A stretch of DNA of 64,000 nt. It comes from Alloalcanivorax dieselolei B5. GTDB lineage: Bacteria; Pseudomonadota; Gammaproteobacteria; Pseudomonadales; Alcanivoracaceae. Every line of letters starts with the position of its first letter. Position 1 is the stretch's first letter. Location: positions 3,038,001 through 3,102,000 of the forward strand of contig NC_018691.1 of assembly GCF_000300005.1 (NCBI RefSeq). Direction: 5' to 3'. The translations under genes and the position numbers were made by a program. Below are positions 1 to 64,000 of the stretch, one piece after another. A model generated the notes under the pieces. That model was not told the DNA's origin. It ran no database searches and saw nothing but the letters and a program-made list of their open reading frames with translations.

Positions 1-84
1 ACGGCGGTGTGATCGGCGAAATCGGCCAGCATACCCAGGCTCTGCGAGCCCTGACCGGGAAAAACGAAAGCGGTTTTTGACATG
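1..84 (-). CDS. fabD: Malonyl-CoA:ACP transacylase, N-terminal part
   Basis: Read leftward from the ATG at 84, the first 28 residues start MSKTAFVFPGQGSQSLGML. This is the conserved beginning of FabD, which loads malonyl groups onto acyl carrier protein for fatty acid synthesis. Only the N-terminus is in the window; the GxSxG serine motif lies beyond the edge. It sits downstream of plsX on the same strand, the usual plsX-fabD order. The roughly 150 bp between them (85-237) holds no gene that I can see. Confidence 0.85.
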
Positions 85-237
85 CGTTTCCCTGATTCGC
101 GAAGGACGGCCGGTGGGACTCCGCGAGAGCCCGCCCCGGACGTCGGGTTATTGGATTTGGCGGCAGTATGCCTTTACCCGCCCGGCTTGTCCGTTCCGGG
201 CTGCAACAAAGTATGAATGGCGTCGGCGCGGCATCCG

Positions 238-1272
238 TCAGGATGCGGGCTGTTCGGAGGCCTGGACCAGCGGCGCCACGGCGTCACGGATCAGTGCCGG
301 CACGTTGCGGCGGGCTTCCAGCAGCGCCACTTCCAGGGCACTGGTAAAGCCGGCTTCGCCGGTGCCGCCATGGCTTTTCACCACCACGCCATTAAGCCCC
401 ACCAGACTGGCGCCATTGTAGCGCTCCGGATCCATGCGGCGCTTGAGGCCGTTCAACACCGGCAGGGAAAACAGGCCGCTGAGCTTGCGCCACCAGGACC
501 GGCCGATCTCCTCACGGATCATCCCGCCGATCATGGTGGCCACGCCTTCCATGGTTTTCAATGACACGTTACCGACGAAGCCATCGCAGACCACCACGTC
601 CACGTCACCGAGGAAGATGCCATTGCCTTCGACGAACCCCACGTAGTTGAGGTCCTCGGCGGCCTGCATCAGGGCGGCGGCCTCCTTGATCTGCTCGTTG
701 CCCTTGATGTCCTCTTCGCCGATGTTGAGCAGCGCCACCCGTGGCTGGCTCAGCCCGTCAACGGCGCGGACCACCGCCTGCCCCATTTGCGCGAACTGCA
801 ACAGATGCTCGGGTTGGGAGTCCACATTGGCGCCCAGATCCAGCATGTGGCAATGGCCCTTGGCGGAGGGAATGGCGGTGCAGATGGCGGGACGGTCGAT
901 ACCGGGAAGGGTTTTCAGTACGAAGCGGCTGACCGCCATCAGGGCACCGGTATTGCCGGCGCTGACCGCGGCCTGGGCACGGCCTTCCTTGACCAGATTG
1001 ATGGCCACCCGCATGGAGGAATCTTTTTTCTGGCGCAGCGCCACCGCCACCGGGTCATCCATGGCCACCACTTCGGAAGCGGGCTCGATGGAAACGCGGG
1101 CGTGGCCCTCGAGACCGGCCTTGGCCAGCGCCGGCGCCAGAACGTCGGGATTACCGACCAGAATGATATGGAGACTGGAGTGACGGGAAAGCGCACGGCT
1201 GACGGCGGGAACGGTGACAGGTACCCCGTGATCCCCCCCCATGGCGTCCACCGCCAGAGTCACGTCTGACAT
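238..1272 (-). CDS. plsX: Phosphate acyltransferase PlsX
   Basis: PlsX converts acyl-ACP to acyl-phosphate, the donor for PlsY in phospholipid synthesis. The 344-aa product has the usual family length. Typical motifs are VDAMGGDHG near the N-terminus, SAGNTGALM, the DLGANVD segment and SHGGTGEAGF near the C-terminus. I chose the ATG at 1272 (MSDVTLA) because an AAGGAAA ribosome binding site lies at the right distance; the in-frame ATG at 1278 overlaps that site. It lies between rpmF and fabD on the same strand, the conserved lipid/ribosome cluster. Confidence 0.95.
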   Translation of the reverse strand: MSDVTLAVDAMGGDHGVPVTVPAVSRALSRHSSLHIILVGNPDVLAPALAKAGLEGHARVSIEPASEVVAMDDPVAVALRQKKDSSMRVAINLVKEGRAQAAVSAGNTGALMAVSRFVLKTLPGIDRPAICTAIPSAKGHCHMLDLGANVDSQPEHLLQFAQMGQAVVRAVDGLSQPRVALLNIGEEDIKGNEQIKEAAALMQAAEDLNYVGFVEGNGIFLGDVDVVVCDGFVGNVSLKTMEGVATMIGGMIREEIGRSWWRKLSGLFSLPVLNGLKRRMDPERYNGASLVGLNGVVVKSHGGTGEAGFTSALEVALLEARRNVPALIRDAVAPLVQASEQPAS

Positions 1273-1357
1273 GACCATTTCCTTCGAGGCATGGCGGCAC
1301 CCAGAATACTCCTAATCCGACCGAGGTAAAGGCCGGACACAGACCAGTGCCCCAGAA

Positions 1358-1409
1358 CGAAAAACGGCGCCCGTCAGACGCCGGATGCAACCGGGTGACG
1401 GGCGCCGTT
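1358..1409 (-). terminator. Intrinsic terminator after rpmF
   Basis: A perfect 14-bp inverted repeat (1363-1376 pairs with 1396-1409, 19-nt loop) stands just downstream of the rpmF stop. On the minus strand it is followed by a short T-run. It would end or attenuate yceD-rpmF transcription before plsX. Confidence 0.75.
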
Positions 1410-1413
1410 CGAC

Positions 1414-1605
1414 TTATTCTTCTTCGTCCAGGTCCGCGGTGCGCAGAACCTGGCGGCCGCGGTACATGCCGTCCGGAGAGATGTGGTGACGGCGATGCAC
1501 TTCACCGGTGTTGCTGTCTTCGGTCAGCGTGGCGGCGGACAGCGCATCGTGGGAACGACGCATACCGCGCTTGGAACGGGTTTTGCGATTCTGTTGAACA
1601 GCCAT
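1414..1605 (-). CDS. rpmF: 50S ribosomal protein L32
   Basis: The 63-aa basic protein begins [20 protein letters not shown], the signature N-terminus of L32, a structural component of the large ribosomal subunit. Length matches the gammaproteobacterial family. The start at 1605 gives the canonical N-terminus and has an upstream GAGGAGC ribosome binding site. It lies 19 bp after yceD, with which it is nearly always paired, and is followed by a strong terminator. Confidence 0.97.
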
Positions 1606-1624
1606 TGTCGAGCTCCTCGGCGTG

Positions 1625-2155
1625 TTACTTGCGGCGACCCTTGAGCTGGGCCAGCACGGCAAAGGGGTTATCCGGATTGTCTTTGTCCCGGCCCTCGCCG
1701 TCTTCCCCATCGTCGCGGGTATCCGGCAGCGGATTCGGGCATTGATCATGCAGCGCCACCAGTGGCATTGCCAATAGCAGCTCTTCCTCGAGCACATCCG
1801 CCAACGGCAGGCGCTCTTCGGTGACCAGCAGAGGATCCAGGTGCGCGGGCAATGCCTTTGCCTGCTCCTCGCTCCAGACCATGGTCAGGTCCACATTGGC
1901 GAGGATCCGCTGGTGCACGGGTTCAAGGCAGCGCTGGCAAATCAACACCAACGTGGTTTCCACCTGGCCCCGAACGCACCGGTGCCCGTCCTCGTCGCGG
2001 CCAAAAGCCAGCGACACCCGGACCGGCTGGTCCTGGCTCTCGCGATATTCTCGCAGCCGGGGAAGATCCCCAACCCGAGCTTCGCCCTCGATGACGCGCT
2101 CCTGGTCCGCGAACTTGCGCGGTTCCAGGTACGGTGGCAGTTGCCCTGAAAACAT
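1625..2155 (-). CDS. yceD: YceD family protein (DUF177)
   Basis: 176-aa member of the YceD/DUF177 family, linked to 23S rRNA accumulation and encoded next to rpmF. Visible family features are the CQRCLEP cysteine pair in the middle, the acidic segment after it and the conserved C-terminal [10 protein letters not shown]. The molecular role is not well defined. Just upstream (2156-2303) lies the divergent promoter region shared with yceF. Confidence 0.9.
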
Positions 2156-2303
2156 AAGCGCGCAATTCTAGGCCCGCGCCGCGGCGCTGTCAAAGCGAAA
2201 ATCACGCCAGCGGCCGGCACCTAACCATCTGAGAAATTTGGATTTTTCGTGCACTGCCACACCCACCTCTTTTACACTCGCTGCTTTCAAAACCGAGGAG
2301 ACC

Positions 2304-2897
2304 ATGGTGAATGACACTCAGCCGACACTGATTCTGGCCTCTTCCTCTCCGTTTCGCCGTGAGCTGCTGGGCAAACTGGGGCTGCCTTTCACCGCCGCCA
2401 GTCCGGACATCGACGAATCCGCCCTGCCCGGCGAAAGCGCCACCGAGCTGGTACTTCGCCTGGCCCGGCTGAAAGCCCGGGCCCTGGCCGCCAACCACCC
2501 CGACGCGCTGATCATCGGCTCCGACCAGGTGTGTGTGCTGGATGGCGCCATTCTCGGCAAACCCGGCGACCGGGACAACGCCATCACCCAGCTAACCAAC
2601 GCCAGTGGCCGCAGCGTGGTGTTTCATACCGGCCTGTGCCTGTATAACAGCGCCACCGGCCGCCATCAAAGCGGCTGCGAAAACTTCACCGTGCATTTCC
2701 GCACTCTGGACCAGGACCGCATCCGTCGCTACGTGGACAATGAAAAACCGTTCAATTGCGCCGGCAGCTTCAAGTCCGAGGGGCTTGGCATCGTCCTGTT
2801 CAAGGCACTGGAAGGCCGGGACCCCAACGCCCTGGTAGGGCTGCCGTTGATTTTACTGACCGACTTCCTGGCCGCGGAAGGCGTCAGCCTGCCCTGA
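2304..2897 (+). CDS. yceF: Maf-family nucleotide pyrophosphatase YceF
   Basis: 198-aa Maf/HAM1-fold protein. The N-terminal ILASSSPFRRELL and the following IIGSDQV segment are typical, and position next to yceD points to the YceF subfamily, known as an m7GTP pyrophosphatase that clears modified nucleotides. The ATG at 2304 follows GAGGAG at the proper spacing; the open frame upstream (from 2238) lacks family similarity. It is transcribed divergently from yceD. Confidence 0.88.
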   Translation: MVNDTQPTLILASSSPFRRELLGKLGLPFTAASPDIDESALPGESATELVLRLARLKARALAANHPDALIIGSDQVCVLDGAILGKPGDRDNAITQLTNASGRSVVFHTGLCLYNSATGRHQSGCENFTVHFRTLDQDRIRRYVDNEKPFNCAGSFKSEGLGIVLFKALEGRDPNALVGLPLILLTDFLAAEGVSLP

Positions 2898-2913
2898 CGC
2901 CGGACGTCCCTCA

Positions 2914-3891
2914 TCAACGCAGATCCGGCAGGTACTGCTCCAGCCCCAGACTGCTGCCCAGCCCCTTGCCGATGGAAACGCCGAAGCGCTGCAGCAGTTG
3001 CTCCACCGGAGACGGGCTGTAGGTGTAGTTCACCAGCTTATCAACTCCGATGACATCGCGGGCCACCTGGCCGGGGCTCTTGAGACCGTCGATCAGCCCC
3101 AAATCCAGAGCCCGCTCACCGGTCCAGAACAGACCGGAGAACAATTCCGGATGGCCATCCACCCGCAAGCGGTCACCGCGCCCCTGCTTCACCGCGGCAA
3201 TAAACTGCTGGTGAATTTCGTCCAGCATCGCCTGCACGTGCTGGCGATGGGCCGGATTGACCGGCGCGAACGGATCCATCAGGTCCTTGTTCTCGCCGGC
3301 GGTGTAGACACGGCGCTCCACGCCCAGCTTCTCCGCCGCTTCCTGCAGGCCGAATCCGGCCATGATCACGCCGATGGAGCCGACGATGCTAGCCGGATCG
3401 GCGTAGATATCATCAGCGGCCGAAGCAATATAGTAGGCCCCGGAGGCACCGGTGTCGGTGATCGCCGCATAGACTTTCTTCTCCGGATGCTTCTCGCGCA
3501 ACCGCCGGATCTCGTTGTAAACCTGATTGGATTGCACCGGTGACCCGCCGGGACTGTTGATGCGCAGCAACACCGCCTTGGCGTTGTCCGCCTCGAACGC
3601 TTCCCGCAGACCGGCACTGATCAGGTCCGCCGCGGCCTCGCTGTCGGCGCTAATGACGCCGTCCACGTCCACCACCGCCACGTGGGGCTCGGAAACGGCC
3701 AAAGCGCCGTCGCGGCCGGGGATCAACATGAACAGCACGACAAACAGGTAAATAAAGGTCAGCGTCTTGAAGAAAATGCCCCAGCGGCGACTTTTACGCT
3801 GCTCCGCCTGGGCCTGTCCCAGCAGCTTCTCGATCAGCTTCCACTCTTTATTACTGCCTTGCGGCTGGGACGGCGGTTGATTCGAATCCAT
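2914..3891 (-). CDS. sppA: S49 family signal peptide peptidase SppA
   Basis: 325-aa inner-membrane serine protease of family S49, thought to degrade cleaved signal peptides. A single transmembrane anchor (FFKTLTFIYLFVVLFMLIPG, about residues 40-59) is followed by one peptidase domain with TGASGAYYIASAADDIYADP and SIVGSIGVIM, the region of the catalytic serine. The single-domain length fits the short SppA type. Its 5' end overlaps the HAD gene by about 40 bp, so the two are probably cotranscribed. Confidence 0.88.
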   Translation of the reverse strand: MDSNQPPSQPQGSNKEWKLIEKLLGQAQAEQRKSRRWGIFFKTLTFIYLFVVLFMLIPGRDGALAVSEPHVAVVDVDGVISADSEAAADLISAGLREAFEADNAKAVLLRINSPGGSPVQSNQVYNEIRRLREKHPEKKVYAAITDTGASGAYYIASAADDIYADPASIVGSIGVIMAGFGLQEAAEKLGVERRVYTAGENKDLMDPFAPVNPAHRQHVQAMLDEIHQQFIAAVKQGRGDRLRVDGHPELFSGLFWTGERALDLGLIDGLKSPGQVARDVIGVDKLVNYTYSPSPVEQLLQRFGVSIGKGLGSSLGLEQYLPDLR

Positions 3892-4564
3892 CTACATCTG
3901 CTCCTCGCGTGGTTACCCCTACCCCGATCAGGGGCAGTAACTGTGGCAAAGCATCGATCAGCGCCCGCGGACTCCGCTGGCGCAGGCGCTCCGGCGTGTG
4001 GGCGCCATAGCTGACCGCCACCCGGTCGACCCCGGCGGCCTCGGCCATATCCAGATCAAAGGTGGTGTCCCCCACCATCAACGCCCGCTCCGGCGCCACT
4101 CTCAATTCCTCCAGCAGCTCCAGCACCATGGCCGGATGCGGCTTGGAGCGGCTTTCATCGGCGCAACGGGAGGCGTGAAACAAGGCACCCAGGCCGGTGT
4201 TGGTCCAGACCCGGTCCAACCCCTTGCGTGACTTGCCGGTGGCGACCGCCAGCTGCAGCCCCTGCTCGCGCAGCGCCAGCAAGGTATCGCGGGCACCTGG
4301 ATAAGGCACACTGGGGGAACGCTCCGCCAATACGAAATGATGAGCATACCGTTCGCGCATGGTGGTCACCATGACTTCGTCCAGAAAGGGGTACAAAGTG
4401 AGGATCGCTTCCGGCAGGCCGAGGCCGATAATGCCGCGCACCTGCTCATCTTCCAGCGCCGGCAGATCCAGATCACGGGCGGCTCCGTGCATGCAGGCGA
4501 CGATACGGGCGGTGGAATCCATCACCGTGCCGTCCCAGTCGAAAATCACCAGATCGTAGCTCAT
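3851..4564 (-). CDS. HAD-superfamily phosphatase (Gph-like)
   Basis: 237-aa HAD hydrolase of subfamily IA. Motif I is DWDGTVMDS at the N-terminus, motif II is VATGKS and motif III/IV is MVGDTTFDLDMA. Substrate is unknown; phosphoglycolate phosphatase-like proteins look like this, and a copy next to rluC is common in gammaproteobacteria. It lies 33 bp downstream of rluC and overlaps sppA, suggesting one rluC-HAD-sppA unit. Confidence 0.85.
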   Translation of the reverse strand: MSYDLVIFDWDGTVMDSTARIVACMHGAARDLDLPALEDEQVRGIIGLGLPEAILTLYPFLDEVMVTTMRERYAHHFVLAERSPSVPYPGARDTLLALREQGLQLAVATGKSRKGLDRVWTNTGLGALFHASRCADESRSKPHPAMVLELLEELRVAPERALMVGDTTFDLDMAEAAGVDRVAVSYGAHTPERLRQRSPRALIDALPQLLPLIGVGVTTRGADVDGFESTAVPAARQ

Positions 4565-4597
4565 GTTGCCAGCGCCTCGGGTAGCTTTACTTCAGGA

Positions 4598-5554
4598 TCA
4601 GGATCGGGAGCGGCGCCGCAGCGCCGCCAGGATCGACTCGAAATCCTCGTCCAGGGGAGCCTCCACCCGCACCCGCTGCTCGCTGAGCGGATGCCGGAAA
4701 GTCAGGCTATGGGCATGCAGACACAAACGACGCACGCCAAGTTCCCCAAGCAGGCGATCACCCTGATCGTTGCCGTACTTGTCATCCCCCAACAGCGCGA
4801 AGCCACCGAACTGACTGTGTACGCGGATCTGGTGGGTGCGCCCGGTGCCCAGAGTCGCTTCCACCAGACTGACACCGCCGAGGCGCTCGAGCAGCCGGAA
4901 GTCGGTGATCGAGGGCTTGCCCTCCCGGGACACGCGCACCACCCGCTCGTTTCCCTGCATCAACTTGAGCAATGGCGCTTCGATACGGCGCTCCTTGCCC
5001 TTGAAGCCCTGGCATAACAGCCAGTAGCGCTTTTCCACGCCGCCCTGCTGCATCAACCGCTGCAATCGGCGCAAAAAACTGCGCCGGCGCGCCACCATGA
5101 TGCAGCCACTGGTATCCCGATCAAGCCGGTGCACCAGTTCCAGTTCCCGCTCCTCCGGATAGAGCACCCGCAGCGCCTCGATCAGACCGAGACTGACGCC
5201 GCTGCCGCCGTGCACCGCCAGTCCCGCCGGCTTGTTGAAGATGAACAGGTACTCGTCTTCATAAATAAGGGTGCGGGAAAGCCGCTCCGCCAGAGCGTCG
5301 CTGACTTTCGGCGGCGCCTCGGACTCGGCGGTGCGGATCGGCGGAACGCGCACGATGTCGCCATTCGCCAGGCGGGTGGTCTGCTTGGCGCGCTTTTTGT
5401 TCACCCGTACCTCGCCGGAACGGATGATCCGGTAGATACGGGAACGGGGCACGCCCTTGAGGTGCGTGATGAGGAAATTATCCAGGCGTTGACCGTCACG
5501 CCCTTCATCAATGGTGACAAAGGATACGCGGTCGGCGGAGGGGGTCTCGGACAT
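4598..5554 (-). CDS. rluC: 23S rRNA pseudouridine synthase RluC
   Basis: 318-aa protein with an N-terminal S4 RNA-binding domain (about residues 18-75) and an RluA-type catalytic domain carrying HRLDRDTSG, with the catalytic Asp in the RLD triplet. RluC modifies U955, U2504 and U2580 of 23S rRNA in E. coli. The position head-to-head with rne is conserved in gammaproteobacteria and supports RluC over RluD or RluA. Confidence 0.93.
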   Translation of the reverse strand: MSETPSADRVSFVTIDEGRDGQRLDNFLITHLKGVPRSRIYRIIRSGEVRVNKKRAKQTTRLANGDIVRVPPIRTAESEAPPKVSDALAERLSRTLIYEDEYLFIFNKPAGLAVHGGSGVSLGLIEALRVLYPEERELELVHRLDRDTSGCIMVARRRSFLRRLQRLMQQGGVEKRYWLLCQGFKGKERRIEAPLLKLMQGNERVVRVSREGKPSITDFRLLERLGGVSLVEATLGTGRTHQIRVHSQFGGFALLGDDKYGNDQGDRLLGELGVRRLCLHAHSLTFRHPLSEQRVRVEAPLDEDFESILAALRRRSRS

Positions 5555-5619
5555 GCGGGGATTCTGACCTCAGCCCTCGCGCAGGTCAATTGCCCGACCA
5601 GGGCCACAGCGCCATCAGA

Positions 5620-5649
5620 TTGATCTTATTGCGGTTTTGTTGCTATAGT
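5620..5649 (+). promoter_or_regulatory. Predicted sigma70 promoter of rne
   Basis: TTGATC (5620-5625) and TATAGT (5644-5649) are separated by 18 bp, with TGC just before the -10 box. Direction is toward rne. If used, it gives an untranslated leader of more than 750 nt. Confidence 0.5.
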
Positions 5650-6428
5650 GCCTTGTCTGGCAACAGCTTTACGATCGTTGCGTCCGCCCATTACTCACAT
5701 TTACGGATAGCGGGGCGCGAACAGTGAAGCCGGTGGTCCCGTGAGCATGACGGGCGGCCCGGGCCGGCGCCCTGCTCCCCTATCGGGTCAAGTCAGGACG
5801 CCCCCGGAAACATATATCCTTGCCGCTTCCCGTGCCCGCCCACCCAATCAGAAACGCTCGTTGCGCCCGGTTACCGTGAAAAAATGGCCTCCGATGCGCG
5901 ATCGGAACGCTGATGACAGACTCATGTCGGCCGCGGCAGGCCAACGGCGACGCGCAGCGACCATTCGCCGTCAAGATAAGACCGCCCGCCCCGCCCGACC
6001 ATGATGACGTCGCGAGAACTCCCACCGGAGCGCGACGCTGCAGCATGACCTCCCGGGCCGCGTCAATGCCCGGCAGGTTGCCGACAACCTAAACAGGCGG
6101 ACTGCAGCCAGGCTGAAGACAGAGAACCGGTATACAGACAAACCAAAGTTTACCCGGTCCGGCGCCAAGCAAATCCGAGCGCCGGGCACAGCGTGAAGCA
6201 CAACCACGGGGCATGACATCCCCGACGCAACACCAACGGAACGACTTCCTAAATCCGGAGGAGAAAGAGTAGCGAACAGGCAGAATCATCATCGTCGTCT
6301 CCGCGCCTCAAAGCGCCGTAAACACGTGACGTTAATGCCTTTGCGGCTTTTCCTCGTTCAGGGTCAGGGTCTGATACCGGCACCAAGCCGGCCCGCTGCA
6401 TGCCGCCACGAAACAACGTGGTAGCATA
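5650..6428 (+). other. Long untranslated leader of rne
   Basis: The 874 bp between rluC and rne contains no convincing gene on either strand. In E. coli the rne 5' UTR (about 360 nt) is the site of RNase E feedback regulation, so this long leader may serve the same purpose. I do not recognise the E. coli hp2 hairpin by eye. Confidence 0.45.
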
Positions 6429-9400
6429 ATGAAACGTATGTTGATCAACGCCGCCCATCCCGAAGAGGTTCGGGTGGCCCTGGTGGACGGCCAGCGTCTT
6501 TATGACCTGGATATCGAGCACCGCTCCCGCGAGCAGAAAAAAGCCAATATCTACAAAGGCAAGATCACTCGCATTGAACCCTCTCTTGAAGCCGCTTTCG
6601 TGGACTTCGGCGCCGAACGCCATGGTTTTCTGCCGCTGAAGGAAATTTCCCGTCAGTACTTCACCAAGGATCCCAAGGACATCCAGGGTCGCATCAATAT
6701 AAAGGATGTGATCAAGGAAGGTCAGGAAGTGATCATCCAGGTGGACAAGGAAGAGCGCGGCAACAAAGGCGCCGCCCTGACCACCTTCATCAGCCTGGCC
6801 GGCCGTTACCTGGTGCTGATGCCCAACAATCCGCGCGCCGGCGGCATTTCCCGCCGTATCGAGGGCGAGGAACGCCAGCAGCTCAAGGAAGCCCTGGCCA
6901 GCCTCAAGCTGCCCGATGAAATGGGCGTGATCGTGCGTACCGCCGGTCTCGGCCGTGGCGCCGAGGAACTGCAGTGGGACCTGGATTACCTGCTCAAATT
7001 GTGGGACTCCATTTCCGAAGCATCGCAGTCCCGCAAGGCCCCGTTCCTGATCTATCAGGAATCCAATGTCATCATCCGCGCCATCCGCGACTACCTGCGC
7101 AAGGACATCGGCGAGGTGCTAATCGACTCCGAGAAGGTGTTCGAGGAAGCCCAGGCCTTCGTCCAGCAGGTGATGGCCGACTACAAGCACAAGATCAAGC
7201 TGTATAACGAGGAGATCCCGCTGTTCTCCCGTTTCCAGATCGAATCCCAGATCGAGACCGCGTTCGAACGGGAAGTGAAACTGCCTTCCGGCGGCTCCAT
7301 CGTTATCGATCCCACCGAAGCGCTGGTGTCCATCGACATCAACTCCTCCCGTGCCACCAAGGGCGCGGACATCGAGGAAACCGCCCTGCAAACCAACCTG
7401 GAAGCCGCCGACGAGATCGCCCGGCAACTGCGGTTGCGGGATATCGGCGGCCTGATCGTGGTGGACTTCATCGATATGGGGCCAGCCCGCAACCAGCGCG
7501 AAGTGGAAAACCGCATGCGCGACGCCCTGGAAGCGGACCGTGCCCGCATCCAGCTGGGCCGTATTTCACGCTTCGGTCTGCTGGAACTGTCCCGTCAGCG
7601 GCTGCGCCCCAGCCTCGGCGAGACCTCCAGCATCGTTTGCCCGCGCTGTAATGGCCAGGGCCATATCCGTGACGTGAAGTCCCTGGCGCTGAGCATCCTG
7701 CGCCTGATCGAAGAAGAGGTGATGAAGGAGCGCACCGGCGAAATCCAGGCCCAGGTACCGGTGGCCGTGGGCACCTTCCTGCTCAACGAAAAACGCCCCG
7801 TGCTGCGCGATATCGAAACCGCGCACAACGCCCGGGTGGTGGTGATCCCCAACCCGAACCTGGAAACGCCCCACTTCCTGGTCGAACGGATCCGCGACGA
7901 TCAAGTCAAATCGCAGACCAGCCACGAGCTGGAACTGGTGGACAACAGCGCCGAGGAGCCCGTCACCAATACCCAGGAAGCCCCGGCGAAACCCCAGGAG
8001 CCGGCGGTCAAGCTGATCACTCCGGACACCGCTCCGCCAACGCCCAAGGCGCAGCCGGCCGCCGCGGCCCCTGCACCCGCGGCCGCACCGGCGGCGGCCG
8101 AAAGCGCTCCCGGCCTGTTCGCCCGACTGCTGGGCTGGTTCGCTGCCGTGTTCGGTGGCGGTGCCGGGCAGGAACAGAAACAGCAATCCAAGGGCGGCCA
8201 GAAAGACGGACGCCGCCAGCAGGAGCGCGCTCCGCAAAACCGTGACCAGCGCGACAACCGCGACAAAGAGCGCGGCCGCCGTCAGCCGGAGCGGGGCAAC
8301 AACCGCAATAATCGCAACCGGCGGGATGACTCGGAGCAGCAGGACGATAACCGTCGTGGTAACCGTGGCAACCAGAATCGCAACCGCAACAAGGCGGAGG
8401 GTCGCGACGGTGACAACGCCGGCGGCGGCAATAACCGCCGCGGTCGCAACCGTGGCGGCGACCGCTCCTCGGACAACAAAAGCACGGACAACAAGTCCAG
8501 CGACGCCAAGTCCAGCGATACCAAGGCCACTGATGCCAAGGCGAATGAAAGCCAGGGCCGTCAGGAACGCCGTGGCGAAGGCCCCAAAGCCAACCGCCGC
8601 CAGGAAGCCAAGGATGATCGTCCGCTGCGCGAACGCGAACGACCGCGCAAGAGCCAGGACGACCGCAAGGCCCCGCAGCAGGACGCTCAGCAGCAGCGCA
8701 AGGAAGAGCCTCGCAACGACGGCAACAAGGCCGCCGCGCAACGGGACAACGGCCAGCGCCGCAATGATCAGCGCCAGCAAAACGCCGGCCGTGGCGAGTC
8801 CCAAGCGGACGACAAGCAGGATGCCGGTAACGGCGGCGCTCCGGTTCAACCACCGTTGATGACCAGTGAGGACAATACGCCGGGACGCGATCAGGAACGC
8901 GGCGACAGCCGTCCGCCCAAGGCCAAGCTGGTGCCAGCCCAGGAAGGGGCCCACGAAGGCGGCGAAGGCAATGCGCAAGCCGAGCAGGCACCGGCCCAGG
9001 CCAATCCGGCTCAGGCCAAACCTGTCCAGGATGGCGATGCCAGCAAAGACGCTCCGGCGGAGCAACAAAAGGACAGCTCCCGGCAGCAACACGACAAGCC
9101 GGTAAGCAAGCCGCAACAGCCGGAACAGGAAACCAAGCAGGAAGCGCCGAAGCCCGCCGCCGAAGCGCCGGCCCGGGACGAGAACCCGGCGGCCGCAGCC
9201 GAAGCGGAAGAGCAGTCAGTACCGCGTGCCGGCAACGATCCGCGCCAGCGTAACCGCCAGGCCGCGGCCCAGGCCCAGGCCGAGACCAAGCCGCAAGCGT
9301 CCGAGCCGGAACACACCAACGACGGCCCGGCCACGCAACCGGAACCCGTTACCAAACCGGTAGTGGAAAAACCGGCGGCGCCGGCGGCGGAAGAACCGCA

Positions 9401-9818
9401 ACCGGCGGTTGAGCCAGCCCCTGCTCCAGTCAAGGCCGCGGAGAAAGCGCCGGAAAAAGCCGAGGACAGCAAGCCGGTCCCGGCCGAGCCGCCGAAACCG
9501 GCAGCGCCGACGGTTGAACCGGAAACGGAACAGAAAGCCGAGCCGAAAGCGGAACCGACGGCCGCAACGTCCCCCACGGACGACGCCAAGCCGGAAGTTG
9601 ACAGCAAACCGGCGGAAGCGGCAAAGCCGTCGGTCAGCGCGGAACAGCCGGCACCGGCGAGCGACGCCCAAGGCACCGGCTCCGAAGCCGCGCCTCAAGC
9701 GCCGGCCGCCGCTCCGCAGGGCCGGGCCAGCAATGACCCGCGCCTGCGCCGTCGTCAGCAACAGCAGCAGGCGGCCGCCGCGGCGGACAGCACCAAGGAC
9801 GCCGACACCGGCGCCTGA
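6429..9818 (+). CDS. rne: Ribonuclease E
   Basis: 1129-aa endoribonuclease and scaffold of the RNA degradosome. The catalytic half (residues 1 to about 510) has the S1 domain, catalytic D303 in VSIDINSS and Asp346 in VVDFIDMG, and the zinc-link CPRC at 404-407, all numbered as in E. coli. Residues around 560-577 ([16 protein letters not shown]) form a likely amphipathic membrane-targeting helix. The rest is disordered: an Arg/Asn/Asp-rich RNA-binding block (about 585-800), then a Pro/Ala/Glu/Lys-rich block. Two NDPR motifs occur, one about residue 937 and one near the C-terminus, as in Pseudomonas RNase E tails. The antisense strand of the repetitive tail produces long spurious frames. Confidence 0.97.
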
Positions 9819-9839
9819 TGTCCTGATCCTTCAGGCATG

Positions 9840-9877
9840 AAAAAGCCCTCGCCGGGTTACCGGCGAGGGCTTTTTTT
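9840..9877 (+). terminator. rne intrinsic terminator
   Basis: A 15-bp perfect stem (9841-9855 with 9860-9874, GTTA loop) ends in seven T's. It lies 21 bp after the rne stop. Its T-tract is also the insertion point of the ICE. Confidence 0.9.
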
Positions 9878-9879
9878 AT
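9872..9879. other. Putative ICE attachment site attL
   Basis: TTTTTTAT here fits the TTTTTYAT core reported for Tn4371-family ICEs. It is the boundary between rne and the first ICE gene (int, 175 bp away). The partner attR is outside the window, so this rests on motif and position only. Confidence 0.6.
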
Positions 9880-10053
9880 TTCACCATGACTCCAGCACCG
9901 AACTTCGCTGGACTACGCCGCAGCCCGATACAGCAGGTTTATCAATAACTTAGGCGGATTCATCATATGCCGGTGCTTTCTGAAACTTGACCCGGCTTCC
10001 ACCCGCTTGGCTCCCAACAGGCTCCTGGAAATCGGGTCTTCCGAGGAGTCATC

Positions 10054-11256
10054 ATGGCGAAAATCAAACTCACCAAGTCCGCAGTCGATGCGGCACAAGC
10101 CCGAGCGCAGCCAGTCGAACTGCGCGATACCCTGGTTCCTGGCTTCCTGTGCAAGATCACCCCGGCAGGCCGCAAGGTGTTCATGCTCCAGTACCGCACG
10201 AATGCCGGAGAGCGGCGCAAACCTGCCTTGGGTCTGTACGGGGAACTGACCGTCGAACAGGCTCGGTCGCTGGCGCAGGAGTGGCTGGCGCAAGTGCGCC
10301 GGGGTGGCGACCCTGCTGCAGAGAAGGCTGCAGCGCGTCAGGCACCCACGGTCAAGGAACTGTGCATCAAGTTCATGGAGGACTACTCCAGCCAGCGCAA
10401 CAAGCCGAGCACGCAAGAAGGCTATCAGAGCGTCATTGATCGCAACATTATCCCAATGCTTGGCCGTATGAAGGTACAGGATTTGAAGCGGCCTGACGTG
10501 GCTTCGATGATGAAGAAGATGGCGCACAAACCCGCCGATGCGAACCGCACGTTCAGCGTGATGCGCAAGATGTTCAACTTGGCAGAGGTATGGGGCTATC
10601 GCCCTGACGGCACCAATCCATGCCGCCATGTACCCATGTACCCGAACGGCAAGGCGACTCACCTCATCAGCGACGAGGAAATGGGCAAGTTGTTTCGCTA
10701 CCTTGACCAGTTGGAGGCGGAAGGGCTGGAGCATGCTGTGATCCCGTTGGCCATCCGCCTGCAATTCGAGTTTGCCGCTCGCCTTTCTGAGATCGTCTCA
10801 CTCCAATGGGATTGGATTGATCTGGAAAACCGGCGGGTGGTGTGGCCTGACAGCAAGACAGGCGGCATGTCCAAGCCCATGAGCGAAGAAGCCTATCGGC
10901 TTCTTTCGACGGCGGCTCGCAATGCGACGACGCCCCATGTACTACCGTCTCCGCGTCACCCCGCTCGGCATCTGACCGATGGCGAGTATTACAACGGTTG
11001 GAGTCGCACTCTCAAAGCTGCAGGCGTGACGCATGTGGGCACGCACGGTATCCGTCACCGCTCGGCGACGGACATTGCCAATTCTGGCATCCCGGTGAAG
11101 GTCGGTATGGCGCTGACGGCGCACAAGACCGTGGCGATGTTCATGCGCTACGTCCACACCGAAGACAAACCAGTGCGGGAGGCCGCTGAGTTGGTGGCGA
11201 GCCGACGCAAGGCGATCACCGGCGCTAAGCAATCGCCTGCGGAGGTGACAGCATGA
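10054..11256 (+). CDS. int: Tyrosine recombinase integrase of the ICE
   Basis: 400-aa integrase that would excise and insert the ICE. An N-terminal arm-binding domain and a SAM-like core-binding domain (about residues 90-190) precede the catalytic domain with R243 (FAARLSEI), K268, H331-x-x-R334 (HGIRHR), H357 and nucleophile Y366 (MRYVH). All catalytic residues are present, so it is probably active. The ATG at 10054 follows CCGAGGAG. The next gene overlaps its stop by 4 bp. Confidence 0.95.
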   Translation: MAKIKLTKSAVDAAQARAQPVELRDTLVPGFLCKITPAGRKVFMLQYRTNAGERRKPALGLYGELTVEQARSLAQEWLAQVRRGGDPAAEKAAARQAPTVKELCIKFMEDYSSQRNKPSTQEGYQSVIDRNIIPMLGRMKVQDLKRPDVASMMKKMAHKPADANRTFSVMRKMFNLAEVWGYRPDGTNPCRHVPMYPNGKATHLISDEEMGKLFRYLDQLEAEGLEHAVIPLAIRLQFEFAARLSEIVSLQWDWIDLENRRVVWPDSKTGGMSKPMSEEAYRLLSTAARNATTPHVLPSPRHPARHLTDGEYYNGWSRTLKAAGVTHVGTHGIRHRSATDIANSGIPVKVGMALTAHKTVAMFMRYVHTEDKPVREAAELVASRRKAITGAKQSPAEVTA

Positions 11257-12536
11257 GCAGACGCAGGGTTGCCAACCCTTCACCAACAGAGCCGAAGGCG
11301 CTGTTGGGTGACATTCGGGCACTGATCGAGGCATCGCACCAGCGCGCCGCCTCGGCGGTCAATGCCGAACTGACCTTGCTGTTCTGGAGGATCGGCCAGC
11401 GTATCCATACGGAGGTGCTGGCCGGGCAGCGGGCCGAGTACGGCGAGGAAATCATGCCATCCCTGGCCGAGCAGCTTGTCCGCGACTACGGGCGCAGTTT
11501 CGCGGACAAGAACCTGCGCCGGATGGTGCAGTTCGCGGCCACTTACCCCGAAGAGCCAATTGTCGTGACGCTGTCACGACAATTGAGCTGGTCGCATTTC
11601 GTGGCCTTGCTGCCGCTGAAAGATTCGCTCCAGCGGGACTATTACGCGCAGATGGCAGGTGCCGAGGGCTGGAGCGTGCGGACGCTACGCGAGCGCATCG
11701 ACTCAATGCTGTACGAACGCACAGCGCTGTCTCAGAAGCCAGAGGAAACCATCGCGCAGGAACTGGCGACCCTGCGCGATGCAAAGCGCATGACCCCAGC
11801 ACTGGTCATGCGCGATCCCTACATCCTCGACTTCCTGGGGCTGCGGGATAGCTGGCAGGAAAGCGATCTGGAGGCGGCCATCATCCGCGAAATGGAAGCC
11901 TTCCTGCTGGAGCTGGGGGCGGGCTTCTGCTTCGTCGCGCGGCAGAAACGCATCCAGATTGACGACGACGACTTTCACCTTGACCTGCTGTTCTACAACC
12001 GCAAGCTGCGGCGGCTGGTGGCGGTGGAGTTGAAGATCGGCGAGTTCAAGGCGGCCTACAAAGGGCAGATGGAGCTTTACCTGCGCTGGCTGGACAAGCA
12101 TGAGCGGGAGCCGGAAGAAGCCTCGCCGCTGGGGATCATCCTTTGCACCGGCAAGAAGCGCGAACAGATCGAATTGCTGGAACTGGACAAGTCAGGCATC
12201 CATGTCGCCGAGTACCTGACCAGCTTGCCGCCGCGAGCGGTGCTGGGCGAGAAGCTGCAGCAGGCGACCGAGCGGGCGCGGTTGCAGATCGAGCAGCGGG
12301 AACCTGGCGAAAGTCCTGACAGCACCATCCGTGCGTCCCGGCGTCCCGGCGTCGGGTTCGCGGGCTGCGCCCCGCGCTTCGTGTCGAATCGCGGCCATTC
12401 GGCTTTGACCCCTGACGCCTTCGGCCCTGACGGGCCTGCGCGCTCCGCTTGCCCGAAAGTCGACTGTGTGAAGTGGGCGGGTGTAGGCGGTCTTGCTGTT
12501 CCCTTCACCGTATCACGGCGTTCTCGCCGTCAATGA
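11253..12536 (+). CDS. YhcG-type PDDEXK nuclease domain protein (DUF1016)
   Basis: 427-aa protein of the DUF1016/YhcG family. An N-terminal helical domain (about residues 15-170) is followed by a PDDEXK-like fold with HLDLLFYNRKL and the VELK motif at about residues 258-261. Members occur with recombinases, mobile elements and restriction loci. It starts inside the integrase stop (ATGA overlap), so translation is likely coupled. Similarity to the family fades near residue 350; the last 75 or so residues are compositionally odd (RRPGVGFAGCAPRF and so on) and look like read-through into a GC-rich spacer after loss of the native stop. Confidence 0.85.
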   Translation: MSRRRVANPSPTEPKALLGDIRALIEASHQRAASAVNAELTLLFWRIGQRIHTEVLAGQRAEYGEEIMPSLAEQLVRDYGRSFADKNLRRMVQFAATYPEEPIVVTLSRQLSWSHFVALLPLKDSLQRDYYAQMAGAEGWSVRTLRERIDSMLYERTALSQKPEETIAQELATLRDAKRMTPALVMRDPYILDFLGLRDSWQESDLEAAIIREMEAFLLELGAGFCFVARQKRIQIDDDDFHLDLLFYNRKLRRLVAVELKIGEFKAAYKGQMELYLRWLDKHEREPEEASPLGIILCTGKKREQIELLELDKSGIHVAEYLTSLPPRAVLGEKLQQATERARLQIEQREPGESPDSTIRASRRPGVGFAGCAPRFVSNRGHSALTPDAFGPDGPARSACPKVDCVKWAGVGGLAVPFTVSRRSRRQ

Positions 12537-12651
12537 CTGCGCGTGTTCGCACGCTTGCGGCCTGTCGGCCGTCTTCGATCCCTGACTGCTTGCGCTGCGC
12601 CGTGCTGGCCACGGTTCCGGGCAATTCCGCCCGAGCAACCGGAGCACGATC

Positions 12652-13161
12652 ATGTCCCAACTGTCTTTTTCCTCGCTCGATGACGCTTTGCTGGTGCGTG
12701 ACGCCAAGGGGCGCTACCTGCCGGCATCGGTGGATCAAATTCTTGAAGCGGCACGCCAGGCCATTGAACTGAAGATGCAACGTGGTGCTGAGTTCATTTC
12801 CCCGGTGCTGGTCAAAGAGTACCTGCGCAACAAGCTGGCAGGTTTCGAGCATGAAGTCTTTGCGATACTGTTTCTGGATACGCGCCACCGGTTGATCGAG
12901 TACCGGGAGATGTTCCACGGCACCATCGACAGTGCCTCGGTGTATCCGCGTGAAGTGGTCAAGGAGGCGCTACGGCTCAATGCGGCGGCGGTGATCCTCT
13001 CGCACAACCATCCGAGCGGGAGTCCTGAGCCGTCTCAGGCCGACAAGATGCTGACGCAGCGGCTTAAGGAAGCGCTGGGGTTGGTCGATATACGCGTGCT
13101 CGATCATGTCATTGTCGGCGGCAGCAGTTCCACGTCCTTCGCCGAACATGGCCTGTTGTGA
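12652..13161 (+). CDS. radC: RadC family JAB-domain protein
   Basis: 169-aa RadC/MPN+ protein. The metal-binding JAMM motif is visible as LSHNHPSGSPEPSQAD, preceded by the catalytic-Glu region and followed by the conserved EHGLL end. The N-terminal HhH region of chromosomal RadC is missing, as usual for RadC proteins on ICEs and plasmids. Function is uncertain despite the name. ATG follows a GGAGC ribosome binding site. The 115 bp before it is GC-rich spacer without a gene. Confidence 0.9.
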   Translation: MSQLSFSSLDDALLVRDAKGRYLPASVDQILEAARQAIELKMQRGAEFISPVLVKEYLRNKLAGFEHEVFAILFLDTRHRLIEYREMFHGTIDSASVYPREVVKEALRLNAAAVILSHNHPSGSPEPSQADKMLTQRLKEALGLVDIRVLDHVIVGGSSSTSFAEHGLL

Positions 13162-13167
13162 CTTCCA

Positions 13168-13185
13168 GGGGGTTCAGCCCCTTTT
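13168..13185 (+). terminator. Possible terminator after radC
   Basis: GGGGG, a short loop and CCCC followed by TTTT stand 7 bp after the radC stop. The stem is short but GC-only. It marks the edge of the AT-richer methyltransferase cassette. Confidence 0.4.
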
Positions 13186-13231
13186 GTCGTAACCAATTAC
13201 AGTAGTAGGAAAATCTGCGCCGCTATGGCAA

Positions 13232-13948
13232 TCACATTTCTATCCAGAGATGATCAATTATTATCCTATTCGGGTTTTGGTGACGCGTATGAATTGACCG
13301 CAACGAGGCCATTCTGGACATTATGTCGTGCCTACTCAGGGAGAGCTTATCTGCAAGAGACCAGTCCTCAGTTTTAGAGGATTCTAATTCATCAATCCAT
13401 TGATCAATTTTTTTGGTCCATGTGGCTATATCATCCGCCTGAATATAACCGATCATTGCTGCTCGGCTATGTGCTGCGCCATGATGCCCTGCCTTAAATC
13501 GCTGAATTCCTCCAGTGCTGCTGAAGCAACTGTAGATGTATTCTCGCTCATCGCGCTTACTGCCCACCGGAGTAGGTAGCCGCTTACACTCTATTGGCAA
13601 CAGAGTTTGATATTCCGTATATTCGCGTCCCTCAATCCAAATCATCGTTCCGGCCGGGGCTATAGCAATATCTATTGAACGACGCCCATCAGTATCATCG
13701 GGCTCCTCTCTTTTGAATTGAAGGAAATCCCATCCCGGGGTATGCCGACTTGCACTCGTGAGGCGCGAGCATAGTTGTGCAGTCAAGCTATTTTCACTAG
13801 TTTGACATGGCCTTATGGGGTCGTCGCGCCAGGTTGGCAAAACATTTTCGATAAAGTTAATCAAAGAATCAAACCATTCACCAGACAAGCAGACGTTGCT
13901 ATCTAGTGCTCCTGAATACGCTTCTCCTCCAATTTCATCCGCAAGCAT
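13232..13948 (-). CDS. Putative PD-(D/E)XK nuclease partner of the methyltransferase
   Basis: 238-aa protein that I do not recognise as a named family. Its central part carries D93 in SIDIAIAP and E120-x-K122 in LPIECKRL, spaced as in PD-(D/E)XK nucleases, with an upstream Glu (E52). It starts 2 bp after the methyltransferase stop, so the two are coupled. The context suggests the cleavage subunit of a restriction-like system. Alternatively it could be a non-catalytic specificity protein. Base composition is clearly lower in GC than the ICE core, a sign of separate acquisition. Confidence 0.6.
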   Translation of the reverse strand: MLADEIGGEAYSGALDSNVCLSGEWFDSLINFIENVLPTWRDDPIRPCQTSENSLTAQLCSRLTSASRHTPGWDFLQFKREEPDDTDGRRSIDIAIAPAGTMIWIEGREYTEYQTLLPIECKRLPTPVGSKRDEREYIYSCFSSTGGIQRFKAGHHGAAHSRAAMIGYIQADDIATWTKKIDQWIDELESSKTEDWSLADKLSLSRHDIMSRMASLRSIHTRHQNPNRIIIDHLWIEM

Positions 13949-13950
13949 TG

Positions 13951-16833
13951 TTAAAACCCCTGCATGCGTAGATCGGACAGAACGTCATCAGCATCACGAA
14001 GTGCAATTGAACGCATCCAGAACCTATGGCGATCAGGCTTTAGAAGGAATAAAAAATTCTTGTCATAGAGCCTAGTGATGCGCGTAATATTCAGATTATT
14101 CCCTCTCTTCTCACAAAGAAGAGCATCCAGGCGATTACGCAAATCGCCAGCATCTGACCAGTCCACTGATCCATCACCGAAAGCGTATGTTTTGCAAATA
14201 GCACCCGACCATCTCTCCATTGGAAGTGCTCGCAAAGAATTTCGCCCATAAACTCCGTTAACTTGAGCAGTGAAAACATCATCAAATGCGCTAAGAGCAT
14301 CTAGCTCTACTTGCTGCATTGCGGGGGACGCAGTGCCCAATCGAATGAGGTCACGTTGGAATGAGACAATGTCCTCAGCGATAATTAGTTCATTGCTACT
14401 TACGTCAAGATTTCCGTCCTCTGGATACGGAAGGGAGAGAATATCCGCATTGAAAATAGAGGTGGCACGCTGTGTAAATAAGCGTGAACTTATTCCAGCG
14501 GCGAACGCTCGCAAAACAGTTGAATGAGTGCGAAGCCAATCTGCAACCTCATCCAGTTTCTCCGCGTTGCCGGGAGCGGAAAATCCAACTATTTCGTTTT
14601 TATAAGCTAGATACCCGTCTTTCCATAAATCAAAATAAAGATCCTCATGCTCTTTAATAAGCAGAAGTGGGGGCATAAACCGATTTTCTGACTTCGGATC
14701 TTTGATCGGATCATTAGGTACAACGCTGAGCAAGGATCGGTCAATGCCGTCAGCCCCCAGTGCCTGAGTTGGTAGTAGCGCCTTCCCAATCAAGTGCTGG
14801 ACATTTTCAGAGCTATTCTTTTGTCCGCCAAAATACCCTTCGCCAAAATCCCATCCTTGCTTTGTGGCCAAGTCCTTTAGCGTTGAATATTTCCGTAAAC
14901 GCGTGATCATGCTATGAACGCGACTTCCCCCCAGCAAGTTTGCACGCCAAATGTCCTGAGATTTCGCCGCATCGCGATTCCGAATCCAGTGAATATCGTA
15001 ATAGTCGATATCAAATCCCTGCTCCGCGGTCGCGCGGCCATTGCGACGGAAAATTGCATGAAGCAAGCGATCCTCGGCTGCCGGCTTCTTTGCTTCAGCA
15101 ATTACCACGACAATTTTAGGATCAGCGCCTCCTTTTTTGAAAAGCCCTCGCACAGAAACGAAATCTAAAATTTCACGCGTTTTCCAGCGTTCAAGAAAGG
15201 TGCGCCGAAAGGAAAGCGAATGCTGGTTGTAAAGAAAACCAGCTGGCTCAACCATTGCCAATATGCCATTTTCGACGAGCATCTCCATTGCTTCGTGGAG
15301 AAAAAGGTATGCCAACTGCTTGTCCGCCAGAGGGCCATGCAATTTCTTATAAGAAGCATAGCTGCGGCGTGCGCCATCTGTAGTCAAAGATGATTCAAAT
15401 GGAGGATTGCCCACCACTACGGAAATCGGCGATGTTACTAGTCCTTTTTGCTTTGCCTCAAAAAAACAACTGTGATGCAGCGTTACATCGGCTAAAGGCG
15501 GAAATAGCTTAACGCTCGAGCGGATTTCTTCCGGCTGTAGTGCATCACACAAGCTCAAACATAAGCTAAATGCTGCGAGTTCAACTGCTCCGTCTTCGAC
15601 GTCAATTCCGTGTACACGCTGAAGTAGGAGGCGCAGATCATCTATGCCTGGCCGCGCCCAGTCATTACGCCAGCGCCAGTGTAAAACCAGTCGTTTGTAC
15701 GCCTCGACTAAAAAGACGCCTGATCCACATGCTGGATCAAGAATCACCCCATCTCCTGCCATTAGTTCATCAAGCCGACTCCAGCTTAGTGACTCTTCCA
15801 GCATTAATCTAACTAACGCAGGAGGTGTATAGATAGAGCTCGATGCATCTTTGACAAAAAGCTGATAAATGTTGCTGATCAGCTCAACCGGCAAGTCTTT
15901 GAATGAATACAGCTTCCACAGACTAAGCTGCCCACCACCATCCTCAAAGCCTTCAATAAGTCTCGCGTAGTTTTCAAGTTCGGTATTGCCTGCTAATGTT
16001 GAATGCTCATCTTTTGACAAACGAAAAACGTGACCGTTAAATCGTTCCTCTAGCGTTATTAGAAGCGTTGATAACGCCTTGCCATCTTTGAGAACTTCAA
16101 AGAAGCGCCTGGCTCCTTGGCACGCATTGCCGAAATCAGCAGGCAACAGAACAGATCGCTCTTCAAGGTAGGCGATGAGTAGCGACAGAATAAGAAGTTT
16201 TCGGCTTAGGCGAGGTGCGAGTAGTCGCCGCTCTGAAAGTTTACCCGCTAGCGTCCGTACAGCTTCAACCAGAGTTCGATGCGCAGCTTTCTGCGCAGAA
16301 AGCATTAATTTGCAGGCGTCGGGATCATCCCAGATCGCTCCGTTGTGAATCCTATCGGCATCCCACCATACATCTGCCGCAGCGATTTTTGCCCCAAGGA
16401 TAAGAGTTCTTACAGGGTTACAAACTGGGGCGCCATCTTTGCCCAGAAAATCTGGCGCATGAGCGCACCGGAATAGTTGAATGCAGCCCGGCAAGGCCCG
16501 ATACGCAAGTGGAACTCCCCCCCAACTCCAGAGGCGTTTATGCAATTCTGCAAAACGTGTGTCATCAGGCTCATCTGTGGAATTAAATATAAAAGCCTGT
16601 GCAACAGGGGCACGACCATGACGTGCCTCCTCAAAAAAGACAGCGCGTGCCCCATAGGATCGGGCCTTCTCCATAATGGAGACTTCTTCTGGAGGTCTTC
16701 CCTTATGATCATAATTGCTGACGGCAACCAGTCCCGCAATGCTGGAGACCTCGTGGCCTTCACGAATCAAGCGCAACCAGTCAACCGACATGTGTGAAAT
16801 ATCGCGCGCATCAAGTGTCATTTTGACCGCCAT
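13951..16833 (-). CDS. Large N6-adenine DNA methyltransferase (Eco57I/type IIG-like)
   Basis: 960-aa protein. The SAM-binding motif I is LDPACGSGVFLVEAYKRL (about residues 360-377) and motif IV is VVVGNPPF (about 470-477), which define a gamma-type N6-adenine methyltransferase. The first 330 residues are not recognisable; I see no clear D-ExK nuclease motif there, unlike fused type IIG enzymes. The C-terminal third may be a target-recognition region. It lies between a small RHH protein gene (35 bp upstream) and a nuclease-like gene (2 bp downstream), all leftward. Likely role is self-protection or target marking in a restriction or defence module. Confidence 0.75.
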   Translation of the reverse strand: MAVKMTLDARDISHMSVDWLRLIREGHEVSSIAGLVAVSNYDHKGRPPEEVSIMEKARSYGARAVFFEEARHGRAPVAQAFIFNSTDEPDDTRFAELHKRLWSWGGVPLAYRALPGCIQLFRCAHAPDFLGKDGAPVCNPVRTLILGAKIAAADVWWDADRIHNGAIWDDPDACKLMLSAQKAAHRTLVEAVRTLAGKLSERRLLAPRLSRKLLILSLLIAYLEERSVLLPADFGNACQGARRFFEVLKDGKALSTLLITLEERFNGHVFRLSKDEHSTLAGNTELENYARLIEGFEDGGGQLSLWKLYSFKDLPVELISNIYQLFVKDASSSIYTPPALVRLMLEESLSWSRLDELMAGDGVILDPACGSGVFLVEAYKRLVLHWRWRNDWARPGIDDLRLLLQRVHGIDVEDGAVELAAFSLCLSLCDALQPEEIRSSVKLFPPLADVTLHHSCFFEAKQKGLVTSPISVVVGNPPFESSLTTDGARRSYASYKKLHGPLADKQLAYLFLHEAMEMLVENGILAMVEPAGFLYNQHSLSFRRTFLERWKTREILDFVSVRGLFKKGGADPKIVVVIAEAKKPAAEDRLLHAIFRRNGRATAEQGFDIDYYDIHWIRNRDAAKSQDIWRANLLGGSRVHSMITRLRKYSTLKDLATKQGWDFGEGYFGGQKNSSENVQHLIGKALLPTQALGADGIDRSLLSVVPNDPIKDPKSENRFMPPLLLIKEHEDLYFDLWKDGYLAYKNEIVGFSAPGNAEKLDEVADWLRTHSTVLRAFAAGISSRLFTQRATSIFNADILSLPYPEDGNLDVSSNELIIAEDIVSFQRDLIRLGTASPAMQQVELDALSAFDDVFTAQVNGVYGRNSLRALPMERWSGAICKTYAFGDGSVDWSDAGDLRNRLDALLCEKRGNNLNITRITRLYDKNFLFLLKPDRHRFWMRSIALRDADDVLSDLRMQGF

Positions 16834-16868
16834 TGCGCTGAACCCGATTGATATGAATGGATAAGGTC

Positions 16869-17066
16869 TTATTCACTGGTTTGACCATTTTTCTTCAAGA
16901 GAGAGAAGCCTTCTTTTAAAAGGTCGGTCATGCTGACGCCTTGAGCAACGGCATACCCTTTGAATTGTTTTTTGAATTCCGGGCTGACTTTGAAATTGAG
17001 CGACGCTCCTTTGTCGGAGTTCGCTGTGACTTCTTTTTCGCCTGTAGCCACCTTGCTGCCAGTCAT
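16869..17066 (-). CDS. Small ribbon-helix-helix DNA-binding protein
   Basis: 65-aa protein with a disordered, Lys-rich N-terminus and a C-terminal RHH-like segment: a beta strand (ASLNFKVSPEFKKQFKGYA) followed by two helices (VSMTDLLKEGFSLLKK). This resembles ParG- or CopG-type repressors. It is the first gene of the leftward methyltransferase-nuclease unit, and inverted repeats lie about 60 bp upstream, so it is probably an autoregulator of that unit. A plasmid-type partition role is possible but no ParA is adjacent. Confidence 0.6.
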   Translation of the reverse strand: MTGSKVATGEKEVTANSDKGASLNFKVSPEFKKQFKGYAVAQGVSMTDLLKEGFSLLKKNGQTSE

Positions 17067-17126
17067 TGGACGCTCTCCATTTAGCGATCGTCCTTACGAA
17101 CAGGACTATGTTTGGATTATGCGGCA

Positions 17127-17160
17127 TTTCTGGCTTTGTTGAAAGCCAGAAAGCCAGAAA
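17127..17160. promoter_or_regulatory. Operator-like inverted repeat upstream of the RHH-methyltransferase unit
   Basis: TTTCTGGCTTT (17127-17137) and AAAGCCAGAAA (17142-17152) form a perfect 11-bp inverted repeat with GTTG between. A further half-site GCCAGAAA follows directly (17153-17160). Three half-sites in this position suit cooperative binding by the RHH protein encoded 60 bp away. Confidence 0.5.
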
Positions 17161-17686
17161 TCATTACTTAAAGATATGCTGAAAGGGCGTCCCCGGCCAA
17201 GAAGCATGACCGGTCGCGCTGTCGTGCTGCGCATCGAGCCTCGCTACGCGAGTCTCGCCCCTGACGGGCTTCCATCGTTCCCTCGCTCCGCTCAGCTGAC
17301 GCCTACGGCCCGGCTTCCAGCTTCGGGCCTGCGCGCTTCGCTTGCGTGCGGTTTGCACATCGCGGCGGCTGTTGCCATGTCCAGCCGTCTCTCCTGACTC
17401 CATCACCTTGCTCGCGACTGTAGCCCGTGGCCGCGTGCCATCAAGGCGCGCCAGGCCGTGTCCTCGGCTGCGCCTGCGGGCCGCACCTACCTGCCGCTTT
17501 TCTCCTTGACTGCCCACGTCCGTGGGCTCCTGACCGTCGCGGGCGATGAACTCAGGAAAGACGGTGGCAACAGGGCCAACCGGGTTCCTCGTGCCAACCG
17601 CACCGAACAGCCGAAAGGCTGGGCTCCGAATCTAGGAATCCGGTGTGCGGTTTGAACAGCAAACCCTTTTCGTCAGGAGAAAGACC
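17161..17686 (+). other. GC-rich spacer before the DUF932 gene
   Basis: About 525 bp with no gene I can support. It is rich in short GC stems and repeated CTGAC words. Its style resembles the spacer at 12,340-12,650 before radC. It may be a long leader of the DUF932-parB unit or relics of lost genes. Confidence 0.4.
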
Positions 17687-18514
17687 ATGCTTGCATCCCG
17701 TTTCGCTTCCCGTTCCCCGGTACTGCGCAGCGACTCCCCGCTGTCCGATGAGCAGATTCACCGCGTGGCCCCGTCCATCTTTGCCGAGGCACCCCACGAA
17801 AGCCGCTCCCAGCGGTACGCCTATATCCCCACCGCCACGGTGCTGACCGAACTGCGCAAGGAAGGGTTTCAGCCTTTCATGGTGACGCAGACCCGCACCC
17901 GCCACGAAGACCGGCGCGACTACACCAAGCACATGATCCGGCTGCGCCACGCCAGCCAGATCAATGCCCGAGGCGAAGCCAACGAAATCATCCTGCTGAA
18001 CTCGCACGATGGCACCAGCAGCTACCAGATGCTGGCCGGCATGTTCCGTTTCGTGTGCAGCAATGGCCTTGTTTGCGGCGATACCGTGGCCGATGTGCGC
18101 GTGCCGCATAAGGGCGACGTGGCCGGACAAGTGATCGAAGGTGCCTATCAGGTGCTGCACGGTTTTGACCGTGCGTTGGAATCCCGCGAATCCATGCAGG
18201 CCATCACGCTGGACGAAGGCGAGGCCGAAGTGTTCGCCCGCGCCGCGCTGTCGCTCAAGTACGACGACCCGGACAAGCCCGCACCCATCACCGAATCGCA
18301 AATCCTGATGCCGCGCCGTTTCGACGACCGCCGCCCGGACTTGTGGAGCGTGTTCAACCGCACCCAAGAGAACCTGACCAAAGGCGGTTTGCATGGGCGC
18401 AGCGCCAACGGGCGACGCCAGCAGACCCGCCCGGTGCAGGGCATTGATTCCGATATTCGCCTCAATCGCGCCCTGTGGCTGCTGGCCGACGGCCTGCGCC
18501 AGTTGAAAGCCTGA
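17687..18514 (+). CDS. DUF932 domain-containing protein
   Basis: 275-aa member of the DUF932 family, widespread on plasmids, phages and Tn4371-type ICEs. The central stretch with LNSHDGTSSYQMLAGMFRFVCSNGLVCG is characteristic. Biochemical role is unknown; phage and plasmid relatives (LGT_TIGR03299-like) are linked to DNA metabolism or host takeover. The ATG at 17687 follows CAGGAGAAAG. It lies 81 bp upstream of parB in the same direction. Confidence 0.88.
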   Translation: MLASRFASRSPVLRSDSPLSDEQIHRVAPSIFAEAPHESRSQRYAYIPTATVLTELRKEGFQPFMVTQTRTRHEDRRDYTKHMIRLRHASQINARGEANEIILLNSHDGTSSYQMLAGMFRFVCSNGLVCGDTVADVRVPHKGDVAGQVIEGAYQVLHGFDRALESRESMQAITLDEGEAEVFARAALSLKYDDPDKPAPITESQILMPRRFDDRRPDLWSVFNRTQENLTKGGLHGRSANGRRQQTRPVQGIDSDIRLNRALWLLADGLRQLKA

Positions 18515-18595
18515 TTTCCCTGCGCGGCAGGGGCAGGCAGCAACCCTTGCCGCGTCATTCGCTGCTGCATTCCATCATCGCAAGGAGTTTTCACC

Positions 18596-20674
18596 ATGAA
18601 CGCTATCAACCACACCGAAGCCCAAGCCATCCACGCCGCAGCCAGCGCCGCGCCTGCCGTGCTGCTGGAAGCCGCCGACCCGAGCAAGAATCTGATTCTT
18701 GTGCCGCTGTCGCGGCTGGTGTCGCGCCCCACGGGCCGCAACGTGCGCAATACCCCGCGCATGTCGATTCCTGAACTCGCCGCCAGCATCCAGCGTGTCG
18801 GCCTGCTGCAAAACCTGATCGTGACCGCGACCGCTGACGGCGAGCGTTACGAAGTCGTGGCCGGAGGCCGTCGCCTTGCCGCCCTCAAGCTGTTGGCGAA
18901 GAAGCGCCGCATCAGCAAAGAATGGGATGTACCTTGCCTGCTGGTGGCCGATGGCACCGCCCGCACCGCCAGCCTGACCGAGAACGTGCAGCGCGAAGCC
19001 ATGCACCCCGCTGACCAGTTCGAGGCATTCGCCGCGCTGGTGGCCGAAGGCCGACCCATCGAGGACATTGCCGCAGATTTCAGCGTCACGCCGCTGGTGG
19101 TGCAGCGCCGCCTGAAACTCGCCAACGTATCGCCGCGCCTGCTGGCCGACTACCGGGCCGAGGTCGTGAGCCTTGACCAGTTGATGGCCCTTGCCATCAC
19201 CGACGATCACACCGCGCAGGAAGCCGCGTTCTACGATGCGCCGACATGGCTGCGCAGTCCGCATAACCTGCGCGACCGCCTGACCGAGCGCGAGATTGAT
19301 GCCCATCGGCATCCGCTGGTGCGCTTCGTTGGGCTGGATGCTTACGAGGCTGCAGGCGGTGGCACCCGCCGCGATCTGTTCGCGGAAGCCGATAGCGGCG
19401 TGTATCTGACCGATGCCACGCTGCTGGAACGGCTGGCGCAGAACAAGCTGGCCGGCCTTGCCGCCGAGGTGAAGGCCGAAGGCTGGGCATGGGTGGATGC
19501 CACCCCCGGCACTACCCATGCCGATCTGCAAGCCTTCCAGCGCGCCCCTAGGCAGCGCCGCAGCCCGAACAAGCGCGAAGCCCAACGCATCGAGAAGCTG
19601 CAAACCAAGATGCAGGCGCTGGCCGAGGCCGTGGATGCCGCCCTGGACGCCGACGATCAAGAAAAGGCCGACGCCTTGCAGGAGGAAGGCGAACACCTGG
19701 GCGAACAGTTGCAGGCGCTGGAAGATGGCTTGCAGGACTACGGGGAAGCCGTCAAAGCTGCCGCCGGGGCCATCGTCACCATCGACCGCAACGGCGAGGC
19801 CGTGATTCATCGCGGGCTGCTGCGCGAAGCCGAGGCCAAGGCACTGCGCACGCTGGAACGGCTGCGGCAAGGTTTCGGCAGCGAAGCCGACAACGACGAC
19901 GAAGGAGAGGAAGCGGACAACGCCCCCAAGACCGCCGCCATGTCCGACCGGCTGGCGCAACGCTTGAGCGCCCACCGTACCGCCGCGCTGCAAATCGAAG
20001 TCGCCCGGCATCCGCAGGTGGCGCTGGCCGCACTGGTGCATGGCATGGTGCAGACCGTCTTGCACGGCAGCTACTACGGCCACGACCTGCCGCTGGGCGT
20101 GAAGCTGACCCAGCAAGATCGGCTGGAAGGCATGGCCCCGGACTGGCCGGAATCGTCCGCCGCCGTGGCACTGCGCGAACTGCAACAGGTAGCGGGTGAA
20201 GCCTTGCCGGAGGACAGCGCCGAACTGTTCGCCGCACTATTGGCGAAGCCGCAGGATGAACTGGTGCGTCTGCTGGCCGTATGCGTGGCATCCACGGTCG
20301 ATGTGGTGACGCCCCGCGCCACACAGCACCAGCCGGGTGCCGAACTGACGCAGGCCGTGGGGCTGGACATGGCAGCGTGGTGGCAGCCGACCGCCGAAGG
20401 CTATTTCCAGCATGTGCCGAAGGCCGCGATTCTGGAAGCCGTGGGCGAATTCGCACCGGAGCACGTCACCCGGCTGGCGAAGTTGAAAAAAGGCGACATT
20501 GCCAGCGAGGCCGAACGGCTGGCTGATGGAACTGGTTGGATGCCAGCCATCTTCGCCGCCGAAGCCACGCAGCAGGCCGCGCAGGAGGTGGTGACGGATG
20601 AGGCAGCCGAAGCACCGGAGGAAGTCGCCGCCGTGGCGGATGAGCAGACGCAAGCCGAGGCACTGGCCGCTTGA
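18596..20674 (+). CDS. parB: ParB/RepB-like nuclease-domain protein
   Basis: 692-aa protein with an N-terminal ParB/Srx-type CTPase domain (about residues 40-135, including VVAGGRRLAALKLLA and the TENVQREAMHP motif) and a helix-turn-helix after it (about 145-200). A long helical, Glu/Ala-rich region follows with coiled-coil character around residues 320-380, and a C-terminal domain. It is far longer than chromosomal ParB (about 290 aa), as usual for the ICE version. It is encoded far from parA (25.6 kb), so it may act in maintenance or transcription control rather than as a simple ParAB pair. Confidence 0.88.
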   Translation: MNAINHTEAQAIHAAASAAPAVLLEAADPSKNLILVPLSRLVSRPTGRNVRNTPRMSIPELAASIQRVGLLQNLIVTATADGERYEVVAGGRRLAALKLLAKKRRISKEWDVPCLLVADGTARTASLTENVQREAMHPADQFEAFAALVAEGRPIEDIAADFSVTPLVVQRRLKLANVSPRLLADYRAEVVSLDQLMALAITDDHTAQEAAFYDAPTWLRSPHNLRDRLTEREIDAHRHPLVRFVGLDAYEAAGGGTRRDLFAEADSGVYLTDATLLERLAQNKLAGLAAEVKAEGWAWVDATPGTTHADLQAFQRAPRQRRSPNKREAQRIEKLQTKMQALAEAVDAALDADDQEKADALQEEGEHLGEQLQALEDGLQDYGEAVKAAAGAIVTIDRNGEAVIHRGLLREAEAKALRTLERLRQGFGSEADNDDEGEEADNAPKTAAMSDRLAQRLSAHRTAALQIEVARHPQVALAALVHGMVQTVLHGSYYGHDLPLGVKLTQQDRLEGMAPDWPESSAAVALRELQQVAGEALPEDSAELFAALLAKPQDELVRLLAVCVASTVDVVTPRATQHQPGAELTQAVGLDMAAWWQPTAEGYFQHVPKAAILEAVGEFAPEHVTRLAKLKKGDIASEAERLADGTGWMPAIFAAEATQQAAQEVVTDEAAEAPEEVAAVADEQTQAEALAA

Positions 20675-20690
20675 CCCCGCACCACAGATA

Positions 20691-20718
20691 GCGTCCCGGT
20701 TCCGGCCGGGGCGCTTTC
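20691..20718 (+). terminator. Possible terminator after parB
   Basis: GCGTCCCGG and CCGGGGCGC pair (one G-U) around a 6-7 nt loop and are followed by TTTC. It lies 17 bp beyond the parB stop and just before the next small gene. Confidence 0.45.
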
Positions 20719-20735
20719 ATGCCGAGGATTCCCCC

Positions 20736-20945
20736 ATGAGCCACGACACCACGAACCGCCCGCGCATGGCCGCGACTTACGCCCCCGGCACGATACGCGC
20801 CCGCCGCTGGCATGGCGATAGCGACGTGCGCGGCTATCGTCCGCCTCGCGGCTGGACAGCCCGTGCCGACCTGACCGACCTACACCCCATCACGGGCTGC
20901 GCCTTGCCGCGTGCCGTGTGGTGGATCATCGAAACCAAAGAATAG
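20736..20945 (+). CDS. Small hypothetical ICE protein
   Basis: 69-aa basic protein rich in Arg, Trp and Pro, beginning MSHDTTNRPRMAATYAPGTI and containing RARRWHGDSDVRGYRPPRGW. Small proteins of this kind follow parB in related ICEs; the function is unknown and I see no known domain. The ATG follows a weak GAGGATT ribosome binding site. Confidence 0.55.
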   Translation: MSHDTTNRPRMAATYAPGTIRARRWHGDSDVRGYRPPRGWTARADLTDLHPITGCALPRAVWWIIETKE

Positions 20946-21720
20946 GAAGCCCCCCCGCGCCCAAGCCGTTCCGTCTTGGGCGCGGGAAATGCCAAAACTC
21001 CGCGCGCGGCAGTGGCCGCACCCGGTTTCAAGGCTCAAAGCCAAAACGCCCCTTTGCCGCCTGACCGAAGGCGGCAAAGGGGCCGCGCACAAGTCGCCTT
21101 GTGCGCAAAAGCCATTGAAGCCATGCAAGTGCAGCGGCGCACGCGTCGCCGACATTCCGACAGCACCTCGCCGCTATGGGCGGCGCTTGTGGGACTACGC
21201 CACGGCTTGCTGCGGCAGGTTGCACGAAAGCGTGCTGTGCTCGACGCTGGCGGTTCGTTGCCTGTACGTCACGAAGGACGGTTCACCGACACACCACCTG
21301 GCCTCGATGTGGAGCTTCCACGCCACGCATCAAGCATGTGGCCGCAAGTTGTGGCAGGAGCGCTCGTACCTTGTTGCTGGGGCATTGACCTGGCCGCGTC
21401 AGGGAACAAGCCGGTGAAGTTGTCATGCGAGGATGCCGAGTCGGCCATGTCTCCATTCGGGAGCGGGCGGCCCGTGCGTCCTTGTCTTGTCGTGAATCCT
21501 GGCGGTGGCGCGGCTGCGCCCGGGCTTTATGACCGCAACCTGGAGGCGAAAACAATTTCCCCTGCGCTGCGCGCATTCCTCGCGGGACAAATTCTTTTCT
21601 CCTCCTGGTTCTCCACGTTGTTGCGACCGCTGCGCGGTGCGGCCAGCCCATCCCCCGCCGGGCGGATCACAACAAGGACGCACTGGCGCGACCTTGTTCA
21701 ACCCGAAAGGAGAAATCATC
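20946..21720 (+). other. Gene-free region with tandem hairpins before DUF736
   Basis: 775 bp in which several frames are open but none shows a recognisable protein, so I call it noncoding. Two perfect hairpins sit side by side: CCCCTTTGCCGCC/GGCGGCAAAGGGG (21049-21082) and GCGCACAAG/CTTGTGCGC (21085-21106). They may end the upstream transcript or belong to a structured RNA. Confidence 0.5.
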
Positions 21721-22035
21721 ATGGCTAACATCGGCACCTTCACCGCAGAGAAAGACGGCTTCACCGGCACACTTCGCACCCTGACGCTCAACGTCAAGGT
21801 CAAGCTGGTTCCCAACGACAAGGGTGACAACGAGAGCGCACCCGACTACCGCCTGCAAGCGGCTGGCCACGACATCGGCGCAGCGTGGAAAAAAACCAGT
21901 GAGGCCGGACGCCCTTATGTGTCCGTGACCCTTGACGATCCATCGTTCCCTGCAACGGTCTATGCCCGTCTGATCGAAGGCGAGGACGGCGCACACGACC
22001 TGATCTGGTCGCGCAGCAAGCCCAAAGCGGCGTAA
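21721..22035 (+). CDS. DUF736 family protein
   Basis: 104-aa protein with the DUF736 signature: [18 protein letters not shown] at the start, an [16 protein letters not shown]-like centre and a C-terminal VYARLIE region. The family is a small beta-rich protein common on ICEs and rhizobial plasmids, with no known activity. A strong AAAGGAG ribosome binding site precedes the ATG. Confidence 0.9.
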
Positions 22036-22042
22036 CCGCCGC

Positions 22043-22070
22043 AGCGCCCCGTCCATCGCGGCGGGGCGCT
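22043..22070. terminator. Stem-loop between convergent DUF736 and XRE genes
   Basis: AGCGCCCCG (22043-22051) and CGGGGCGCT (22062-22070) pair perfectly around a 10-nt loop between two converging genes. There is no T-run, so termination may be weak. Confidence 0.45.
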
Positions 22071-22359
22071 ACGTCTCGGAAGCCGAAAGTCGGTTTTCCG
22101 CTTCGGCCATCAGCGCTGCTGTACTGCACTCCAGCGCACCGGCGATTTTGAAGATGATCGCCAGGGTCGGTGAATGCTCGCCGCGCTCGATCTTGCCCAT
22201 GTGCGAGCGTTCAATGCCGGCCAGGTTGGCCAGCGTTTCCTGTGCGATGCCGCGCTCCGTGCGCAGCGCACGCACCGCCACACCGAAGGCCTGGGCCAGC
22301 TCGGCGTCGAAGGTGGTAGAGCCGGCCGGTCGGCCGCGCTGGACGGTTCGCTTCTGCAT
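22069..22359 (-). CDS. XRE-family helix-turn-helix regulator
   Basis: 96-aa regulator consisting almost wholly of a Cro/CI-type HTH: FGVAVRALRTERGIAQETLANLAGIERSHMGKIERGEHSPTL. It probably controls ICE core genes. The start at 22359 (MQKRTVQRG) is preferred; an upstream in-frame ATG at 22386 adds nine residues. The start codon lies inside an inverted repeat (22349-22370), which suggests autoregulation. Confidence 0.85.
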   Translation of the reverse strand: MQKRTVQRGRPAGSTTFDAELAQAFGVAVRALRTERGIAQETLANLAGIERSHMGKIERGEHSPTLAIIFKIAGALECSTAALMAEAENRLSASET

Positions 22360-22370
22360 AGACAGAAGCG
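22349..22370. promoter_or_regulatory. Inverted repeat over the XRE gene start
   Basis: CGCTTCTG and CAGAAGCG form a perfect 8-bp inverted repeat with a 6-nt gap that includes the start codon. It could be an operator or a hairpin that hides the translation start. Confidence 0.4.
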
Positions 22371-22624
22371 TCGATTCGCAGCACAATTAAAACCACGTTA
22401 TATTTAACTCATTCATCCAATCTCACCTGTTTTTGTGCCTTTACTGAAATCCGCATTGGCGGCTTTCTTCAAAAGCGGAGAGCCTGATCCGTGCCTTTCC
22501 TGACTTCCGTGCATGTGCCTTCGTGCTTCTACGTCTCTGCGGATACGTGGGGTTGCGCATTGGTGCTTTCGTTGGACGGCGTGAAAGCGCCTCTGCTGCT
22601 CCGCAAGTCCGTGGACGTACAGCC

Positions 22625-22972
22625 ATGACCACGCTCATCACCACCGACGAGCGCATGTGCCTGCTGGCCAACGGCCACGCCCGCGCCGCCGGGCAGGACA
22701 CCGACCCGCTGCCTGTGGTGCGCCTGTTCACGCCAGATGCGCATGCCACTTGGCTGCTGGCTTCGCTCGACCCCGCCGATGGCGATACTGCCCACGGCCT
22801 GATCGACTTGGGGATTGGCATGCCTGCACTGGGAACGGTGAAGCTGTCCGACCTGGCCGCCATCGTCGGGCCGCGCGAGCAGCCCGTGATGCGGGATCGC
22901 TACTTCCAGCCGCTGCGGCGGCTGTCGGAATACCTGCGACTGGCCGAAGACAGCGGCTCGATCACCGATTGA
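22625..22972 (+). CDS. DUF2958 domain-containing protein
   Basis: 115-aa protein with the DUF2958 pattern: PVVRLFTPDAHATWLLASLDP near residue 30 and GIGMPALGTVKLSDL in the middle. It is a standard Tn4371 core gene of unknown role. The 321 bp after it (22,973-23,293) contains no gene that I recognise. Confidence 0.85.
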   Translation: MTTLITTDERMCLLANGHARAAGQDTDPLPVVRLFTPDAHATWLLASLDPADGDTAHGLIDLGIGMPALGTVKLSDLAAIVGPREQPVMRDRYFQPLRRLSEYLRLAEDSGSITD

Positions 22973-23293
22973 GCACCACCGCGAAGCGAGGCGCACTGTG
23001 TCTATTTCGGTCTGGTCTGTGACCCGTTCGGTCTGAATCGGCAGTGTTGCACCGCAGTGGTGCGTGCCTGATCGAAACGGTCATGATGCCTGGCGCGGGC
23101 TACGGCAAGCTGACCGACGCGGCATGCCATTGGAGAGCGTTGCCGCCGTCGCACTCGGACGATTTCAGCAACGCATCGGAGTTCATCGGTCTTGACACTG
23201 CCAGTTTACGCTTCACCCATGACGTTTTGACGATGGCCTCGTAGCACGCCGTTTCGCCGTGGCGACGCACCCCCAGCACAGGGAGGTTGCCGT

Positions 23294-24100
23294 ATGGCTG
23301 ATCGCAGTGCCGAGCCGTGGTATGCCACGGCGGCCTATCTCTACGTTCTGCACCTGGATGGCCCGGCGCTGGCATGGGAGTACCTGCGCCGTCATCCAGA
23401 CTATCGGCACGACTGGCTGCGCCGTCGTCGCCAACCGGATGCCGCCGGGCATTGGGGGCTGCGCCTGCTGGAAGATCCCGCCCTGGATGCGCGGGACGCG
23501 CACCCGGCCTGGTTCCCCGATCACGATGCCGTGGTGCAGCTCTACCCGGATGCCGATCCACCGCCCGATGCCTTGTGCTTTGAGTTCTGGAAGCTGCCGG
23601 GCCACAAACACCTGATCCATGACGGCAAGCGCTTGGTGCTGGTGGCGCGCTGGCCCGGCTGTTGCCTGCGCTTCGTGCTCGCGCCAGGCTTGGCTGATGG
23701 CATGGCTTACGCCTATGCCATCCGGGCCTGCACCGCGCCTTGCGAACGCTATGTGGCCCTGGCGAGCGAATTGAGCAAGATCGCCGTAGCTGCCGGTGCC
23801 ACACCTGCGGCGACCGTCCGGCCACGTCCGCCGCTGTCCGCATTGCTGGAATTGCACACGCTTCAGGCGCTGGACGCGACCCTGGCGGGTGCGTCCTTGC
23901 GGGAGGTGGCCGAAGGGCTGTTTGGTGTGGATACCGTTGCCGCCGACTGGCACGCCGACAGCGCTTTGCGCGCCCGCGTGCGGCGGCTGGTGCGTCGGGG
24001 CGATGGGCTGATGCGCGGCGGTTATCGCCGTCTGACACAGCTTCCGGCTGTCACTTCGCATGAGGGGGGACGTTTCGCATCCGCAGCAGAACGTCCCTGA
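23294..24100 (+). CDS. DUF2285 domain-containing protein
   Basis: 268-aa protein with an N-terminal DUF6499-like segment (WYATAAYLYVLHLDGPALAWEYLRRHPDYRHDW) and a C-terminal DUF2285 domain (about residues 180-260, LHTLQALDATLAGASLREVAEGLFG), which resembles a DNA-binding helical fold. It is a conserved core gene, likely a regulator upstream of the repA-parA operon. Start is the ATG after GGGAGG. Confidence 0.85.
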   Translation: MADRSAEPWYATAAYLYVLHLDGPALAWEYLRRHPDYRHDWLRRRRQPDAAGHWGLRLLEDPALDARDAHPAWFPDHDAVVQLYPDADPPPDALCFEFWKLPGHKHLIHDGKRLVLVARWPGCCLRFVLAPGLADGMAYAYAIRACTAPCERYVALASELSKIAVAAGATPAATVRPRPPLSALLELHTLQALDATLAGASLREVAEGLFGVDTVAADWHADSALRARVRRLVRRGDGLMRGGYRRLTQLPAVTSHEGGRFASAAERP

Positions 24101-24175
24101 ACAAGAGCCTCAAGTTTCTTGAGACTGCCTCCATCCGGCTGCGCTGTGTGGCCGGGCTTGATGGAGGTACATCCC

Positions 24176-24457
24176 ATGCGACCTGCTCCCTTGCGGCCCG
24201 CCGCCGCTCCCGTTGCCACACCCGCACAACCCCAGCGCTATCTCACCAACGATGAGGCTGCCGACTACCTGCGCCTGTCACCGCGCACGCTGGAGAAACA
24301 GCGCGTTATCGGTGGTGGCCCGAAGTTCCGCAAGTTCGGCCGCCGTGTGATGTACGCCGTGGCCGACCTCGATGCCTGGGCGGAAACGCGCAGTTTCGAG
24401 ACCACCTCCGACCCCGAATATGCCGAGCACCACTCGGCTGACAGCCGTGCGCGCTGA
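24176..24457 (+). CDS. AlpA-like excisionase-type HTH protein
   Basis: 93-aa protein with a MerR/excisionase-like winged helix: YLTNDEAADYLRLSPRTLEKQRVIGGGPKFRKFGRRVMYAVADLDAW. Such proteins act as excisionases or regulators on ICEs. The ATG at 24176 follows GGAGG; frames starting earlier lack a better site. It precedes repA by 14 bp. Confidence 0.87.
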   Translation: MRPAPLRPAAAPVATPAQPQRYLTNDEAADYLRLSPRTLEKQRVIGGGPKFRKFGRRVMYAVADLDAWAETRSFETTSDPEYAEHHSADSRAR

Positions 24458-24471
24458 TCGGAGCATCGTCG

Positions 24472-25332
24472 GTGGCCATCGGCATGTCCCGCCCACCAGG
24501 GCACGCCTTGCAGCAGCGCGAACAGCTCGACCTGTTCCACGCTCTGCCGGGCGAGGACATGGCACCGCGCGATGCCCAGGACTTGATGGCGTATCCGTTT
24601 TTCTCGCTGGCGAAGTCGCGGCGCACCGCGCCGATCGACTTCCGCAGCGGCAACATCACCATTCGCGTGGAAGGCACGCAGGAGCATGGCATCGCCACCA
24701 TCTGGGATGCCGACATCCTGATCTGGGCGGCCAGCCAGATCGTCGAAGCCAAGGACGCGGGCATCCAGCCGTCCCGGCGGATGCAGGCCACGCCCTACGA
24801 GATCCTGCGCTTCATCGGGCGCGGCAAGTCGCTGCGCGACTACCAGCGCCTCAAGGCCGCGCTGGATCGGCTGCAATCGACCACGGTGGCCACATCCATC
24901 CGCGAAACGACGGGAAGGCGCTTGCACCGCTTTTCGTGGATCAACGAGTGGAAGGAACTGGCCGATGCCAGAGGCACGCCGCTGGGCATCGAGTTGATCC
25001 TGCCGGACTGGTTCTATGCCGGCGTGCTGGACGCCGCCCTGGTGCTGACCATCGACCCGACGTACTTCCGACTCACAGGTGGCATCGAGCGCTGGCTGTA
25101 CCGCTTGGTGCGCAAGCATGGCGGCCGGCAGGAATACGGCTGGCAGTTCGACTTCCGGCATCTGCACCGCAAGTCGGGCAGCAGCACGCGGTTTTCGGAT
25201 TTCGCCTACGACCTGCGGGCGCTGGTCGCCCGGCAATCACTGCCGGGATACGAGCTGGGCATCGTGCGGATTCCCGAGGACGACATGGAATTGCTGACCT
25301 TCCGGCCCGTGCCGCAGACGGCACGGGGATAA
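24472..25332 (+). CDS. repA: Replication initiator RepA
   Basis: 286-aa RepA of the Tn4371/IncP-like type, with the conserved segments YPFFSLAKSRRTAPIDF, IWDADILIWAASQIVEAKD and the C-terminal winged-helix part (GIERWLYRLVRKHGG, DLRALVARQSLPGYEL). It probably lets the excised circle replicate. Three direct repeats lie 25 bp after the stop and are the likely binding sites. A second start is possible at 24484. Confidence 0.9.
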   Translation: MAIGMSRPPGHALQQREQLDLFHALPGEDMAPRDAQDLMAYPFFSLAKSRRTAPIDFRSGNITIRVEGTQEHGIATIWDADILIWAASQIVEAKDAGIQPSRRMQATPYEILRFIGRGKSLRDYQRLKAALDRLQSTTVATSIRETTGRRLHRFSWINEWKELADARGTPLGIELILPDWFYAGVLDAALVLTIDPTYFRLTGGIERWLYRLVRKHGGRQEYGWQFDFRHLHRKSGSSTRFSDFAYDLRALVARQSLPGYELGIVRIPEDDMELLTFRPVPQTARG

Positions 25333-25356
25333 CAGCGGGACAAGCTGTGGATGGGG

Positions 25357-25420
25357 TCGTGCTATCAGGAGTAAGAGGTATCGTGCTATCAGGAGTACGC
25401 CTATCGTGCTATCAGGAGTA
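25357..25420 (+). repeat. Three iteron-like direct repeats after repA
   Basis: TCGTGCTATCAGGAGTA occurs at 25357, 25381 and 25404, a period of 23-24 bp (about two helical turns). The position right after repA suggests RepA binding sites of a replication origin. A shortened copy (TCGTGCTATCAGG) occurs at about 27719 before the relaxase gene. Confidence 0.75.
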
Positions 25421-25463
25421 CGAAAACGCCGCAAAGCCAGTAACGGCGCGGGTTTGCGATCCC

Positions 25464-25507
25464 TCTAACATTACTAACTTAAATTCTCTAACTATTGATA
25501 GAGAAAC
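25464..25507. other. AT-rich block next to the iterons
   Basis: A sharply AT-rich stretch in a GC-rich setting, with TCTCTA (25485-25490) and TAGAGA (25499-25504) as an inverted repeat. It could be the DNA-unwinding element of the origin and/or the promoter of the parA operon. Confidence 0.45.
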
Positions 25508-25621
25508 AGCATTGCGGTGGACAACTGCCGCAGGCCGAAAAATCAGCCAGCAGAAACTCCAAAAACCACCCCGTTCGGCACGGCAAAAACAGGCCGGTCT
25601 TCCAAGCAGGAGGGCCGCGCC

Positions 25622-26260
25622 ATGATCGTTGCCTTGCTCAACCAGAAAGGCGGTGTCGGCAAGACCACGCTCGCCACGCACATCGCGGGCGAGCTGGCGA
25701 TGCGCGGCCTGCACGTCGTCCTGCTGGATGCCGACCCGCAGGGTTCCTCACTGGACTGGACACAGCGCAGAAGTCAGCAGGGCTTGCCCCGGCTGTTCAG
25801 CGCCGTGGGCCTTGCACGCGAAACACTGCACCAGGAAGCCCCAGAACTCGCCAGGCGGGCCGATCACGTCATCATCGACGGGCCGCCCAGGATCGCCGCC
25901 TTGGCGCGCTCTGCGCTGCTGGCGGCCGAACGGGTGCTGATCCCGGTACAACCCAGCCCCTACGACCTGTGGGCCAGCGCCGAGATGGTGGCGCTGATCC
26001 GTGAGGCCCAGGTGTTCCGGCCTGCGCTATGCGCGGCCTTCGTCATCAACCGCCGTGTCAGCACCACGGTGATCGGGCGCGAAGCACGGCAGGCATTGGC
26101 CGAACAACCACTGCCAGCGCTGCGCAGCGAGGTGCGCCAGCGCATCGTCTTTGCCGACAGCGTGGCTGCCGGTCGATTGGCGCGGGAGACAGCCCCCGAT
26201 AGTGCGGCGGCGCAGGAAATCACCGCGCTCACCGATGAACTGCTGCGGTGGCCGTTATGA
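25622..26260 (+). CDS. parA: ParA-family ATPase
   Basis: 212-aa Walker-type partition ATPase with the deviant Walker A KGGVGKTT (residues 9-16), switch II DADPQGS and the IIDGPP motif. It should help keep the excised or replicating ICE. The ATG follows AGGAGG. It starts a tightly overlapping operon with the RHH protein, DUF2840 protein and traF. Confidence 0.93.
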   Translation: MIVALLNQKGGVGKTTLATHIAGELAMRGLHVVLLDADPQGSSLDWTQRRSQQGLPRLFSAVGLARETLHQEAPELARRADHVIIDGPPRIAALARSALLAAERVLIPVQPSPYDLWASAEMVALIREAQVFRPALCAAFVINRRVSTTVIGREARQALAEQPLPALRSEVRQRIVFADSVAAGRLARETAPDSAAAQEITALTDELLRWPL

Positions 26261-26544
26261 GCGACAACAGCAACCCACCCAACGGCAAACGCCCGGCCAA
26301 GCGGGTCGGCATCGGTGCGCGTCCGCCAGCCAATCCGCACGCCGAGGCTTGGATTCGCCAGGGCGACGCCGATGCGCTCAACAAGGGCGACCTCTACACC
26401 GCTCGCCTGACCCTCGACATCACGCCCGCCATGCGGGCGCGCATCAAGGTGTCGGCCTTCACGCAAGGCGTGACCGTGGCCGACCTGCTGCGCGGTTTGC
26501 TGGAGCGCGAGTTTCCAGAACACCGCAGGGAGAACACGCTATGA
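26257..26544 (+). CDS. RHH-type partner protein of ParA
   Basis: 95-aa protein with a basic, disordered N-terminus and a C-terminal ribbon-helix-helix: LYTARLTLDITPAMRARIKVSAFTQGVTVADLLRGLLEREF. It overlaps the parA stop by 4 bp (ATGA). By position and fold it is likely the centromere-binding or repressor partner of ParA, in the style of ParG. Confidence 0.75.
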   Translation: MSDNSNPPNGKRPAKRVGIGARPPANPHAEAWIRQGDADALNKGDLYTARLTLDITPAMRARIKVSAFTQGVTVADLLRGLLEREFPEHRRENTL

Positions 26545-27086
26545 CCACATCCGCATTGTCTGCTGCCGCACCTGCCGCCATCGCGATCACGGCTGCGCAC
26601 GCTGCGCCGTCCAGCCAGCCTAGCAGCGCGCCGTTGACGCGCGTATCGCTCGCCTACATTGAACCGCGCTTCAAGCTCTATCTGCGCTTCGGCGAACCAG
26701 CCCGCACGCTCCAGCTCGACCGCTGGCGGCGCTGCGCCATGTTCCTGCCGGGTGCAATCCTCTGCCGCATTCGTTGGCAAGCCAACGACTACGGCACGAT
26801 CCGCTGGCAGCTCATGGTGATGCAGGCTGCTACACCGCTTGATGCCTTGCAGCGCATCCCCGGCGTGCAGCCAGGCGCGTGCCTGCTGCTGCATGCCGAA
26901 GGTGATGCCAATGTGCGCGCCGTGCTGGAACGCATCGACGACATCGAGGCGCTGGGGATCGCTGCCATCGACGTGTCGCCCGCGTACTGGCGCACGCTCG
27001 CAAACCGGCTCGCCGCGCATTCGCCGCTGCCCGACTACACCGCCGAGCGGCACGCTGCCTGGCTGGCCGGGAGGGCGCTGCCATGA
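26541..27086 (+). CDS. DUF2840 domain-containing protein
   Basis: 181-aa conserved ICE protein of family DUF2840, with YIEPRFKLYLRFG, RRCAMFLPGAILCRIRWQANDYGT and a C-terminal WRTLANRLAAHSPLPDY stretch. Function unknown; always found between parA and traF in this family. It overlaps both neighbours by 4 bp. Confidence 0.85.
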   Translation: MTTSALSAAAPAAIAITAAHAAPSSQPSSAPLTRVSLAYIEPRFKLYLRFGEPARTLQLDRWRRCAMFLPGAILCRIRWQANDYGTIRWQLMVMQAATPLDALQRIPGVQPGACLLLHAEGDANVRAVLERIDDIEALGIAAIDVSPAYWRTLANRLAAHSPLPDYTAERHAAWLAGRALP

Positions 27087-27682
27087 CAGCCCATCCCACC
27101 GCCGCACGCACGCCCGAAGCCGCACCGCTTCCTCGCTCGCGCCTGCGCGCTCGCCTCGTGCTGGCGGGCTTCGCCGCAGCCGGCCTCACTGCGCTGGCCT
27201 GGACAGCATTCGTGCAGCCGTTGCCGCGCCTGATCTACAACCCGTCCGACAGTGTTCCGGTCGGTTGGTATCGCGTCGATCCGCAGCGCCACGGCACCGA
27301 CTCGCTGCCACGTCCCTTGTCCGTGGGCAGCGTCGTCCTGACCACGCTGCCGCCAGATGTTGCCGTGCTCGCTGCGCAGCGCGGCTACCTGCCGACCCGC
27401 GTTCCGCTGCTCAAGCGTGTGGGCGCGGTCGCGCCGCAACACGTCTGCATCCTCGGCGGACAGGTACGCATCGACGGCGTGCCAGTGGCCGTTGCGCTGC
27501 CTGCCGACCGGCTGGGCCGACCGCTGCCAACCTTGCAGCTTTGCCGCCGCCTCGAACCGGGCGAGCTGTTCCTGTTAAGCGTGACCAATCCGGCATCGTT
27601 CGACAGCCGCTATTTCGGGCCAGTCAGTGCATCCGCCACGATCGGCGTTGCGCATCCGGTCTGGTTGGAGACACGCCCATGA
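27083..27682 (+). CDS. traF: Conjugal pilin peptidase TraF (S26 family)
   Basis: 199-aa membrane-anchored serine peptidase. A TM segment (about residues 24-45) is followed by the catalytic Ser57 in NPSDSVPVGWY and Lys111 in VPLLKRVGA. In RP4, TraF cyclises the TrbC pilin, and a trbC gene is present at 61.3 kb. It is the last gene of the parA operon. Confidence 0.92.
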   Translation: MTAHPTAARTPEAAPLPRSRLRARLVLAGFAAAGLTALAWTAFVQPLPRLIYNPSDSVPVGWYRVDPQRHGTDSLPRPLSVGSVVLTTLPPDVAVLAAQRGYLPTRVPLLKRVGAVAPQHVCILGGQVRIDGVPVAVALPADRLGRPLPTLQLCRRLEPGELFLLSVTNPASFDSRYFGPVSASATIGVAHPVWLETRP

Positions 27683-28130
27683 TGGCCGCCAATTCACTGC
27701 ACGTTGCCGTGCCTCTTGTCGTGCTATCAGGCGCGTCGTTCTGCAGGTCTTCGCCGTGTCGTCGCGCGTGCAGTGCGGATGCATTCGCACCGCACTTCGC
27801 GCAGTCTTCGGCGCAGCCGTCCAACGTGCAGGCGTCTTGCCTCGAACGCGCTCGACCTGCGGCCATTGGCGCGTTTGCCAGCGGGCTGGCTGCGGGTGCA
27901 GCAACGCCGCCGGGCCGACGATGCCCGGAGCGACAGCGAAGGGCAAAGGCGGAAGGCAAGATAAAAGGTCGCGGCACGTGGCCGCTTGGGAACCTTGTCT
28001 GCACATGGGGGTGGCGCGGCACGCGCCAGGGAGCGGCATCGTGCCGCGAAGGTGCGCAACGTCGCATCGGCGTTGGCGAAACCGCGTGCTTCGTCCGCTG
28101 GACTGCGACGGCCTTGGATGGAGCCGCACC
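27683..28130 (+). other. traF-traI intergenic region, candidate oriT
   Basis: 448 bp upstream of the relaxase gene without a convincing gene. It contains a repA-iteron half copy (TCGTGCTATCAGG, about 27719), a near-perfect palindrome GTGCGGATGCATTCGCAC (27773-27790) and GC-rich stems near 28010-28050. Relaxase genes usually lie next to oriT, so the nick site may be here; I cannot place it. Confidence 0.4.
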
Positions 28131-30089
28131 ATGAGCAGCCGTGACGATGACCGATTCCGCGTTCGGCCTGGTGCGCCGAAGCAGCGTGGCGACGCCTTCA
28201 TCAACAAGGTGCTACGCCAGGCCGACAAGGCCGGCGCGAAGCTCGATAAGACAACCGGCAAGGTCGGCCAGCGACCCGGTTCACGGTTGGGCCGCGGCCA
28301 TGTGGCGGCGCGCTTTGCCGGTCAGGGACTTGGGGCGAATGCCCGGCGAGTGACGATCAAGGTCCGGTTGGTGAATCTGGCGAAGGCCGGCCCGCGTTCG
28401 ACCGCCTCACATCTGCGCTACGTCGAACGCGAAGGCGTCGATCGCCAGGGCGGGTCGGGTCACGCCTACGGGTCGACGACCGACGATGCCGACCTCGAAG
28501 CGTTTAAGGAGCGCGGCGCGGACGACCGCCACCAGTTCCGGTTCATCGTCTCGCCGGAGGATGCCGAACAGCTCGACGATCTGCGTACCTACACCCGGCA
28601 CTTGATGGCGCGCATGGAGGCGGACCTAGGCACGCGCCTGGAATGGGTTGCAGTCGATCATTGGAATACGGACAACCCGCACACGCATGTCGTCTTGCGC
28701 GGTAAGGATGACACCGGCAAAGACCTCATCATTTCCCGCGACTACATTGGCGAGGGGATGCGCCGGCGTGCGTCGGAGCTGGCGACCGAATGGCTGGGGC
28801 CGCGCACCGAACTGGAGATGCAGCACGCCATGCAGCGTGAGGTGGAACAAGAGCGGTGGACGGGCTTGGATCGCAGCTTGCAGCGAGAGGCCGGCAACGA
28901 CGACCTGGTGCGCGTCGAACGCTTCACCGAACCCCGATTGCAACGCCAACGGCAGGCGCTGATCGGCCGCCTGCAACGCTTGCAGCGCATGGGGCTGGCG
29001 ACCGAGCAGCAGCCCGGCGCATGGGCCATCCATGCCGAGGCCGAGCCGACCCTACGGGCGATGGGCGAGCGTGGCGACATCATCCGAACTATGCAGCGGG
29101 CGATGAGCGGCAAGTCCCGCGAGCTGGCCGTGTTCGAGCAGGGCAACGACGGCCGCACCCTCATCGGCCGGGTGGCGGGCAAGGGGCTGGCCGACGAGCT
29201 GTACGACAAGGGCTATCTGATTGTCGATGGCACCGACGGCAAGGCGCACTACGTTGCGCTGCCGCCGCGGTCGGAGCTGGAGCAGTACCCGACCGGCGCC
29301 GTGGTGGAAGTGAAAGGCGCTGCCGACGTGCGCGCCACCGACCGCAACATCGCGGCACTGGCCGTCGATGGCGTGTACCGTACCGATCATCACCTGGCGC
29401 TCGCCCAAGGTCAGGCCACGTCTGACCGCGATCCGCGCGAGGTGGTGGCCGCCCATGTTCGCCGGCTCGAAGCTCTGCGCCGCGCCGGCATCGTAGAGCG
29501 CGAAGCCGAAGGCGTCTGGCATGTGCCCGGCGACTTGGCCGAGCGGGGTCACCAGTACGACGCACAGCGCCTAGGTCCTGTGGCTGTGGAGCTGAAATCG
29601 CACCTACCCATTGAGCGGCAAACCCGCATCATCGGCGCTACCTGGCTCGACCAGCAGTTGGTCGGTGGCGGCAAGGGGATTGGCGTTTTGGGCTTTGGTG
29701 CCGAGGTCAAGGACGCGCTGCGGCAGCGCGCTGACTTCCTGACCGAACAAGGACTGGCCGAGCATCGCGAGCAGCGCATCGTGCTTGCCCGCAATCTGTT
29801 GGCGACGCTGCGCGGGCGCGACCTGGCGCAGGCTGCGAAGGACATCGCTATTGAAGCTGGTCTAGAACATCGGCCGGTGGCAGACGGGCAGCGCGTGGCC
29901 GGAATCTATCGGCGTAACGTCATGCTCGCCAGTGGGCGTTACGCGATGCTCGATGACGGCATAGGTTTCTCGCTGGTGCCTTGGAAGCCAGTGATCGAAC
30001 AGCGACTGGGTCAACAGCTAGCCGCCACGGTACGCGGCGGTAGTGTGTCTTGGGAGATCGGACGCCAACGCGGGCCTGCAGTTGGATAG
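28131..30089 (+). CDS. traI: Relaxase TraI/VirD2-like (DUF3363)
   Basis: 652-aa relaxase that would nick oriT and pilot DNA transfer. The N-terminal nuclease domain has the HxH metal motif in NPHTHVVLRG (His184, His186); the rest is the DUF3363 region. The ATG at 28131 gives the usual MSSRDDDRFRVRPG start; the frame is open further upstream but that part has no similarity. The last 100 residues (RDLAQAAKDIAIEAGLEHRP to the end) recur as three broken copies downstream. Confidence 0.92.
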   Translation: MSSRDDDRFRVRPGAPKQRGDAFINKVLRQADKAGAKLDKTTGKVGQRPGSRLGRGHVAARFAGQGLGANARRVTIKVRLVNLAKAGPRSTASHLRYVEREGVDRQGGSGHAYGSTTDDADLEAFKERGADDRHQFRFIVSPEDAEQLDDLRTYTRHLMARMEADLGTRLEWVAVDHWNTDNPHTHVVLRGKDDTGKDLIISRDYIGEGMRRRASELATEWLGPRTELEMQHAMQREVEQERWTGLDRSLQREAGNDDLVRVERFTEPRLQRQRQALIGRLQRLQRMGLATEQQPGAWAIHAEAEPTLRAMGERGDIIRTMQRAMSGKSRELAVFEQGNDGRTLIGRVAGKGLADELYDKGYLIVDGTDGKAHYVALPPRSELEQYPTGAVVEVKGAADVRATDRNIAALAVDGVYRTDHHLALAQGQATSDRDPREVVAAHVRRLEALRRAGIVEREAEGVWHVPGDLAERGHQYDAQRLGPVAVELKSHLPIERQTRIIGATWLDQQLVGGGKGIGVLGFGAEVKDALRQRADFLTEQGLAEHREQRIVLARNLLATLRGRDLAQAAKDIAIEAGLEHRPVADGQRVAGIYRRNVMLASGRYAMLDDGIGFSLVPWKPVIEQRLGQQLAATVRGGSVSWEIGRQRGPAVG

Positions 30090-30112
30090 ACTCCTACACG
30101 CCACACTCTACC

Positions 30113-31012
30113 TCAGGGGCACAAACGCCGCTTCAGTTCGTCTAGTAACCACCGCCCGGCGACCCCAGGAGCATGGTCGCGTCGATGGGCTGCATAGATC
30201 GTCACTCCATCACGAGGGGTTGGATCGTTTTCAATCTCGATACGAGCTAGATGTCCGGCAGCAATGGGATCGCTGACGAGATGGCCGGGCATACGGCACC
30301 ATCCAAGGCCTGCAAGAAGAAAATCCGAGCGCCTCCCGAGATCGACGAAGCGCCACAACTTGGCGCTTGATAGCCCATAAGATGCACCGCCGGGGTCAAC
30401 CGGGTCAGAGAGCACGAGTTGGGTATGCGATTCAAGATCGCTTCGCGTTGCCGGCCTTCCAAGTGAGGCCAGTGGATGTTCGGGCGCGACGACCGGGATC
30501 ATCTCAATGCGCAGCAGGGGATATGCGACGACGTCCTCGGGTACGGCGGGAAGTAGCAGGCAAATGGCCAGCGCGGCAGAATCATTGCGCAGACGACGCA
30601 GGGCACCACCAAGACCCTCTGTCCTGAAGCTGACGGGAAGGTCGGGATAGCTGCTGCGCAGCGCGTGCAGGCTATCGATAAGCGGTGCGGTCGGCACCAG
30701 TGGATCAATCGCAAGAGCGAGTTCGGCTTCCAGTCCTGCCCGGTTGCTTGCCGCAACTGCCTCGAAGCGCGCTGCGCTGGCCAGCACTAGGCGCGCCTGC
30801 TGGACAAGTACTTGTCCAATATCCGTGAGTTGCGGTCGATGACCGCTTCGGTCGAACAGTCGGACGCCTTGCATCTCCTCAAGGGTGGCGACCGCTTGGC
30901 TGACGGCCGATTGAACACGACGAAGCTTCCGGGCCGCAGCCGAAAAGCTACCCATGTCCGCAATTGTCACCAACACACGCAGGTGATCCAGGCTAAGAGT
31001 GCCAAGCGCCAT
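30113..31012 (-). CDS. LysR-family regulator of the dioxygenase-azoreductase unit
   Basis: 299-aa LysR regulator: N-terminal winged HTH (LDHLRVLVTIADMGSFSAAARKLRRVQSAVSQAVATLE) and a C-terminal effector-binding domain. It begins 75 bp from the divergent dioxygenase gene and ends 24 bp from the relaxase stop, so it faces traI. Probably activates dioxygenase and azoreductase genes in response to a quinone or phenolic ligand (inferred from neighbours). Confidence 0.9.
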   Translation of the reverse strand: MALGTLSLDHLRVLVTIADMGSFSAAARKLRRVQSAVSQAVATLEEMQGVRLFDRSGHRPQLTDIGQVLVQQARLVLASAARFEAVAASNRAGLEAELALAIDPLVPTAPLIDSLHALRSSYPDLPVSFRTEGLGGALRRLRNDSAALAICLLLPAVPEDVVAYPLLRIEMIPVVAPEHPLASLGRPATRSDLESHTQLVLSDPVDPGGASYGLSSAKLWRFVDLGRRSDFLLAGLGWCRMPGHLVSDPIAAGHLARIEIENDPTPRDGVTIYAAHRRDHAPGVAGRWLLDELKRRLCP

Positions 31013-31087
31013 GCATCATATAATGAGATGGAAAGTATCTAAATTATATCACTTTTCAAGATGTTCGGCCGCCCCCAATATCTGTGC
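31013..31087. promoter_or_regulatory. Divergent LysR/dioxygenase promoter region
   Basis: AT-rich intergenic stretch with ATATAAT and ATTATAT as an inverted repeat (about 31018-31050). This suits overlapping divergent promoters and a LysR binding site. Confidence 0.4.
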
Positions 31088-31879
31088 ATGCAACCAACAT
31101 TTTTCCTCAACCACGGCGGCGGCCCTTGCTTCTTTCTTGAGCCCGGCCCGGTGCGCGCCGACTGGAACGAGCTAGAGGCGTATCTGATGAATTTCGCCAG
31201 CACACTGTCGGAACGTCCGTCCTCTATCCTTGTCGTCTCTGGACACTGGGAGGAGGTGCGTCCGACCGTAAATGTAGGCGCTGCCCCATCTTTGCTTTTC
31301 GATTACGACGGGTTTCCCGACTACACTTACCAACTGACATGGCCTGCCCGCGGCGCACCAGAGCTTGCGACCCGTGTCCGCGAATTGCTCGGTGCCGCTG
31401 GCGTGGCAAGCGCCGTAAATGACCGACGCGGCTGGGATCACGGCGTGTTCGTCCCTCTGAAGGTCATGTTTCCGACCGCTGACATTCCCGTCCTGCAGCT
31501 TTCGATGCAGCGCGGACTTGACCCGTCTGCCCACCTCGCTATTGGTCGCGCTTTGAAGCCGCTGCGCGACGAGGGCGTGCTCATCGTCGGCAGCGGGCAG
31601 GCCTACCACAACATGCGTGGCTTTTCGGGATATGGTCGCTCGGACCCTGGCGCAGAAGCATTTGACGCCTGGTTGCGTACTGCGATGCTGGATGGCGCCA
31701 CTCGCGATCGCGCGTTGATGCACTGGGAACAAGCTCCCGGTGCGCGCGATGCTCAGCCCCACGAAGACCACTTGCTTCCGCTGATGGTCGCCGCCGGGGC
31801 GGCGTCCGGCAAACCGGGACATATCGACTTTCATGGCCAAGCGATTGGAAAGCCTATATCCGGCTTTCGCTTCGGCTGA
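31088..31879 (+). CDS. LigB-type extradiol dioxygenase (DODA/YgiD-like)
   Basis: 263-aa class III extradiol ring-cleavage dioxygenase of the DODA/YgiD group. It starts [21 protein letters not shown], with the metal-ligand His region, then [24 protein letters not shown] and [10 protein letters not shown], and ends with [15 protein letters not shown]. The ATG at 31088 places the HGGGP motif at the N-terminus as in the family. It probably acts on catecholic substrates; partner azoR lies 29 bp downstream. Confidence 0.88.
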
Positions 31880-31908
31880 CATCCACCTCGGCAATCGAAG
31901 AGATTTCC

Positions 31909-32523
31909 ATGACCAAACTACTAGTTGTTGAAACCAGTCCTCGCGGCGATTCTTCCATATCGCGCAACATGACGCGCCACTTCGTGGCGCATTGGCAGGC
32001 CGCACACCCGGACAGTGAGATCGTTGAGCGCGATCTTGCGAAAACAGATCTTGCCTTCATCACGGCGCCTTGGTTGCAGGCATACTTCACGCCGCCCGGG
32101 GAGCAATCGGCCGAAATGAAGGAAGCGTTGCACCTCTCCGATGAACTGGTCGCCGAACTGCTGGCCGCTGACGAAATCGTCATTTCCACTCCGGTGCACA
32201 ACTACAACATCCCAGCCTCGCTCAAGGCTTGGGTCGATTACATCGTGCGCAAGGGCATGACACTGGGCTTTGACGGTAAGGGTATGGTCAGCGGCAAAAA
32301 GGCCACTGTGTTGCTGGCATCCGGCGGCGTGTACACCGAAGGTTCACCCATCCGCGATCGCGACATCGCACGGCATTACTTGAATTTGATCCTCAGCGTG
32401 ATCGGGATCACGGATGTGACGATCATCGCGGGTGGCGGCGCCAAGGTGGTCGATCTTGGCGAAGAGTCGATGAATAGTTTCATCGGGAAACTTGACTCCA
32501 GTCTCAAGCAAGCGGCCGCCTGA
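31909..32523 (+). CDS. azoR: FMN-dependent NADH-azoreductase
   Basis: 204-aa flavodoxin-fold quinone/azo reductase. Family marks are [20 protein letters not shown] (FMN phosphate loop), [27 protein letters not shown] and ASGGVYTEG. Such enzymes reduce quinones by two electrons and protect against thiol-reactive compounds. It is cotranscribed with the dioxygenase under the LysR gene. Confidence 0.92.
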
Positions 32524-32584
32524 AACCACCCGCTGCCCGACATGGAAAATCCGGGCGGTCTGGCGTGCAGATCAAATATATCCA

Positions 32585-32923
32585 GGGGCTGTCGTAGATA
32601 AGGCTAAATTCCAGCCCACTCCTTCAGCGTCTTGAGTTGTTGTTTGTGGGCTCCGTAGTCGAAGCGGAGCTCGCATTCTTAGAGGAACAGAGGGAAGTTG
32701 TCCTTTGGGATTCCATTATATTTGCGAAGTACCCGCCTAGCCTGGTTCCAGAAGTTCTCGACGTTGTTGATGTGGTTGCGGCCACGGGCGAACTCCTTGG
32801 AGTGGTTGATGCGAACGTGGTGGAACTGACTGACGTCCAACGCCTCATAGCTGCCGAAGCTGTCGGTATAGACGATGCTATCCGGTGCCATTTTCAGCTG
32901 GATTGCTGGCACCAGTGTGGGCC
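32585..32923 (-). pseudogene. IS1595-family (ISXO2-like) transposase remnant
   Basis: The C-terminal third of an ISXO2-like transposase is readable leftward: SIVYTDSFGSYEALDVS, HHVRINHSKEFARGRNHINN and NFWNQARRVLRKYNGI, ending LKTLKEWAGI at a stop (32604). A nonsense TAA replaces a Lys codon near 32690. The IS end (GGGGCTGTCGTAGATAAG) begins about 32585. The 5' part is lost at the junction with the relaxase-tail copy. Confidence 0.8.
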
Positions 32924-33234
32924 GCGCATTGTTATCGCGCGCAATCTGCTGGTAACCCTGCACGAGCGAGAGATGGCGCAGGCCGCGCAGGACATCGCAG
33001 ATGAAACAGACTTGGAGCATCGTTCCGTGGTCGATGGGCAGCGCGTGACTGGCCTTTACCGACGCAGTGCCATGCTTGCCAGCGGGTGCTATGCGATGCT
33101 TGATGACGGTATGGAGTTCATGCCTGGTGCCGTGGAAGCCGGTGATCGAAGCGCGACAACTGCATACTGTCACGGTGCGTAGCAATGGCGTGTCATGGGA
33201 CATTGGACGGCATCGCGATCCGGTCGTTGTATAA
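32924..33234 (+). pseudogene. Second copy of the traI 3' end
   Basis: About 100 codons homologous to the end of traI (from relaxase residue about 548): RIVIARNLLVTLHEREMAQAA, DLEHRSVVDGQRVTGLYRRS, LASGCYAMLDDGM. One extra base near 33123 shifts the frame, after which VPWKPVIEARQL and SWDIGRHR can be read to the TAA at 33232. It is a diverged homolog, not an exact duplicate. It begins at an IS1595 remnant and is followed by the ISL3 element. Confidence 0.85.
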
Positions 33235-33275
33235 TAAACAGCGTGAATACACTATAATTTAAGAACCTAATTTTA

Positions 33276-34581
33276 GGTTCATCGCGGAATGCCGGAGAAC
33301 GCGGCGCGGATTTTCAGGAAGAAATACTCCTGATCCCCGTAGCCGTAAGCCCGGCGTTTGATGACCTTGATGGTGTTGTTGATGCCCTCGACGATGCTGG
33401 TGTTGAGCGGATGCCGGCAGCGGGACAGGATGCCGTGCAGGTAGACCGAAAGCCGTTGGGCAAACAGGGCCAGCGCGGCGATCCCGCTGCGTTGAGCCTG
33501 CTCAAGCCAGTGATCCCAGGCTTGCCGAGTCCAGCCCGGACGTCGGTAAAACCACAACCGCTTTAGCTCGTCGCGCATGAGATAGGCCATGAGCAGTGGC
33601 TGGTTGGCATCCAGAAGCTCGTTCAGTTGCACTGTCTGTCGGCGGTCCAGGTTTTCCCGGTTGCGCAAAAGGAGCCATCGGCTCGACTTGATGACCCGGC
33701 GTGCGGGCTTGTCCTGTCGCAGTTTGTTCGCCTGATCGACCCGGACTCGATCAATGACTTCCCGACCGTACTTGGCCACGACGTGGAACAGGTCGTAGAC
33801 GATTTCGGCGTTGGGACAGTTGGCCTTGATCTCCAGCTCGTAAGCGGTCGTCATGTCGATCGCTTCGGCGCGGATCTGGGCGGCGACTCCTTCAGGAAGC
33901 TGCTCAAAGAAGGCTCGCGCGGTGTCGCGCGACCGGCCGTTGCCCAGCCACAGCACCTGACGGCTGATCGGATCGACGACCACCGTGGCATAGCGATGAC
34001 CCTTGTGCAGGGCGAATTCATCCATCGCCAGATAGTGGATCTGGCTCCAGTCCGGTTCCTGGACGGCCTCGCGCAGGAGGGCCTTATCCAGTGACTTAAC
34101 TGTGTGCCATCCCAACTGGAAGAAGCGCGCCACGGCGAGGATATTGCTCGAAAGAAGCAACTGGCTCACCGCTTCGGCAAGCCGGTTCGTCACGCGCTGA
34201 TAGCGCCCCAACCAGCTGAGCTTCTCAAGCCGCGGGCCACCGCAGTGGTCGCACCAGACCCGTCGTCGTGGCACGACCAGGGCGACACGAAGAGCCATCA
34301 GCGGCAGATCTCGAACCCGACGAATCGTAGTCTCATGCACTTGCCTGCATCGACTGCCGCAGTGCTCGCAATACATGGTCCGCGTCGAAGGCTGGAGGAA
34401 AATGGTCACCGTCCGGCTATCGCCTTCAGGCCATGCCACTCGTTCAAGCCGATAGCCTTCCCATCCGCCTAGCTTCTCGATCGTCTTCCGATCCAGCATC
34501 ACCTTACCCTCAAGCCCGAGAGATCGAGTCTCAAAGGTATGTTGGACTACGAAAAGGCTCCACGGTTATCTGCGGAGAACC
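33276..34581. mobile_element. ISL3-family insertion sequence
   Basis: The transposase gene fills the element. The ends are related inverted repeats starting GGTTC: GGTTCATCGCGGAATGCC on the left and, read inward, GGTTCTCCGCAGATAACC on the right (outer base 34581). The flanks (TAATTTTA left, AAAAATTG right) do not form an exact 8-bp duplication. The left end completes an 18-bp palindrome (33263-33280). Confidence 0.75.
33279..34502 (-). CDS. ISL3-family transposase
   Basis: 407-aa, apparently intact ISL3 transposase. The N-terminal zinc-finger part has CEHCGSRC and CDHCGGPR; the DDE domain shows MDEFALHKGH, AIDMTTAYE and the C-terminal NTSIVEGINNTIKVIKRRAYGYG with the catalytic Glu. It could still be mobile. 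Confidence 0.9.
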   Translation of the reverse strand: MMLDRKTIEKLGGWEGYRLERVAWPEGDSRTVTIFLQPSTRTMYCEHCGSRCRQVHETTIRRVRDLPLMALRVALVVPRRRVWCDHCGGPRLEKLSWLGRYQRVTNRLAEAVSQLLLSSNILAVARFFQLGWHTVKSLDKALLREAVQEPDWSQIHYLAMDEFALHKGHRYATVVVDPISRQVLWLGNGRSRDTARAFFEQLPEGVAAQIRAEAIDMTTAYELEIKANCPNAEIVYDLFHVVAKYGREVIDRVRVDQANKLRQDKPARRVIKSSRWLLLRNRENLDRRQTVQLNELLDANQPLLMAYLMRDELKRLWFYRRPGWTRQAWDHWLEQAQRSGIAALALFAQRLSVYLHGILSRCRHPLNTSIVEGINNTIKVIKRRAYGYGDQEYFFLKIRAAFSGIPR

Positions 34582-34643
34582 AAAAATTGGCCCCGACACC
34601 TTTTTGCTGCACGTCTACAGCGCTCGCTTGGCGCTCTAACTTA

Positions 34644-35540
34644 TTAGTACGACTTCAAGTCTGGCAACGCGCGTAAGCGGGCTATGTCTCGTGCCGGCGG
34701 TTCTCCGAAGTGACGGCGATATTCGCGATTAAACTGCGTTGGGCTTTCGTAACCCACGCGGAAGGCGGCAGTGGTGACGTCGAGGTCATGAACCAGCATC
34801 AGGCTGCGTGCGTCTTGCAGTCTGAGCTGCTTCTGGAACTGCAGCGGCGTCATCGCCGTCACGGCGCGAAAATGTTCATGTAAGCTCGACGGACTCATGC
34901 CTACTTCCATGGCAAGCCGCTTGATGCTAAACGGTTCCCGGAAGTGCTTCCCGATCCAAGCGATGGCGCGTCCGACCTGCGCCACCGGACCCTGGCTGGA
35001 GACAATGTGTCGCATCCTGGCACCCTCAGTACCGGCGAGCAGGTGATACAAAATTTCCTGCTCGGCAAGCGGTCCGAGCACTGGCAGCGCAGCCGGTGCA
35101 TCGAGCAGTCGCAGCAGGCGTAACGCTGCGTCGAGTAGAGCAGCGCTGGCGTCGGACACCGTTTTGCCTATCGGCTGGGATGGCGCTCCCGGCATTGGCT
35201 GCACGCGCGCCGCCAGGTCGCCCAGCATCACCGGATCGAAATCGAGATACAGGCAGAGGTAGGGCTCGTTAGGTGTCGCCTTGACCACATGACCAACCAC
35301 CGGTAGGTCGTAGGTCACTACCCCATAGCGGCCGGGCGCGTATTTGAAGGTGTGGTCACCCAGCGTCACCTCCTTGTGTCCCTGCGCGACGAGGCATAGT
35401 TGCGGCCGGTAAACATTCGGCATCGGCATCGTCACTGTGGAGGATCGAACAAGTGTCACGCGTTCTATCAGAGTGGCATTGAAGCCATCCTTCGAGACGT
35501 TTCTTGCAATTATTTTTGCAATTTCCACTATTTTTTCCAT
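34644..35540 (-). CDS. AraC-family regulator (cupin type)
   Basis: 298-aa regulator with an N-terminal cupin-like sensing domain (AraC_N, TMPMPNVYRPQLCLVAQGHKEV) and two C-terminal HTHs (FSIKRLAMEVGMSPSSLHEHFRAVTAMTPLQFQKQLRL, then VTTAAFRVGYESPTQFNREYRRHFG). The ATG at 35540 gives the usual length. It is divergent from an aldo-keto reductase gene (175 bp), its probable target; this pairing resembles YqhC-type aldehyde-responsive control. Confidence 0.88.
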   Translation of the reverse strand: MEKIVEIAKIIARNVSKDGFNATLIERVTLVRSSTVTMPMPNVYRPQLCLVAQGHKEVTLGDHTFKYAPGRYGVVTYDLPVVGHVVKATPNEPYLCLYLDFDPVMLGDLAARVQPMPGAPSQPIGKTVSDASAALLDAALRLLRLLDAPAALPVLGPLAEQEILYHLLAGTEGARMRHIVSSQGPVAQVGRAIAWIGKHFREPFSIKRLAMEVGMSPSSLHEHFRAVTAMTPLQFQKQLRLQDARSLMLVHDLDVTTAAFRVGYESPTQFNREYRRHFGEPPARDIARLRALPDLKSY

Positions 35541-35714
35541 AGTTGAGACTATTGCATGAGTGTGCAGCCGAGGCAATTCGAACCGAGGCACTTAGAGTAT
35601 TAGGCAGCAATTTCGGCGCATTAGGCTAACGCCTGGGCGGCGGCGCACGTCACAGTTTCGGCTGCATCTGGGGCACAGCAAAGCTAGCCGCAGAACTCAT
35701 TAACCGGAGCAAAC

Positions 35715-36668
35715 ATGACCAACGGAAATCTGAAGATCCCCACGGTCGCATTGGGCACGTGGGCCTGGGGCGACAGCGGCGAGGTGGGCACTGGCTATTT
35801 CGGCAGCAGCCTCACTCAAGTCGGCCTGGAAGAAATCGCCGACAGGGCGCATACAGCCGGGTTCAGTCTCTGGGATACCGCCGTTGTGTATGGCGCTGGC
35901 CGTTCAGAGAACGTACTTGGGGAGATCCTAAAGCGCCTCGCACGCAGCGACTACCAACTCTCAACGAAGTTCACCCCGCAGGCCGCGGGAATCGGCGCCT
36001 ATCCGGTAGCAGAAATGCTAGAGCAGAGCCTTGCCCGCCTCGGCACCGACTACATCGACCTTTACTGGATTCACAATCCGGCGGACGTGCCGCGGTGGAC
36101 GCCGCACTTGATCCCGCTGTTGAAGAGCGGAAAGGTCAAACATGTCGGAGTCTCAAATCACAACCTAAGTGAAATTGAGCTTGCCAACCGAATTCTCGGA
36201 GAGGCCGGGTTTCGGGTTGAAGCCGTTCAGAACCACTATAGCCTCCTCTACCGCAGCGCAGAGCGCGCTGGGATCCTGAACTACTGCCGCAAACAGGACA
36301 TCCCATTCTTCGCTTACATGGTGCTTGAACAAGGTGCCCTGAGCGGTGGATACGGTCCGGAGAACCCGCTGCCAGCAGGTAGCAACCGCGCGGAAACGTA
36401 CAACGGCATGCTGCCTCAGTTGAAGGCACTGACGGACAAACTCGCCTTGATCGGTCAGATGCAGGGTGCAGCAGCTCCCGATGTCGCAACGGCTTGGGCT
36501 ATCGCCAAGGGGGCGACGCCTATCGTCGGCGTTACTAAGCCACATCATGTTGATGGTCTGGTCCGAGCTGGCCGGATCACGCTCAGCCCAGATGAAATTG
36601 CAGAACTAGAAGGTCTCGCCGACGCGGCTGAAGTGGACACCCGTGGCTGGTGGGAACAAAGGATGTAA
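35715..36668 (+). CDS. Aldo/keto reductase
   Basis: 317-aa NADPH-dependent oxidoreductase of the AKR fold. The catalytic tetrad areas are visible: WDTAVVYGAGRSE (Asp, Tyr), STKFTP (Lys) and DLYWIHNP (His); the cofactor end is PIVGVTKPHHVDG. Start follows CCGGAG. Substrate unknown, likely an aldehyde or ketone. The 216 bp after it carries no gene. Confidence 0.9.
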   Translation: MTNGNLKIPTVALGTWAWGDSGEVGTGYFGSSLTQVGLEEIADRAHTAGFSLWDTAVVYGAGRSENVLGEILKRLARSDYQLSTKFTPQAAGIGAYPVAEMLEQSLARLGTDYIDLYWIHNPADVPRWTPHLIPLLKSGKVKHVGVSNHNLSEIELANRILGEAGFRVEAVQNHYSLLYRSAERAGILNYCRKQDIPFFAYMVLEQGALSGGYGPENPLPAGSNRAETYNGMLPQLKALTDKLALIGQMQGAAAPDVATAWAIAKGATPIVGVTKPHHVDGLVRAGRITLSPDEIAELEGLADAAEVDTRGWWEQRM

Positions 36669-36819
36669 GCCAAGGAAGCGCCAGTCCAAGTCCTCGGCTC
36701 GCCGAAATGGAGCAACCTGCGGGACAGTTGTCTTGTATCAGGGCTGACTTCTTCCCGGGCACAGAGTGGTCGCCGGCCTTCGCATGGCCTTGAAAAGTGG
36801 GAGTACTGAAATGGTCTAG

Positions 36820-37028
36820 GGTGCGTTAACACTATTGTCAATTGAAACTGTTTCCAGGAAACTTGTTTCCAGCAAAATCCTGGCATGGGAATCACACCAG
36901 AGCAATTCGCCAAGATCGAGCACTGTCTGCCTATCCAACGCGGCAACGTCAGCTTGAGCAACCTACAGGTGGCCAACTCCATCCTGTACGTGACTGAACA
37001 TGGCCGCAGGTGGCGGAGCCTGCCCAAG
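36820..37028 (+). pseudogene. IS5-family transposase N-terminal fragment
   Basis: From 36885, MGITPEQFAKIEHCLPIQRG, then NVSLSNLQVANSILYVTEHG and RRWRSLPK match the start of IS5/IS427-type transposases. The stretch from about 36820 (AGGGTGCGTTAACAC) is probably its terminal repeat. Similarity stops at 37028, where an IS2-like element begins, so the IS5 copy was interrupted and its rest is lost. Confidence 0.75.
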
Positions 37029-37736
37029 TGGAGTTGCCCCTGCATGACCGGACACGGTCTCCCACTTAGTTAGAATTGACGTGCAGCCCTTGAGCCGACC
37101 GCCTGAACATTCTCGGCGATTTGATCTTGAGCGCCGCGTGGGCATGCACCTCGTTGTAGTGCTTGAAGGCCGAGGGAAGCTGCGCGATAGCCGATGCGGC
37201 ATTGCTGCGGTCCATCCTCCTGACGTAATCCCGTTTGAAGGTTTTGACAAAGCTCTCGGCCATGCCGTTGGATTGCGGGCTGCTGATCGGTGTGGACAGT
37301 GGCACCCTGCCGATTTCCCTGGCAAAGCGCTGCGTCTGGCGAGCCACGTAGGGCGAGCCGTTGTCTGTCAGCCATTCGATGGGCTTGGGCAGCAACCGGT
37401 CGCCGAACCTGGCCTCCACCGACTCCACATGAGGTCGCACACCATTGCCGCATCGATGCCACCTATGGTGGCCACGCAGCCAATGGCTTCGCGGTCGCAG
37501 CAGTCCAGGCTGAAGGCCACGCGCACCTTCTGCCTGTTGTCGCACGTGATCTCGAAGTCGCCGGAGCACCAGCGCAGGTAGCTGTTGTCGACCGACACCC
37601 TGCCGTTGAGTCCCCGCGTGTCTGCGGGCCTGCCGGTATGGCGCTGCAGAAGCAGGCCATGCTCGCGCATGACACGGTAAACCCGTTTGACATTGACTCC
37701 TAGCTCCCTGTTGGCCTGGCGGCGTCGGATGTGCAT
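37029..37736 (-). pseudogene. IS3-family (IS2-like) OrfB remnant
   Basis: Read leftward: RRRQANRELGVNVKRVYRVM, SYLRWCSGDFEITCDNRQKV and AFSLDCCDREAIGC, then after a frameshift near 37425, SVEARFGDRLLPKPIEWLTD, NGMAESFVKTFKRDYVRRMD and HYNEVHAHAAL. This is the rve integrase region of an IS2-type OrfB. The N-terminal part and OrfA are missing at the junction with the MFS gene. The IS end TGGAGTTGCCCC starts at 37029. Confidence 0.85.
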
Positions 37737-38878
37737 TATCTTTTTACTCGACTAAGTAACACTAGTCCGAGCAGAGCGCAGATGCCGGCCGCGAAAAAAC
37801 CGGTGCCGTAACCTCGTGCATTGATTGCCAATCCTATGGCAGGCCCGGTCAAGGCATACGAAGCGTCCTGAAAGCCTGAGTAATAGCCCATTGCCGTACC
37901 GCGTTCATGCGTACTACAACATCCTGTTGCTATTGCTCCGAGCGCGGGAAAAGTAAGTGAGCAACTACCGCCGATTATTGCGGTAGACAGTAGAGCCCAA
38001 TACTGATTAGGAGCGACCGCGAGTAGCGTTAATCCAAGGGCTTGAAAAGATAATGATGCAGCTGCTAGACGAACCAGCCCTGAGCCTTGCAATAGATGCC
38101 CCAAGCTTACTCGAATAAGCACAAACGATACGCCAAAAAGCGATAAAGCCCATGTCACCAAGGGCCAGCCCGATTGTGAAAAATAAAGTGACACGAATGC
38201 TTCAATGGAAACAAATCCCACACCATGAAGGAAAAGCACGGAGCCCGGAAGCAGCACTTTGCCAAATACTCTTGTTCCAATAGTTTTTTGCTCAGTCTTA
38301 GGTGCTATATCAGACACGCGCAACAGCGTCACGACTGGAATAATGGGCAGGGCTATGATAAGGCCCGCTACGGCTGGAAGTCCCAAATATTGGAAAATAA
38401 GGATTCCTGCAGGAGCACCGCAAGCTACCGCCCCATAGATAGATATCCCGGTCATAGAGAGCACTCTCGCCGTACTAGATTCACCGAGTTTATCGATTGC
38501 CCACATGATGGCCGCTGTGGCTAAAGTGCCGACAGCCACACCCTGTACTACACGTGCGAAAATAAGGGTCGGCACCGCAAGTTCGGAGTTGTAGGGGGAT
38601 ATGCCCAGCAAGAGCCCATAGGACATCAAACCTACTAAACTGGCGAGCACGCATCGACGCAATCCTGCTTGCAGCAACCTGCCGACAAAAATGCGGCTTA
38701 GTAGTGATGCCAGGAACTGACTGCCTATCACCAGCCCCACAATGGTGTCATCTGCCGCTAAATCCTTGGTAATGAATAGCGGCAAAGCACCTAGTGAGAG
38801 GCCAACAAGAAAAAAACAAATGATTACGGCGCATTGGATACGCGCTACGTCGAAACGGGGGGATGCGTGGGATAACAT
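37736..38878 (-). CDS. MFS transporter
   Basis: 380-aa major facilitator protein with about 12 hydrophobic segments, an intrahelical GSQFLASLLSRIFVGRLLQAG motif A-like loop after TM2 and the repeat in the second half. It is most like drug- or sugar-type exporters. No regulator is adjacent. The DNA is less GC-rich than the ICE core. Its stop touches the IS2 remnant; the C-terminus looks complete (LLSRVKR). Confidence 0.85.
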   Translation of the reverse strand: MLSHASPRFDVARIQCAVIICFFLVGLSLGALPLFITKDLAADDTIVGLVIGSQFLASLLSRIFVGRLLQAGLRRCVLASLVGLMSYGLLLGISPYNSELAVPTLIFARVVQGVAVGTLATAAIMWAIDKLGESSTARVLSMTGISIYGAVACGAPAGILIFQYLGLPAVAGLIIALPIIPVVTLLRVSDIAPKTEQKTIGTRVFGKVLLPGSVLFLHGVGFVSIEAFVSLYFSQSGWPLVTWALSLFGVSFVLIRVSLGHLLQGSGLVRLAAASLSFQALGLTLLAVAPNQYWALLSTAIIGGSCSLTFPALGAIATGCCSTHERGTAMGYYSGFQDASYALTGPAIGLAINARGYGTGFFAAGICALLGLVLLSRVKR

Positions 38879-38951
38879 TCGGGACCCTAATGCAACACAG
38901 GGACGCGAATAGACATAAGCGCGCCCTGCTAAAGTTAAGCAGTGCGCGTTG

Positions 38952-38963
38952 GTTAACGTTAAC
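38952..38963. promoter_or_regulatory. GTTAACGTTAAC palindrome upstream of the MFS gene
   Basis: A perfect 12-bp palindrome 74 bp before the MFS start codon. It could be an operator, but no regulator gene is next to it. Confidence 0.3.
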
Positions 38964-39129
38964 GCCTACGATTTCATCTTAAGCAGCTTCAAATTGAGAG
39001 CCGCTACTATGAACTCATTCAGGATACCACGTGGCCCGGCGAGTAGAAAGGCGCACGAAAACTGTCGCCGAAACGTCATCCGCAGCGATGCCGTGGGCGC
39101 TGGGCGGAGTTGTGGTAAATCTGCTGCAC

Positions 39130-39296
39130 AAGCCCATCTACAAAGCTCGATCTACGAATGACTGTCGACGGCAGCTGTATCGCATGCGCGCAGATTCCCC
39201 CTGGCGAGGCCTGTCAGAAGTTTTCAGGTCTTCGGAAGCTGGAGCAAAATCTACAAACGCTTCAACGCGTAGTTAACTCTTGCAGGTGGCCCAAGG
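39130..39296 (+). pseudogene. Degenerate IS5-family transposase fragment split by IS21
   Basis: DCRRQLYRMRADSPWRGLSEVF, then after a frameshift SWSKIYKRFNA, resembles the PWRDLP...WSKIYKRFNRW region of IS5/IS427 transposases. Codons RWPKVFKA continue after the IS21 element (42069-42090), so IS21 landed in this relic. Several frameshifts and stops make it clearly dead. Confidence 0.6.
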
Positions 39297-39480
39297 TGCG
39301 TATTTCAGCCCATCGTGGACGGCGTTTCAGGCTGATCGTGGACGCCGTTTCAACGTGATCGTGGACGGCATGTCAAACTGATCGTGGACGCTGTTTCAGC
39401 GCGATCGTGGACGATTTGGGGAGCGCGCAAGTGATCTTTTGACCGGGCGTCAAGCTCATCGCCTTTTGCGGTGAAGCCTG

Positions 39481-41031
39481 ATGCCCACGAACAGAATCAC
39501 GATGCGCCGAATCCGAGAGACATTGCGCCTGCACCTGCAGGCAGACCTGAGCTACAACGAGATCGGCCGAGCGCTCAAGATCTCCAAGAGCGTGGCGGGC
39601 AAGTACGTCTCGCTCGCCCGCGCCGCGGGCATCGACTGGGTGGTGGCTCAGACGCTCACCGACGAGGAGCTTGAATCCCGGCTGTATCGACCGGCGTTGC
39701 CCCGCTCCAGCCACCAACTCAGTCCCGACTTCGCGCTCGTCCATCAGGAACTCAAGCGCGCCGGTGTCACCCTGCAGCTGTTGTGGGAGGAGTACGCCCG
39801 CAGCCTCGTCGGGGCGGGCCAGCAGGCCTACAAGTACACGAGCTTCTGCGTGAAGTACCGGGCGTGGGCGCTCGGGCTGAAGCGGTCCATGCGCCAGACC
39901 CACATCGCCGGCGAGAAGCTGTTCGTCGACTACGCCGGCCAGACCGTTGCGCTCATCGACGCGGCCACCGGCGAGATCGCCGCCGCGCAGATCTTTGTGG
40001 CCACGCTCGGCGCGTCCAACTACACCTACGCCTGCGCCACCGCGCGTCAGACCACCGCAGACTGGATCGGCGCCCAGGTGCGTGCGCTGGAATTCTTCGG
40101 CGGCGTGCCGCGCTTGATCGTGCCCGATCAGGCCCGCGCGTTGATCAAGAGTCCAGATCGCTACGACCCCGAACCCAATCGCCTATACGACGAGTTCGCC
40201 ACCCATTACGGCTGTGCGTTGCTCGCAGCACGCCCGGCCCATCCTCGCGACAAGCCGAAGGTCGAGAACGCGGTGCTCGTGGTCGAGAGATGGATTCTGG
40301 CGCGCCTGCGCAACCGGCGCTTCTTCAGCCTGGACGAACTCAACCGGGCGATCGCCGCGCTGCTGGTCGATCTGAACCAGCGCCCCTTCAAGAAGCTGCC
40401 CGGCTGCCGGCGCAGCGCCTTCGAGACGCTGGACGCGCCCGCGCTGCGGCCACTGCCGGCCCAGCGCTTCGAGGCGTGCCTGTGGAAGAGCGCCAAGGTG
40501 AACATCGACTACCACGTCGAGTTCGACGGTCACTACTACAGCGTGCCGCACGCCCTCGTGCGCACCACCGTCGAGCTGCGCGTCAGCGCCAGCCTGGTGG
40601 AGTGCTTCGCTGCCAACCAGCGCGTGGCCTGCCATGCGCTGAGTCACCGCAAGGGCGCACACACGACCATCGCCGAGCACATGCCGGCGTCGCACCGCGC
40701 CCACCTGGAGTGGACGCCCCAGAAGCTGATCGACTGGGGCCGGCGCATCGGTGTCAGTGCGGCGGCGGTGGTGACATGGCAACTCGAACACCGCCCACAT
40801 CCGGAGCAGGGCTACCGCGCCTGCCTGGGGTTGCAGCGCCTGGCACGCGAGTACACGCCGGCACGGCTGGAGGCTGCCTGTGCCCGAGCGCTGGCGATCC
40901 GCGCGCCGACCTACCGCAGCGTCGCCTCGATTCTGAAGAACGGCCTGGACCGTCAGCCCGCCCTGTTCGCGACGACATCCACGCCGCTGCCCACGCACGA
41001 GAACGTGCGCGGCCCGGACTACTACCACTGA
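39481..41031 (+). CDS. istA: IS21-family transposase IstA
   Basis: 516-aa transposase. An N-terminal HTH ([33 protein letters not shown]) is followed by an rve integrase core: [11 protein letters not shown] (first Asp), [16 protein letters not shown] (second Asp) and [15 protein letters not shown] (Glu). It ends with the usual beta-barrel region. It appears intact. A long open frame also exists in the +3 frame of the same DNA but is a by-product of GC bias. Confidence 0.93.
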
Positions 41032-41044
41032 ACCACTGAAGGAG

Positions 41045-41788
41045 ATGACGATGCTGAATGAACACACCCTGGACCAACTGCGCAGCCTGCGCCTGGACGG
41101 CATGGTGCGCGCAATCGAGGAGCAAACTACGAGCACCGCGGCGGCCGCACTGGGCTTCGACGAGCGCCTGACCATGCTCGTGCAGCGCGAGATCGCATGG
41201 CGCGACAACAAGCGGGTGGCGCGTCTGATGAAGGCCGCCCGGTTGAAGGTCAGCACGGCCTGCGTGGAGGACATCAATTGGCGCGCGAGTCGTTCGCTGG
41301 ACCGCGCCCAGGTGGCCGCGCTGGCCGGCGGCGACTGGCTGCGAAACGCGCAGAACTTGTTGATCACCGGCGCGACGGGGTGCGGCAAGACCTGGTTGGC
41401 ATGCGCGCTGGCGCACCAGGCGGCAAGGTCGGGCTTCTCGGTCCTGTACACCCGCGCTGCGCGCCTGTTCGATGAGCTGCAGGTCGCCCACGGCGACGGC
41501 AGCTTCACCCGGCGCCTGGCGCAGCTGGCCAAGCTCGATCTGATCGTGATCGACGACTTCGCGATCTCCCCGGTCGGCGCGCCCGAGCGAAACGATCTGC
41601 TGGAGGTGCTGGACGATCGCGTGGGCACGCGATCGACGCTGATCACCAGCCAGTTGCCGGTACGAGCCTGGCACACCTACCTGGACGACCCAACCCTCGC
41701 TGATGCGATCCTGGACCGTGTCGTGCACAGCAGTCACAAGATCGAGCTCAAAGGCAAATCGCTGCGCGATGAGGAACTGATGCAATGA
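41045..41788 (+). CDS. istB: IS21-family ATP-binding helper IstB
   Basis: 247-aa AAA+ protein related to DnaC. Walker A is [11 protein letters not shown], Walker B is [10 protein letters not shown] and sensor I is [14 protein letters not shown]. It regulates target choice for IstA. The start follows GAAGGAG, 13 bp after the istA stop. Both genes look functional. Confidence 0.93.
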
Positions 41789-42095
41789 ACGCGGCGCCTG
41801 CCTCACAAGCCCGAGGGCTTGAAAACGACTTATCCACCGCGTCGGCCGGTACGTCGCAAGCGCCGTCCGCCGCCGTGGATAAGTCTGCGCCGCGACCCTC
41901 ACCAAACACCTGGAAACTCGCTTCGCGTCAGTGCGCTTCAAACTGATCGTGGACGATTGAGATACATTGAACCCCTCGCTTGCGTGCATCCCCTGCGCGT
42001 CCACGATGGCGCTGAAACAGCGTCCGCGATCAGCCTGAAACAGGCGTCCACGATCGCTGAAATGCGCACCCAAGGTCTTTAAGGCAGTCGTACCA

Positions 42096-42269
42096 GCGTT
42101 CCGTCGTGCTTGCCAGTGGGCGCTACGCAATGCTGGATGACGGAATGGGGTTCAGCCTCGCGCCGTGGAGGCCGGTAATTGAACAAAGGCTTGTCAGCTC
42201 GCCGCCACGGTTCGAGCTGGTCATGTGTTTTGGGAAATCGGTCGAGAGCCCAGTCCCAGCCTCGCATGA
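42096..42269 (+). pseudogene. Third copy of the traI 3' end
   Basis: Corresponds to relaxase residues from about 595: VVLASGRYAMLDDGMGFSLA then PWRPVIEQRL, nearly the same protein as traI although many bases differ, mostly at third codon positions. A small deletion then shifts the frame, after which QLAATVRAGHVFWEIGRE reads to the TGA at 42267. The left boundary is the IS5/IS21 junction; a small unknown fragment and the WYL gene follow. Confidence 0.85.
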
Positions 42270-42522
42270 GAGTCTTCGTACTCGGCGACCCTTCCAGGTC
42301 GGCAATCTCAGCACCGGTGTCTCGAAGGAATTGAGTGTTCCAGGTCAACCAATGCGGTAGATCCGACACCAGCGGCTCGGGCAGAAGCCTTTCGGGGCGA
42401 TGTAGGGATTGCTCTAGCAGCGCACTGGGCTTGGTCCGCCGGAGAAACAGTATCTTGACGTACGGATGCACATCGGGGGGTGGACCTAAGATGCGTATTC
42501 CGTGCGGGTTCGCATCAGACAA
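42270..42522 (-). pseudogene. Unrecognised gene fragment between traI tail and WYL gene
   Basis: A leftward frame starts MSDANPHGIRILGPPPDVHP and continues YVKILFLRRTKPSALLEQSL and GAEIADLEGSPSTKTLMRGW before running into the third traI-tail copy on the opposite strand. I do not recognise the family. It looks like an N-terminal piece truncated when the module was joined. Confidence 0.4.
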
Positions 42523-42537
42523 GCTTTAGCAATCAAC

Positions 42538-43239
42538 CTAACTTCCCGATTCCGCCCTCGCGGGCGCAAGGACGGACAAGTATTCGCGCAACAGCGCAAC
42601 GCGCCTTGGGCGAAAGCTCTTCGCCGTACTAGTCAATTCAAGGATGCGGTCAATGCGAAACATTCGGAAATCCTCGCGCAATAGGCACCAAGCCAGCACT
42701 GTCATCGCTTCGCTCGTGTACATAACCGTCAACGGAAGAATGGTGCGTTCGCTGATTGAACCGTTGCTATCCGTATAACGGATGTGGAGCGCACGTTCAT
42801 GCCAACAAGCGTGCCTGACTGTCTCGATATCCAGTTTGATCGTATAGCGAGGATTGGGCCGGTAGACCTGCGAGATGGCGTGAAACAGTTCTTGGTCGCG
42901 GCCGCGAGGCAGCATTGCGGCGATCTTTGTCAGTGCAACGTGGGCAGCGCTGGCCAAGCCGAAATCGCCGAGATGCTTAACCTCAGCCAAGCCCAGTGCC
43001 AGCGCTTCTAATTCCGTGCGATCAAATGCTTGCGGCTTCAGCGAATTGTCTTCTACTAAACAATATCCATAGCCACGCTCGCCCTCAATACGAGCCCCCG
43101 CTGCCCGCAGGCTGTCAATATCTCTGTAAATTGAGCGTAGCGATACACCTGTCTCCTCTGCTAAACGCGCACCGGTGAAGGGTGATGGCAGGTTGCGCAT
43201 CGTTTGGAGAAGTCGAAATAGACGATCGGTTCGAGCCAC
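42538..43239 (-). CDS. WYL-domain HTH regulator (YafY/DeoR type)
   Basis: 233-aa regulator: N-terminal HTH_11 (ARTDRLFRLLQTMRNLPSPF, then TGARLAEETGVSLRSIYRDIDSLR) and a C-terminal WYL domain (RALHIRYTDSNGSISERTILPL, TSEAMTVLAWCLLREDFRMFRIDRI). The GTG at 43239 gives the family N-terminus; the frame stays open upstream but overlaps the divergent gene. It is paired head-to-head (75 bp) with a VOC protein gene, its likely target. Confidence 0.88.
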   Translation of the reverse strand: MARTDRLFRLLQTMRNLPSPFTGARLAEETGVSLRSIYRDIDSLRAAGARIEGERGYGYCLVEDNSLKPQAFDRTELEALALGLAEVKHLGDFGLASAAHVALTKIAAMLPRGRDQELFHAISQVYRPNPRYTIKLDIETVRHACWHERALHIRYTDSNGSISERTILPLTVMYTSEAMTVLAWCLLREDFRMFRIDRILELTSTAKSFRPRRVALLREYLSVLAPARAESGS

Positions 43240-43314
43240 TTTGCTACTGCCGCAAACTGTCAGTAGAGGGATGGTACCGTACTCCACCTCGACAACAAAA
43301 CTCACGGAAAAATC

Positions 43315-43740
43315 ATGGCGATTGAAACTGTTGCTCATCTCAACTTTCGTGGTACCGCCGCACAGGCGCTCGCCTTCTACCAGTCTGTCTTCGAAGGGCA
43401 ACTCGTTGCTGTGACCTACAGCCAGGCCGGCGCCGTACAGGACCCTGCCGAGGCCGATCAAGTGATGTGGGGCCAGGTCACGGCCGAAAACGGCTTCGCC
43501 ATCATGGCGTACGACGTCCCCTCGCGATTGGCGTGGAGCGCGGGCGAGAATCCGTTCTTCGTCTCCGTGCGCGGCGATGCCGAAGACGAGATACGGGGAT
43601 TCTGGGACAAGCTTTCCCGAGGCTCCGCCATCGTTCAGCCGCTCGCGCCGGCCGCTTGGTCGCCGCTCTACGGCATGTTGAAGGATCGCTTCGGGGTGAC
43701 GTGGGTGCTCGACGTCGCCACTCACTATGCCGGCGCTTGA
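43315..43740 (+). CDS. VOC-family PhnB-like protein
   Basis: 141-aa vicinal oxygen chelate fold protein of the PhnB/glyoxalase-like group: VAHLNFRGTAAQALAFYQSVFEG at the start, then ENPFFVSVRGDAEDEIRGFWD and a C-terminal WSPLYGMLKDRFGVTWVLDV. Many members lack a proven enzymatic role. With the WYL gene it forms a minimal regulator-effector pair between two traI-tail copies. Confidence 0.88.
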   Translation: MAIETVAHLNFRGTAAQALAFYQSVFEGQLVAVTYSQAGAVQDPAEADQVMWGQVTAENGFAIMAYDVPSRLAWSAGENPFFVSVRGDAEDEIRGFWDKLSRGSAIVQPLAPAAWSPLYGMLKDRFGVTWVLDVATHYAGA

Positions 43741-43812
43741 CATTTATGCAATGCACCTCCACTCGCGGCGTTTTGTTTTTATACGTCGCTGACGCGAAAT
43801 CTTGCTTTTCCT

Positions 43813-44014
43813 TGCCGGCATCTACCGGCGCTCGATCATGCTCGCTAGTGAGTGATACGCGATGCTGGATGACGACATGGGATTCAGCCCAGTGCCTTGG
43901 TGACCGGTGATCGAACAACAGTTGAGACAGTGGATCGCCGCGATACGATGCGGTGACGTATTTAGGGAAGTTGGGCGACGACGTGAGCCATCCATTTGCC
44001 AACTCACACCATAG
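43813..44014 (+). pseudogene. Fourth and most decayed copy of the traI 3' end
   Basis: Matches traI from about residue 589: AGIYRRSIMLAS-like codons, then a TGA, YAMLDDDMGFSPVPW, another TGA, PVIEQQLRQWIAAIRC, and EVGRRREP reading to a TAG at 44012. Two in-frame stops make it the most degraded copy, and it is the farthest from traI. The LysR-SDR operon lies directly after it. Confidence 0.8.
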
Positions 44015-44103
44015 AGATATCGGACGGTTGGAGGGTTCACGGGCGCCTTGGTTTCTAGCAGCCTAGCCGTGATCATCGAATTGAGCCATTTGCGGTACGA
44101 AGC

Positions 44104-45027
44104 TCACATCGAAGGCGCCGCAACGAGCGAGCCGAATCTTTCTTCATAGAGCTTGCCAAGCCAGTCGATGAACACGCGCACGCGCGGCGATAACTGCCGG
44201 TGGTAGGGATACAGCGCGGACAACGGCATGTCGGGGCTGGCCCACTCGCCCAGTACCTCAATCAAGCGGCCATCGCGCAGTTGATCATCAACGTGGTAGC
44301 GCGGCAATTGCACCAGGCCGCATCCGCGCAATGCGCAAACGCCGTAGCTCTCGGCATCGTTGGTTGACATCCAGCCGCCCGGCGTGAATGTGCGGAGTTC
44401 GCCGTCAACGATCAGCTCAAGCCCGTAGTCCACCGTGTTCCCGCTGGAAAAGAAGCCCACTGCCTGATGGGCCGACAGCTCGTCCGGATGCCGTGGCGTG
44501 CCGAAATAAGCCAAGTATTCGGGGCTGGCGCAGATCACCTGCGGCATCAGCGCGAGCCGTCGCACCACCAGGGTGGAATCCCGTGGCACACCGGCGCGGA
44601 TCACGCAATCGACGCCTTCGCGCACCAAGTCGATGAGGCGGTCGCCGCTGCTTACCACCAGGTCGATGCCGGGATAGCGGTTGCGGAAGTCGTCGATCCT
44701 CGGCAGCACGATGTGGACCGCATGAACGCTGGACATGTCCACGCGCAGCGTGCCCCGCGGATTAGTGGCGACGTGCCGCAATGAGCTTTCGGCGTCGTCC
44801 AATTCACTGAGCACGTGCACGCACCGCTCGTAGAACGCCTGGCCGTCGAGCGTCGGACGTACGTGGCGTGTGGTGCGGTCGAGCAGCCGCGTGCTCAACC
44901 GGGCCTCCAGTTGCTTGATCGCATGGGTGGCTGTAGCGCGGGGAATATCCAATGCACCAGCGGCCCGGCTGAAGCTGCCTAACTCCACGATGCGAGTGAA
45001 CAATTGCAGGGAATCGAAGCGATCCAT
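44104..45027 (-). CDS. LysR-family regulator of the SDR operon
   Basis: 307-aa LysR protein: FDSLQLFTRIVELGSFSRAA and GALDIPRATATHAIKQLEARL form the HTH, followed by a LysR substrate-binding domain. It is most like the DNA-binding regulators that control divergent oxidoreductases. It starts 121 bp from the first SDR gene and probably activates or represses the eight-gene operon. Confidence 0.9.
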   Translation of the reverse strand: MDRFDSLQLFTRIVELGSFSRAAGALDIPRATATHAIKQLEARLSTRLLDRTTRHVRPTLDGQAFYERCVHVLSELDDAESSLRHVATNPRGTLRVDMSSVHAVHIVLPRIDDFRNRYPGIDLVVSSGDRLIDLVREGVDCVIRAGVPRDSTLVVRRLALMPQVICASPEYLAYFGTPRHPDELSAHQAVGFFSSGNTVDYGLELIVDGELRTFTPGGWMSTNDAESYGVCALRGCGLVQLPRYHVDDQLRDGRLIEVLGEWASPDMPLSALYPYHRQLSPRVRVFIDWLGKLYEERFGSLVAAPSM

Positions 45028-45147
45028 AGTGCCTATTGTTGTTTGTGGTTGAATTTACATGCCAATTTAGCACCATTTATCTCATTGGAATAAACGCAAA
45101 TAATGAGCTCCGCGGGTATGTCGCCCTCTTTCGATCCGGAGCACTCC

Positions 45148-45891
45148 ATGAATGCAAACACAACACCTAAGGTCGCCATCGTCACCGGCGGCTCCCGTGG
45201 CATTGGTCGGGCCATCGCCCAGCGCCTTGCGGCCGATGGGTTCGCTGTCGCCGTCAACTACGTCGGCAACGCCGCCAAGGCGCACGAAACCGTCGCCGCC
45301 ATCGAAGCGGCCAACGGCAAAGCCATCGCGATCCAGGGTGACGTCGGTAATCCCGCCGACGTGGCCGCACTGTTCGAGGACGCCAAGCAGGCCTTCGGCC
45401 GTATCGACGTAGTGGTCAACAGCGCCGGCGTCATGCCGATGGCGCCGATCAACGAAGCCAGCCTGCCCGACTTCGACAAGGTCATCGCGACCAACCTGCG
45501 TGGCGCCTTCCTGGTGCTGGGCCAGGCCGCCGAGCACCTCGGCGAAGGCGGCCGGATCATCGCGCTGTCCACCAGCGTGATCGCCAAGTCGTTCCCGTCC
45601 TACGGCCCCTACATCGCCTCGAAGGCCGGCGTCGAGGGATTGGTCCACGTGCTCGCCAACGAACTGCGCGGCCGGGGCATCACGGTCAATGCCGTCGCTC
45701 CCGGCCCGGTCGGCACCGATCTGTTTTTCAACGGCAAGACCCCGGAACAGATCGACCAGATCACCAAACTTGCCCCGCTGCAACGCCTGGGAACCCCGGA
45801 GGACATCGCCAGCGTGGTGTCGTTCCTGGCCGGCCCCGACGGGGCGTGGGTCAACTCGCAAGTGCTGCGCGCCAACGGCGGCTTCGCCTGA
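45148..45891 (+). CDS. SDR-family oxidoreductase
   Basis: 247-aa short-chain dehydrogenase. TGGSRGIG (residues 13-20) binds NAD(P), NSAGVMP and ALSTSV follow, YIASKAG carries the catalytic Tyr/Lys and the C-terminus has the PEDIASVVSFLAGPDGAWVN pattern of FabG-like enzymes. The ATG at 45148 after CCGGAG is preferred to an upstream in-frame start. First gene of the operon. Confidence 0.9.
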   Translation: MNANTTPKVAIVTGGSRGIGRAIAQRLAADGFAVAVNYVGNAAKAHETVAAIEAANGKAIAIQGDVGNPADVAALFEDAKQAFGRIDVVVNSAGVMPMAPINEASLPDFDKVIATNLRGAFLVLGQAAEHLGEGGRIIALSTSVIAKSFPSYGPYIASKAGVEGLVHVLANELRGRGITVNAVAPGPVGTDLFFNGKTPEQIDQITKLAPLQRLGTPEDIASVVSFLAGPDGAWVNSQVLRANGGFA

Positions 45892-45914
45892 GTCAGGCTT
45901 CCAAGGACAATTCC

Positions 45915-46832
45915 ATGAGCCAAGTCATTCTGATCACCGGGGCATCCAGCGGCTTTGGCGCCATGAGCGCGCGCGCGCTCGCAGATGCCGGACATATCGT
46001 CTACGCCAGCATGCGCGATACGGCCGGGCGCAATGCACCGCAGGTCGAGGCTGTCGATGACCATGCGAAGGAACGCAACGTCCAACTGCGAGCTATCGAA
46101 CTCGACGTGCAGTCGCAGCCCTCCGCCGATGCGGCGATCGAACGCATCGTCGCCGAGCAGGGCCGCCTCGACGTGGTGATCCACAACGCCGGACACATGG
46201 TGTTCGGCCCGGCCGAAGCGTTCACGCCGGAGCAATACGCGCAATTGTACGACGTCAACGTGCTCGGCACGCAGCGGGTCAACCGCGCCGCGCTGCCGCA
46301 GTTGCGCAAGCAGGCCAAGGGCCTGCTGGTGTGGGTCGGCAGCAGCAGCCACCGTGGCGGCACGCCGCCGTATCTCGCCCCGTACTTCGCGGCCAAAGCG
46401 GCGATGGACGCACTGGCGGTCAGCTACGCCGGCGAGTTGGCGCGCTGGGGCGTCGAGACCAGCATCATTGTGCCCGGTGCATTCACCCAGGGCACCAATC
46501 ACTTCCTGCATGCCGGCAAGCCAGCGGACGAGACGCGCCAGGCGGAGTACGACAACGGCCCCAACCGCGGACTGGCCGAGGAAGCGCTGAAGAACCTAGC
46601 CGCGTGTGAGCCGCCGGATGCAGATCCGACTAGCGTCGCCCACGCCATCGTCGAAGTGGTCGATACGCCGTTCGGTCGCCGACCGTTCCGTGTGCACATC
46701 GACCCGTCCGACGACGGTTGCACGGTGGTGGCAGCGGTCGCCGACCGCATCCGCGCCAAGTTTCTGCACCGCATCCAACTGGGTGACCTGCTGTCGCCGC
46801 GTATCCATCCAGAGGCATCTCATGTCGGCTAA
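45915..46832 (+). CDS. SDR-family oxidoreductase (second)
   Basis: 306-aa SDR with TGASSGFG near the N-terminus, NAGHMVFG and an active-site YLAPYFAAKAAMD. It is longer at the C-terminus than the first SDR and resembles uncharacterised NAD(P)-dependent oxidoreductases. Start at 45915 follows CAAGGAC, 23 bp after the first SDR. It overlaps the DUF1097 gene by 11 bp. Confidence 0.88.
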   Translation: MSQVILITGASSGFGAMSARALADAGHIVYASMRDTAGRNAPQVEAVDDHAKERNVQLRAIELDVQSQPSADAAIERIVAEQGRLDVVIHNAGHMVFGPAEAFTPEQYAQLYDVNVLGTQRVNRAALPQLRKQAKGLLVWVGSSSHRGGTPPYLAPYFAAKAAMDALAVSYAGELARWGVETSIIVPGAFTQGTNHFLHAGKPADETRQAEYDNGPNRGLAEEALKNLAACEPPDADPTSVAHAIVEVVDTPFGRRPFRVHIDPSDDGCTVVAAVADRIRAKFLHRIQLGDLLSPRIHPEASHVG

Positions 46833-47328
46833 CAACTCCTGGGGCAAGCATCTTCAGGTTGTGGCGGGTAAATCGGTCGTGGCCTCGTTGGCCGCGACCT
46901 TCAGCGCGCTGGCGCTGGAGTTGCCGATATGGGCGATGTTCATCGGCTGGATCGCCTTCTTCACCCGGGGCCTCAACCTCAAGGCGGGCTTGATCAATCT
47001 GGGCTGTGTGTTGATGGGTCTGGTGCTGGGCATTGGTGCCGCCCACCTTCAAGGAGCGCTCGGCCCGCATCTGGGGGCGTACGCGATCAGCGCCGTCGTA
47101 TTGGCGATCACTGCGGTTGCGTTGTCGCTGGCCCGGGTGCCGGTCTTCAACAACCTGCTCGGCTTCTTCCTTGGTTTGGTGTCGTACTTCGCCTCGCATC
47201 TGCCGCCGACGCTGGGTAGCTTCGCCAGCCTCGGCGTGGCCGCAGCGATCGGTGCGACTGCGGGTTTCCTCGCTCATACCTGGGCGCATCGCGTCAACGC
47301 GACCCGTCCCGCCAGTTCAGCATCTTGA
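46822..47328 (+). CDS. DUF1097 family membrane protein
   Basis: 168-aa protein with about five hydrophobic segments (LPIWAMFIGWIAFFTRG, GLINLGCVLMGLVLGIGAAH, YAISAVVLAITAVALSLARV, NLLGFFLGLVSYFAS, AAAIGATAGFLAHTWAH). It matches the DUF1097 type of small inner-membrane proteins. Role unknown. Overlapping start indicates coupled translation with the SDR upstream. Confidence 0.8.
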   Translation: MSANNSWGKHLQVVAGKSVVASLAATFSALALELPIWAMFIGWIAFFTRGLNLKAGLINLGCVLMGLVLGIGAAHLQGALGPHLGAYAISAVVLAITAVALSLARVPVFNNLLGFFLGLVSYFASHLPPTLGSFASLGVAAAIGATAGFLAHTWAHRVNATRPASSAS

Positions 47329-47375
47329 TCCAATTACAACCTTTCGTAGATCACTTGCCTCAAGAGGACAACACA

Positions 47376-47594
47376 ATGCCGTTCGCTAATTACAAGTTCC
47401 CGGAAGGAATTCTGGACCACGCCAAGAAGGAAGAAATCATCCATCGCACCACGGCAATGTTCGTCGAGTATTTCGGCGAGGGCGTCCGCCCGTACTCGAT
47501 GGTTCTGGTCGAAGAGGTTGCCGATGGCGGCTGGGGTCGTGCCGACGAGACGCTGACGCTAGAGAAGATGGGGCTGCCACCCAAGTCGAGATAG
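47376..47594 (+). CDS. 4-oxalocrotonate tautomerase-like protein
   Basis: 72-aa protein starting MPFANYKFPEGIL. After Met removal Pro would be at the N-terminus, the catalytic base of the tautomerase superfamily. IIHRTTAMFVEYFGEGVRPYSMVLVEEV is the core helix-strand unit. It may isomerise dienols or dehalogenate substrates; context suggests processing of an SDR product. Confidence 0.8.
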   Translation: MPFANYKFPEGILDHAKKEEIIHRTTAMFVEYFGEGVRPYSMVLVEEVADGGWGRADETLTLEKMGLPPKSR

Positions 47595-47670
47595 TCCTTG
47601 CCCCGGTGCATGCATTGTCCGCCCCGGCGGGACGCATGCTCGAATACCCATCGCATCAAGGAGAAATCCA

Positions 47671-48006
47671 ATGAGCACGAAGAGCGCACACCTATTCCGG
47701 ATCAGCGTCGAGAAGATCGACGGTCCGGCCGACTATGCAGGCACAAGCGCACCCTTGGCGTTCGAGGTTGAGAGCCATGACGACATTCTCGCGATCGTCG
47801 ATCGCGTCCGCGCGGGGATGGCGTTCACGGCAGACGAGGCCAGCGCATTGGCACTAGGAGTCAAGCTGCTTGGCGGCGTCGTACTGACGCACCGCCGCGA
47901 CCCGTTGTTCGCTGACATCCAGCCGGCATTGAGAGGCTTCATCGGCAATCTGAAGTCGCGCGTTGCTTCGACCGCCTCCCAAGGTCAATGGAAGGAATCA
48001 TCATGA
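47671..48006 (+). CDS. DUF3861-like small protein
   Basis: 111-aa soluble protein: LFRISVEKIDGPADYAGTSA, LAFEVESHDDILAIVDRVRA and ALALGVKLLGGVVLTHRRDP. The pattern fits the DUF3861 family, whose function is unknown. It ends in a 4-bp overlap with the DoxX gene. Confidence 0.7.
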   Translation: MSTKSAHLFRISVEKIDGPADYAGTSAPLAFEVESHDDILAIVDRVRAGMAFTADEASALALGVKLLGGVVLTHRRDPLFADIQPALRGFIGNLKSRVASTASQGQWKESS

Positions 48007-48497
48007 CGATGGGGCTGACCGCCAAAGTGACTGGACAGACGAGGCAAAGTGCACTCTCAGTCTTGAGACGATACATCGAACGCTGCGAGCCGGCTTTCTA
48101 CGCCTTGCTGCGCATCGTCTTCGGCATCGTGCTGTTCACCCATGGCCTTCCCAAGGCGCTCGGCACATCGCACGGTTCCATGGCCGATCCGATGGCAGGT
48201 TCGATCAACCTGATCCAGAACGTAATGGGCATTCCCTTTGCTCCGCAGTTGGCGTTCCTGGTCATGCTGCTGGAGACCGGCGGTGCCATCCTGCTGGCGC
48301 TCGGCTTATGCACGCGGTTCGTCGCATTCCTCGTTGTCCTGCAAATGGTGGGCATCAGCTACGCGCTTGGACCGGCCTGGCCATGGATCGATCGCGGCAT
48401 TGAGTATCCAGTGCTCATGGGATTTCTGGCGCTCTACATGGTGGCGCGGGGCGGCGGGGCCTATGCATTGGACTCGCGCGTTCAGCGCTACACATGA
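48003..48497 (+). CDS. DoxX family membrane protein
   Basis: 164-aa DoxX-type protein with four TM helices: FYALLRIVFGIVLFTHGLPK, LAFLVMLLETGGAILLALGL, FLVVLQMVGISYALG and PVLMGFLALYMVARGGG. DoxX proteins occur with oxidoreductases and respiratory-type electron transfer. The ATG at 48003 has a GGAAGGA site and overlaps the preceding stop. Confidence 0.88.
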   Translation: MTMGLTAKVTGQTRQSALSVLRRYIERCEPAFYALLRIVFGIVLFTHGLPKALGTSHGSMADPMAGSINLIQNVMGIPFAPQLAFLVMLLETGGAILLALGLCTRFVAFLVVLQMVGISYALGPAWPWIDRGIEYPVLMGFLALYMVARGGGAYALDSRVQRYT

Positions 48498-49768
48498 ATC
48501 TCAAGGGAGCAAAGACCAGCATGTCCGCACAACACATTCCCTCTGAGGTCAGAAGCTACTGGCACATCCTTCTGACCGCCATGATCGGCACGGGCTGCGG
48601 CCTGCTCTCGATCACTTTCTACACGCAAGGCCTGTTTTTCCAGCCGGTGACGCAGGAGTTTGGCTGGACGCGCGCAGAATTCTTCACCAGCTACATGATT
48701 CTCATGCTGCTTGGCGTCGTCACCGGCCCGCTAGTGGGAAAACTCGTCGCAAGGTTCGGGGTCCGTCGTGTTGGTCTGTTGGGTCTGCTCGGACATTTCC
48801 TGGGGTATTTGCTCCTGGCGGTGAATCCCGGGTCGCTTGTGCTCTGGTATCTAAGTTATGGCGCCTTGTCGATTCTGGCCGCGGGCTCTCTGCCAATTAC
48901 CTGGACCGCACTAGTGAGCCAGTATTTCAAGGTGCGCCTTGGGCTTGCCATCGGTATCACGATGAGCGGAACGGGTGTCGCGGCGGCATTGGCGCCGCTC
49001 TACGTGCGCTTCGGACTGGACACCTTCGGGTGGCGATGGACCTATGCCAGCCTTGGACTGATAGCATGGGTGATGGCGACCCTCGTGGTGCTGGCCTTCA
49101 TCCGCAGGTCCGTACCAACACAGATGTCGAGGCAGCAGGCACCGGAGAACCAGGGGGGCCTTTCCCCGAGTCAGGCCTACCTCGGCTACCGATTCTGGTT
49201 CGTCAGCGCAGCGGTCTTTCTGATTTCGCTTGCCGTTGGAGGACTGGTTCCGAACTTCGCGCTACTTCTTGCTGAAAAGGGCGTCGCTGCTGCCGATATC
49301 GGGACGATCATCAGCCTGCTCGGTGTCGCCATCATTGCCGGCCGATTGTCGGCGGGCTACCTCATGGATCGCATCTGGGCACCGCTGGTCTCCGCCATCT
49401 ACTTCTCCGGAACGGTATTCGGCATTGGTTGCCTGTTGATGCAGGGGCCGCTGTCGATCGGAACGGTTGGATTCGCCGCAATCATGACCGGCCTCGCACT
49501 CGGTGCGGAACTGGACATCATTGCCTACATCACGCGGAGGTACTTCGGCTCCAAGCACTACGCCGAGATCTTCGGAGGTGTTTATGTCTCCTTCGCCGTC
49601 GGTGTGGGGGTTGCGGCTTCCGCCTGGGGCTTCCTTGTCGACTGGACTGAAAACTACGACCCGATCCTCTGGGCTTCCATCGCCCTGATCGTTATCGCCA
49701 ACGTGCTGATTCTTCTGCTCGGTCGCTATCCCGTGCCCGAACAAGCAAAAAGAAAGGCCCTGCCATGA
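48494..49768 (+). CDS. MFS transporter (oxalate/formate antiporter-like)
   Basis: 424-aa 12-TM facilitator of the monocarboxylate/oxalate type: TGCGLLSITFYTQGLFFQPV, TRAEFFTSYMILML and GKLVARFGVRRVGLLGL (motif A), and AIGITMSGTGVAAALAP. It probably moves the substrate or product of the operon. The start could be 48494 (overlapping doxX) or 48521, which has a GGGAGC site. It shares ATGA with a short frame (49765 onward) that soon ends. Confidence 0.87.
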   Translation: MNLKGAKTSMSAQHIPSEVRSYWHILLTAMIGTGCGLLSITFYTQGLFFQPVTQEFGWTRAEFFTSYMILMLLGVVTGPLVGKLVARFGVRRVGLLGLLGHFLGYLLLAVNPGSLVLWYLSYGALSILAAGSLPITWTALVSQYFKVRLGLAIGITMSGTGVAAALAPLYVRFGLDTFGWRWTYASLGLIAWVMATLVVLAFIRRSVPTQMSRQQAPENQGGLSPSQAYLGYRFWFVSAAVFLISLAVGGLVPNFALLLAEKGVAAADIGTIISLLGVAIIAGRLSAGYLMDRIWAPLVSAIYFSGTVFGIGCLLMQGPLSIGTVGFAAIMTGLALGAELDIIAYITRRYFGSKHYAEIFGGVYVSFAVGVGVAASAWGFLVDWTENYDPILWASIALIVIANVLILLLGRYPVPEQAKRKALP

Positions 49769-49781
49769 CCATATCCCGCGT

Positions 49782-49883
49782 GATGCCGTATTTGCACCCG
49801 GGCGCCGAGGCCTGTACGAACGCAACCGCTACTAACTATCTGGGGCGCACCGCATACGCGATCAGTGATCTGATATGTACCGG
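49782..49883 (+). repeat. Boundary repeat A (halves recur at 53.4 and 55.7 kb)
   Basis: The first half (49782-49836) aligns with 55710-55763 at roughly 80% by eye, sharing GCCGTATTT and GTACGA cores. The second half (49850-49883) aligns with 53363-53396 at 29 of 34 positions (CCGCATACGC, ATCAGTGATCTGA). It lies in a 383-bp gene-free stretch between the MFS and TetR genes. Confidence 0.6.
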
Positions 49884-50151
49884 CTCATTAAGGACGATGC
49901 AGCTTGGGCCACCCTTGTTTGGTAATCTCCCATGTCGTTAGAGCGCGCGCAGGCAAGGCTGCGCGTTTTTCGAAATGGGTACCTTAGCCGACTGGGCAGC
50001 CATGAGGAATCAACCCTGTTGTCCCTTGGCAATCGCCCCCGCAAGAGCTCAACCCGGCTGTTCTTTTCAGGGTTCTGTGTGGCCACGAGCCACGACATGG
50101 CACTTCCACCCAATAAGCCCGGCGCATAGCTAAGCCTATGTCACCTTGAAG

Positions 50152-50802
50152 TCAGCGGCTGTCATTATGAATCGAACGCGCTGCGCGCTCCAGGTATCCT
50201 AGGCATAAGGACTCAAGTTGGCCGCCCCAAGCCCGCAAGATTGAAGGGGGTGCCCCACCTTCAATCATGTATGTGGTTGAACCGATCATTGCCGCCATAA
50301 AAATGTATACCGCCGTTGGCAAATCATCGAACTTGGCATCCGTGGCTGTCCTTAGCACAGCGGTCAGCATCGCAAGACCACGCTCCTCACTTTCTACCAC
50401 TAGTACACGAGAGTCCAACTCGCCCGCTACCGAAAACAGAGCGCGGGCCTCGTCGATGCGATCAATCTTTGCGCGCACGAACGCGCTCACTACAGCGGAC
50501 ACGATGTCGGCCAGCGGCTTGCCGTGAACGGACTCTGCTGCTCTTCGAACCTGCTCACCGACTTCGGTCACGTGACGTCGCACAACCGCAAACAGTAGCG
50601 CCTGCTTGTTCGGATAGTACTGGTAGAGGGTACCAACGGAAGTTCCTGCCCGCTCAGCAACTCGGATGGTCGTGAGCCGCTGTCGTCCTTCGGATAGCAA
50701 AACCTGAATGGTGGCCTGAAAGATCGCCTCTAAGGTTGCCTGAGAGCGTGCTTGCCTAGGCATTTTTCTAGGGGAGAGATTGGCACTTGTACTCTTGACC
50801 AT
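50152..50802 (-). CDS. TetR/AcrR-family regulator
   Basis: 216-aa repressor. HTH: QATLEAIFQATIQVLLSEGR, then RLTTIRVAERAGTSVGTLYQYYPNKQALLFAV. The C-terminal ligand domain is helical. Divergent (68 bp) from the metallo-beta-lactamase-fold lipoprotein gene, with an operator-like palindrome between them. Confidence 0.9.
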   Translation of the reverse strand: MVKSTSANLSPRKMPRQARSQATLEAIFQATIQVLLSEGRQRLTTIRVAERAGTSVGTLYQYYPNKQALLFAVVRRHVTEVGEQVRRAAESVHGKPLADIVSAVVSAFVRAKIDRIDEARALFSVAGELDSRVLVVESEERGLAMLTAVLRTATDAKFDDLPTAVYIFMAAMIGSTTYMIEGGAPPSILRAWGGQLESLCLGYLERAARSIHNDSR

Positions 50803-50828
50803 ATGCGAATAGTAAACGTGAAGGATGC

Positions 50829-50844
50829 GTCATATTATTATGAC
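50829..50844. promoter_or_regulatory. Operator-like palindrome between TetR and MBL genes
   Basis: GTCATA-TTAT-TATGAC: 6-bp inverted arms, 4-bp spacer, midway between the divergent start codons. A natural binding site for the adjacent TetR. Confidence 0.5.
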
Positions 50845-50870
50845 TGCATGCATTTTACTAGGGCTTCAGG

Positions 50871-52130
50871 ATGGTCGCGACACAGCGGAATGGCAGGAGC
50901 AACCTGAGTGCCGACTCCGCCAGTGGGCCAGAAATCCTGCGCGGGTCGGCCAAGAGTCGACGGATTTTGCAATCGCTGGCGAGCGGCAAGAGAGGTAAAT
51001 CCATTGCTCGGTTGCTTACCAGCTCGTTCTTCGTCCTACTGTTTGCATGCAGTACCTCAGTTGGAACTACGGAGACGACAGATTTGCGGCCGTCGCATCA
51101 ACGAAAGAACGGCTATCAGAACAATTATGTCGAGTACCAAAGCAAGAGCCTGGGTGAGATTTTGAGATGGAAGTTGTCGGCCGCATCCACCGGGCTTCCG
51201 AAAACTCCTCTGCAAGCGACCCCAATGGTTGCCGCCGACGTGAACTTCATCCGAGCAAATGCCGAGGCAGGCGAGGCAATGCAGCCCGCAATAACATGGA
51301 TTGGGCACTCCACTGTTTTGGTGCAAATGGGGGGACTGAATGCTCTGACTGATCCCATGTTCTCAGATCGGGCTTCGCCACTCAGTTGGCTGGGGCCTAA
51401 GCGTGCGCAGCCGCCGGGTCTCGAGATCACGCAGCTGCCGCGCATCGATGTCGTGCTTGTGTCGCACAACCATTACGATCATTGCGACGAGCATAGCCTT
51501 CGAGCTCTCAACGCTCAGATTGGTGGTCCGCCGCGCTTCATTGTTCCGCTTGGCCTCAAAACTTGGTTCAATAAAATTGGCATAACCAACGTTACCGAGT
51601 TGGACTGGTGGGAAAGCTATTCCCAAGAGGGTGTGGACTTCGTGCTGACGCCTGCGCAGCATTGGTCAAGTCGCAGCCTAACCGATCACATGCAAACGCT
51701 CTGGGGAGGTTTCGCTGTATTCGCGAGGGATTTGCATCTGTTCTTTGCGGGCGATACCGGCTATTCGAAAGATTTTTCCGATATCAATGAGCGGTTCTTT
51801 GGCAGACAGAACGGCAAAGGCTTCGATATTTCATTAATTCCCATAGGAGCCTACGAGCCTCGCGAACTCATGCGCGAAGAACATATAAATCCAGACGAGG
51901 CAGTTAAAATTCATCAGGACATACAGGCGCGGCAATCCATCGCTATACATTGGGGCACATTCGAGACTACTGACGAAGCCCTGGATCAGCCACCGCGTGA
52001 CCTAGCGGACGCGCGCAGAAAGTTTGGAATCAATGACGATGCCTTTGTCGCCCTCGCCGTAGGTGAAACAAAAAAACTGCCGCGCCGCACCGTCGGGGAC
52101 AAAGACAGGAGCGCGGAGCGGAACCGTTAA
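50871..52130 (+). CDS. MBL-fold lipoprotein, NAPE-PLD/UlaG-like
   Basis: 419-aa metallo-hydrolase. A hydrophobic stretch LLTSSFFVLLFAC ends in a lipobox Cys (about residue 59), so the true start may be later than 50871, for example a TTG near 50968. The metal motif is SHNHYDHCDEHS (about residues 198-208), with TDPMFSDRASP before it and AGDTGYSKDF and SIAIHWGTFE after it. It resembles NAPE-hydrolysing phospholipase D-like proteins, so it may act on phospholipids in the outer envelope. Confidence 0.85.
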   Translation: MVATQRNGRSNLSADSASGPEILRGSAKSRRILQSLASGKRGKSIARLLTSSFFVLLFACSTSVGTTETTDLRPSHQRKNGYQNNYVEYQSKSLGEILRWKLSAASTGLPKTPLQATPMVAADVNFIRANAEAGEAMQPAITWIGHSTVLVQMGGLNALTDPMFSDRASPLSWLGPKRAQPPGLEITQLPRIDVVLVSHNHYDHCDEHSLRALNAQIGGPPRFIVPLGLKTWFNKIGITNVTELDWWESYSQEGVDFVLTPAQHWSSRSLTDHMQTLWGGFAVFARDLHLFFAGDTGYSKDFSDINERFFGRQNGKGFDISLIPIGAYEPRELMREEHINPDEAVKIHQDIQARQSIAIHWGTFETTDEALDQPPRDLADARRKFGINDDAFVALAVGETKKLPRRTVGDKDRSAERNR

Positions 52131-52188
52131 GAGCAGGCAGCGATCTATTTTTGATAATTTTTGAATCTAAATTGAATAGGATTAATAA

Positions 52189-53186
<998 letters not shown>

Positions 53187-53192
53187 GCAACG

Positions 53193-53345
53193 CTAAAGTT
53201 CAGCGCGAAGGGTGTCGAATGCGATCTGTAGGACTTTGGTCACAGGCTTTTGAGGTTCGCTCTGGTTGCGCCATGACTGGAGGGCGAGTCTCATCAAGCC
53301 GATCGAGACCATCGCTAATGTTCGAAGTGACTGCTGTCGATCTAT
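53193..53345 (-). pseudogene. TetR-family regulator C-terminal fragment
   Basis: Leftward frame QQSLRTLAMVSIGLMRLALQ then SWRNQSEPQKPVTKVLQIAF, ending DTLRAEL at 53193. It looks like the last 45-50 residues of a TetR regulator; no HTH part is present. It is probably the remains of a regulator that once sat by one of the SDR genes. Confidence 0.5.
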
Positions 53346-53362
53346 TTGACGCCAGCGCTACG

Positions 53363-53396
53363 CCGCATACGCAATCAGTGATCTGACGTGTGCCGA
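53363..53396 (+). repeat. Boundary repeat C (second half of repeat A)
   Basis: CCGCATACGC and ATCAGTGATCTGA match 49850-49883 with five differences in 34 bases. It lies between the SDR module and the small membrane protein. Confidence 0.6.
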
Positions 53397-53559
53397 GGAT
53401 CGTGGTACATCTCATGTCGCGGACTTATTCATTCCGCCGAAGGGATGGCAGGAAGGACCGATCATCAGGAAATTCGTTCAGAAGGACTCTCGCGATTTCA
53501 TGGCAGCCGGCATCGCTCCATGGAGCGCCACGCTGTCTCCGACTTACAGGTTGACTGAC

Positions 53560-53919
53560 ATGTATAAGTATCTCGCTTACGCAGCATATGGCTGGCTGGC
53601 CACTACTGGCGTTCTTCACTTCATTGTCGATGTGATGTCCCAGTACCTGCATGGAAAGCGTGAGCCGAGTCTGGAGACGAGCCTGTACTACGGGCTCAAT
53701 TCCGCGTTCTCCTTGGGTCAGCTCGCCTTCGGAGTGCTTGGGTTGATGTTTGTTTGGCGTGCCATGGGTCCGCAGGTTGAGGCGCCTGTCTTTGTGCTTT
53801 CAATCCTGGCTGGGCTTGGTTGGCTCGTGATCACTTTCCTTTTCATGGAGTACTGGGAGCCAAAGTTAATGGTCGGAATTTTCTGCATCCTCATCCTTGG
53901 TGCATACGTAACGCACTGA
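53560..53919 (+). CDS. Small four-TM membrane protein
   Basis: 119-aa hydrophobic protein with four likely TM helices: YLAYAAYGWLATTGVLHFIV, YGLNSAFSLGQLAFGVLGLM, PVFVLSILAGLGWLVITFLF and VGIFCILILGAYV. I do not recognise the family. The start at 53560 is used since upstream codons look noncoding. No clear partner; the 277 bp after it holds no gene I recognise. Confidence 0.65.
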   Translation: MYKYLAYAAYGWLATTGVLHFIVDVMSQYLHGKREPSLETSLYYGLNSAFSLGQLAFGVLGLMFVWRAMGPQVEAPVFVLSILAGLGWLVITFLFMEYWEPKLMVGIFCILILGAYVTH

Positions 53920-54196
53920 TTGCTGTATCGCAGCGTTGTCATGATGAAGCGGACTCTGTCCAGAGGCATTTAGGATCGCTTGGTCCACGCCTGTGAGCGG
54001 CTTTCCTGCGAAGATCGCGCCGCGTGGATAAGCCATGCTACGGGGCACTACCCGGAAGGAGTGTCATCCATTCGCAGCTGAAATGCTTGTCCGTAGCGCT
54101 CCCATCGGCAATGTCAAGAGAAGTAAAGTGCCCTCAAGGACTACGCTTTCCGTCAGAGCGCGCTCCAACATGACGGGCTACGCCGAAAATCCGTCA

Positions 54197-54769
54197 TCAA
54201 GGCTTGGGTTTGAGCATTGCGAGAAGTAGATCTAACACCTCACGCACGCTCCCCAAGCCTTTTCTCTCTCCAGAACGTCCCCCGATCTGTAGATCGATGG
54301 CCCCATGCATGCTTGCATATATGAGTCCGGACAAGCGCACCGGGTCGCCTTGCGGCAACTCCCGGGTGTCCTGACACCAAGAGACGATCTTGATAAATAT
54401 CTGGAAACATCCGAAAGCTGCAGCCTTCAGGTCCTCGTCCGCCACCACCGCCTGCGCGCTAAAGAGCAATCTGTAGCGATTGGGGTAGTCCAGCCCGAAA
54501 CGAATGAAATCGTCGATGGCTTGGTCTAGAGCCTGTCGCGAGGTACTTCCCGAACTCAGTGCCCTTGTGAAGCATTGAGTCAAATTTTCAAAAGCCCGAT
54601 ACACAATCCATGCCAACAGCGCATTGCGATCCTTGAAATGCCGGTAGGGGGCATTGTGTGAGACGCAGACGCGCTCGGCGACGGATCTGAGGGTCACCGC
54701 AGCATCACCACCCTCGTCAAGGAGCTTCGTTGCTGCAAGACCGATACGTACTTTAGTTGATGTCATCAT
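54197..54769 (-). CDS. TetR-family regulator of an SDR
   Basis: 190-aa TetR protein: RIGLAATKLLDEGGDAAVTL, then RSVAERVCVSHNAPYRHFKDRN is the HTH; it continues with a TetR_C_33-like ligand domain. The ATG at 54769 (or 54766) is just outside two operator-like repeats. Divergent SDR begins 69 bp away. Confidence 0.9.
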   Translation of the reverse strand: MMTSTKVRIGLAATKLLDEGGDAAVTLRSVAERVCVSHNAPYRHFKDRNALLAWIVYRAFENLTQCFTRALSSGSTSRQALDQAIDDFIRFGLDYPNRYRLLFSAQAVVADEDLKAAAFGCFQIFIKIVSWCQDTRELPQGDPVRLSGLIYASMHGAIDLQIGGRSGERKGLGSVREVLDLLLAMLKPKP

Positions 54770-54778
54770 AGTCGGATG

Positions 54779-54822
54779 TTGACACTGTCCACCTTCGTCG
54801 TCTACCATGTTGACACTGTCAA
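54779..54822. promoter_or_regulatory. Tandem TetR operators TTGACAcTGTCAA
   Basis: Two copies, 54779-54791 (one mismatch) and 54810-54822 (perfect), each an inverted repeat of TTGACA and TGTCAA with a 1-bp centre. Their 31-bp spacing equals about three helical turns. They lie between the divergent TetR and SDR starts. Confidence 0.65.
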
Positions 54823-54838
54823 CGCAGGAGAGATCGAA

Positions 54839-55696
54839 ATGAAAAGTGTCGTGGTTACGGGCGTTTCTTCGGGAATCGGCCGAGGAACTTTGAATGTCCT
54901 GATTGAACGCGGTTGGCATGTGTTTGGAAGCGTACGAAAAATCGAGGACATCAGATCTCTGAAAGATCAGTATGGGGACTCGTTTACCCCACTGCTGATG
55001 GATATTCAGGACGAGAGTGCTGTGCTGTCTGCTGCTGAACTGGTGCGCGAAGCACTGGGTGATCGGAATTTAGACGGTTTGGTGAACAATGCCGGCGGCT
55101 CATTTTCCGATCCGTTACTGCTTCAAAGTGTCGCGGACTTCAGGAAACAGATTGATATCAACCTGGTCGGCATGTTCGCTGTCATTCGGGCCTTTGCGCC
55201 TTTGCTAGGAGCTAGCTCTTCCCATAGCGATGCGAAAGGTCGAATCGTGAACCTAAGCTCCGTAGGTGGCACTTTTGGGCCGCCGTTTCTCGGAGCCTAT
55301 TCTGCTGCGAAACACGGCGTGGAGGGACTTTCTGAGAGCTTGCGTCGTGAGCTGATGCTCGTAGGGATTGATGTGATAGTGATAGGTCCTGGTTCCGTGA
55401 GAACTGCGATCTGGGATAAGGCGGATGCAGCGTCGACGGACCATCTAACAGGAACGATATGGGAACACCCATTTCTAAAATTTAAAGCCGCTATGGCAGA
55501 TGGTGGGCGAAAAGGCTTACCGCCAGAAGCCATTGGGCAGGCTGTAGAGGTTGCATTGACTGCTCGGAAGCCGCGTGTTCGATATGCCGTACTACCGCGC
55601 CGGGAATATCTCACAAATTTGCTTCCCCGCTTCCTGCCGGCCAGATGGGTGGATCGAGCTTTGGCAAGGCAGTTCGGTCTTTTATCCAGTTCTTAA
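54839..55696 (+). CDS. SDR-family oxidoreductase (TetR-controlled)
   Basis: 285-aa SDR with VVTGVSSGIGRGTLNVLIERG, VNNAGGSF, VNLSSVGG and YSAAKHGVEG. The ATG at 54839 follows CAGGAGAG; open codons upstream cross the operators. The C-terminal LLPRFLPARWVDRALARQFG resembles SDRs acting on bulky hydrophobic substrates. Substrate unknown. Confidence 0.9.
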   Translation: MKSVVVTGVSSGIGRGTLNVLIERGWHVFGSVRKIEDIRSLKDQYGDSFTPLLMDIQDESAVLSAAELVREALGDRNLDGLVNNAGGSFSDPLLLQSVADFRKQIDINLVGMFAVIRAFAPLLGASSSHSDAKGRIVNLSSVGGTFGPPFLGAYSAAKHGVEGLSESLRRELMLVGIDVIVIGPGSVRTAIWDKADAASTDHLTGTIWEHPFLKFKAAMADGGRKGLPPEAIGQAVEVALTARKPRVRYAVLPRREYLTNLLPRFLPARWVDRALARQFGLLSSS

Positions 55697-55709
55697 GCCG
55701 CATCTCCTT

Positions 55710-55763
55710 GACGCCGTATTTCCACCCGGCGTCAACGCCCGTACGAGCGCAGCCGCTATTCAC
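55710..55763 (+). repeat. Boundary repeat B (first half of repeat A)
   Basis: Shares about 44 of 55 aligned positions with 49782-49836 (GCCGTATTT, CACCCGG, GTACGA, CCGCTA). It directly follows the SDR gene. The 170 bp after it (55,764-55,930) holds no gene that I see. Confidence 0.6.
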
Positions 55764-55930
55764 CCATATACAACGAGCGCCGCGTACTGGGAGCGGCATG
55801 ACTTTCGAACGCGCAAAGCTTGTGGGTAACGGACGGAGGGCTCTCGGGGGAGGCAGGAGACAATAGCTAACGACGTTCCGCGGACAGAATTTTCTGAGAA
55901 TGATCGAGGAGCGGGAAAACCGACGTTGGT

Positions 55931-56280
55931 TCAAACCCCTTGAGACGCTCCATCATATGTCAAGCGAGCGTTCTTGATCGCTGCATGGCTGCGATCGGCC
56001 CACCGGACAAACACGGTCAGAGGTTCGAGAATCGTTTCGCCTAGAGGCGTCAGGCAGTACTCGACGCTCGGCGGCTTGGTCGTGAACAACTTCCGCGCGA
56101 TCAGTCCGTCGCGTTCCAGATCGCGGAAAGTCTGCGTCAGCATTCGCTTGGAGACGTCTGGAATCGCGCGCTGAACAGCGCCGAAGCGAAGAGGACCGTC
56201 CGCCAAAGTGACCAGGATGGCCCTTGCCAACGACTACCGTGCTACGCAACTTGGCTGCGCCAGCTTCACCAGGGAACATG
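55931..56280 (-). pseudogene. HxlR-family regulator, frameshifted
   Basis: [20 protein letters not shown], then [22 protein letters not shown] and [15 protein letters not shown] is the HxlR winged helix. The usual GGKW lead-in is in another frame: VVVGK is followed by a shift near 56222 that two missing bases would explain. The N-terminal cysteine region is not clear. Probably inactive unless a start inside the gene is used. Confidence 0.6.
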
Positions 56281-56410
56281 AAATAGGTTGCTAGCGGAGC
56301 GTACATGGCAAGCCTGAACGTCCCTTCGGAGCAAGCCATGATCGTCGTCAACCGTCTCGGTTTGGCGCGATTGCCAACCGGCGGCTTCCTTCACGCGGGA
56401 GGCTTGCTCT

Positions 56411-57355
56411 ATGGAATTGCGTCATCTCAGATGTTTTCTGGCTGTTGCCGAAGAACTTCATTTCGCCCGTGCTGCCGAGCGATTGCATATCGAGCAGTCG
56501 CCGTTGTCGCGTGCAATAAAGGAGTTGGAAGAAGACCTCGGAGTGAAATTGTTCGTCCGTACCACGCGCAGCACTCGGCTTACTCATGCCGGGAAGCTGT
56601 TTCTTGAGCGTGTGCCCCGTGTGTTCACCGCCTTGCAGCAGGCACACGACAGTGTGAAAGCCGCCGCCAATGGCTTTCACGGCCAGTTGCGGGTTGCACT
56701 CTCCGACGGCATCACGCCACTGCGATTCTCAACGTTTCTGGCCTTGTGCCGCCAAGAGGAACCTGAGACCGAGATTCGCTTGTCGGAGGTCCCGCTAGCG
56801 CAGCAAATCAAGGGCCTGCACGAGGATCTGTATGACGTAGGCTTTGCCCAATCGGACGAAGTTGGCGATGGCGTTATCGCGGAACCCGTTTGGGGTGATC
56901 CGCTGATGGTAGCAGTGCCTGCTCGCCATCCTCTCTTGAAGTACAAACGCATTCCCTTAGAGGAAGTTCTGCACTATCCGCTGGTACTCGGCGATCCTCA
57001 GACCTGCGAAGGCCATGTACGCCAGATAGATCGCGCGCTCCGACGAGTAGAGCAGGAGCCCCTGATTGTCGAGCGAGTCAGTACTATCGATCTATTGATG
57101 GCTTTGGTGTCGGCAGGTTTTGCTTTGGGGCTAGCTGGCGCCTCGCATATCGCAGCCAGCCGCGAGCCGGGCGTAGTGGCGCGCCCACTGGCCGGCCGCA
57201 CGCCGATGCTCACCACTTATCTGTTGCGTCTGGACGGAGAGACGTCTCAGCCACTGGCGCGTTTCATCGAAAGGGTAAGTTCTACCGAATCGCCCAGTGG
57301 ACAAAAGCCTTCCACAACACCCCCGTTTGATGGATTGAAGGAACCAAAGACATGA
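56411..57355 (+). CDS. LysR-family regulator of the ICE core
   Basis: 314-aa LysR: MELRHLRCFLAVAEELHFAR, then AAERLHIEQSPLSRAIKELEEDLGVKLF forms the HTH. Position just before eexN and traG is conserved in Tn4371-family ICEs, so this is core, not cargo. It marks the right edge of the accessory region. The stop overlaps eexN by 4 bp. Confidence 0.9.
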   Translation: MELRHLRCFLAVAEELHFARAAERLHIEQSPLSRAIKELEEDLGVKLFVRTTRSTRLTHAGKLFLERVPRVFTALQQAHDSVKAAANGFHGQLRVALSDGITPLRFSTFLALCRQEEPETEIRLSEVPLAQQIKGLHEDLYDVGFAQSDEVGDGVIAEPVWGDPLMVAVPARHPLLKYKRIPLEEVLHYPLVLGDPQTCEGHVRQIDRALRRVEQEPLIVERVSTIDLLMALVSAGFALGLAGASHIAASREPGVVARPLAGRTPMLTTYLLRLDGETSQPLARFIERVSSTESPSGQKPSTTPPFDGLKEPKT

Positions 57356-57600
57356 ACAAGAGCATGGTGATGATACTCGCCGTGGCACTAGCCGCCTGCG
57401 GAAAATCCGAGTCAACCGAAACGGTAGCGTCGCTTGCGGCCAATCCCGAACGACTGAAGGAACTGCGCCAGCAGTGCAAAACAGATCGCGCCAAGCTAGG
57501 CGGCGAACTTTGCAATCGTGTGGCCGAGGCGTCGAATCGACGCTTCTTTGGAGACAGCAAGGTACCCTACAACCCGCCAAAGGAATCTCCTAAGTTCTGA
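57352..57600 (+). CDS. EexN-family entry-exclusion lipoprotein
   Basis: 82-aa lipoprotein: signal MNKSMVMILAVALAAC with Cys16 as lipid site, then a short charged domain containing LKELRQQCKTDRAKLGGELC and FGDSKVPYNPP. EexN proteins prevent a second, related element from entering by conjugation. The 218 bp to traG (57,601-57,818) is a leader without a gene. Confidence 0.87.
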   Translation: MNKSMVMILAVALAACGKSESTETVASLAANPERLKELRQQCKTDRAKLGGELCNRVAEASNRRFFGDSKVPYNPPKESPKF

Positions 57601-57818
57601 GCGTAGCCAATTCGCACGCGATATCGGCTTCCTAAGCAGGCACGCTGCAATACGGCATTGCCCGAGGCATTTTCCCTCGATTCGCCGTGACGTGAAATCT
57701 TGCTTTTTCGTCGACCTTTGTCCCGATAACGGTCTTTGACCGTCCTTGAACTGACCCCGACCCTCGAGTGTGCGGCACGCCTTTGTGCCGCCGGTTGCGC
57801 AGGAGAGCGGAGGCCAGG

Positions 57819-59822
57819 ATGCAAGGTCAAGGCGTGTTTTTCGGGCAGGTCGGTGTCGTCTTCGGCATCGCTATCGCCGGTGTGTGGATCGCCACACAGT
57901 GGACAGCCGCCGCACTGGGCTACCAGCTACGCCTAGGCTCGCCCTGGTTCGATTTCTTCGGCACGCCGGTCTATCACCCGTGGCGGTTGTTCGAGTGGTG
58001 GTTCTTCTTCGATGCTTATGCGCCCCGAGTCTTCGACACGGGCGGCGCGATTGCGGGCGGCAGCGGCTTGGTGGCTGTCGTGGTCGCCATCGCCATGTCC
58101 GTGTGGCGCTCGCGGCAATCGAAACTGGTGACGACCTACGGGTCGGCGCGCTGGGCCGACGCAGCTGATATTCGAAAGGCGGGACTAACGCAGCCCGCAG
58201 GCGTCTTCCTTGGTCGGCATGACGACCAATACCTGCGGCACGAAGGCCCGGAGCACGTCCTGACCTTCGCACCGACGCGATCCGGCAAGGGCGTCGGCCT
58301 GGTAGTTCCCACGCTGTTGAGCTGGCCAGCGTCCGCCGTCATTCACGACATCAAAGGCGAGAACTGGCAGATCACCGCCGGATGGCGTTCGCGCTTCTCG
58401 CACTGCCTCCTATTCAACCCCACTGATTCGAAGTCGGCGGCCTACAACCCGCTGCTGGAAGTCCGGCGCGGCGCGCATGAGGTGCGCGACGTACAGAACA
58501 TCGCCGACATCCTGGTTGATCCCGAAGGTGCGCTGGAGCGCCGCAACCATTGGGAAAAGACTTCGCACGCGCTCCTGGTCGGCGCCATCCTGCATGTGCT
58601 CTATGCGGGAACCGATAAGACACTGCGCGGCGTCGCCAACTTCCTGTCCGATCCGGCGTGCCCGTTCGAGCTGACGCTGCATCGGATGATGACGACGCGG
58701 CATCTCGGAGATACGCCGCATCCCGTTGTCGCATCCGCCGCGCGCGAAGTGCTTAACAAGTCGGACAACGAGCGGTCTGGCGTGCTGTCCACGGCCATGT
58801 CCTTCCTCGGCCTGTACCGCGATCCCACGGTGGCCGAAGTCACATCGCGTTGCGACTGGCGCATCGCCGACCTGATCGCATCCGAGCATCCCGTCTCGCT
58901 GTACCTCGTCGTGCCGCCGTCCGACATCAGCCGCACGAAGCCACTGGTGCGGTTGATTCTCAACCAGATCGGCCGGCGTTTAACGGAATCGCTCGACGGC
59001 AGCGACGACATTGCACGCCGTCACAAGCTGTTGCTGATGCTCGATGAGTTCCCGGCACTGGGCCGGCTCGATTTCTTCGAGACAGCGCTGGCGTTTATGG
59101 CCGGCTATGGCATCCGCAGTTTCCTCATCGCGCAGTCGCTCAATCAGATCGATAAGGCCTACGGCCAGAACCATTCCATTCTCGACAACTGCCATGTGCG
59201 CGTGACATTCGCCACCAACGACGAACGCACCGCCAAGCGCATTTCCGAAGCGCTGGGCACCGCTACCGAGTTGCGCGCACAGCGCAACTACGCCGGCCAC
59301 CGGCTCGCGCCTTGGCTGGGGCACCTGATGGTGTCGCGGCAAGAAACCGCGCGTCCGCTGTTGACGCCCGGCGAAATGATGCAACTCCCGCCGGACGACG
59401 GCGTGGTGATGGTGTCGAGCCTCGCGCCGATCAAGGCCAAGAAGTTGCGCTACTACGCCGACGCGAATTTCCAGCAGCGCGTGCTACCGCCGCCCACGCT
59501 CACCGCCGGGCGCTACGCCGATGCGCCGCCGCTCCGTCCAGACGACTGGAGCGGCTTGGCTATCCCTGTCGTACCTGCCGCTTCGACCGCAGCGCTGAAC
59601 TTGACCGACAGCGAAGCCGCTGCCGACGACGGCGGACCGCGTCGACAACCGGAGCTATCCGAGGTCACCGAATACCTCCCCGACCAAGAGCCAGCGACCA
59701 GCGACCTGGCGCTGCTCGATGACGACGACTTGCCGTTGCCCCTTCCTCGCCAGCTCGACCCGGCCATGCAGCGCACGGCCCGGCTGGCATCCCTCGACCA
59801 ACACGACGGAATCGAGCTATGA
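57819..59822 (+). CDS. traG: Type IV coupling protein TraG (VirD4)
   Basis: 667-aa coupling ATPase linking the relaxosome to the mating channel. Two N-terminal TM segments (about 7-27 and 70-92) are followed by Walker A FAPTRSGKGVGLVVP (about residues 146-160) and Walker B LLLMLDEFPALG (about 403-414). Start at 57819 follows AGCGGAGG. The stop overlaps the copG gene by 4 bp. Confidence 0.94.
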   Translation: MQGQGVFFGQVGVVFGIAIAGVWIATQWTAAALGYQLRLGSPWFDFFGTPVYHPWRLFEWWFFFDAYAPRVFDTGGAIAGGSGLVAVVVAIAMSVWRSRQSKLVTTYGSARWADAADIRKAGLTQPAGVFLGRHDDQYLRHEGPEHVLTFAPTRSGKGVGLVVPTLLSWPASAVIHDIKGENWQITAGWRSRFSHCLLFNPTDSKSAAYNPLLEVRRGAHEVRDVQNIADILVDPEGALERRNHWEKTSHALLVGAILHVLYAGTDKTLRGVANFLSDPACPFELTLHRMMTTRHLGDTPHPVVASAAREVLNKSDNERSGVLSTAMSFLGLYRDPTVAEVTSRCDWRIADLIASEHPVSLYLVVPPSDISRTKPLVRLILNQIGRRLTESLDGSDDIARRHKLLLMLDEFPALGRLDFFETALAFMAGYGIRSFLIAQSLNQIDKAYGQNHSILDNCHVRVTFATNDERTAKRISEALGTATELRAQRNYAGHRLAPWLGHLMVSRQETARPLLTPGEMMQLPPDDGVVMVSSLAPIKAKKLRYYADANFQQRVLPPPTLTAGRYADAPPLRPDDWSGLAIPVVPAASTAALNLTDSEAAADDGGPRRQPELSEVTEYLPDQEPATSDLALLDDDDLPLPLPRQLDPAMQRTARLASLDQHDGIEL

Positions 59823-60283
59823 GCCAATACCGCCTCAACCTGTTCATTCCGCACGAGCACGCCAAGCGGCTCGACGAACTGGCCGCCAAGAAAGGCGTGT
59901 CCAAGTCGTCCATCGTCGCGGCGGCGCTAGCGTCCTGGCTGTCGCCGGACGCGGGCGACCAGCGCGAGGCCGCCATCGCCAAGCGGTTGGATCGACTGTC
60001 GCGCCAGTTCGAGAGGCTGGAGCGCGACCAGAACATCGAGATCGAAACGCTGGGGCTGTTTGTCCGCTACTTCCTGACGGTCAGCACGCCGGTTCCTGAA
60101 GCCCATCAAGACGCAGCACGCGCGCAAGGCAAAGCGCGCTTCGAGCAGTTCGTTGAACAACTCGGCCGCCACCTGATGCGCGGGCGCAGCCTGGTGCGCG
60201 ACGTGGTGGAGGAACTGCATCCCGACACTTCTCACTTGGACGATGCGGCGGCTATGGCTGAGGCTCAGGAGCGTGCTTCATGA
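59819..60283 (+). CDS. CopG-family regulator of the trb operon
   Basis: 154-aa protein with an N-terminal ribbon-helix-helix (YRLNLFIPHEHAKRLDELAA, KKGVSKSSIVAAALASWLS) and a helical C-terminus. It sits between traG and trbB with 4-bp overlaps, as in other Tn4371 ICEs; likely a regulator or an accessory relaxosome DNA-binding protein. Confidence 0.82.
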   Translation: MSQYRLNLFIPHEHAKRLDELAAKKGVSKSSIVAAALASWLSPDAGDQREAAIAKRLDRLSRQFERLERDQNIEIETLGLFVRYFLTVSTPVPEAHQDAARAQGKARFEQFVEQLGRHLMRGRSLVRDVVEELHPDTSHLDDAAAMAEAQERAS

Positions 60284-61317
60284 GCGCCATCCCCTCGACT
60301 GTCGGGCAGTCCTTCGCCACCACGTCGCTCGACCGGCGCATCCGCATGCTGCGCACGGCGATGGGACCGTTGATCGCCGCCGCGCTCGAAGACCCGGACG
60401 TGGTGGAAATCATGCTCAACCCCGATCGCACACTTTGGGTCGATCGCCTGTCGTCCGGCCGCGCGCCGCTGGGCGCAGAACTGTCAGAGGAAGACGGCGA
60501 ACGCATCATTCGCTTGGTCGCCGCGCATGTTGGCGCGGAAGTCCATCGCGGCCAGCCGCTCTTGAGCGCTGAGTTGCCAGAAACCGGCGAACGCTTCGAG
60601 GGCATCCTGCCACCAGCCGCGCCGGGGCCAGCCTTCGCGCTACGCAAGCGCGCGGTGGGCGTGATCCCGCTGGAGCGCTATGTCTCCGACGGGATGATGA
60701 CGGTCGAACAAGCCGAGTTCTTGCGGGGGGCAGTGCGCGAGCGACAGAACATCTTGATCGCTGGCGGCACCAGCACCGGCAAGACCACGCTCGCCAATGC
60801 CTTACTCGCGGAAATCGCCGCCACCGGCGACCGCGTGTTGGTGCTCGAAGACACCATCGAACTGCAATGCACGGCGCGCGACCACGTGCCGCTGCGCACG
60901 CGTGCCGGTGTCGTGTCGATGACCGAACTGGTTCGCGCCACGATGCGGCTGCGCCCCGACCGCGTGATCGTCGGCGAAGTACGCGGCGGCGAAGCGCTGG
61001 ATCTCATCAAGGTGTGGGGCACCGGCCATCCCGGCGGCATCGCCACGATCCATGCCGGTTCTGCCGTCGGCGCGCTTTTGCGCCTGGAGCAACTGATTCT
61101 CGAAGTCGCTGTGAATCCGCCGCGGGCGCTCGTCGCCGAGGCCGTCAACGTCGTCATCCATATCGCCGGCCGTGGCCGGCGTCGCCGCATCGAGAGCATT
61201 GCCCGCGTCCTTGGTTTCGACGGCGTGGGCTATCGCCTCGCGGATGCACTGGAGCCACCGCTTCCAGAACTGCCGCTTTTTCCCCCATCCCCTGACCACC
61301 TTGGAGAACTGCCATGA
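60280..61317 (+). CDS. trbB: Conjugal transfer ATPase TrbB (VirB11)
   Basis: 345-aa hexameric secretion ATPase. Walker A is IAGGTSTGKTTLANALL (about residues 161-177), the Asp box LVLEDTIELQ follows, then RPDRVIVGEVRGGEALDLIK (Walker B) and the His box GHPGGIATIHAGS. It powers pilus assembly and transfer. Tightly overlapped on both sides. Confidence 0.95.
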   Translation: MSAIPSTVGQSFATTSLDRRIRMLRTAMGPLIAAALEDPDVVEIMLNPDRTLWVDRLSSGRAPLGAELSEEDGERIIRLVAAHVGAEVHRGQPLLSAELPETGERFEGILPPAAPGPAFALRKRAVGVIPLERYVSDGMMTVEQAEFLRGAVRERQNILIAGGTSTGKTTLANALLAEIAATGDRVLVLEDTIELQCTARDHVPLRTRAGVVSMTELVRATMRLRPDRVIVGEVRGGEALDLIKVWGTGHPGGIATIHAGSAVGALLRLEQLILEVAVNPPRALVAEAVNVVIHIAGRGRRRRIESIARVLGFDGVGYRLADALEPPLPELPLFPPSPDHLGELP

Positions 61318-61697
61318 CACAGATGCACGCCCATACTTTCCGCATTTCCGTAAATCCGGCCTCAATCCTGGCTCGCCTGCGGCGCCTGGCTGGCCCCGCG
61401 CATCACGGCCTGCTGACCGCCGCCGTGATGCTGACGACGGCCGGCACGGCACGGGCTGCCGGTTCGTCGATGCCCTGGGAAGGCCCGCTCGAATCCATTC
61501 TCGAATCCATCCAAGGGCCGGTCGCGCGCATCGTTGCGGTCATCATCATCATCGCCACCGGCCTGGCGCTGGCCTTCGGCGACACGAGCGGCGGCTTCCG
61601 CAAGCTGATCCAGATCGTGTTCGGTCTGACCATCGCGTTCGCGGCGTCGAGCTTCTTCCTGTCGTTCTTCAGCTTCTCCGGCGGGGCCGTCGTATGA
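61314..61697 (+). CDS. trbC: Conjugal pilin TrbC (VirB2)
   Basis: 127-aa prepilin with a long signal sequence (about residues 20-44, ending ARAAGSSMPWEGPLE) and two TM helices (IVAVIIIIATGLALAFGD and IVFGLTIAFAASSFFLSFF). TraF (27.1 kb) is expected to trim and cyclise it. Confidence 0.92.
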   Translation: MTQMHAHTFRISVNPASILARLRRLAGPAHHGLLTAAVMLTTAGTARAAGSSMPWEGPLESILESIQGPVARIVAVIIIIATGLALAFGDTSGGFRKLIQIVFGLTIAFAASSFFLSFFSFSGGAVV

Positions 61698-61963
61698 GCA
61701 CGGCTAACGACTTGCCGGGCTTCGAGGTGCCACTTCACCGCTCGCTGACCGAGCCGATCCTGATGGGCGGCGCGCCGCGCACCGTGGCAATTGCCAACGG
61801 GACGCTGGCCGCTGCCGTCGGCCTGGGCCTGCAACTGTGGATTCCCGGCGTCGTGCTCTGGATCGTCGGCCATTCGCTGGCGGTGTGGGGGGCGCGCGTC
61901 GATCCGCAGTTCATGCAGGTGTTCGCTAAGCACATCAAGCACAAGCCGCTGTTGGACGTGTGA
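61694..61963 (+). CDS. trbD: Conjugal transfer protein TrbD (VirB3)
   Basis: 89-aa membrane protein: FEVPLHRSLTEPILMGGAPR then two close TM segments up to VVLWIVGHSLAVWGA and FMQVFAKHIKHKPLLDV. This is the standard VirB3 form. It overlaps trbC and precedes trbE by 10 bp. Confidence 0.92.
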   Translation: MSTANDLPGFEVPLHRSLTEPILMGGAPRTVAIANGTLAAAVGLGLQLWIPGVVLWIVGHSLAVWGARVDPQFMQVFAKHIKHKPLLDV

Positions 61964-61973
61964 GGACCGAGCC

Positions 61974-64000
61974 ATGTTGAATCTCGCCGAATACCGCCAG
62001 CGCCCCGCATTACTTGCCGACTGGCTGCCGTGGGCCGGACTGGTCGCGCCGGGTGTCGTCTTGAACAAGGACGGCAGTTTCCAGCGCACGGCGCGCTTTC
62101 GTGGCCCTGATCTGGACAGCGCGACGCAAGGCGAGCTGATCGCCACGACGGCGCGCTTGAACAACGCGCTGCGCCGACTCGGCGCCGGCTGGGCGCTGTT
62201 CGTCGAAGCCGAACGCCGGCCGGCGGCGGATTATCCGCGCTCGGATTTCCCCGAACCGTTGTCGTGGCTGGTGGACGAGGAACGGCGCGCGACCTTCGAG
62301 GAATCAGGCCACCACTTCGAGAGCGGCTATCACCTCACGCTGCAATACCTCCCGGCGGAGGAATCCCGCGCCCGCGCAGCGAAGCTGCTGTACGAGAACA
62401 CGCCGACCGCAGGCGTGGACTGGCGCGAACGCATGACCGCGTTCGTCGCGGAAACGGGCCGCGTCTTCGACCTGCTCGATGGTGTGATGCCGGAGATCGA
62501 CTGGCTCGATGACGCCGAAACGCTGACCTACCTGCATGCGACCGTCTCGACACGGCGCTACCGCGTCGCCGTGCCGGACGTGCCGTTCCACCTTGACGCG
62601 CTGCTTGCTGACGCGCCCTTGATCGGCGGCCTCGCACCAATGCTTGGCGACCAGCACCTGCGCATCGCCACGGTACGCGGCTTCCCAACCTCGACCTGGC
62701 CGGGGATTCTGGACGACCTCAACCGGCTGGGCTTCGCCTACCGCTGGAGCACGCGCTTTTTGTGCATGGACAAATCGGAGGCCGAAAAGGAACTCGGCCG
62801 CCTGCGCCGGCAGTGGTTCGCCAAGCGCAAGAACGTGGTGGCGCTTCTGCGCGAAACCATCTTCCAGCAGGAAAGCCCGTTGGTGGATACCGACGCCAGC
62901 AACAAATCGGCGGATGCCGACGCTGCCTTGCAGGAACTGGGCAGCGATCAAGTTGCCTTCGGCTACGTCACCGCGACCGTGACGGTGCTCGATGCCGATG
63001 CCAACACGGCTGACGAGAAGCTGCGCATGGTGGAGCGCGCGATTCAGGGTCGAGGGTTCGTGACGATTCCCGAAACCCTCAATTCGGTGGAGGCGTGGCT
63101 ATCGTCGGTGCCAGGCAACGCCTACGCCAACGTGCGACAGCCCATCGTCTCGACGCTGAACCTCGCGCACCTGATGCCGGTATCGGCGGTGTGGGCCGGG
63201 CCGGAGAAGAACGCCCATCTCGACGGCCCGCCGTTGATCGTCACCCGCACCGAAGGCGCGACGCCGTTTCGGCTGGTGACGCACATCGGCGACGTGGGTC
63301 ACACGCTGATCGCCGGCCCCACCGGCATGGGCAAGTCGGTCTTGCTTGCTACGCTGGCCATGCAGTTCCGCCGCTATCCCGGCTCGCGCATTTTCGCGTT
63401 CGACATGGGCCGCTCCATGCGGGCGACGGCGCTGGGCCTGGGCGGCGAATACTACGATCTCGGCGCTGATGGCGCGATCGCCTTCCAGCCGCTCGCGCAC
63501 ATCGACCGGGAGAGCTATCGAACCTGGGCCGCCGAATGGGTCGAAGGTCGCCTGACCCACGAAGGTGTCCCCGTCGGCCCCGACGAGAAGGCGGCCATCT
63601 GGTCGGCGCTCGGGAGTCTCGCCGGCGCGCCGGTCGAACAGCGAACGCTCACGGGCCTGTCGGTGTTGTTGCAGTCGAACGCGCTGCGCCAGGCACTCGC
63701 GCCCTACGTGCTCGGCGGCGCGCACGGCAGGCTGCTCGATGCCGATCACGACCGCCTGGGCGCGGCCGACGTGCAGTGCTTCGAGATGGAGGAGCTGATG
63801 CACAGCAAGGCTGCGGTGTTAGCTGTGCTGGGCTACCTGTTCGCGCGCTTCGATGAGCGGTTCGACGGTGCGCCGACTTTGCTGATCCTCGATGAATCCT
63901 GGCTGTTCCTCGACGATCCGGTATTCGCCGCGCGCATCCGCCAGTGGCTGAAGACGCTGCGCAAGAAGAACGTCAGCGTCATCTTCGCCACGCAGTCGCT
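61974..64000 (+). CDS. trbE: Conjugal transfer ATPase TrbE (VirB4), 5' part
   Basis: At least 675 residues of a protein usually about 815-850 aa; the gene runs off the window. CagE/TrbE N-terminal domain, then Walker A AGPTGMGKSVLLATLA (about residues 447-462) and Walker B TLLILDESWLFLDD (about 632-645), with KNVSVIFATQSL at the edge. It is the large ATPase at the base of the type IV channel. Confidence 0.95.
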   Translation, partial: MLNLAEYRQRPALLADWLPWAGLVAPGVVLNKDGSFQRTARFRGPDLDSATQGELIATTARLNNALRRLGAGWALFVEAERRPAADYPRSDFPEPLSWLVDEERRATFEESGHHFESGYHLTLQYLPAEESRARAAKLLYENTPTAGVDWRERMTAFVAETGRVFDLLDGVMPEIDWLDDAETLTYLHATVSTRRYRVAVPDVPFHLDALLADAPLIGGLAPMLGDQHLRIATVRGFPTSTWPGILDDLNRLGFAYRWSTRFLCMDKSEAEKELGRLRRQWFAKRKNVVALLRETIFQQESPLVDTDASNKSADADAALQELGSDQVAFGYVTATVTVLDADANTADEKLRMVERAIQGRGFVTIPETLNSVEAWLSSVPGNAYANVRQPIVSTLNLAHLMPVSAVWAGPEKNAHLDGPPLIVTRTEGATPFRLVTHIGDVGHTLIAGPTGMGKSVLLATLAMQFRRYPGSRIFAFDMGRSMRATALGLGGEYYDLGADGAIAFQPLAHIDRESYRTWAAEWVEGRLTHEGVPVGPDEKAAIWSALGSLAGAPVEQRTLTGLSVLLQSNALRQALAPYVLGGAHGRLLDADHDRLGAADVQCFEMEELMHSKAAVLAVLGYLFARFDERFDGAPTLLILDESWLFLDDPVFAARIRQWLKTLRKKNVSVIFATQS

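What the first reader, a model, noticed from the sequence alone, without database searches (positions are those of the whole stretch)
28131..44014. Four serial copies of the relaxase 3' end mark layers of captured cargo
Seen: the end of traI (to 30,089) recurs at 32,924-33,234, 42,096-42,269 and 43,813-44,014, all in the same orientation. Each copy runs to a relaxase-like stop codon, and new cargo follows at once. Left breakpoints differ (relaxase residues about 548, 595, 589). The copies are not recent duplicates: copy 3 encodes LASGRYAMLDDGMGFSLAPW while differing from traI mostly at third codon positions. Decay broadly grows with distance: copy 2 has one indel, copy 3 one short deletion, copy 4 two stop codons. 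Inference: cargo was added repeatedly right after traI, each event bringing or exchanging a traI 3' end from a related ICE and pushing the older end outward. The result is a readable stratigraphy of accretion and may point to a mechanism, recombination-based or site-specific, that targets the end of traI.
Basis: partly seen in the sequence, partly recalled or inferred. Interest (0 to 1): 0.82.

Follow-up and report, generated by a model that had tools for sequence, protein, structure and literature searches.

The report
Stacked relaxase tails in ICE cargo
A mobile element carries three broken leftovers of its transfer gene's end between blocks of passenger genes; related elements suggest that passenger genes are swapped by recombination at the end of this gene, leaving such leftovers as scars.

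Summary
A Tn4371-family ICE has intact traI/rlxS (28131-30089) and three decayed, same-strand copies of its 3' end: 32921-33234, ~42091-42269 and ~43814-44014. None is a recent duplicate: own traI ranks 62nd, 31st and 69th of 82 as nearest relative. PA7 and G706 share one cargo-tail joint followed by different cargoes, each also found after an intact traI elsewhere.

Mechanism: of 26 ICE pairs with near-identical cargo but diverged traI, 17 (six groups) share only traI's last 189-825 bp; L016-L027 switches again just after traR. So cargo can move by homologous recombination with the traI 3' end as left arm. I infer that an illegitimate right-hand joint adds cargo and leaves the old traI end as a scar.

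Not supported: a decay clock in the window or a site-specific mechanism. No donor was found for the window's own tails. The cargo hotspot is known; the scars and arm I did not find in print.

The parts
28131..30089 (+). intact traI/rlxS relaxase (652 aa; DUF3363 C-terminal region); its 3' end is the proposed left recombination arm
   Evidence: Pfam DUF3363 4e-152; NCBIfam RlxS model 659 bits, below that model's cut-off of 850
30090..32590 (.). cargo layer A: LysR regulator (-), LigB/DODA-type dioxygenase (+), FMN-dependent azoreductase-like (+)
32682..32918 (-). truncated IS1595/ISXO2-type transposase remnant, directly left of tail copy 2
   Evidence: Pfam DDE_Tnp_IS1595 4e-11
32921..33234 (+). 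orphan traI tail, copy 2 (from codon ~548; one frameshift, 6 nt lost)
33235..39290 (.). cargo layer B: ISL3-family transposase (-), AraC regulator (-), aldo/keto reductase (+), IS3-like transposase remnant (rve/HTH_21 domains), MFS transporter (-)
39297..42068 (.). IS21-family element (transposase 39481-41031; second gene 41045-41788, named istB by position, not scanned) with 7-bp target duplication CCCAAGG; inserted just left of copy 3
42091..42269 (+). orphan traI tail, copy 3 (from codon ~589-593; 4-nt deletion)
42270..43811 (.). cargo layer C: WYL-domain regulator (-), glyoxalase/VOC protein (+)
43814..44014 (+). orphan traI tail, copy 4 (from codon ~590; two in-frame stops)
44104..56300 (.). 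cargo layer D: LysR (-), short-chain dehydrogenases, DUF1097, DUF3861, DoxX, MFS, TetR regulators, MBL-fold protein
   Evidence: the LysR at 44104 is named from its sequence, not scanned with Pfam
56411..57355 (+). traR (LysR regulator before traG); right edge of the cargo region
   Evidence: Pfam HTH_1/LysR_substrate; homologues before traG in related ICEs; name from PMC11448139
57768..59822 (+). traG coupling protein, followed by trb/mpf genes (trb names by position and homology, not scanned)
   Evidence: Pfam T4SS-DNA_transf 2e-100
10054..11256 (+). ICE tyrosine integrase; a TTTTTCAT at 9837-9844 (-) just upstream

Best explanation
The region between traI and traR/traG of Tn4371-family ICEs behaves as a recombination cassette. 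Shown by comparison: in several independent cases the 3' end of traI travels with the cargo, so blocks of cargo were exchanged between ICE backbones by homologous recombination with the last few hundred bases of traI as left arm; in one pair the right switch lies just after traR. Shown: in several ICEs cargo regions stand in series, with scars at the joints (a truncated traI 3' end, an extra traR, or both). Inferred: a stack forms when the left end of incoming cargo pairs homologously in traI but the right end is joined illegitimately to the resident ICE within or just beyond its traI 3' end. The incoming traI end completes the working gene, the resident end is left as a short dead tail, and the older cargo stays downstream. 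The window's ICE went through at least three such joints (inferred). Also inferred: only short or diverged tails persist, because long similar direct repeats would be looped out.
For:: 48 ICE pairs share >=98.5% identical cargo over 1 kb; 26 of them have traI <98.5%. In 17 of the 26 a near-identical (about 1% mismatch or less) stretch of 189-825 bp at the 3' end of traI goes with the cargo while upstream traI diverges; they form six groups, one with weak change-point support (L044 with its own group). Among pairs with 85-95% identical 5' seven-eighths, all 15 pairs with near-identical cargo have a relatively better last eighth (median +5.0 points, lowest -0.7) than the 95th percentile (-1.9) of the 1762 other pairs (median -7.5). 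L044/L067 go from 87-94% in traI (95% in its last 250 bp) to 100% after the stop codon; L016/L027 are 97-100% from about -750 to +7000, then 86-95%, just past traR (starts +5841). PA7 (L064) and G706 (L099) share one cargo-tail joint but different cargo after the tail; both cargoes follow an intact traI elsewhere (L024/L047; L059). PA7 has two full traR genes, one inside the stack; L068 and L071 have two, L070 and L108 a second, truncated one, and in L108 it is fused to the traI tail; in ICEs with different cargo, likeness stops at the traI stop codon.
Against: No donor or intermediate was found for the window's own three tails. In 6 of the 26 pairs no near-identical 3' stretch was found despite shared cargo (6-10% mismatch), and in 3 more nearly the whole gene is shared. 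The pairs are not independent. The illegitimate step is inferred; microhomology was seen only at two internal traI deletions (L094, L099) and is minimal at the L108 joint. The AU test does not reject one clade for own traI and the three copies (p 0.31). Many orphan tails are relics in ICE remnants, so deletion alone can make a tail. The 80 loci are the best matches, not a random sample.
Confidence: 0.62

Rival explanations
1. Tandem-ICE deletion: two related ICEs sat side by side, and one deletion from the right part of the first cargo region to the traI 3' end of the second fused them. Repeated, this gives traI-A-tail-B-tail-C without any one-sided recombination.
For: L108 has truncated traR fused directly to a traI tail, and PA7 has a complete internal traR before the next cargo: right edge of one cargo region next to left edge of another. 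Tandem arrays and hybrid ICEs are terms of a paper on SXT/R391 ICEs (PMC2786100, search listing and start of abstract only).
Against: At E <= 1e-6 the window cargo holds no remnant of the ICE's other core ORFs, apart from two LysR genes only 25-39% like traR, and nothing upstream of codon ~548 is left at its three joints. Deletion alone does not explain why the traI 3' end goes with cargo in ICEs without a stack. No tandem array was found: a second, partial traI (residues 260-648) 45 kb from that of L047 has no int between.
Confidence: 0.2
2. Relics of dead ICEs: IS elements and deletions break ICE copies, and fragments that begin in the traI 3' end and carry the adjacent cargo are moved into other ICEs by transposition; the tail is only a passive label.
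For: Orphan tails outside ICEs exist: L091-L093 share one tail-cargo unit, 95-99% identical, in three genomes of three families. Copy 2 abuts an IS1595 remnant. L094 and L095/L096 join traI tails to the ICE's YhcG or int gene.
Against: All eight in-stack tails seen keep the orientation of traI: window x3, L064, L088, L090, L099, L108. IS21 beside copy 3 inserted afterwards, with its own target duplication. Cargo exchange through the traI arm is seen in sequence comparisons.
Confidence: 0.13
3. Site-specific insertion at the traI 3' end by a recombinase, as islands do at tRNA 3' ends.
For: Cargo starts at the traI stop codon in the intact ICEs; left ends of copies 3 and 4, L090 and L097 fall within codons ~589-592 (noted after the fact).
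Against: Other left ends range from codon ~417 to ~635; no tyrosine or serine recombinase among the cargo ORFs scanned; crossovers vary from 189 to 825 bp before the stop.
Confidence: 0.04
4. Recent tandem duplication of this traI's end.
For: Same orientation; one common clade is not rejected.
Against: Only 69-74% DNA identity to own traI, which is the 62nd, 31st and 69th closest of 82 intact copies, repeats included.
Confidence: 0.01

Closest known systems
Variable (cargo) region between relaxase gene and traR/traG of Tn4371-family ICEs (Ryan et al. 2009, PMC2789088; 12 'find' passages read)
   Same: Same place, same kind of varied adaptive cargo, called there a possible hotspot for insertion or recombination. 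PA7 is named in passing.
   Different: They say a Tn5-like sequence follows the relaxase gene in all their elements and suggest Tn5-mediated insertion; I see no common sequence in the 110 bases after the stop (read by eye, no Tn5 comparison made). The passages do not mention traI 3'-end copies, in-series cargo or an exchange arm inside traI.
traR-linked cargo of ICEKKS102Tn4677 (Matsumoto et al. 2024, PMC11448139; abstract, 'find' passages and first part of the discussion read)
   Same: Same module order, traI-cargo-traR-traG; oriT lies between traF and traI.
   Different: Deals with regulation by TraR; 'truncated' and 'remnant' do not occur in the text.
[quoted passage not shown] search listing and start of abstract only)
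   Same: Diversity produced by recombination between related ICEs.
   Different: Known there from tandem arrays and ICE-coded recombination functions (recalled); no relaxase-tail scars known to me.
Orphan C-terminal ends downstream of rhs and cdiA genes (recalled, no call)
   Same: Displaced 3' ends of a gene stand in series downstream of the intact gene.
   Different: There the tails are toxin domains under selection; here they are decayed relaxase ends and the cargo between is unrelated to traI.
Homology-facilitated illegitimate recombination (recalled; one search listed two papers with this term and 'integrative and conjugative', neither read, neither about ICE cargo by its title)
   Same: One end joined by homology, the other illegitimately.
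   Different: Known to me from DNA uptake in laboratory strains; here only inferred from scars.

Membership tests
Tn4371-family ICE | tyrosine integrase at one end | tested here: met
   integrase 10054-11256
Tn4371-family ICE | TTTTTCAT att sequence at the element's ends (PMC2789088) | tested here: inconclusive
   one at 9837-9844 (-) near int, but 2 matches in the window against 1.1 expected by chance; the right end lies outside the window
Tn4371-family ICE | parA, traF, relaxase (RlxS-like) in this order | tested here: met
   the NCBIfam RlxS score (659) is below that model's cut-off (850)
Tn4371-family ICE | cargo, then traR and traG | tested here: met
Tn4371-family ICE | self-transfer by conjugation | not testable with these tools
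   needs mating experiments
Recent tandem duplication | copies closest to the neighbouring traI | tested here: not met
   ranks 62, 31 and 69 of 82
Site-specific island at a gene 3' end | common crossover point and a recombinase gene in each island | tested here: not met
   varied left ends; no tyrosine or serine recombinase among 21 scanned cargo ORFs
Homologous cargo exchange with the traI 3' end as arm | cargo-sharing ICEs share the traI 3' end more than the rest of traI | tested here: met
   15 of 15 pairs above the 95th percentile of 1762 control pairs; limited near-identical 3' stretch in 17 of 26 pairs, none in 6, nearly whole gene in 3
Homology-facilitated illegitimate recombination | microhomology at the non-homologous joint | tested here: inconclusive
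   no before/after pair for the window; minimal overlap at the L108 joint

The most novel reading that the evidence does not exclude
In Tn4371-family ICEs the traI 3' end is a self-renewing docking arm. Each insertion through it rebuilds an intact traI, so the same arm is ready for the next cargo, and the displaced tail makes the cargo a block flanked by direct repeats that can be exchanged again in other ICEs, as the shared cargo-tail joint of PA7 and G706 suggests. The ICE would thus gain modular cargo without its own cassette recombinase.
Probability: 0.35. Interest if true: 0.72.

Novelty: new variant of a known kind. Interest (0 to 1): 0.52.

Why it matters
The cargo hotspot of this widespread ICE family has been known since at least 2009 (PMC2789088), with Tn5-like insertion suggested as the way in. 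Mapped crossovers inside traI and dead traI ends between cargoes give another, testable answer: ordinary homologous recombination at a conserved gene end. They also give markers (traI tails, extra traR) for finding where cargo regions were fused.

Tried and rejected
Recent duplication: rejected by identity ranks. Trees of 72 tails scatter the copies but have no power; the constrained trees scored better than the free one, and this still held for three of five tests (own with copy 3, own with copy 4, copies 2-4 together; p 0.54-0.56), so the trees decide nothing. A decay clock was not supported. IS21 as maker of copy 3's left end: rejected, its target duplication shows a later insertion beside the tail. 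Donors of the window's layers were sought in the fetched loci (all layers), in 46 genomes of the family (42040-56300 only) and in plasmids (42040-48500 only). No layer was found next to an intact traI in the first two. Of the 386 plasmid records, none of the 20 listed covered more than 40% of the query; I did not look for a traI beside them. Layers A and B were compared with fetched loci only. A tandem ICE suspected near L047 was not confirmed. Rfam (27000-58000) and tRNA scans were empty. The 2012 J. Bacteriol. paper on this ICE family (recalled) is not held. The relative age of copies 2, 3 and 4 cannot be told from these data.
Full report
What is there. The window holds most of a Tn4371-family ICE: integrase at 10054, parA, traF, the relaxase gene traI/rlxS at 28131-30089, about 26 kb of cargo, then traR (56411), traG (57768) and trb-like genes. 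The genome is one contig of 4.93 Mb. Three further copies of the traI 3' end lie in the cargo, on the same strand: 32921-33234, ~42091-42269 and ~43814-44014. Their tblastn E-values within the window are 8e-29, 4e-18 and 2e-16; the next best is 0.046. They split the cargo into layers A-D.

State of the copies. Substitutions against own traI lie mostly at third positions, which fits descent from working genes; all copies are now decayed. They keep 60 of 72, 35 of 41 and 34 of 44 conserved residues, against at least 91% in each of 68 distinct intact tails. This does not form a gradient. Own traI is not their closest relative (ranks 62, 31 and 69 of 82 intact copies), nor are they close to each other (67-72% DNA identity). 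A tree of 72 tails neither groups nor clearly separates them: AU p 0.31 for all four together.

Other ICEs. I fetched 80 loci with the best-matching traI ends. One search counted 71 loci with an intact traI and at least 9.5 kb downstream; 67 of them come (the others, L099, L108, L112 and L113, were fetched because of orphan tails or fragments). A second, truncated 3' end follows downstream in 3 of these 67: L064 (P. aeruginosa PA7), L090 (Acidovorax temperans) and L088 (Rhodanobacter thiooxydans; very decayed, right after the stop). Among the partial matches, G706 (L099) and G695 (L108) have an orphan tail downstream of an intact traI. G745 and G608 have an internal traI fragment (roughly codons 430-580) about 11 kb downstream of traI; G417 has the same fragment, but its traI is interrupted, and G427 has the fragment alone. 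Other orphan tails stand without an intact traI in the stretch fetched (L091-L098, L104-L107, L110); some of these genomes have an intact traI elsewhere. All eight in-stack tails seen have the orientation of traI.

Same cargo after an intact traI (details). Going from tail into cargo, L064 matches L024 and L047 (87.8% and 86.2% over 4.15 kb), where the same cargo follows an intact traI. L099 matches L059 (76%; offsets 34 and 135 bp) and, 1.2 kb off, L079. L104 matches L044 and others (97.7-98.8%; L080 and kin 77%). L098 matches L033 (85% over 0.64 kb). L108 matches L070 weakly (71% over 0.64 kb). For L105 the same cargo lies 2.3 kb away from traI in L039 and L049. For L090, L091-L093, L094, L095/L096, L097, L106, L110, L115 and the window's copies no such match was found.

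A shared joint with different outsides. PA7 and G706 share about 2.2 kb of cargo X and the joint of X to traI codon ~417, with some changes from other traI in common next to it, yet continue into different cargoes Y and Z. PA7's tail is a patchwork: its middle is closest to G706's intact traI and its end to L024, an ICE that carries Y. PA7 also has, between traI and X, another cargo with a complete traR and the following small gene, while a second traR and traG follow Y. So two cargo regions stand in series in PA7, and the one next to traI is absent from G706.

How cargo moves. In the intact ICEs different cargoes begin right after the traI stop codon. Ryan et al. report a common Tn5-like sequence there; I see none in the 110 bases shown, but made no comparison with Tn5. 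Pairs with near-identical cargo are informative: 48 pairs share >=98.5% over 1 kb, 26 of them with traI below 98.5%. In 17 of the 26 a near-identical stretch at the 3' end of traI goes with the cargo and upstream traI diverges: L044 group with L067 189 bp (six pairs); L044 with its own group 336 (five pairs, weak); L045/L046 348; L022 with L029/L030 383; L051/L055 416; L016 with L027/L034 825. In 3 nearly all of traI is shared and in 6 no near-identical 3' stretch was found. As control, for pairs with 85-95% identical 5' seven-eighths, the last eighth is 7.5 points worse (median) in the 1762 pairs without near-identical cargo and 5.0 points better in the 15 with it; all 15 exceed the controls' 95th percentile. 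The pairs are not independent. In L016/L027 identity drops again near +7000, just after traR. In the other five pairs profiled the right-hand switch is unclear or outside the stretch held.

Scars on the right side. Of 43 intact loci with a traR in view (>=58% identity, same strand), 4 have two: L068 and L071 complete, L070 and L108 with the inner one truncated; L108 had been fetched because of its tail. In L108 the truncated traR is fused to the last 18 codons of traI.

Interpretation. Shown by comparison: in several cases the traI 3' end is inherited with the cargo, and cargo regions are sometimes put in series with scars at the joints. Inferred: scars arise when the left end recombines in traI and the right end is joined illegitimately within or near the old traI end, or when two ICEs are fused by deletion; the present data do not decide between these for the window. 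The tails are short (about 18-236 codons), which may reflect loss of longer repeats by recombination (inference). Left ends scatter over codons ~417-635; four fall at ~589-592, an after-the-fact observation that I cannot explain.

Novelty. The cargo hotspot itself is known (PMC2789088, passages; PMC11448139, abstract and passages). I found no description of traI tails in the cargo, or of the traI end as exchange arm, in the listings of searches and the passages read of two papers; these cover open papers only, and a 2012 comparison of this family (recalled) is not held.

Noticed in passing
L091 8160-12452, L092 5362-9604 (-), L093 9665-13907: One orphan traI tail plus 4.2 kb of cargo and 1.36 kb upstream is 95-99% identical in three genomes of three families without an intact traI match: a tail-headed cargo unit that moves outside the ICE.
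   Followed up: partly
window 42091-42100 and 43814-43820; L090 13454; L097 9155: Left ends of four orphan tails fall within about four codons (589-592); two internal traI deletions (L094, L099) join at the same place, with short repeats.
   Followed up: partly
window 44104-48500: Pieces of layer D have counterparts, 68-77% DNA identity and in the same order, at 1695320-1697947 (-) of the same chromosome.
   Followed up: no
L064 12601-13808: PA7's ICE contains a second complete traR with the following small gene inside its cargo.
   Followed up: yes
L095 8833-9671 and L096: The ICE integrase gene is fused in frame to the last ~52 codons of traI, an internal ICE deletion seen in two genomes.
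   Followed up: no
window 42274-42522 (-): Open frame of 83 aa that runs into tail copy 3 antisense; no Pfam match; perhaps a gene cut at the traI end.
   Followed up: no
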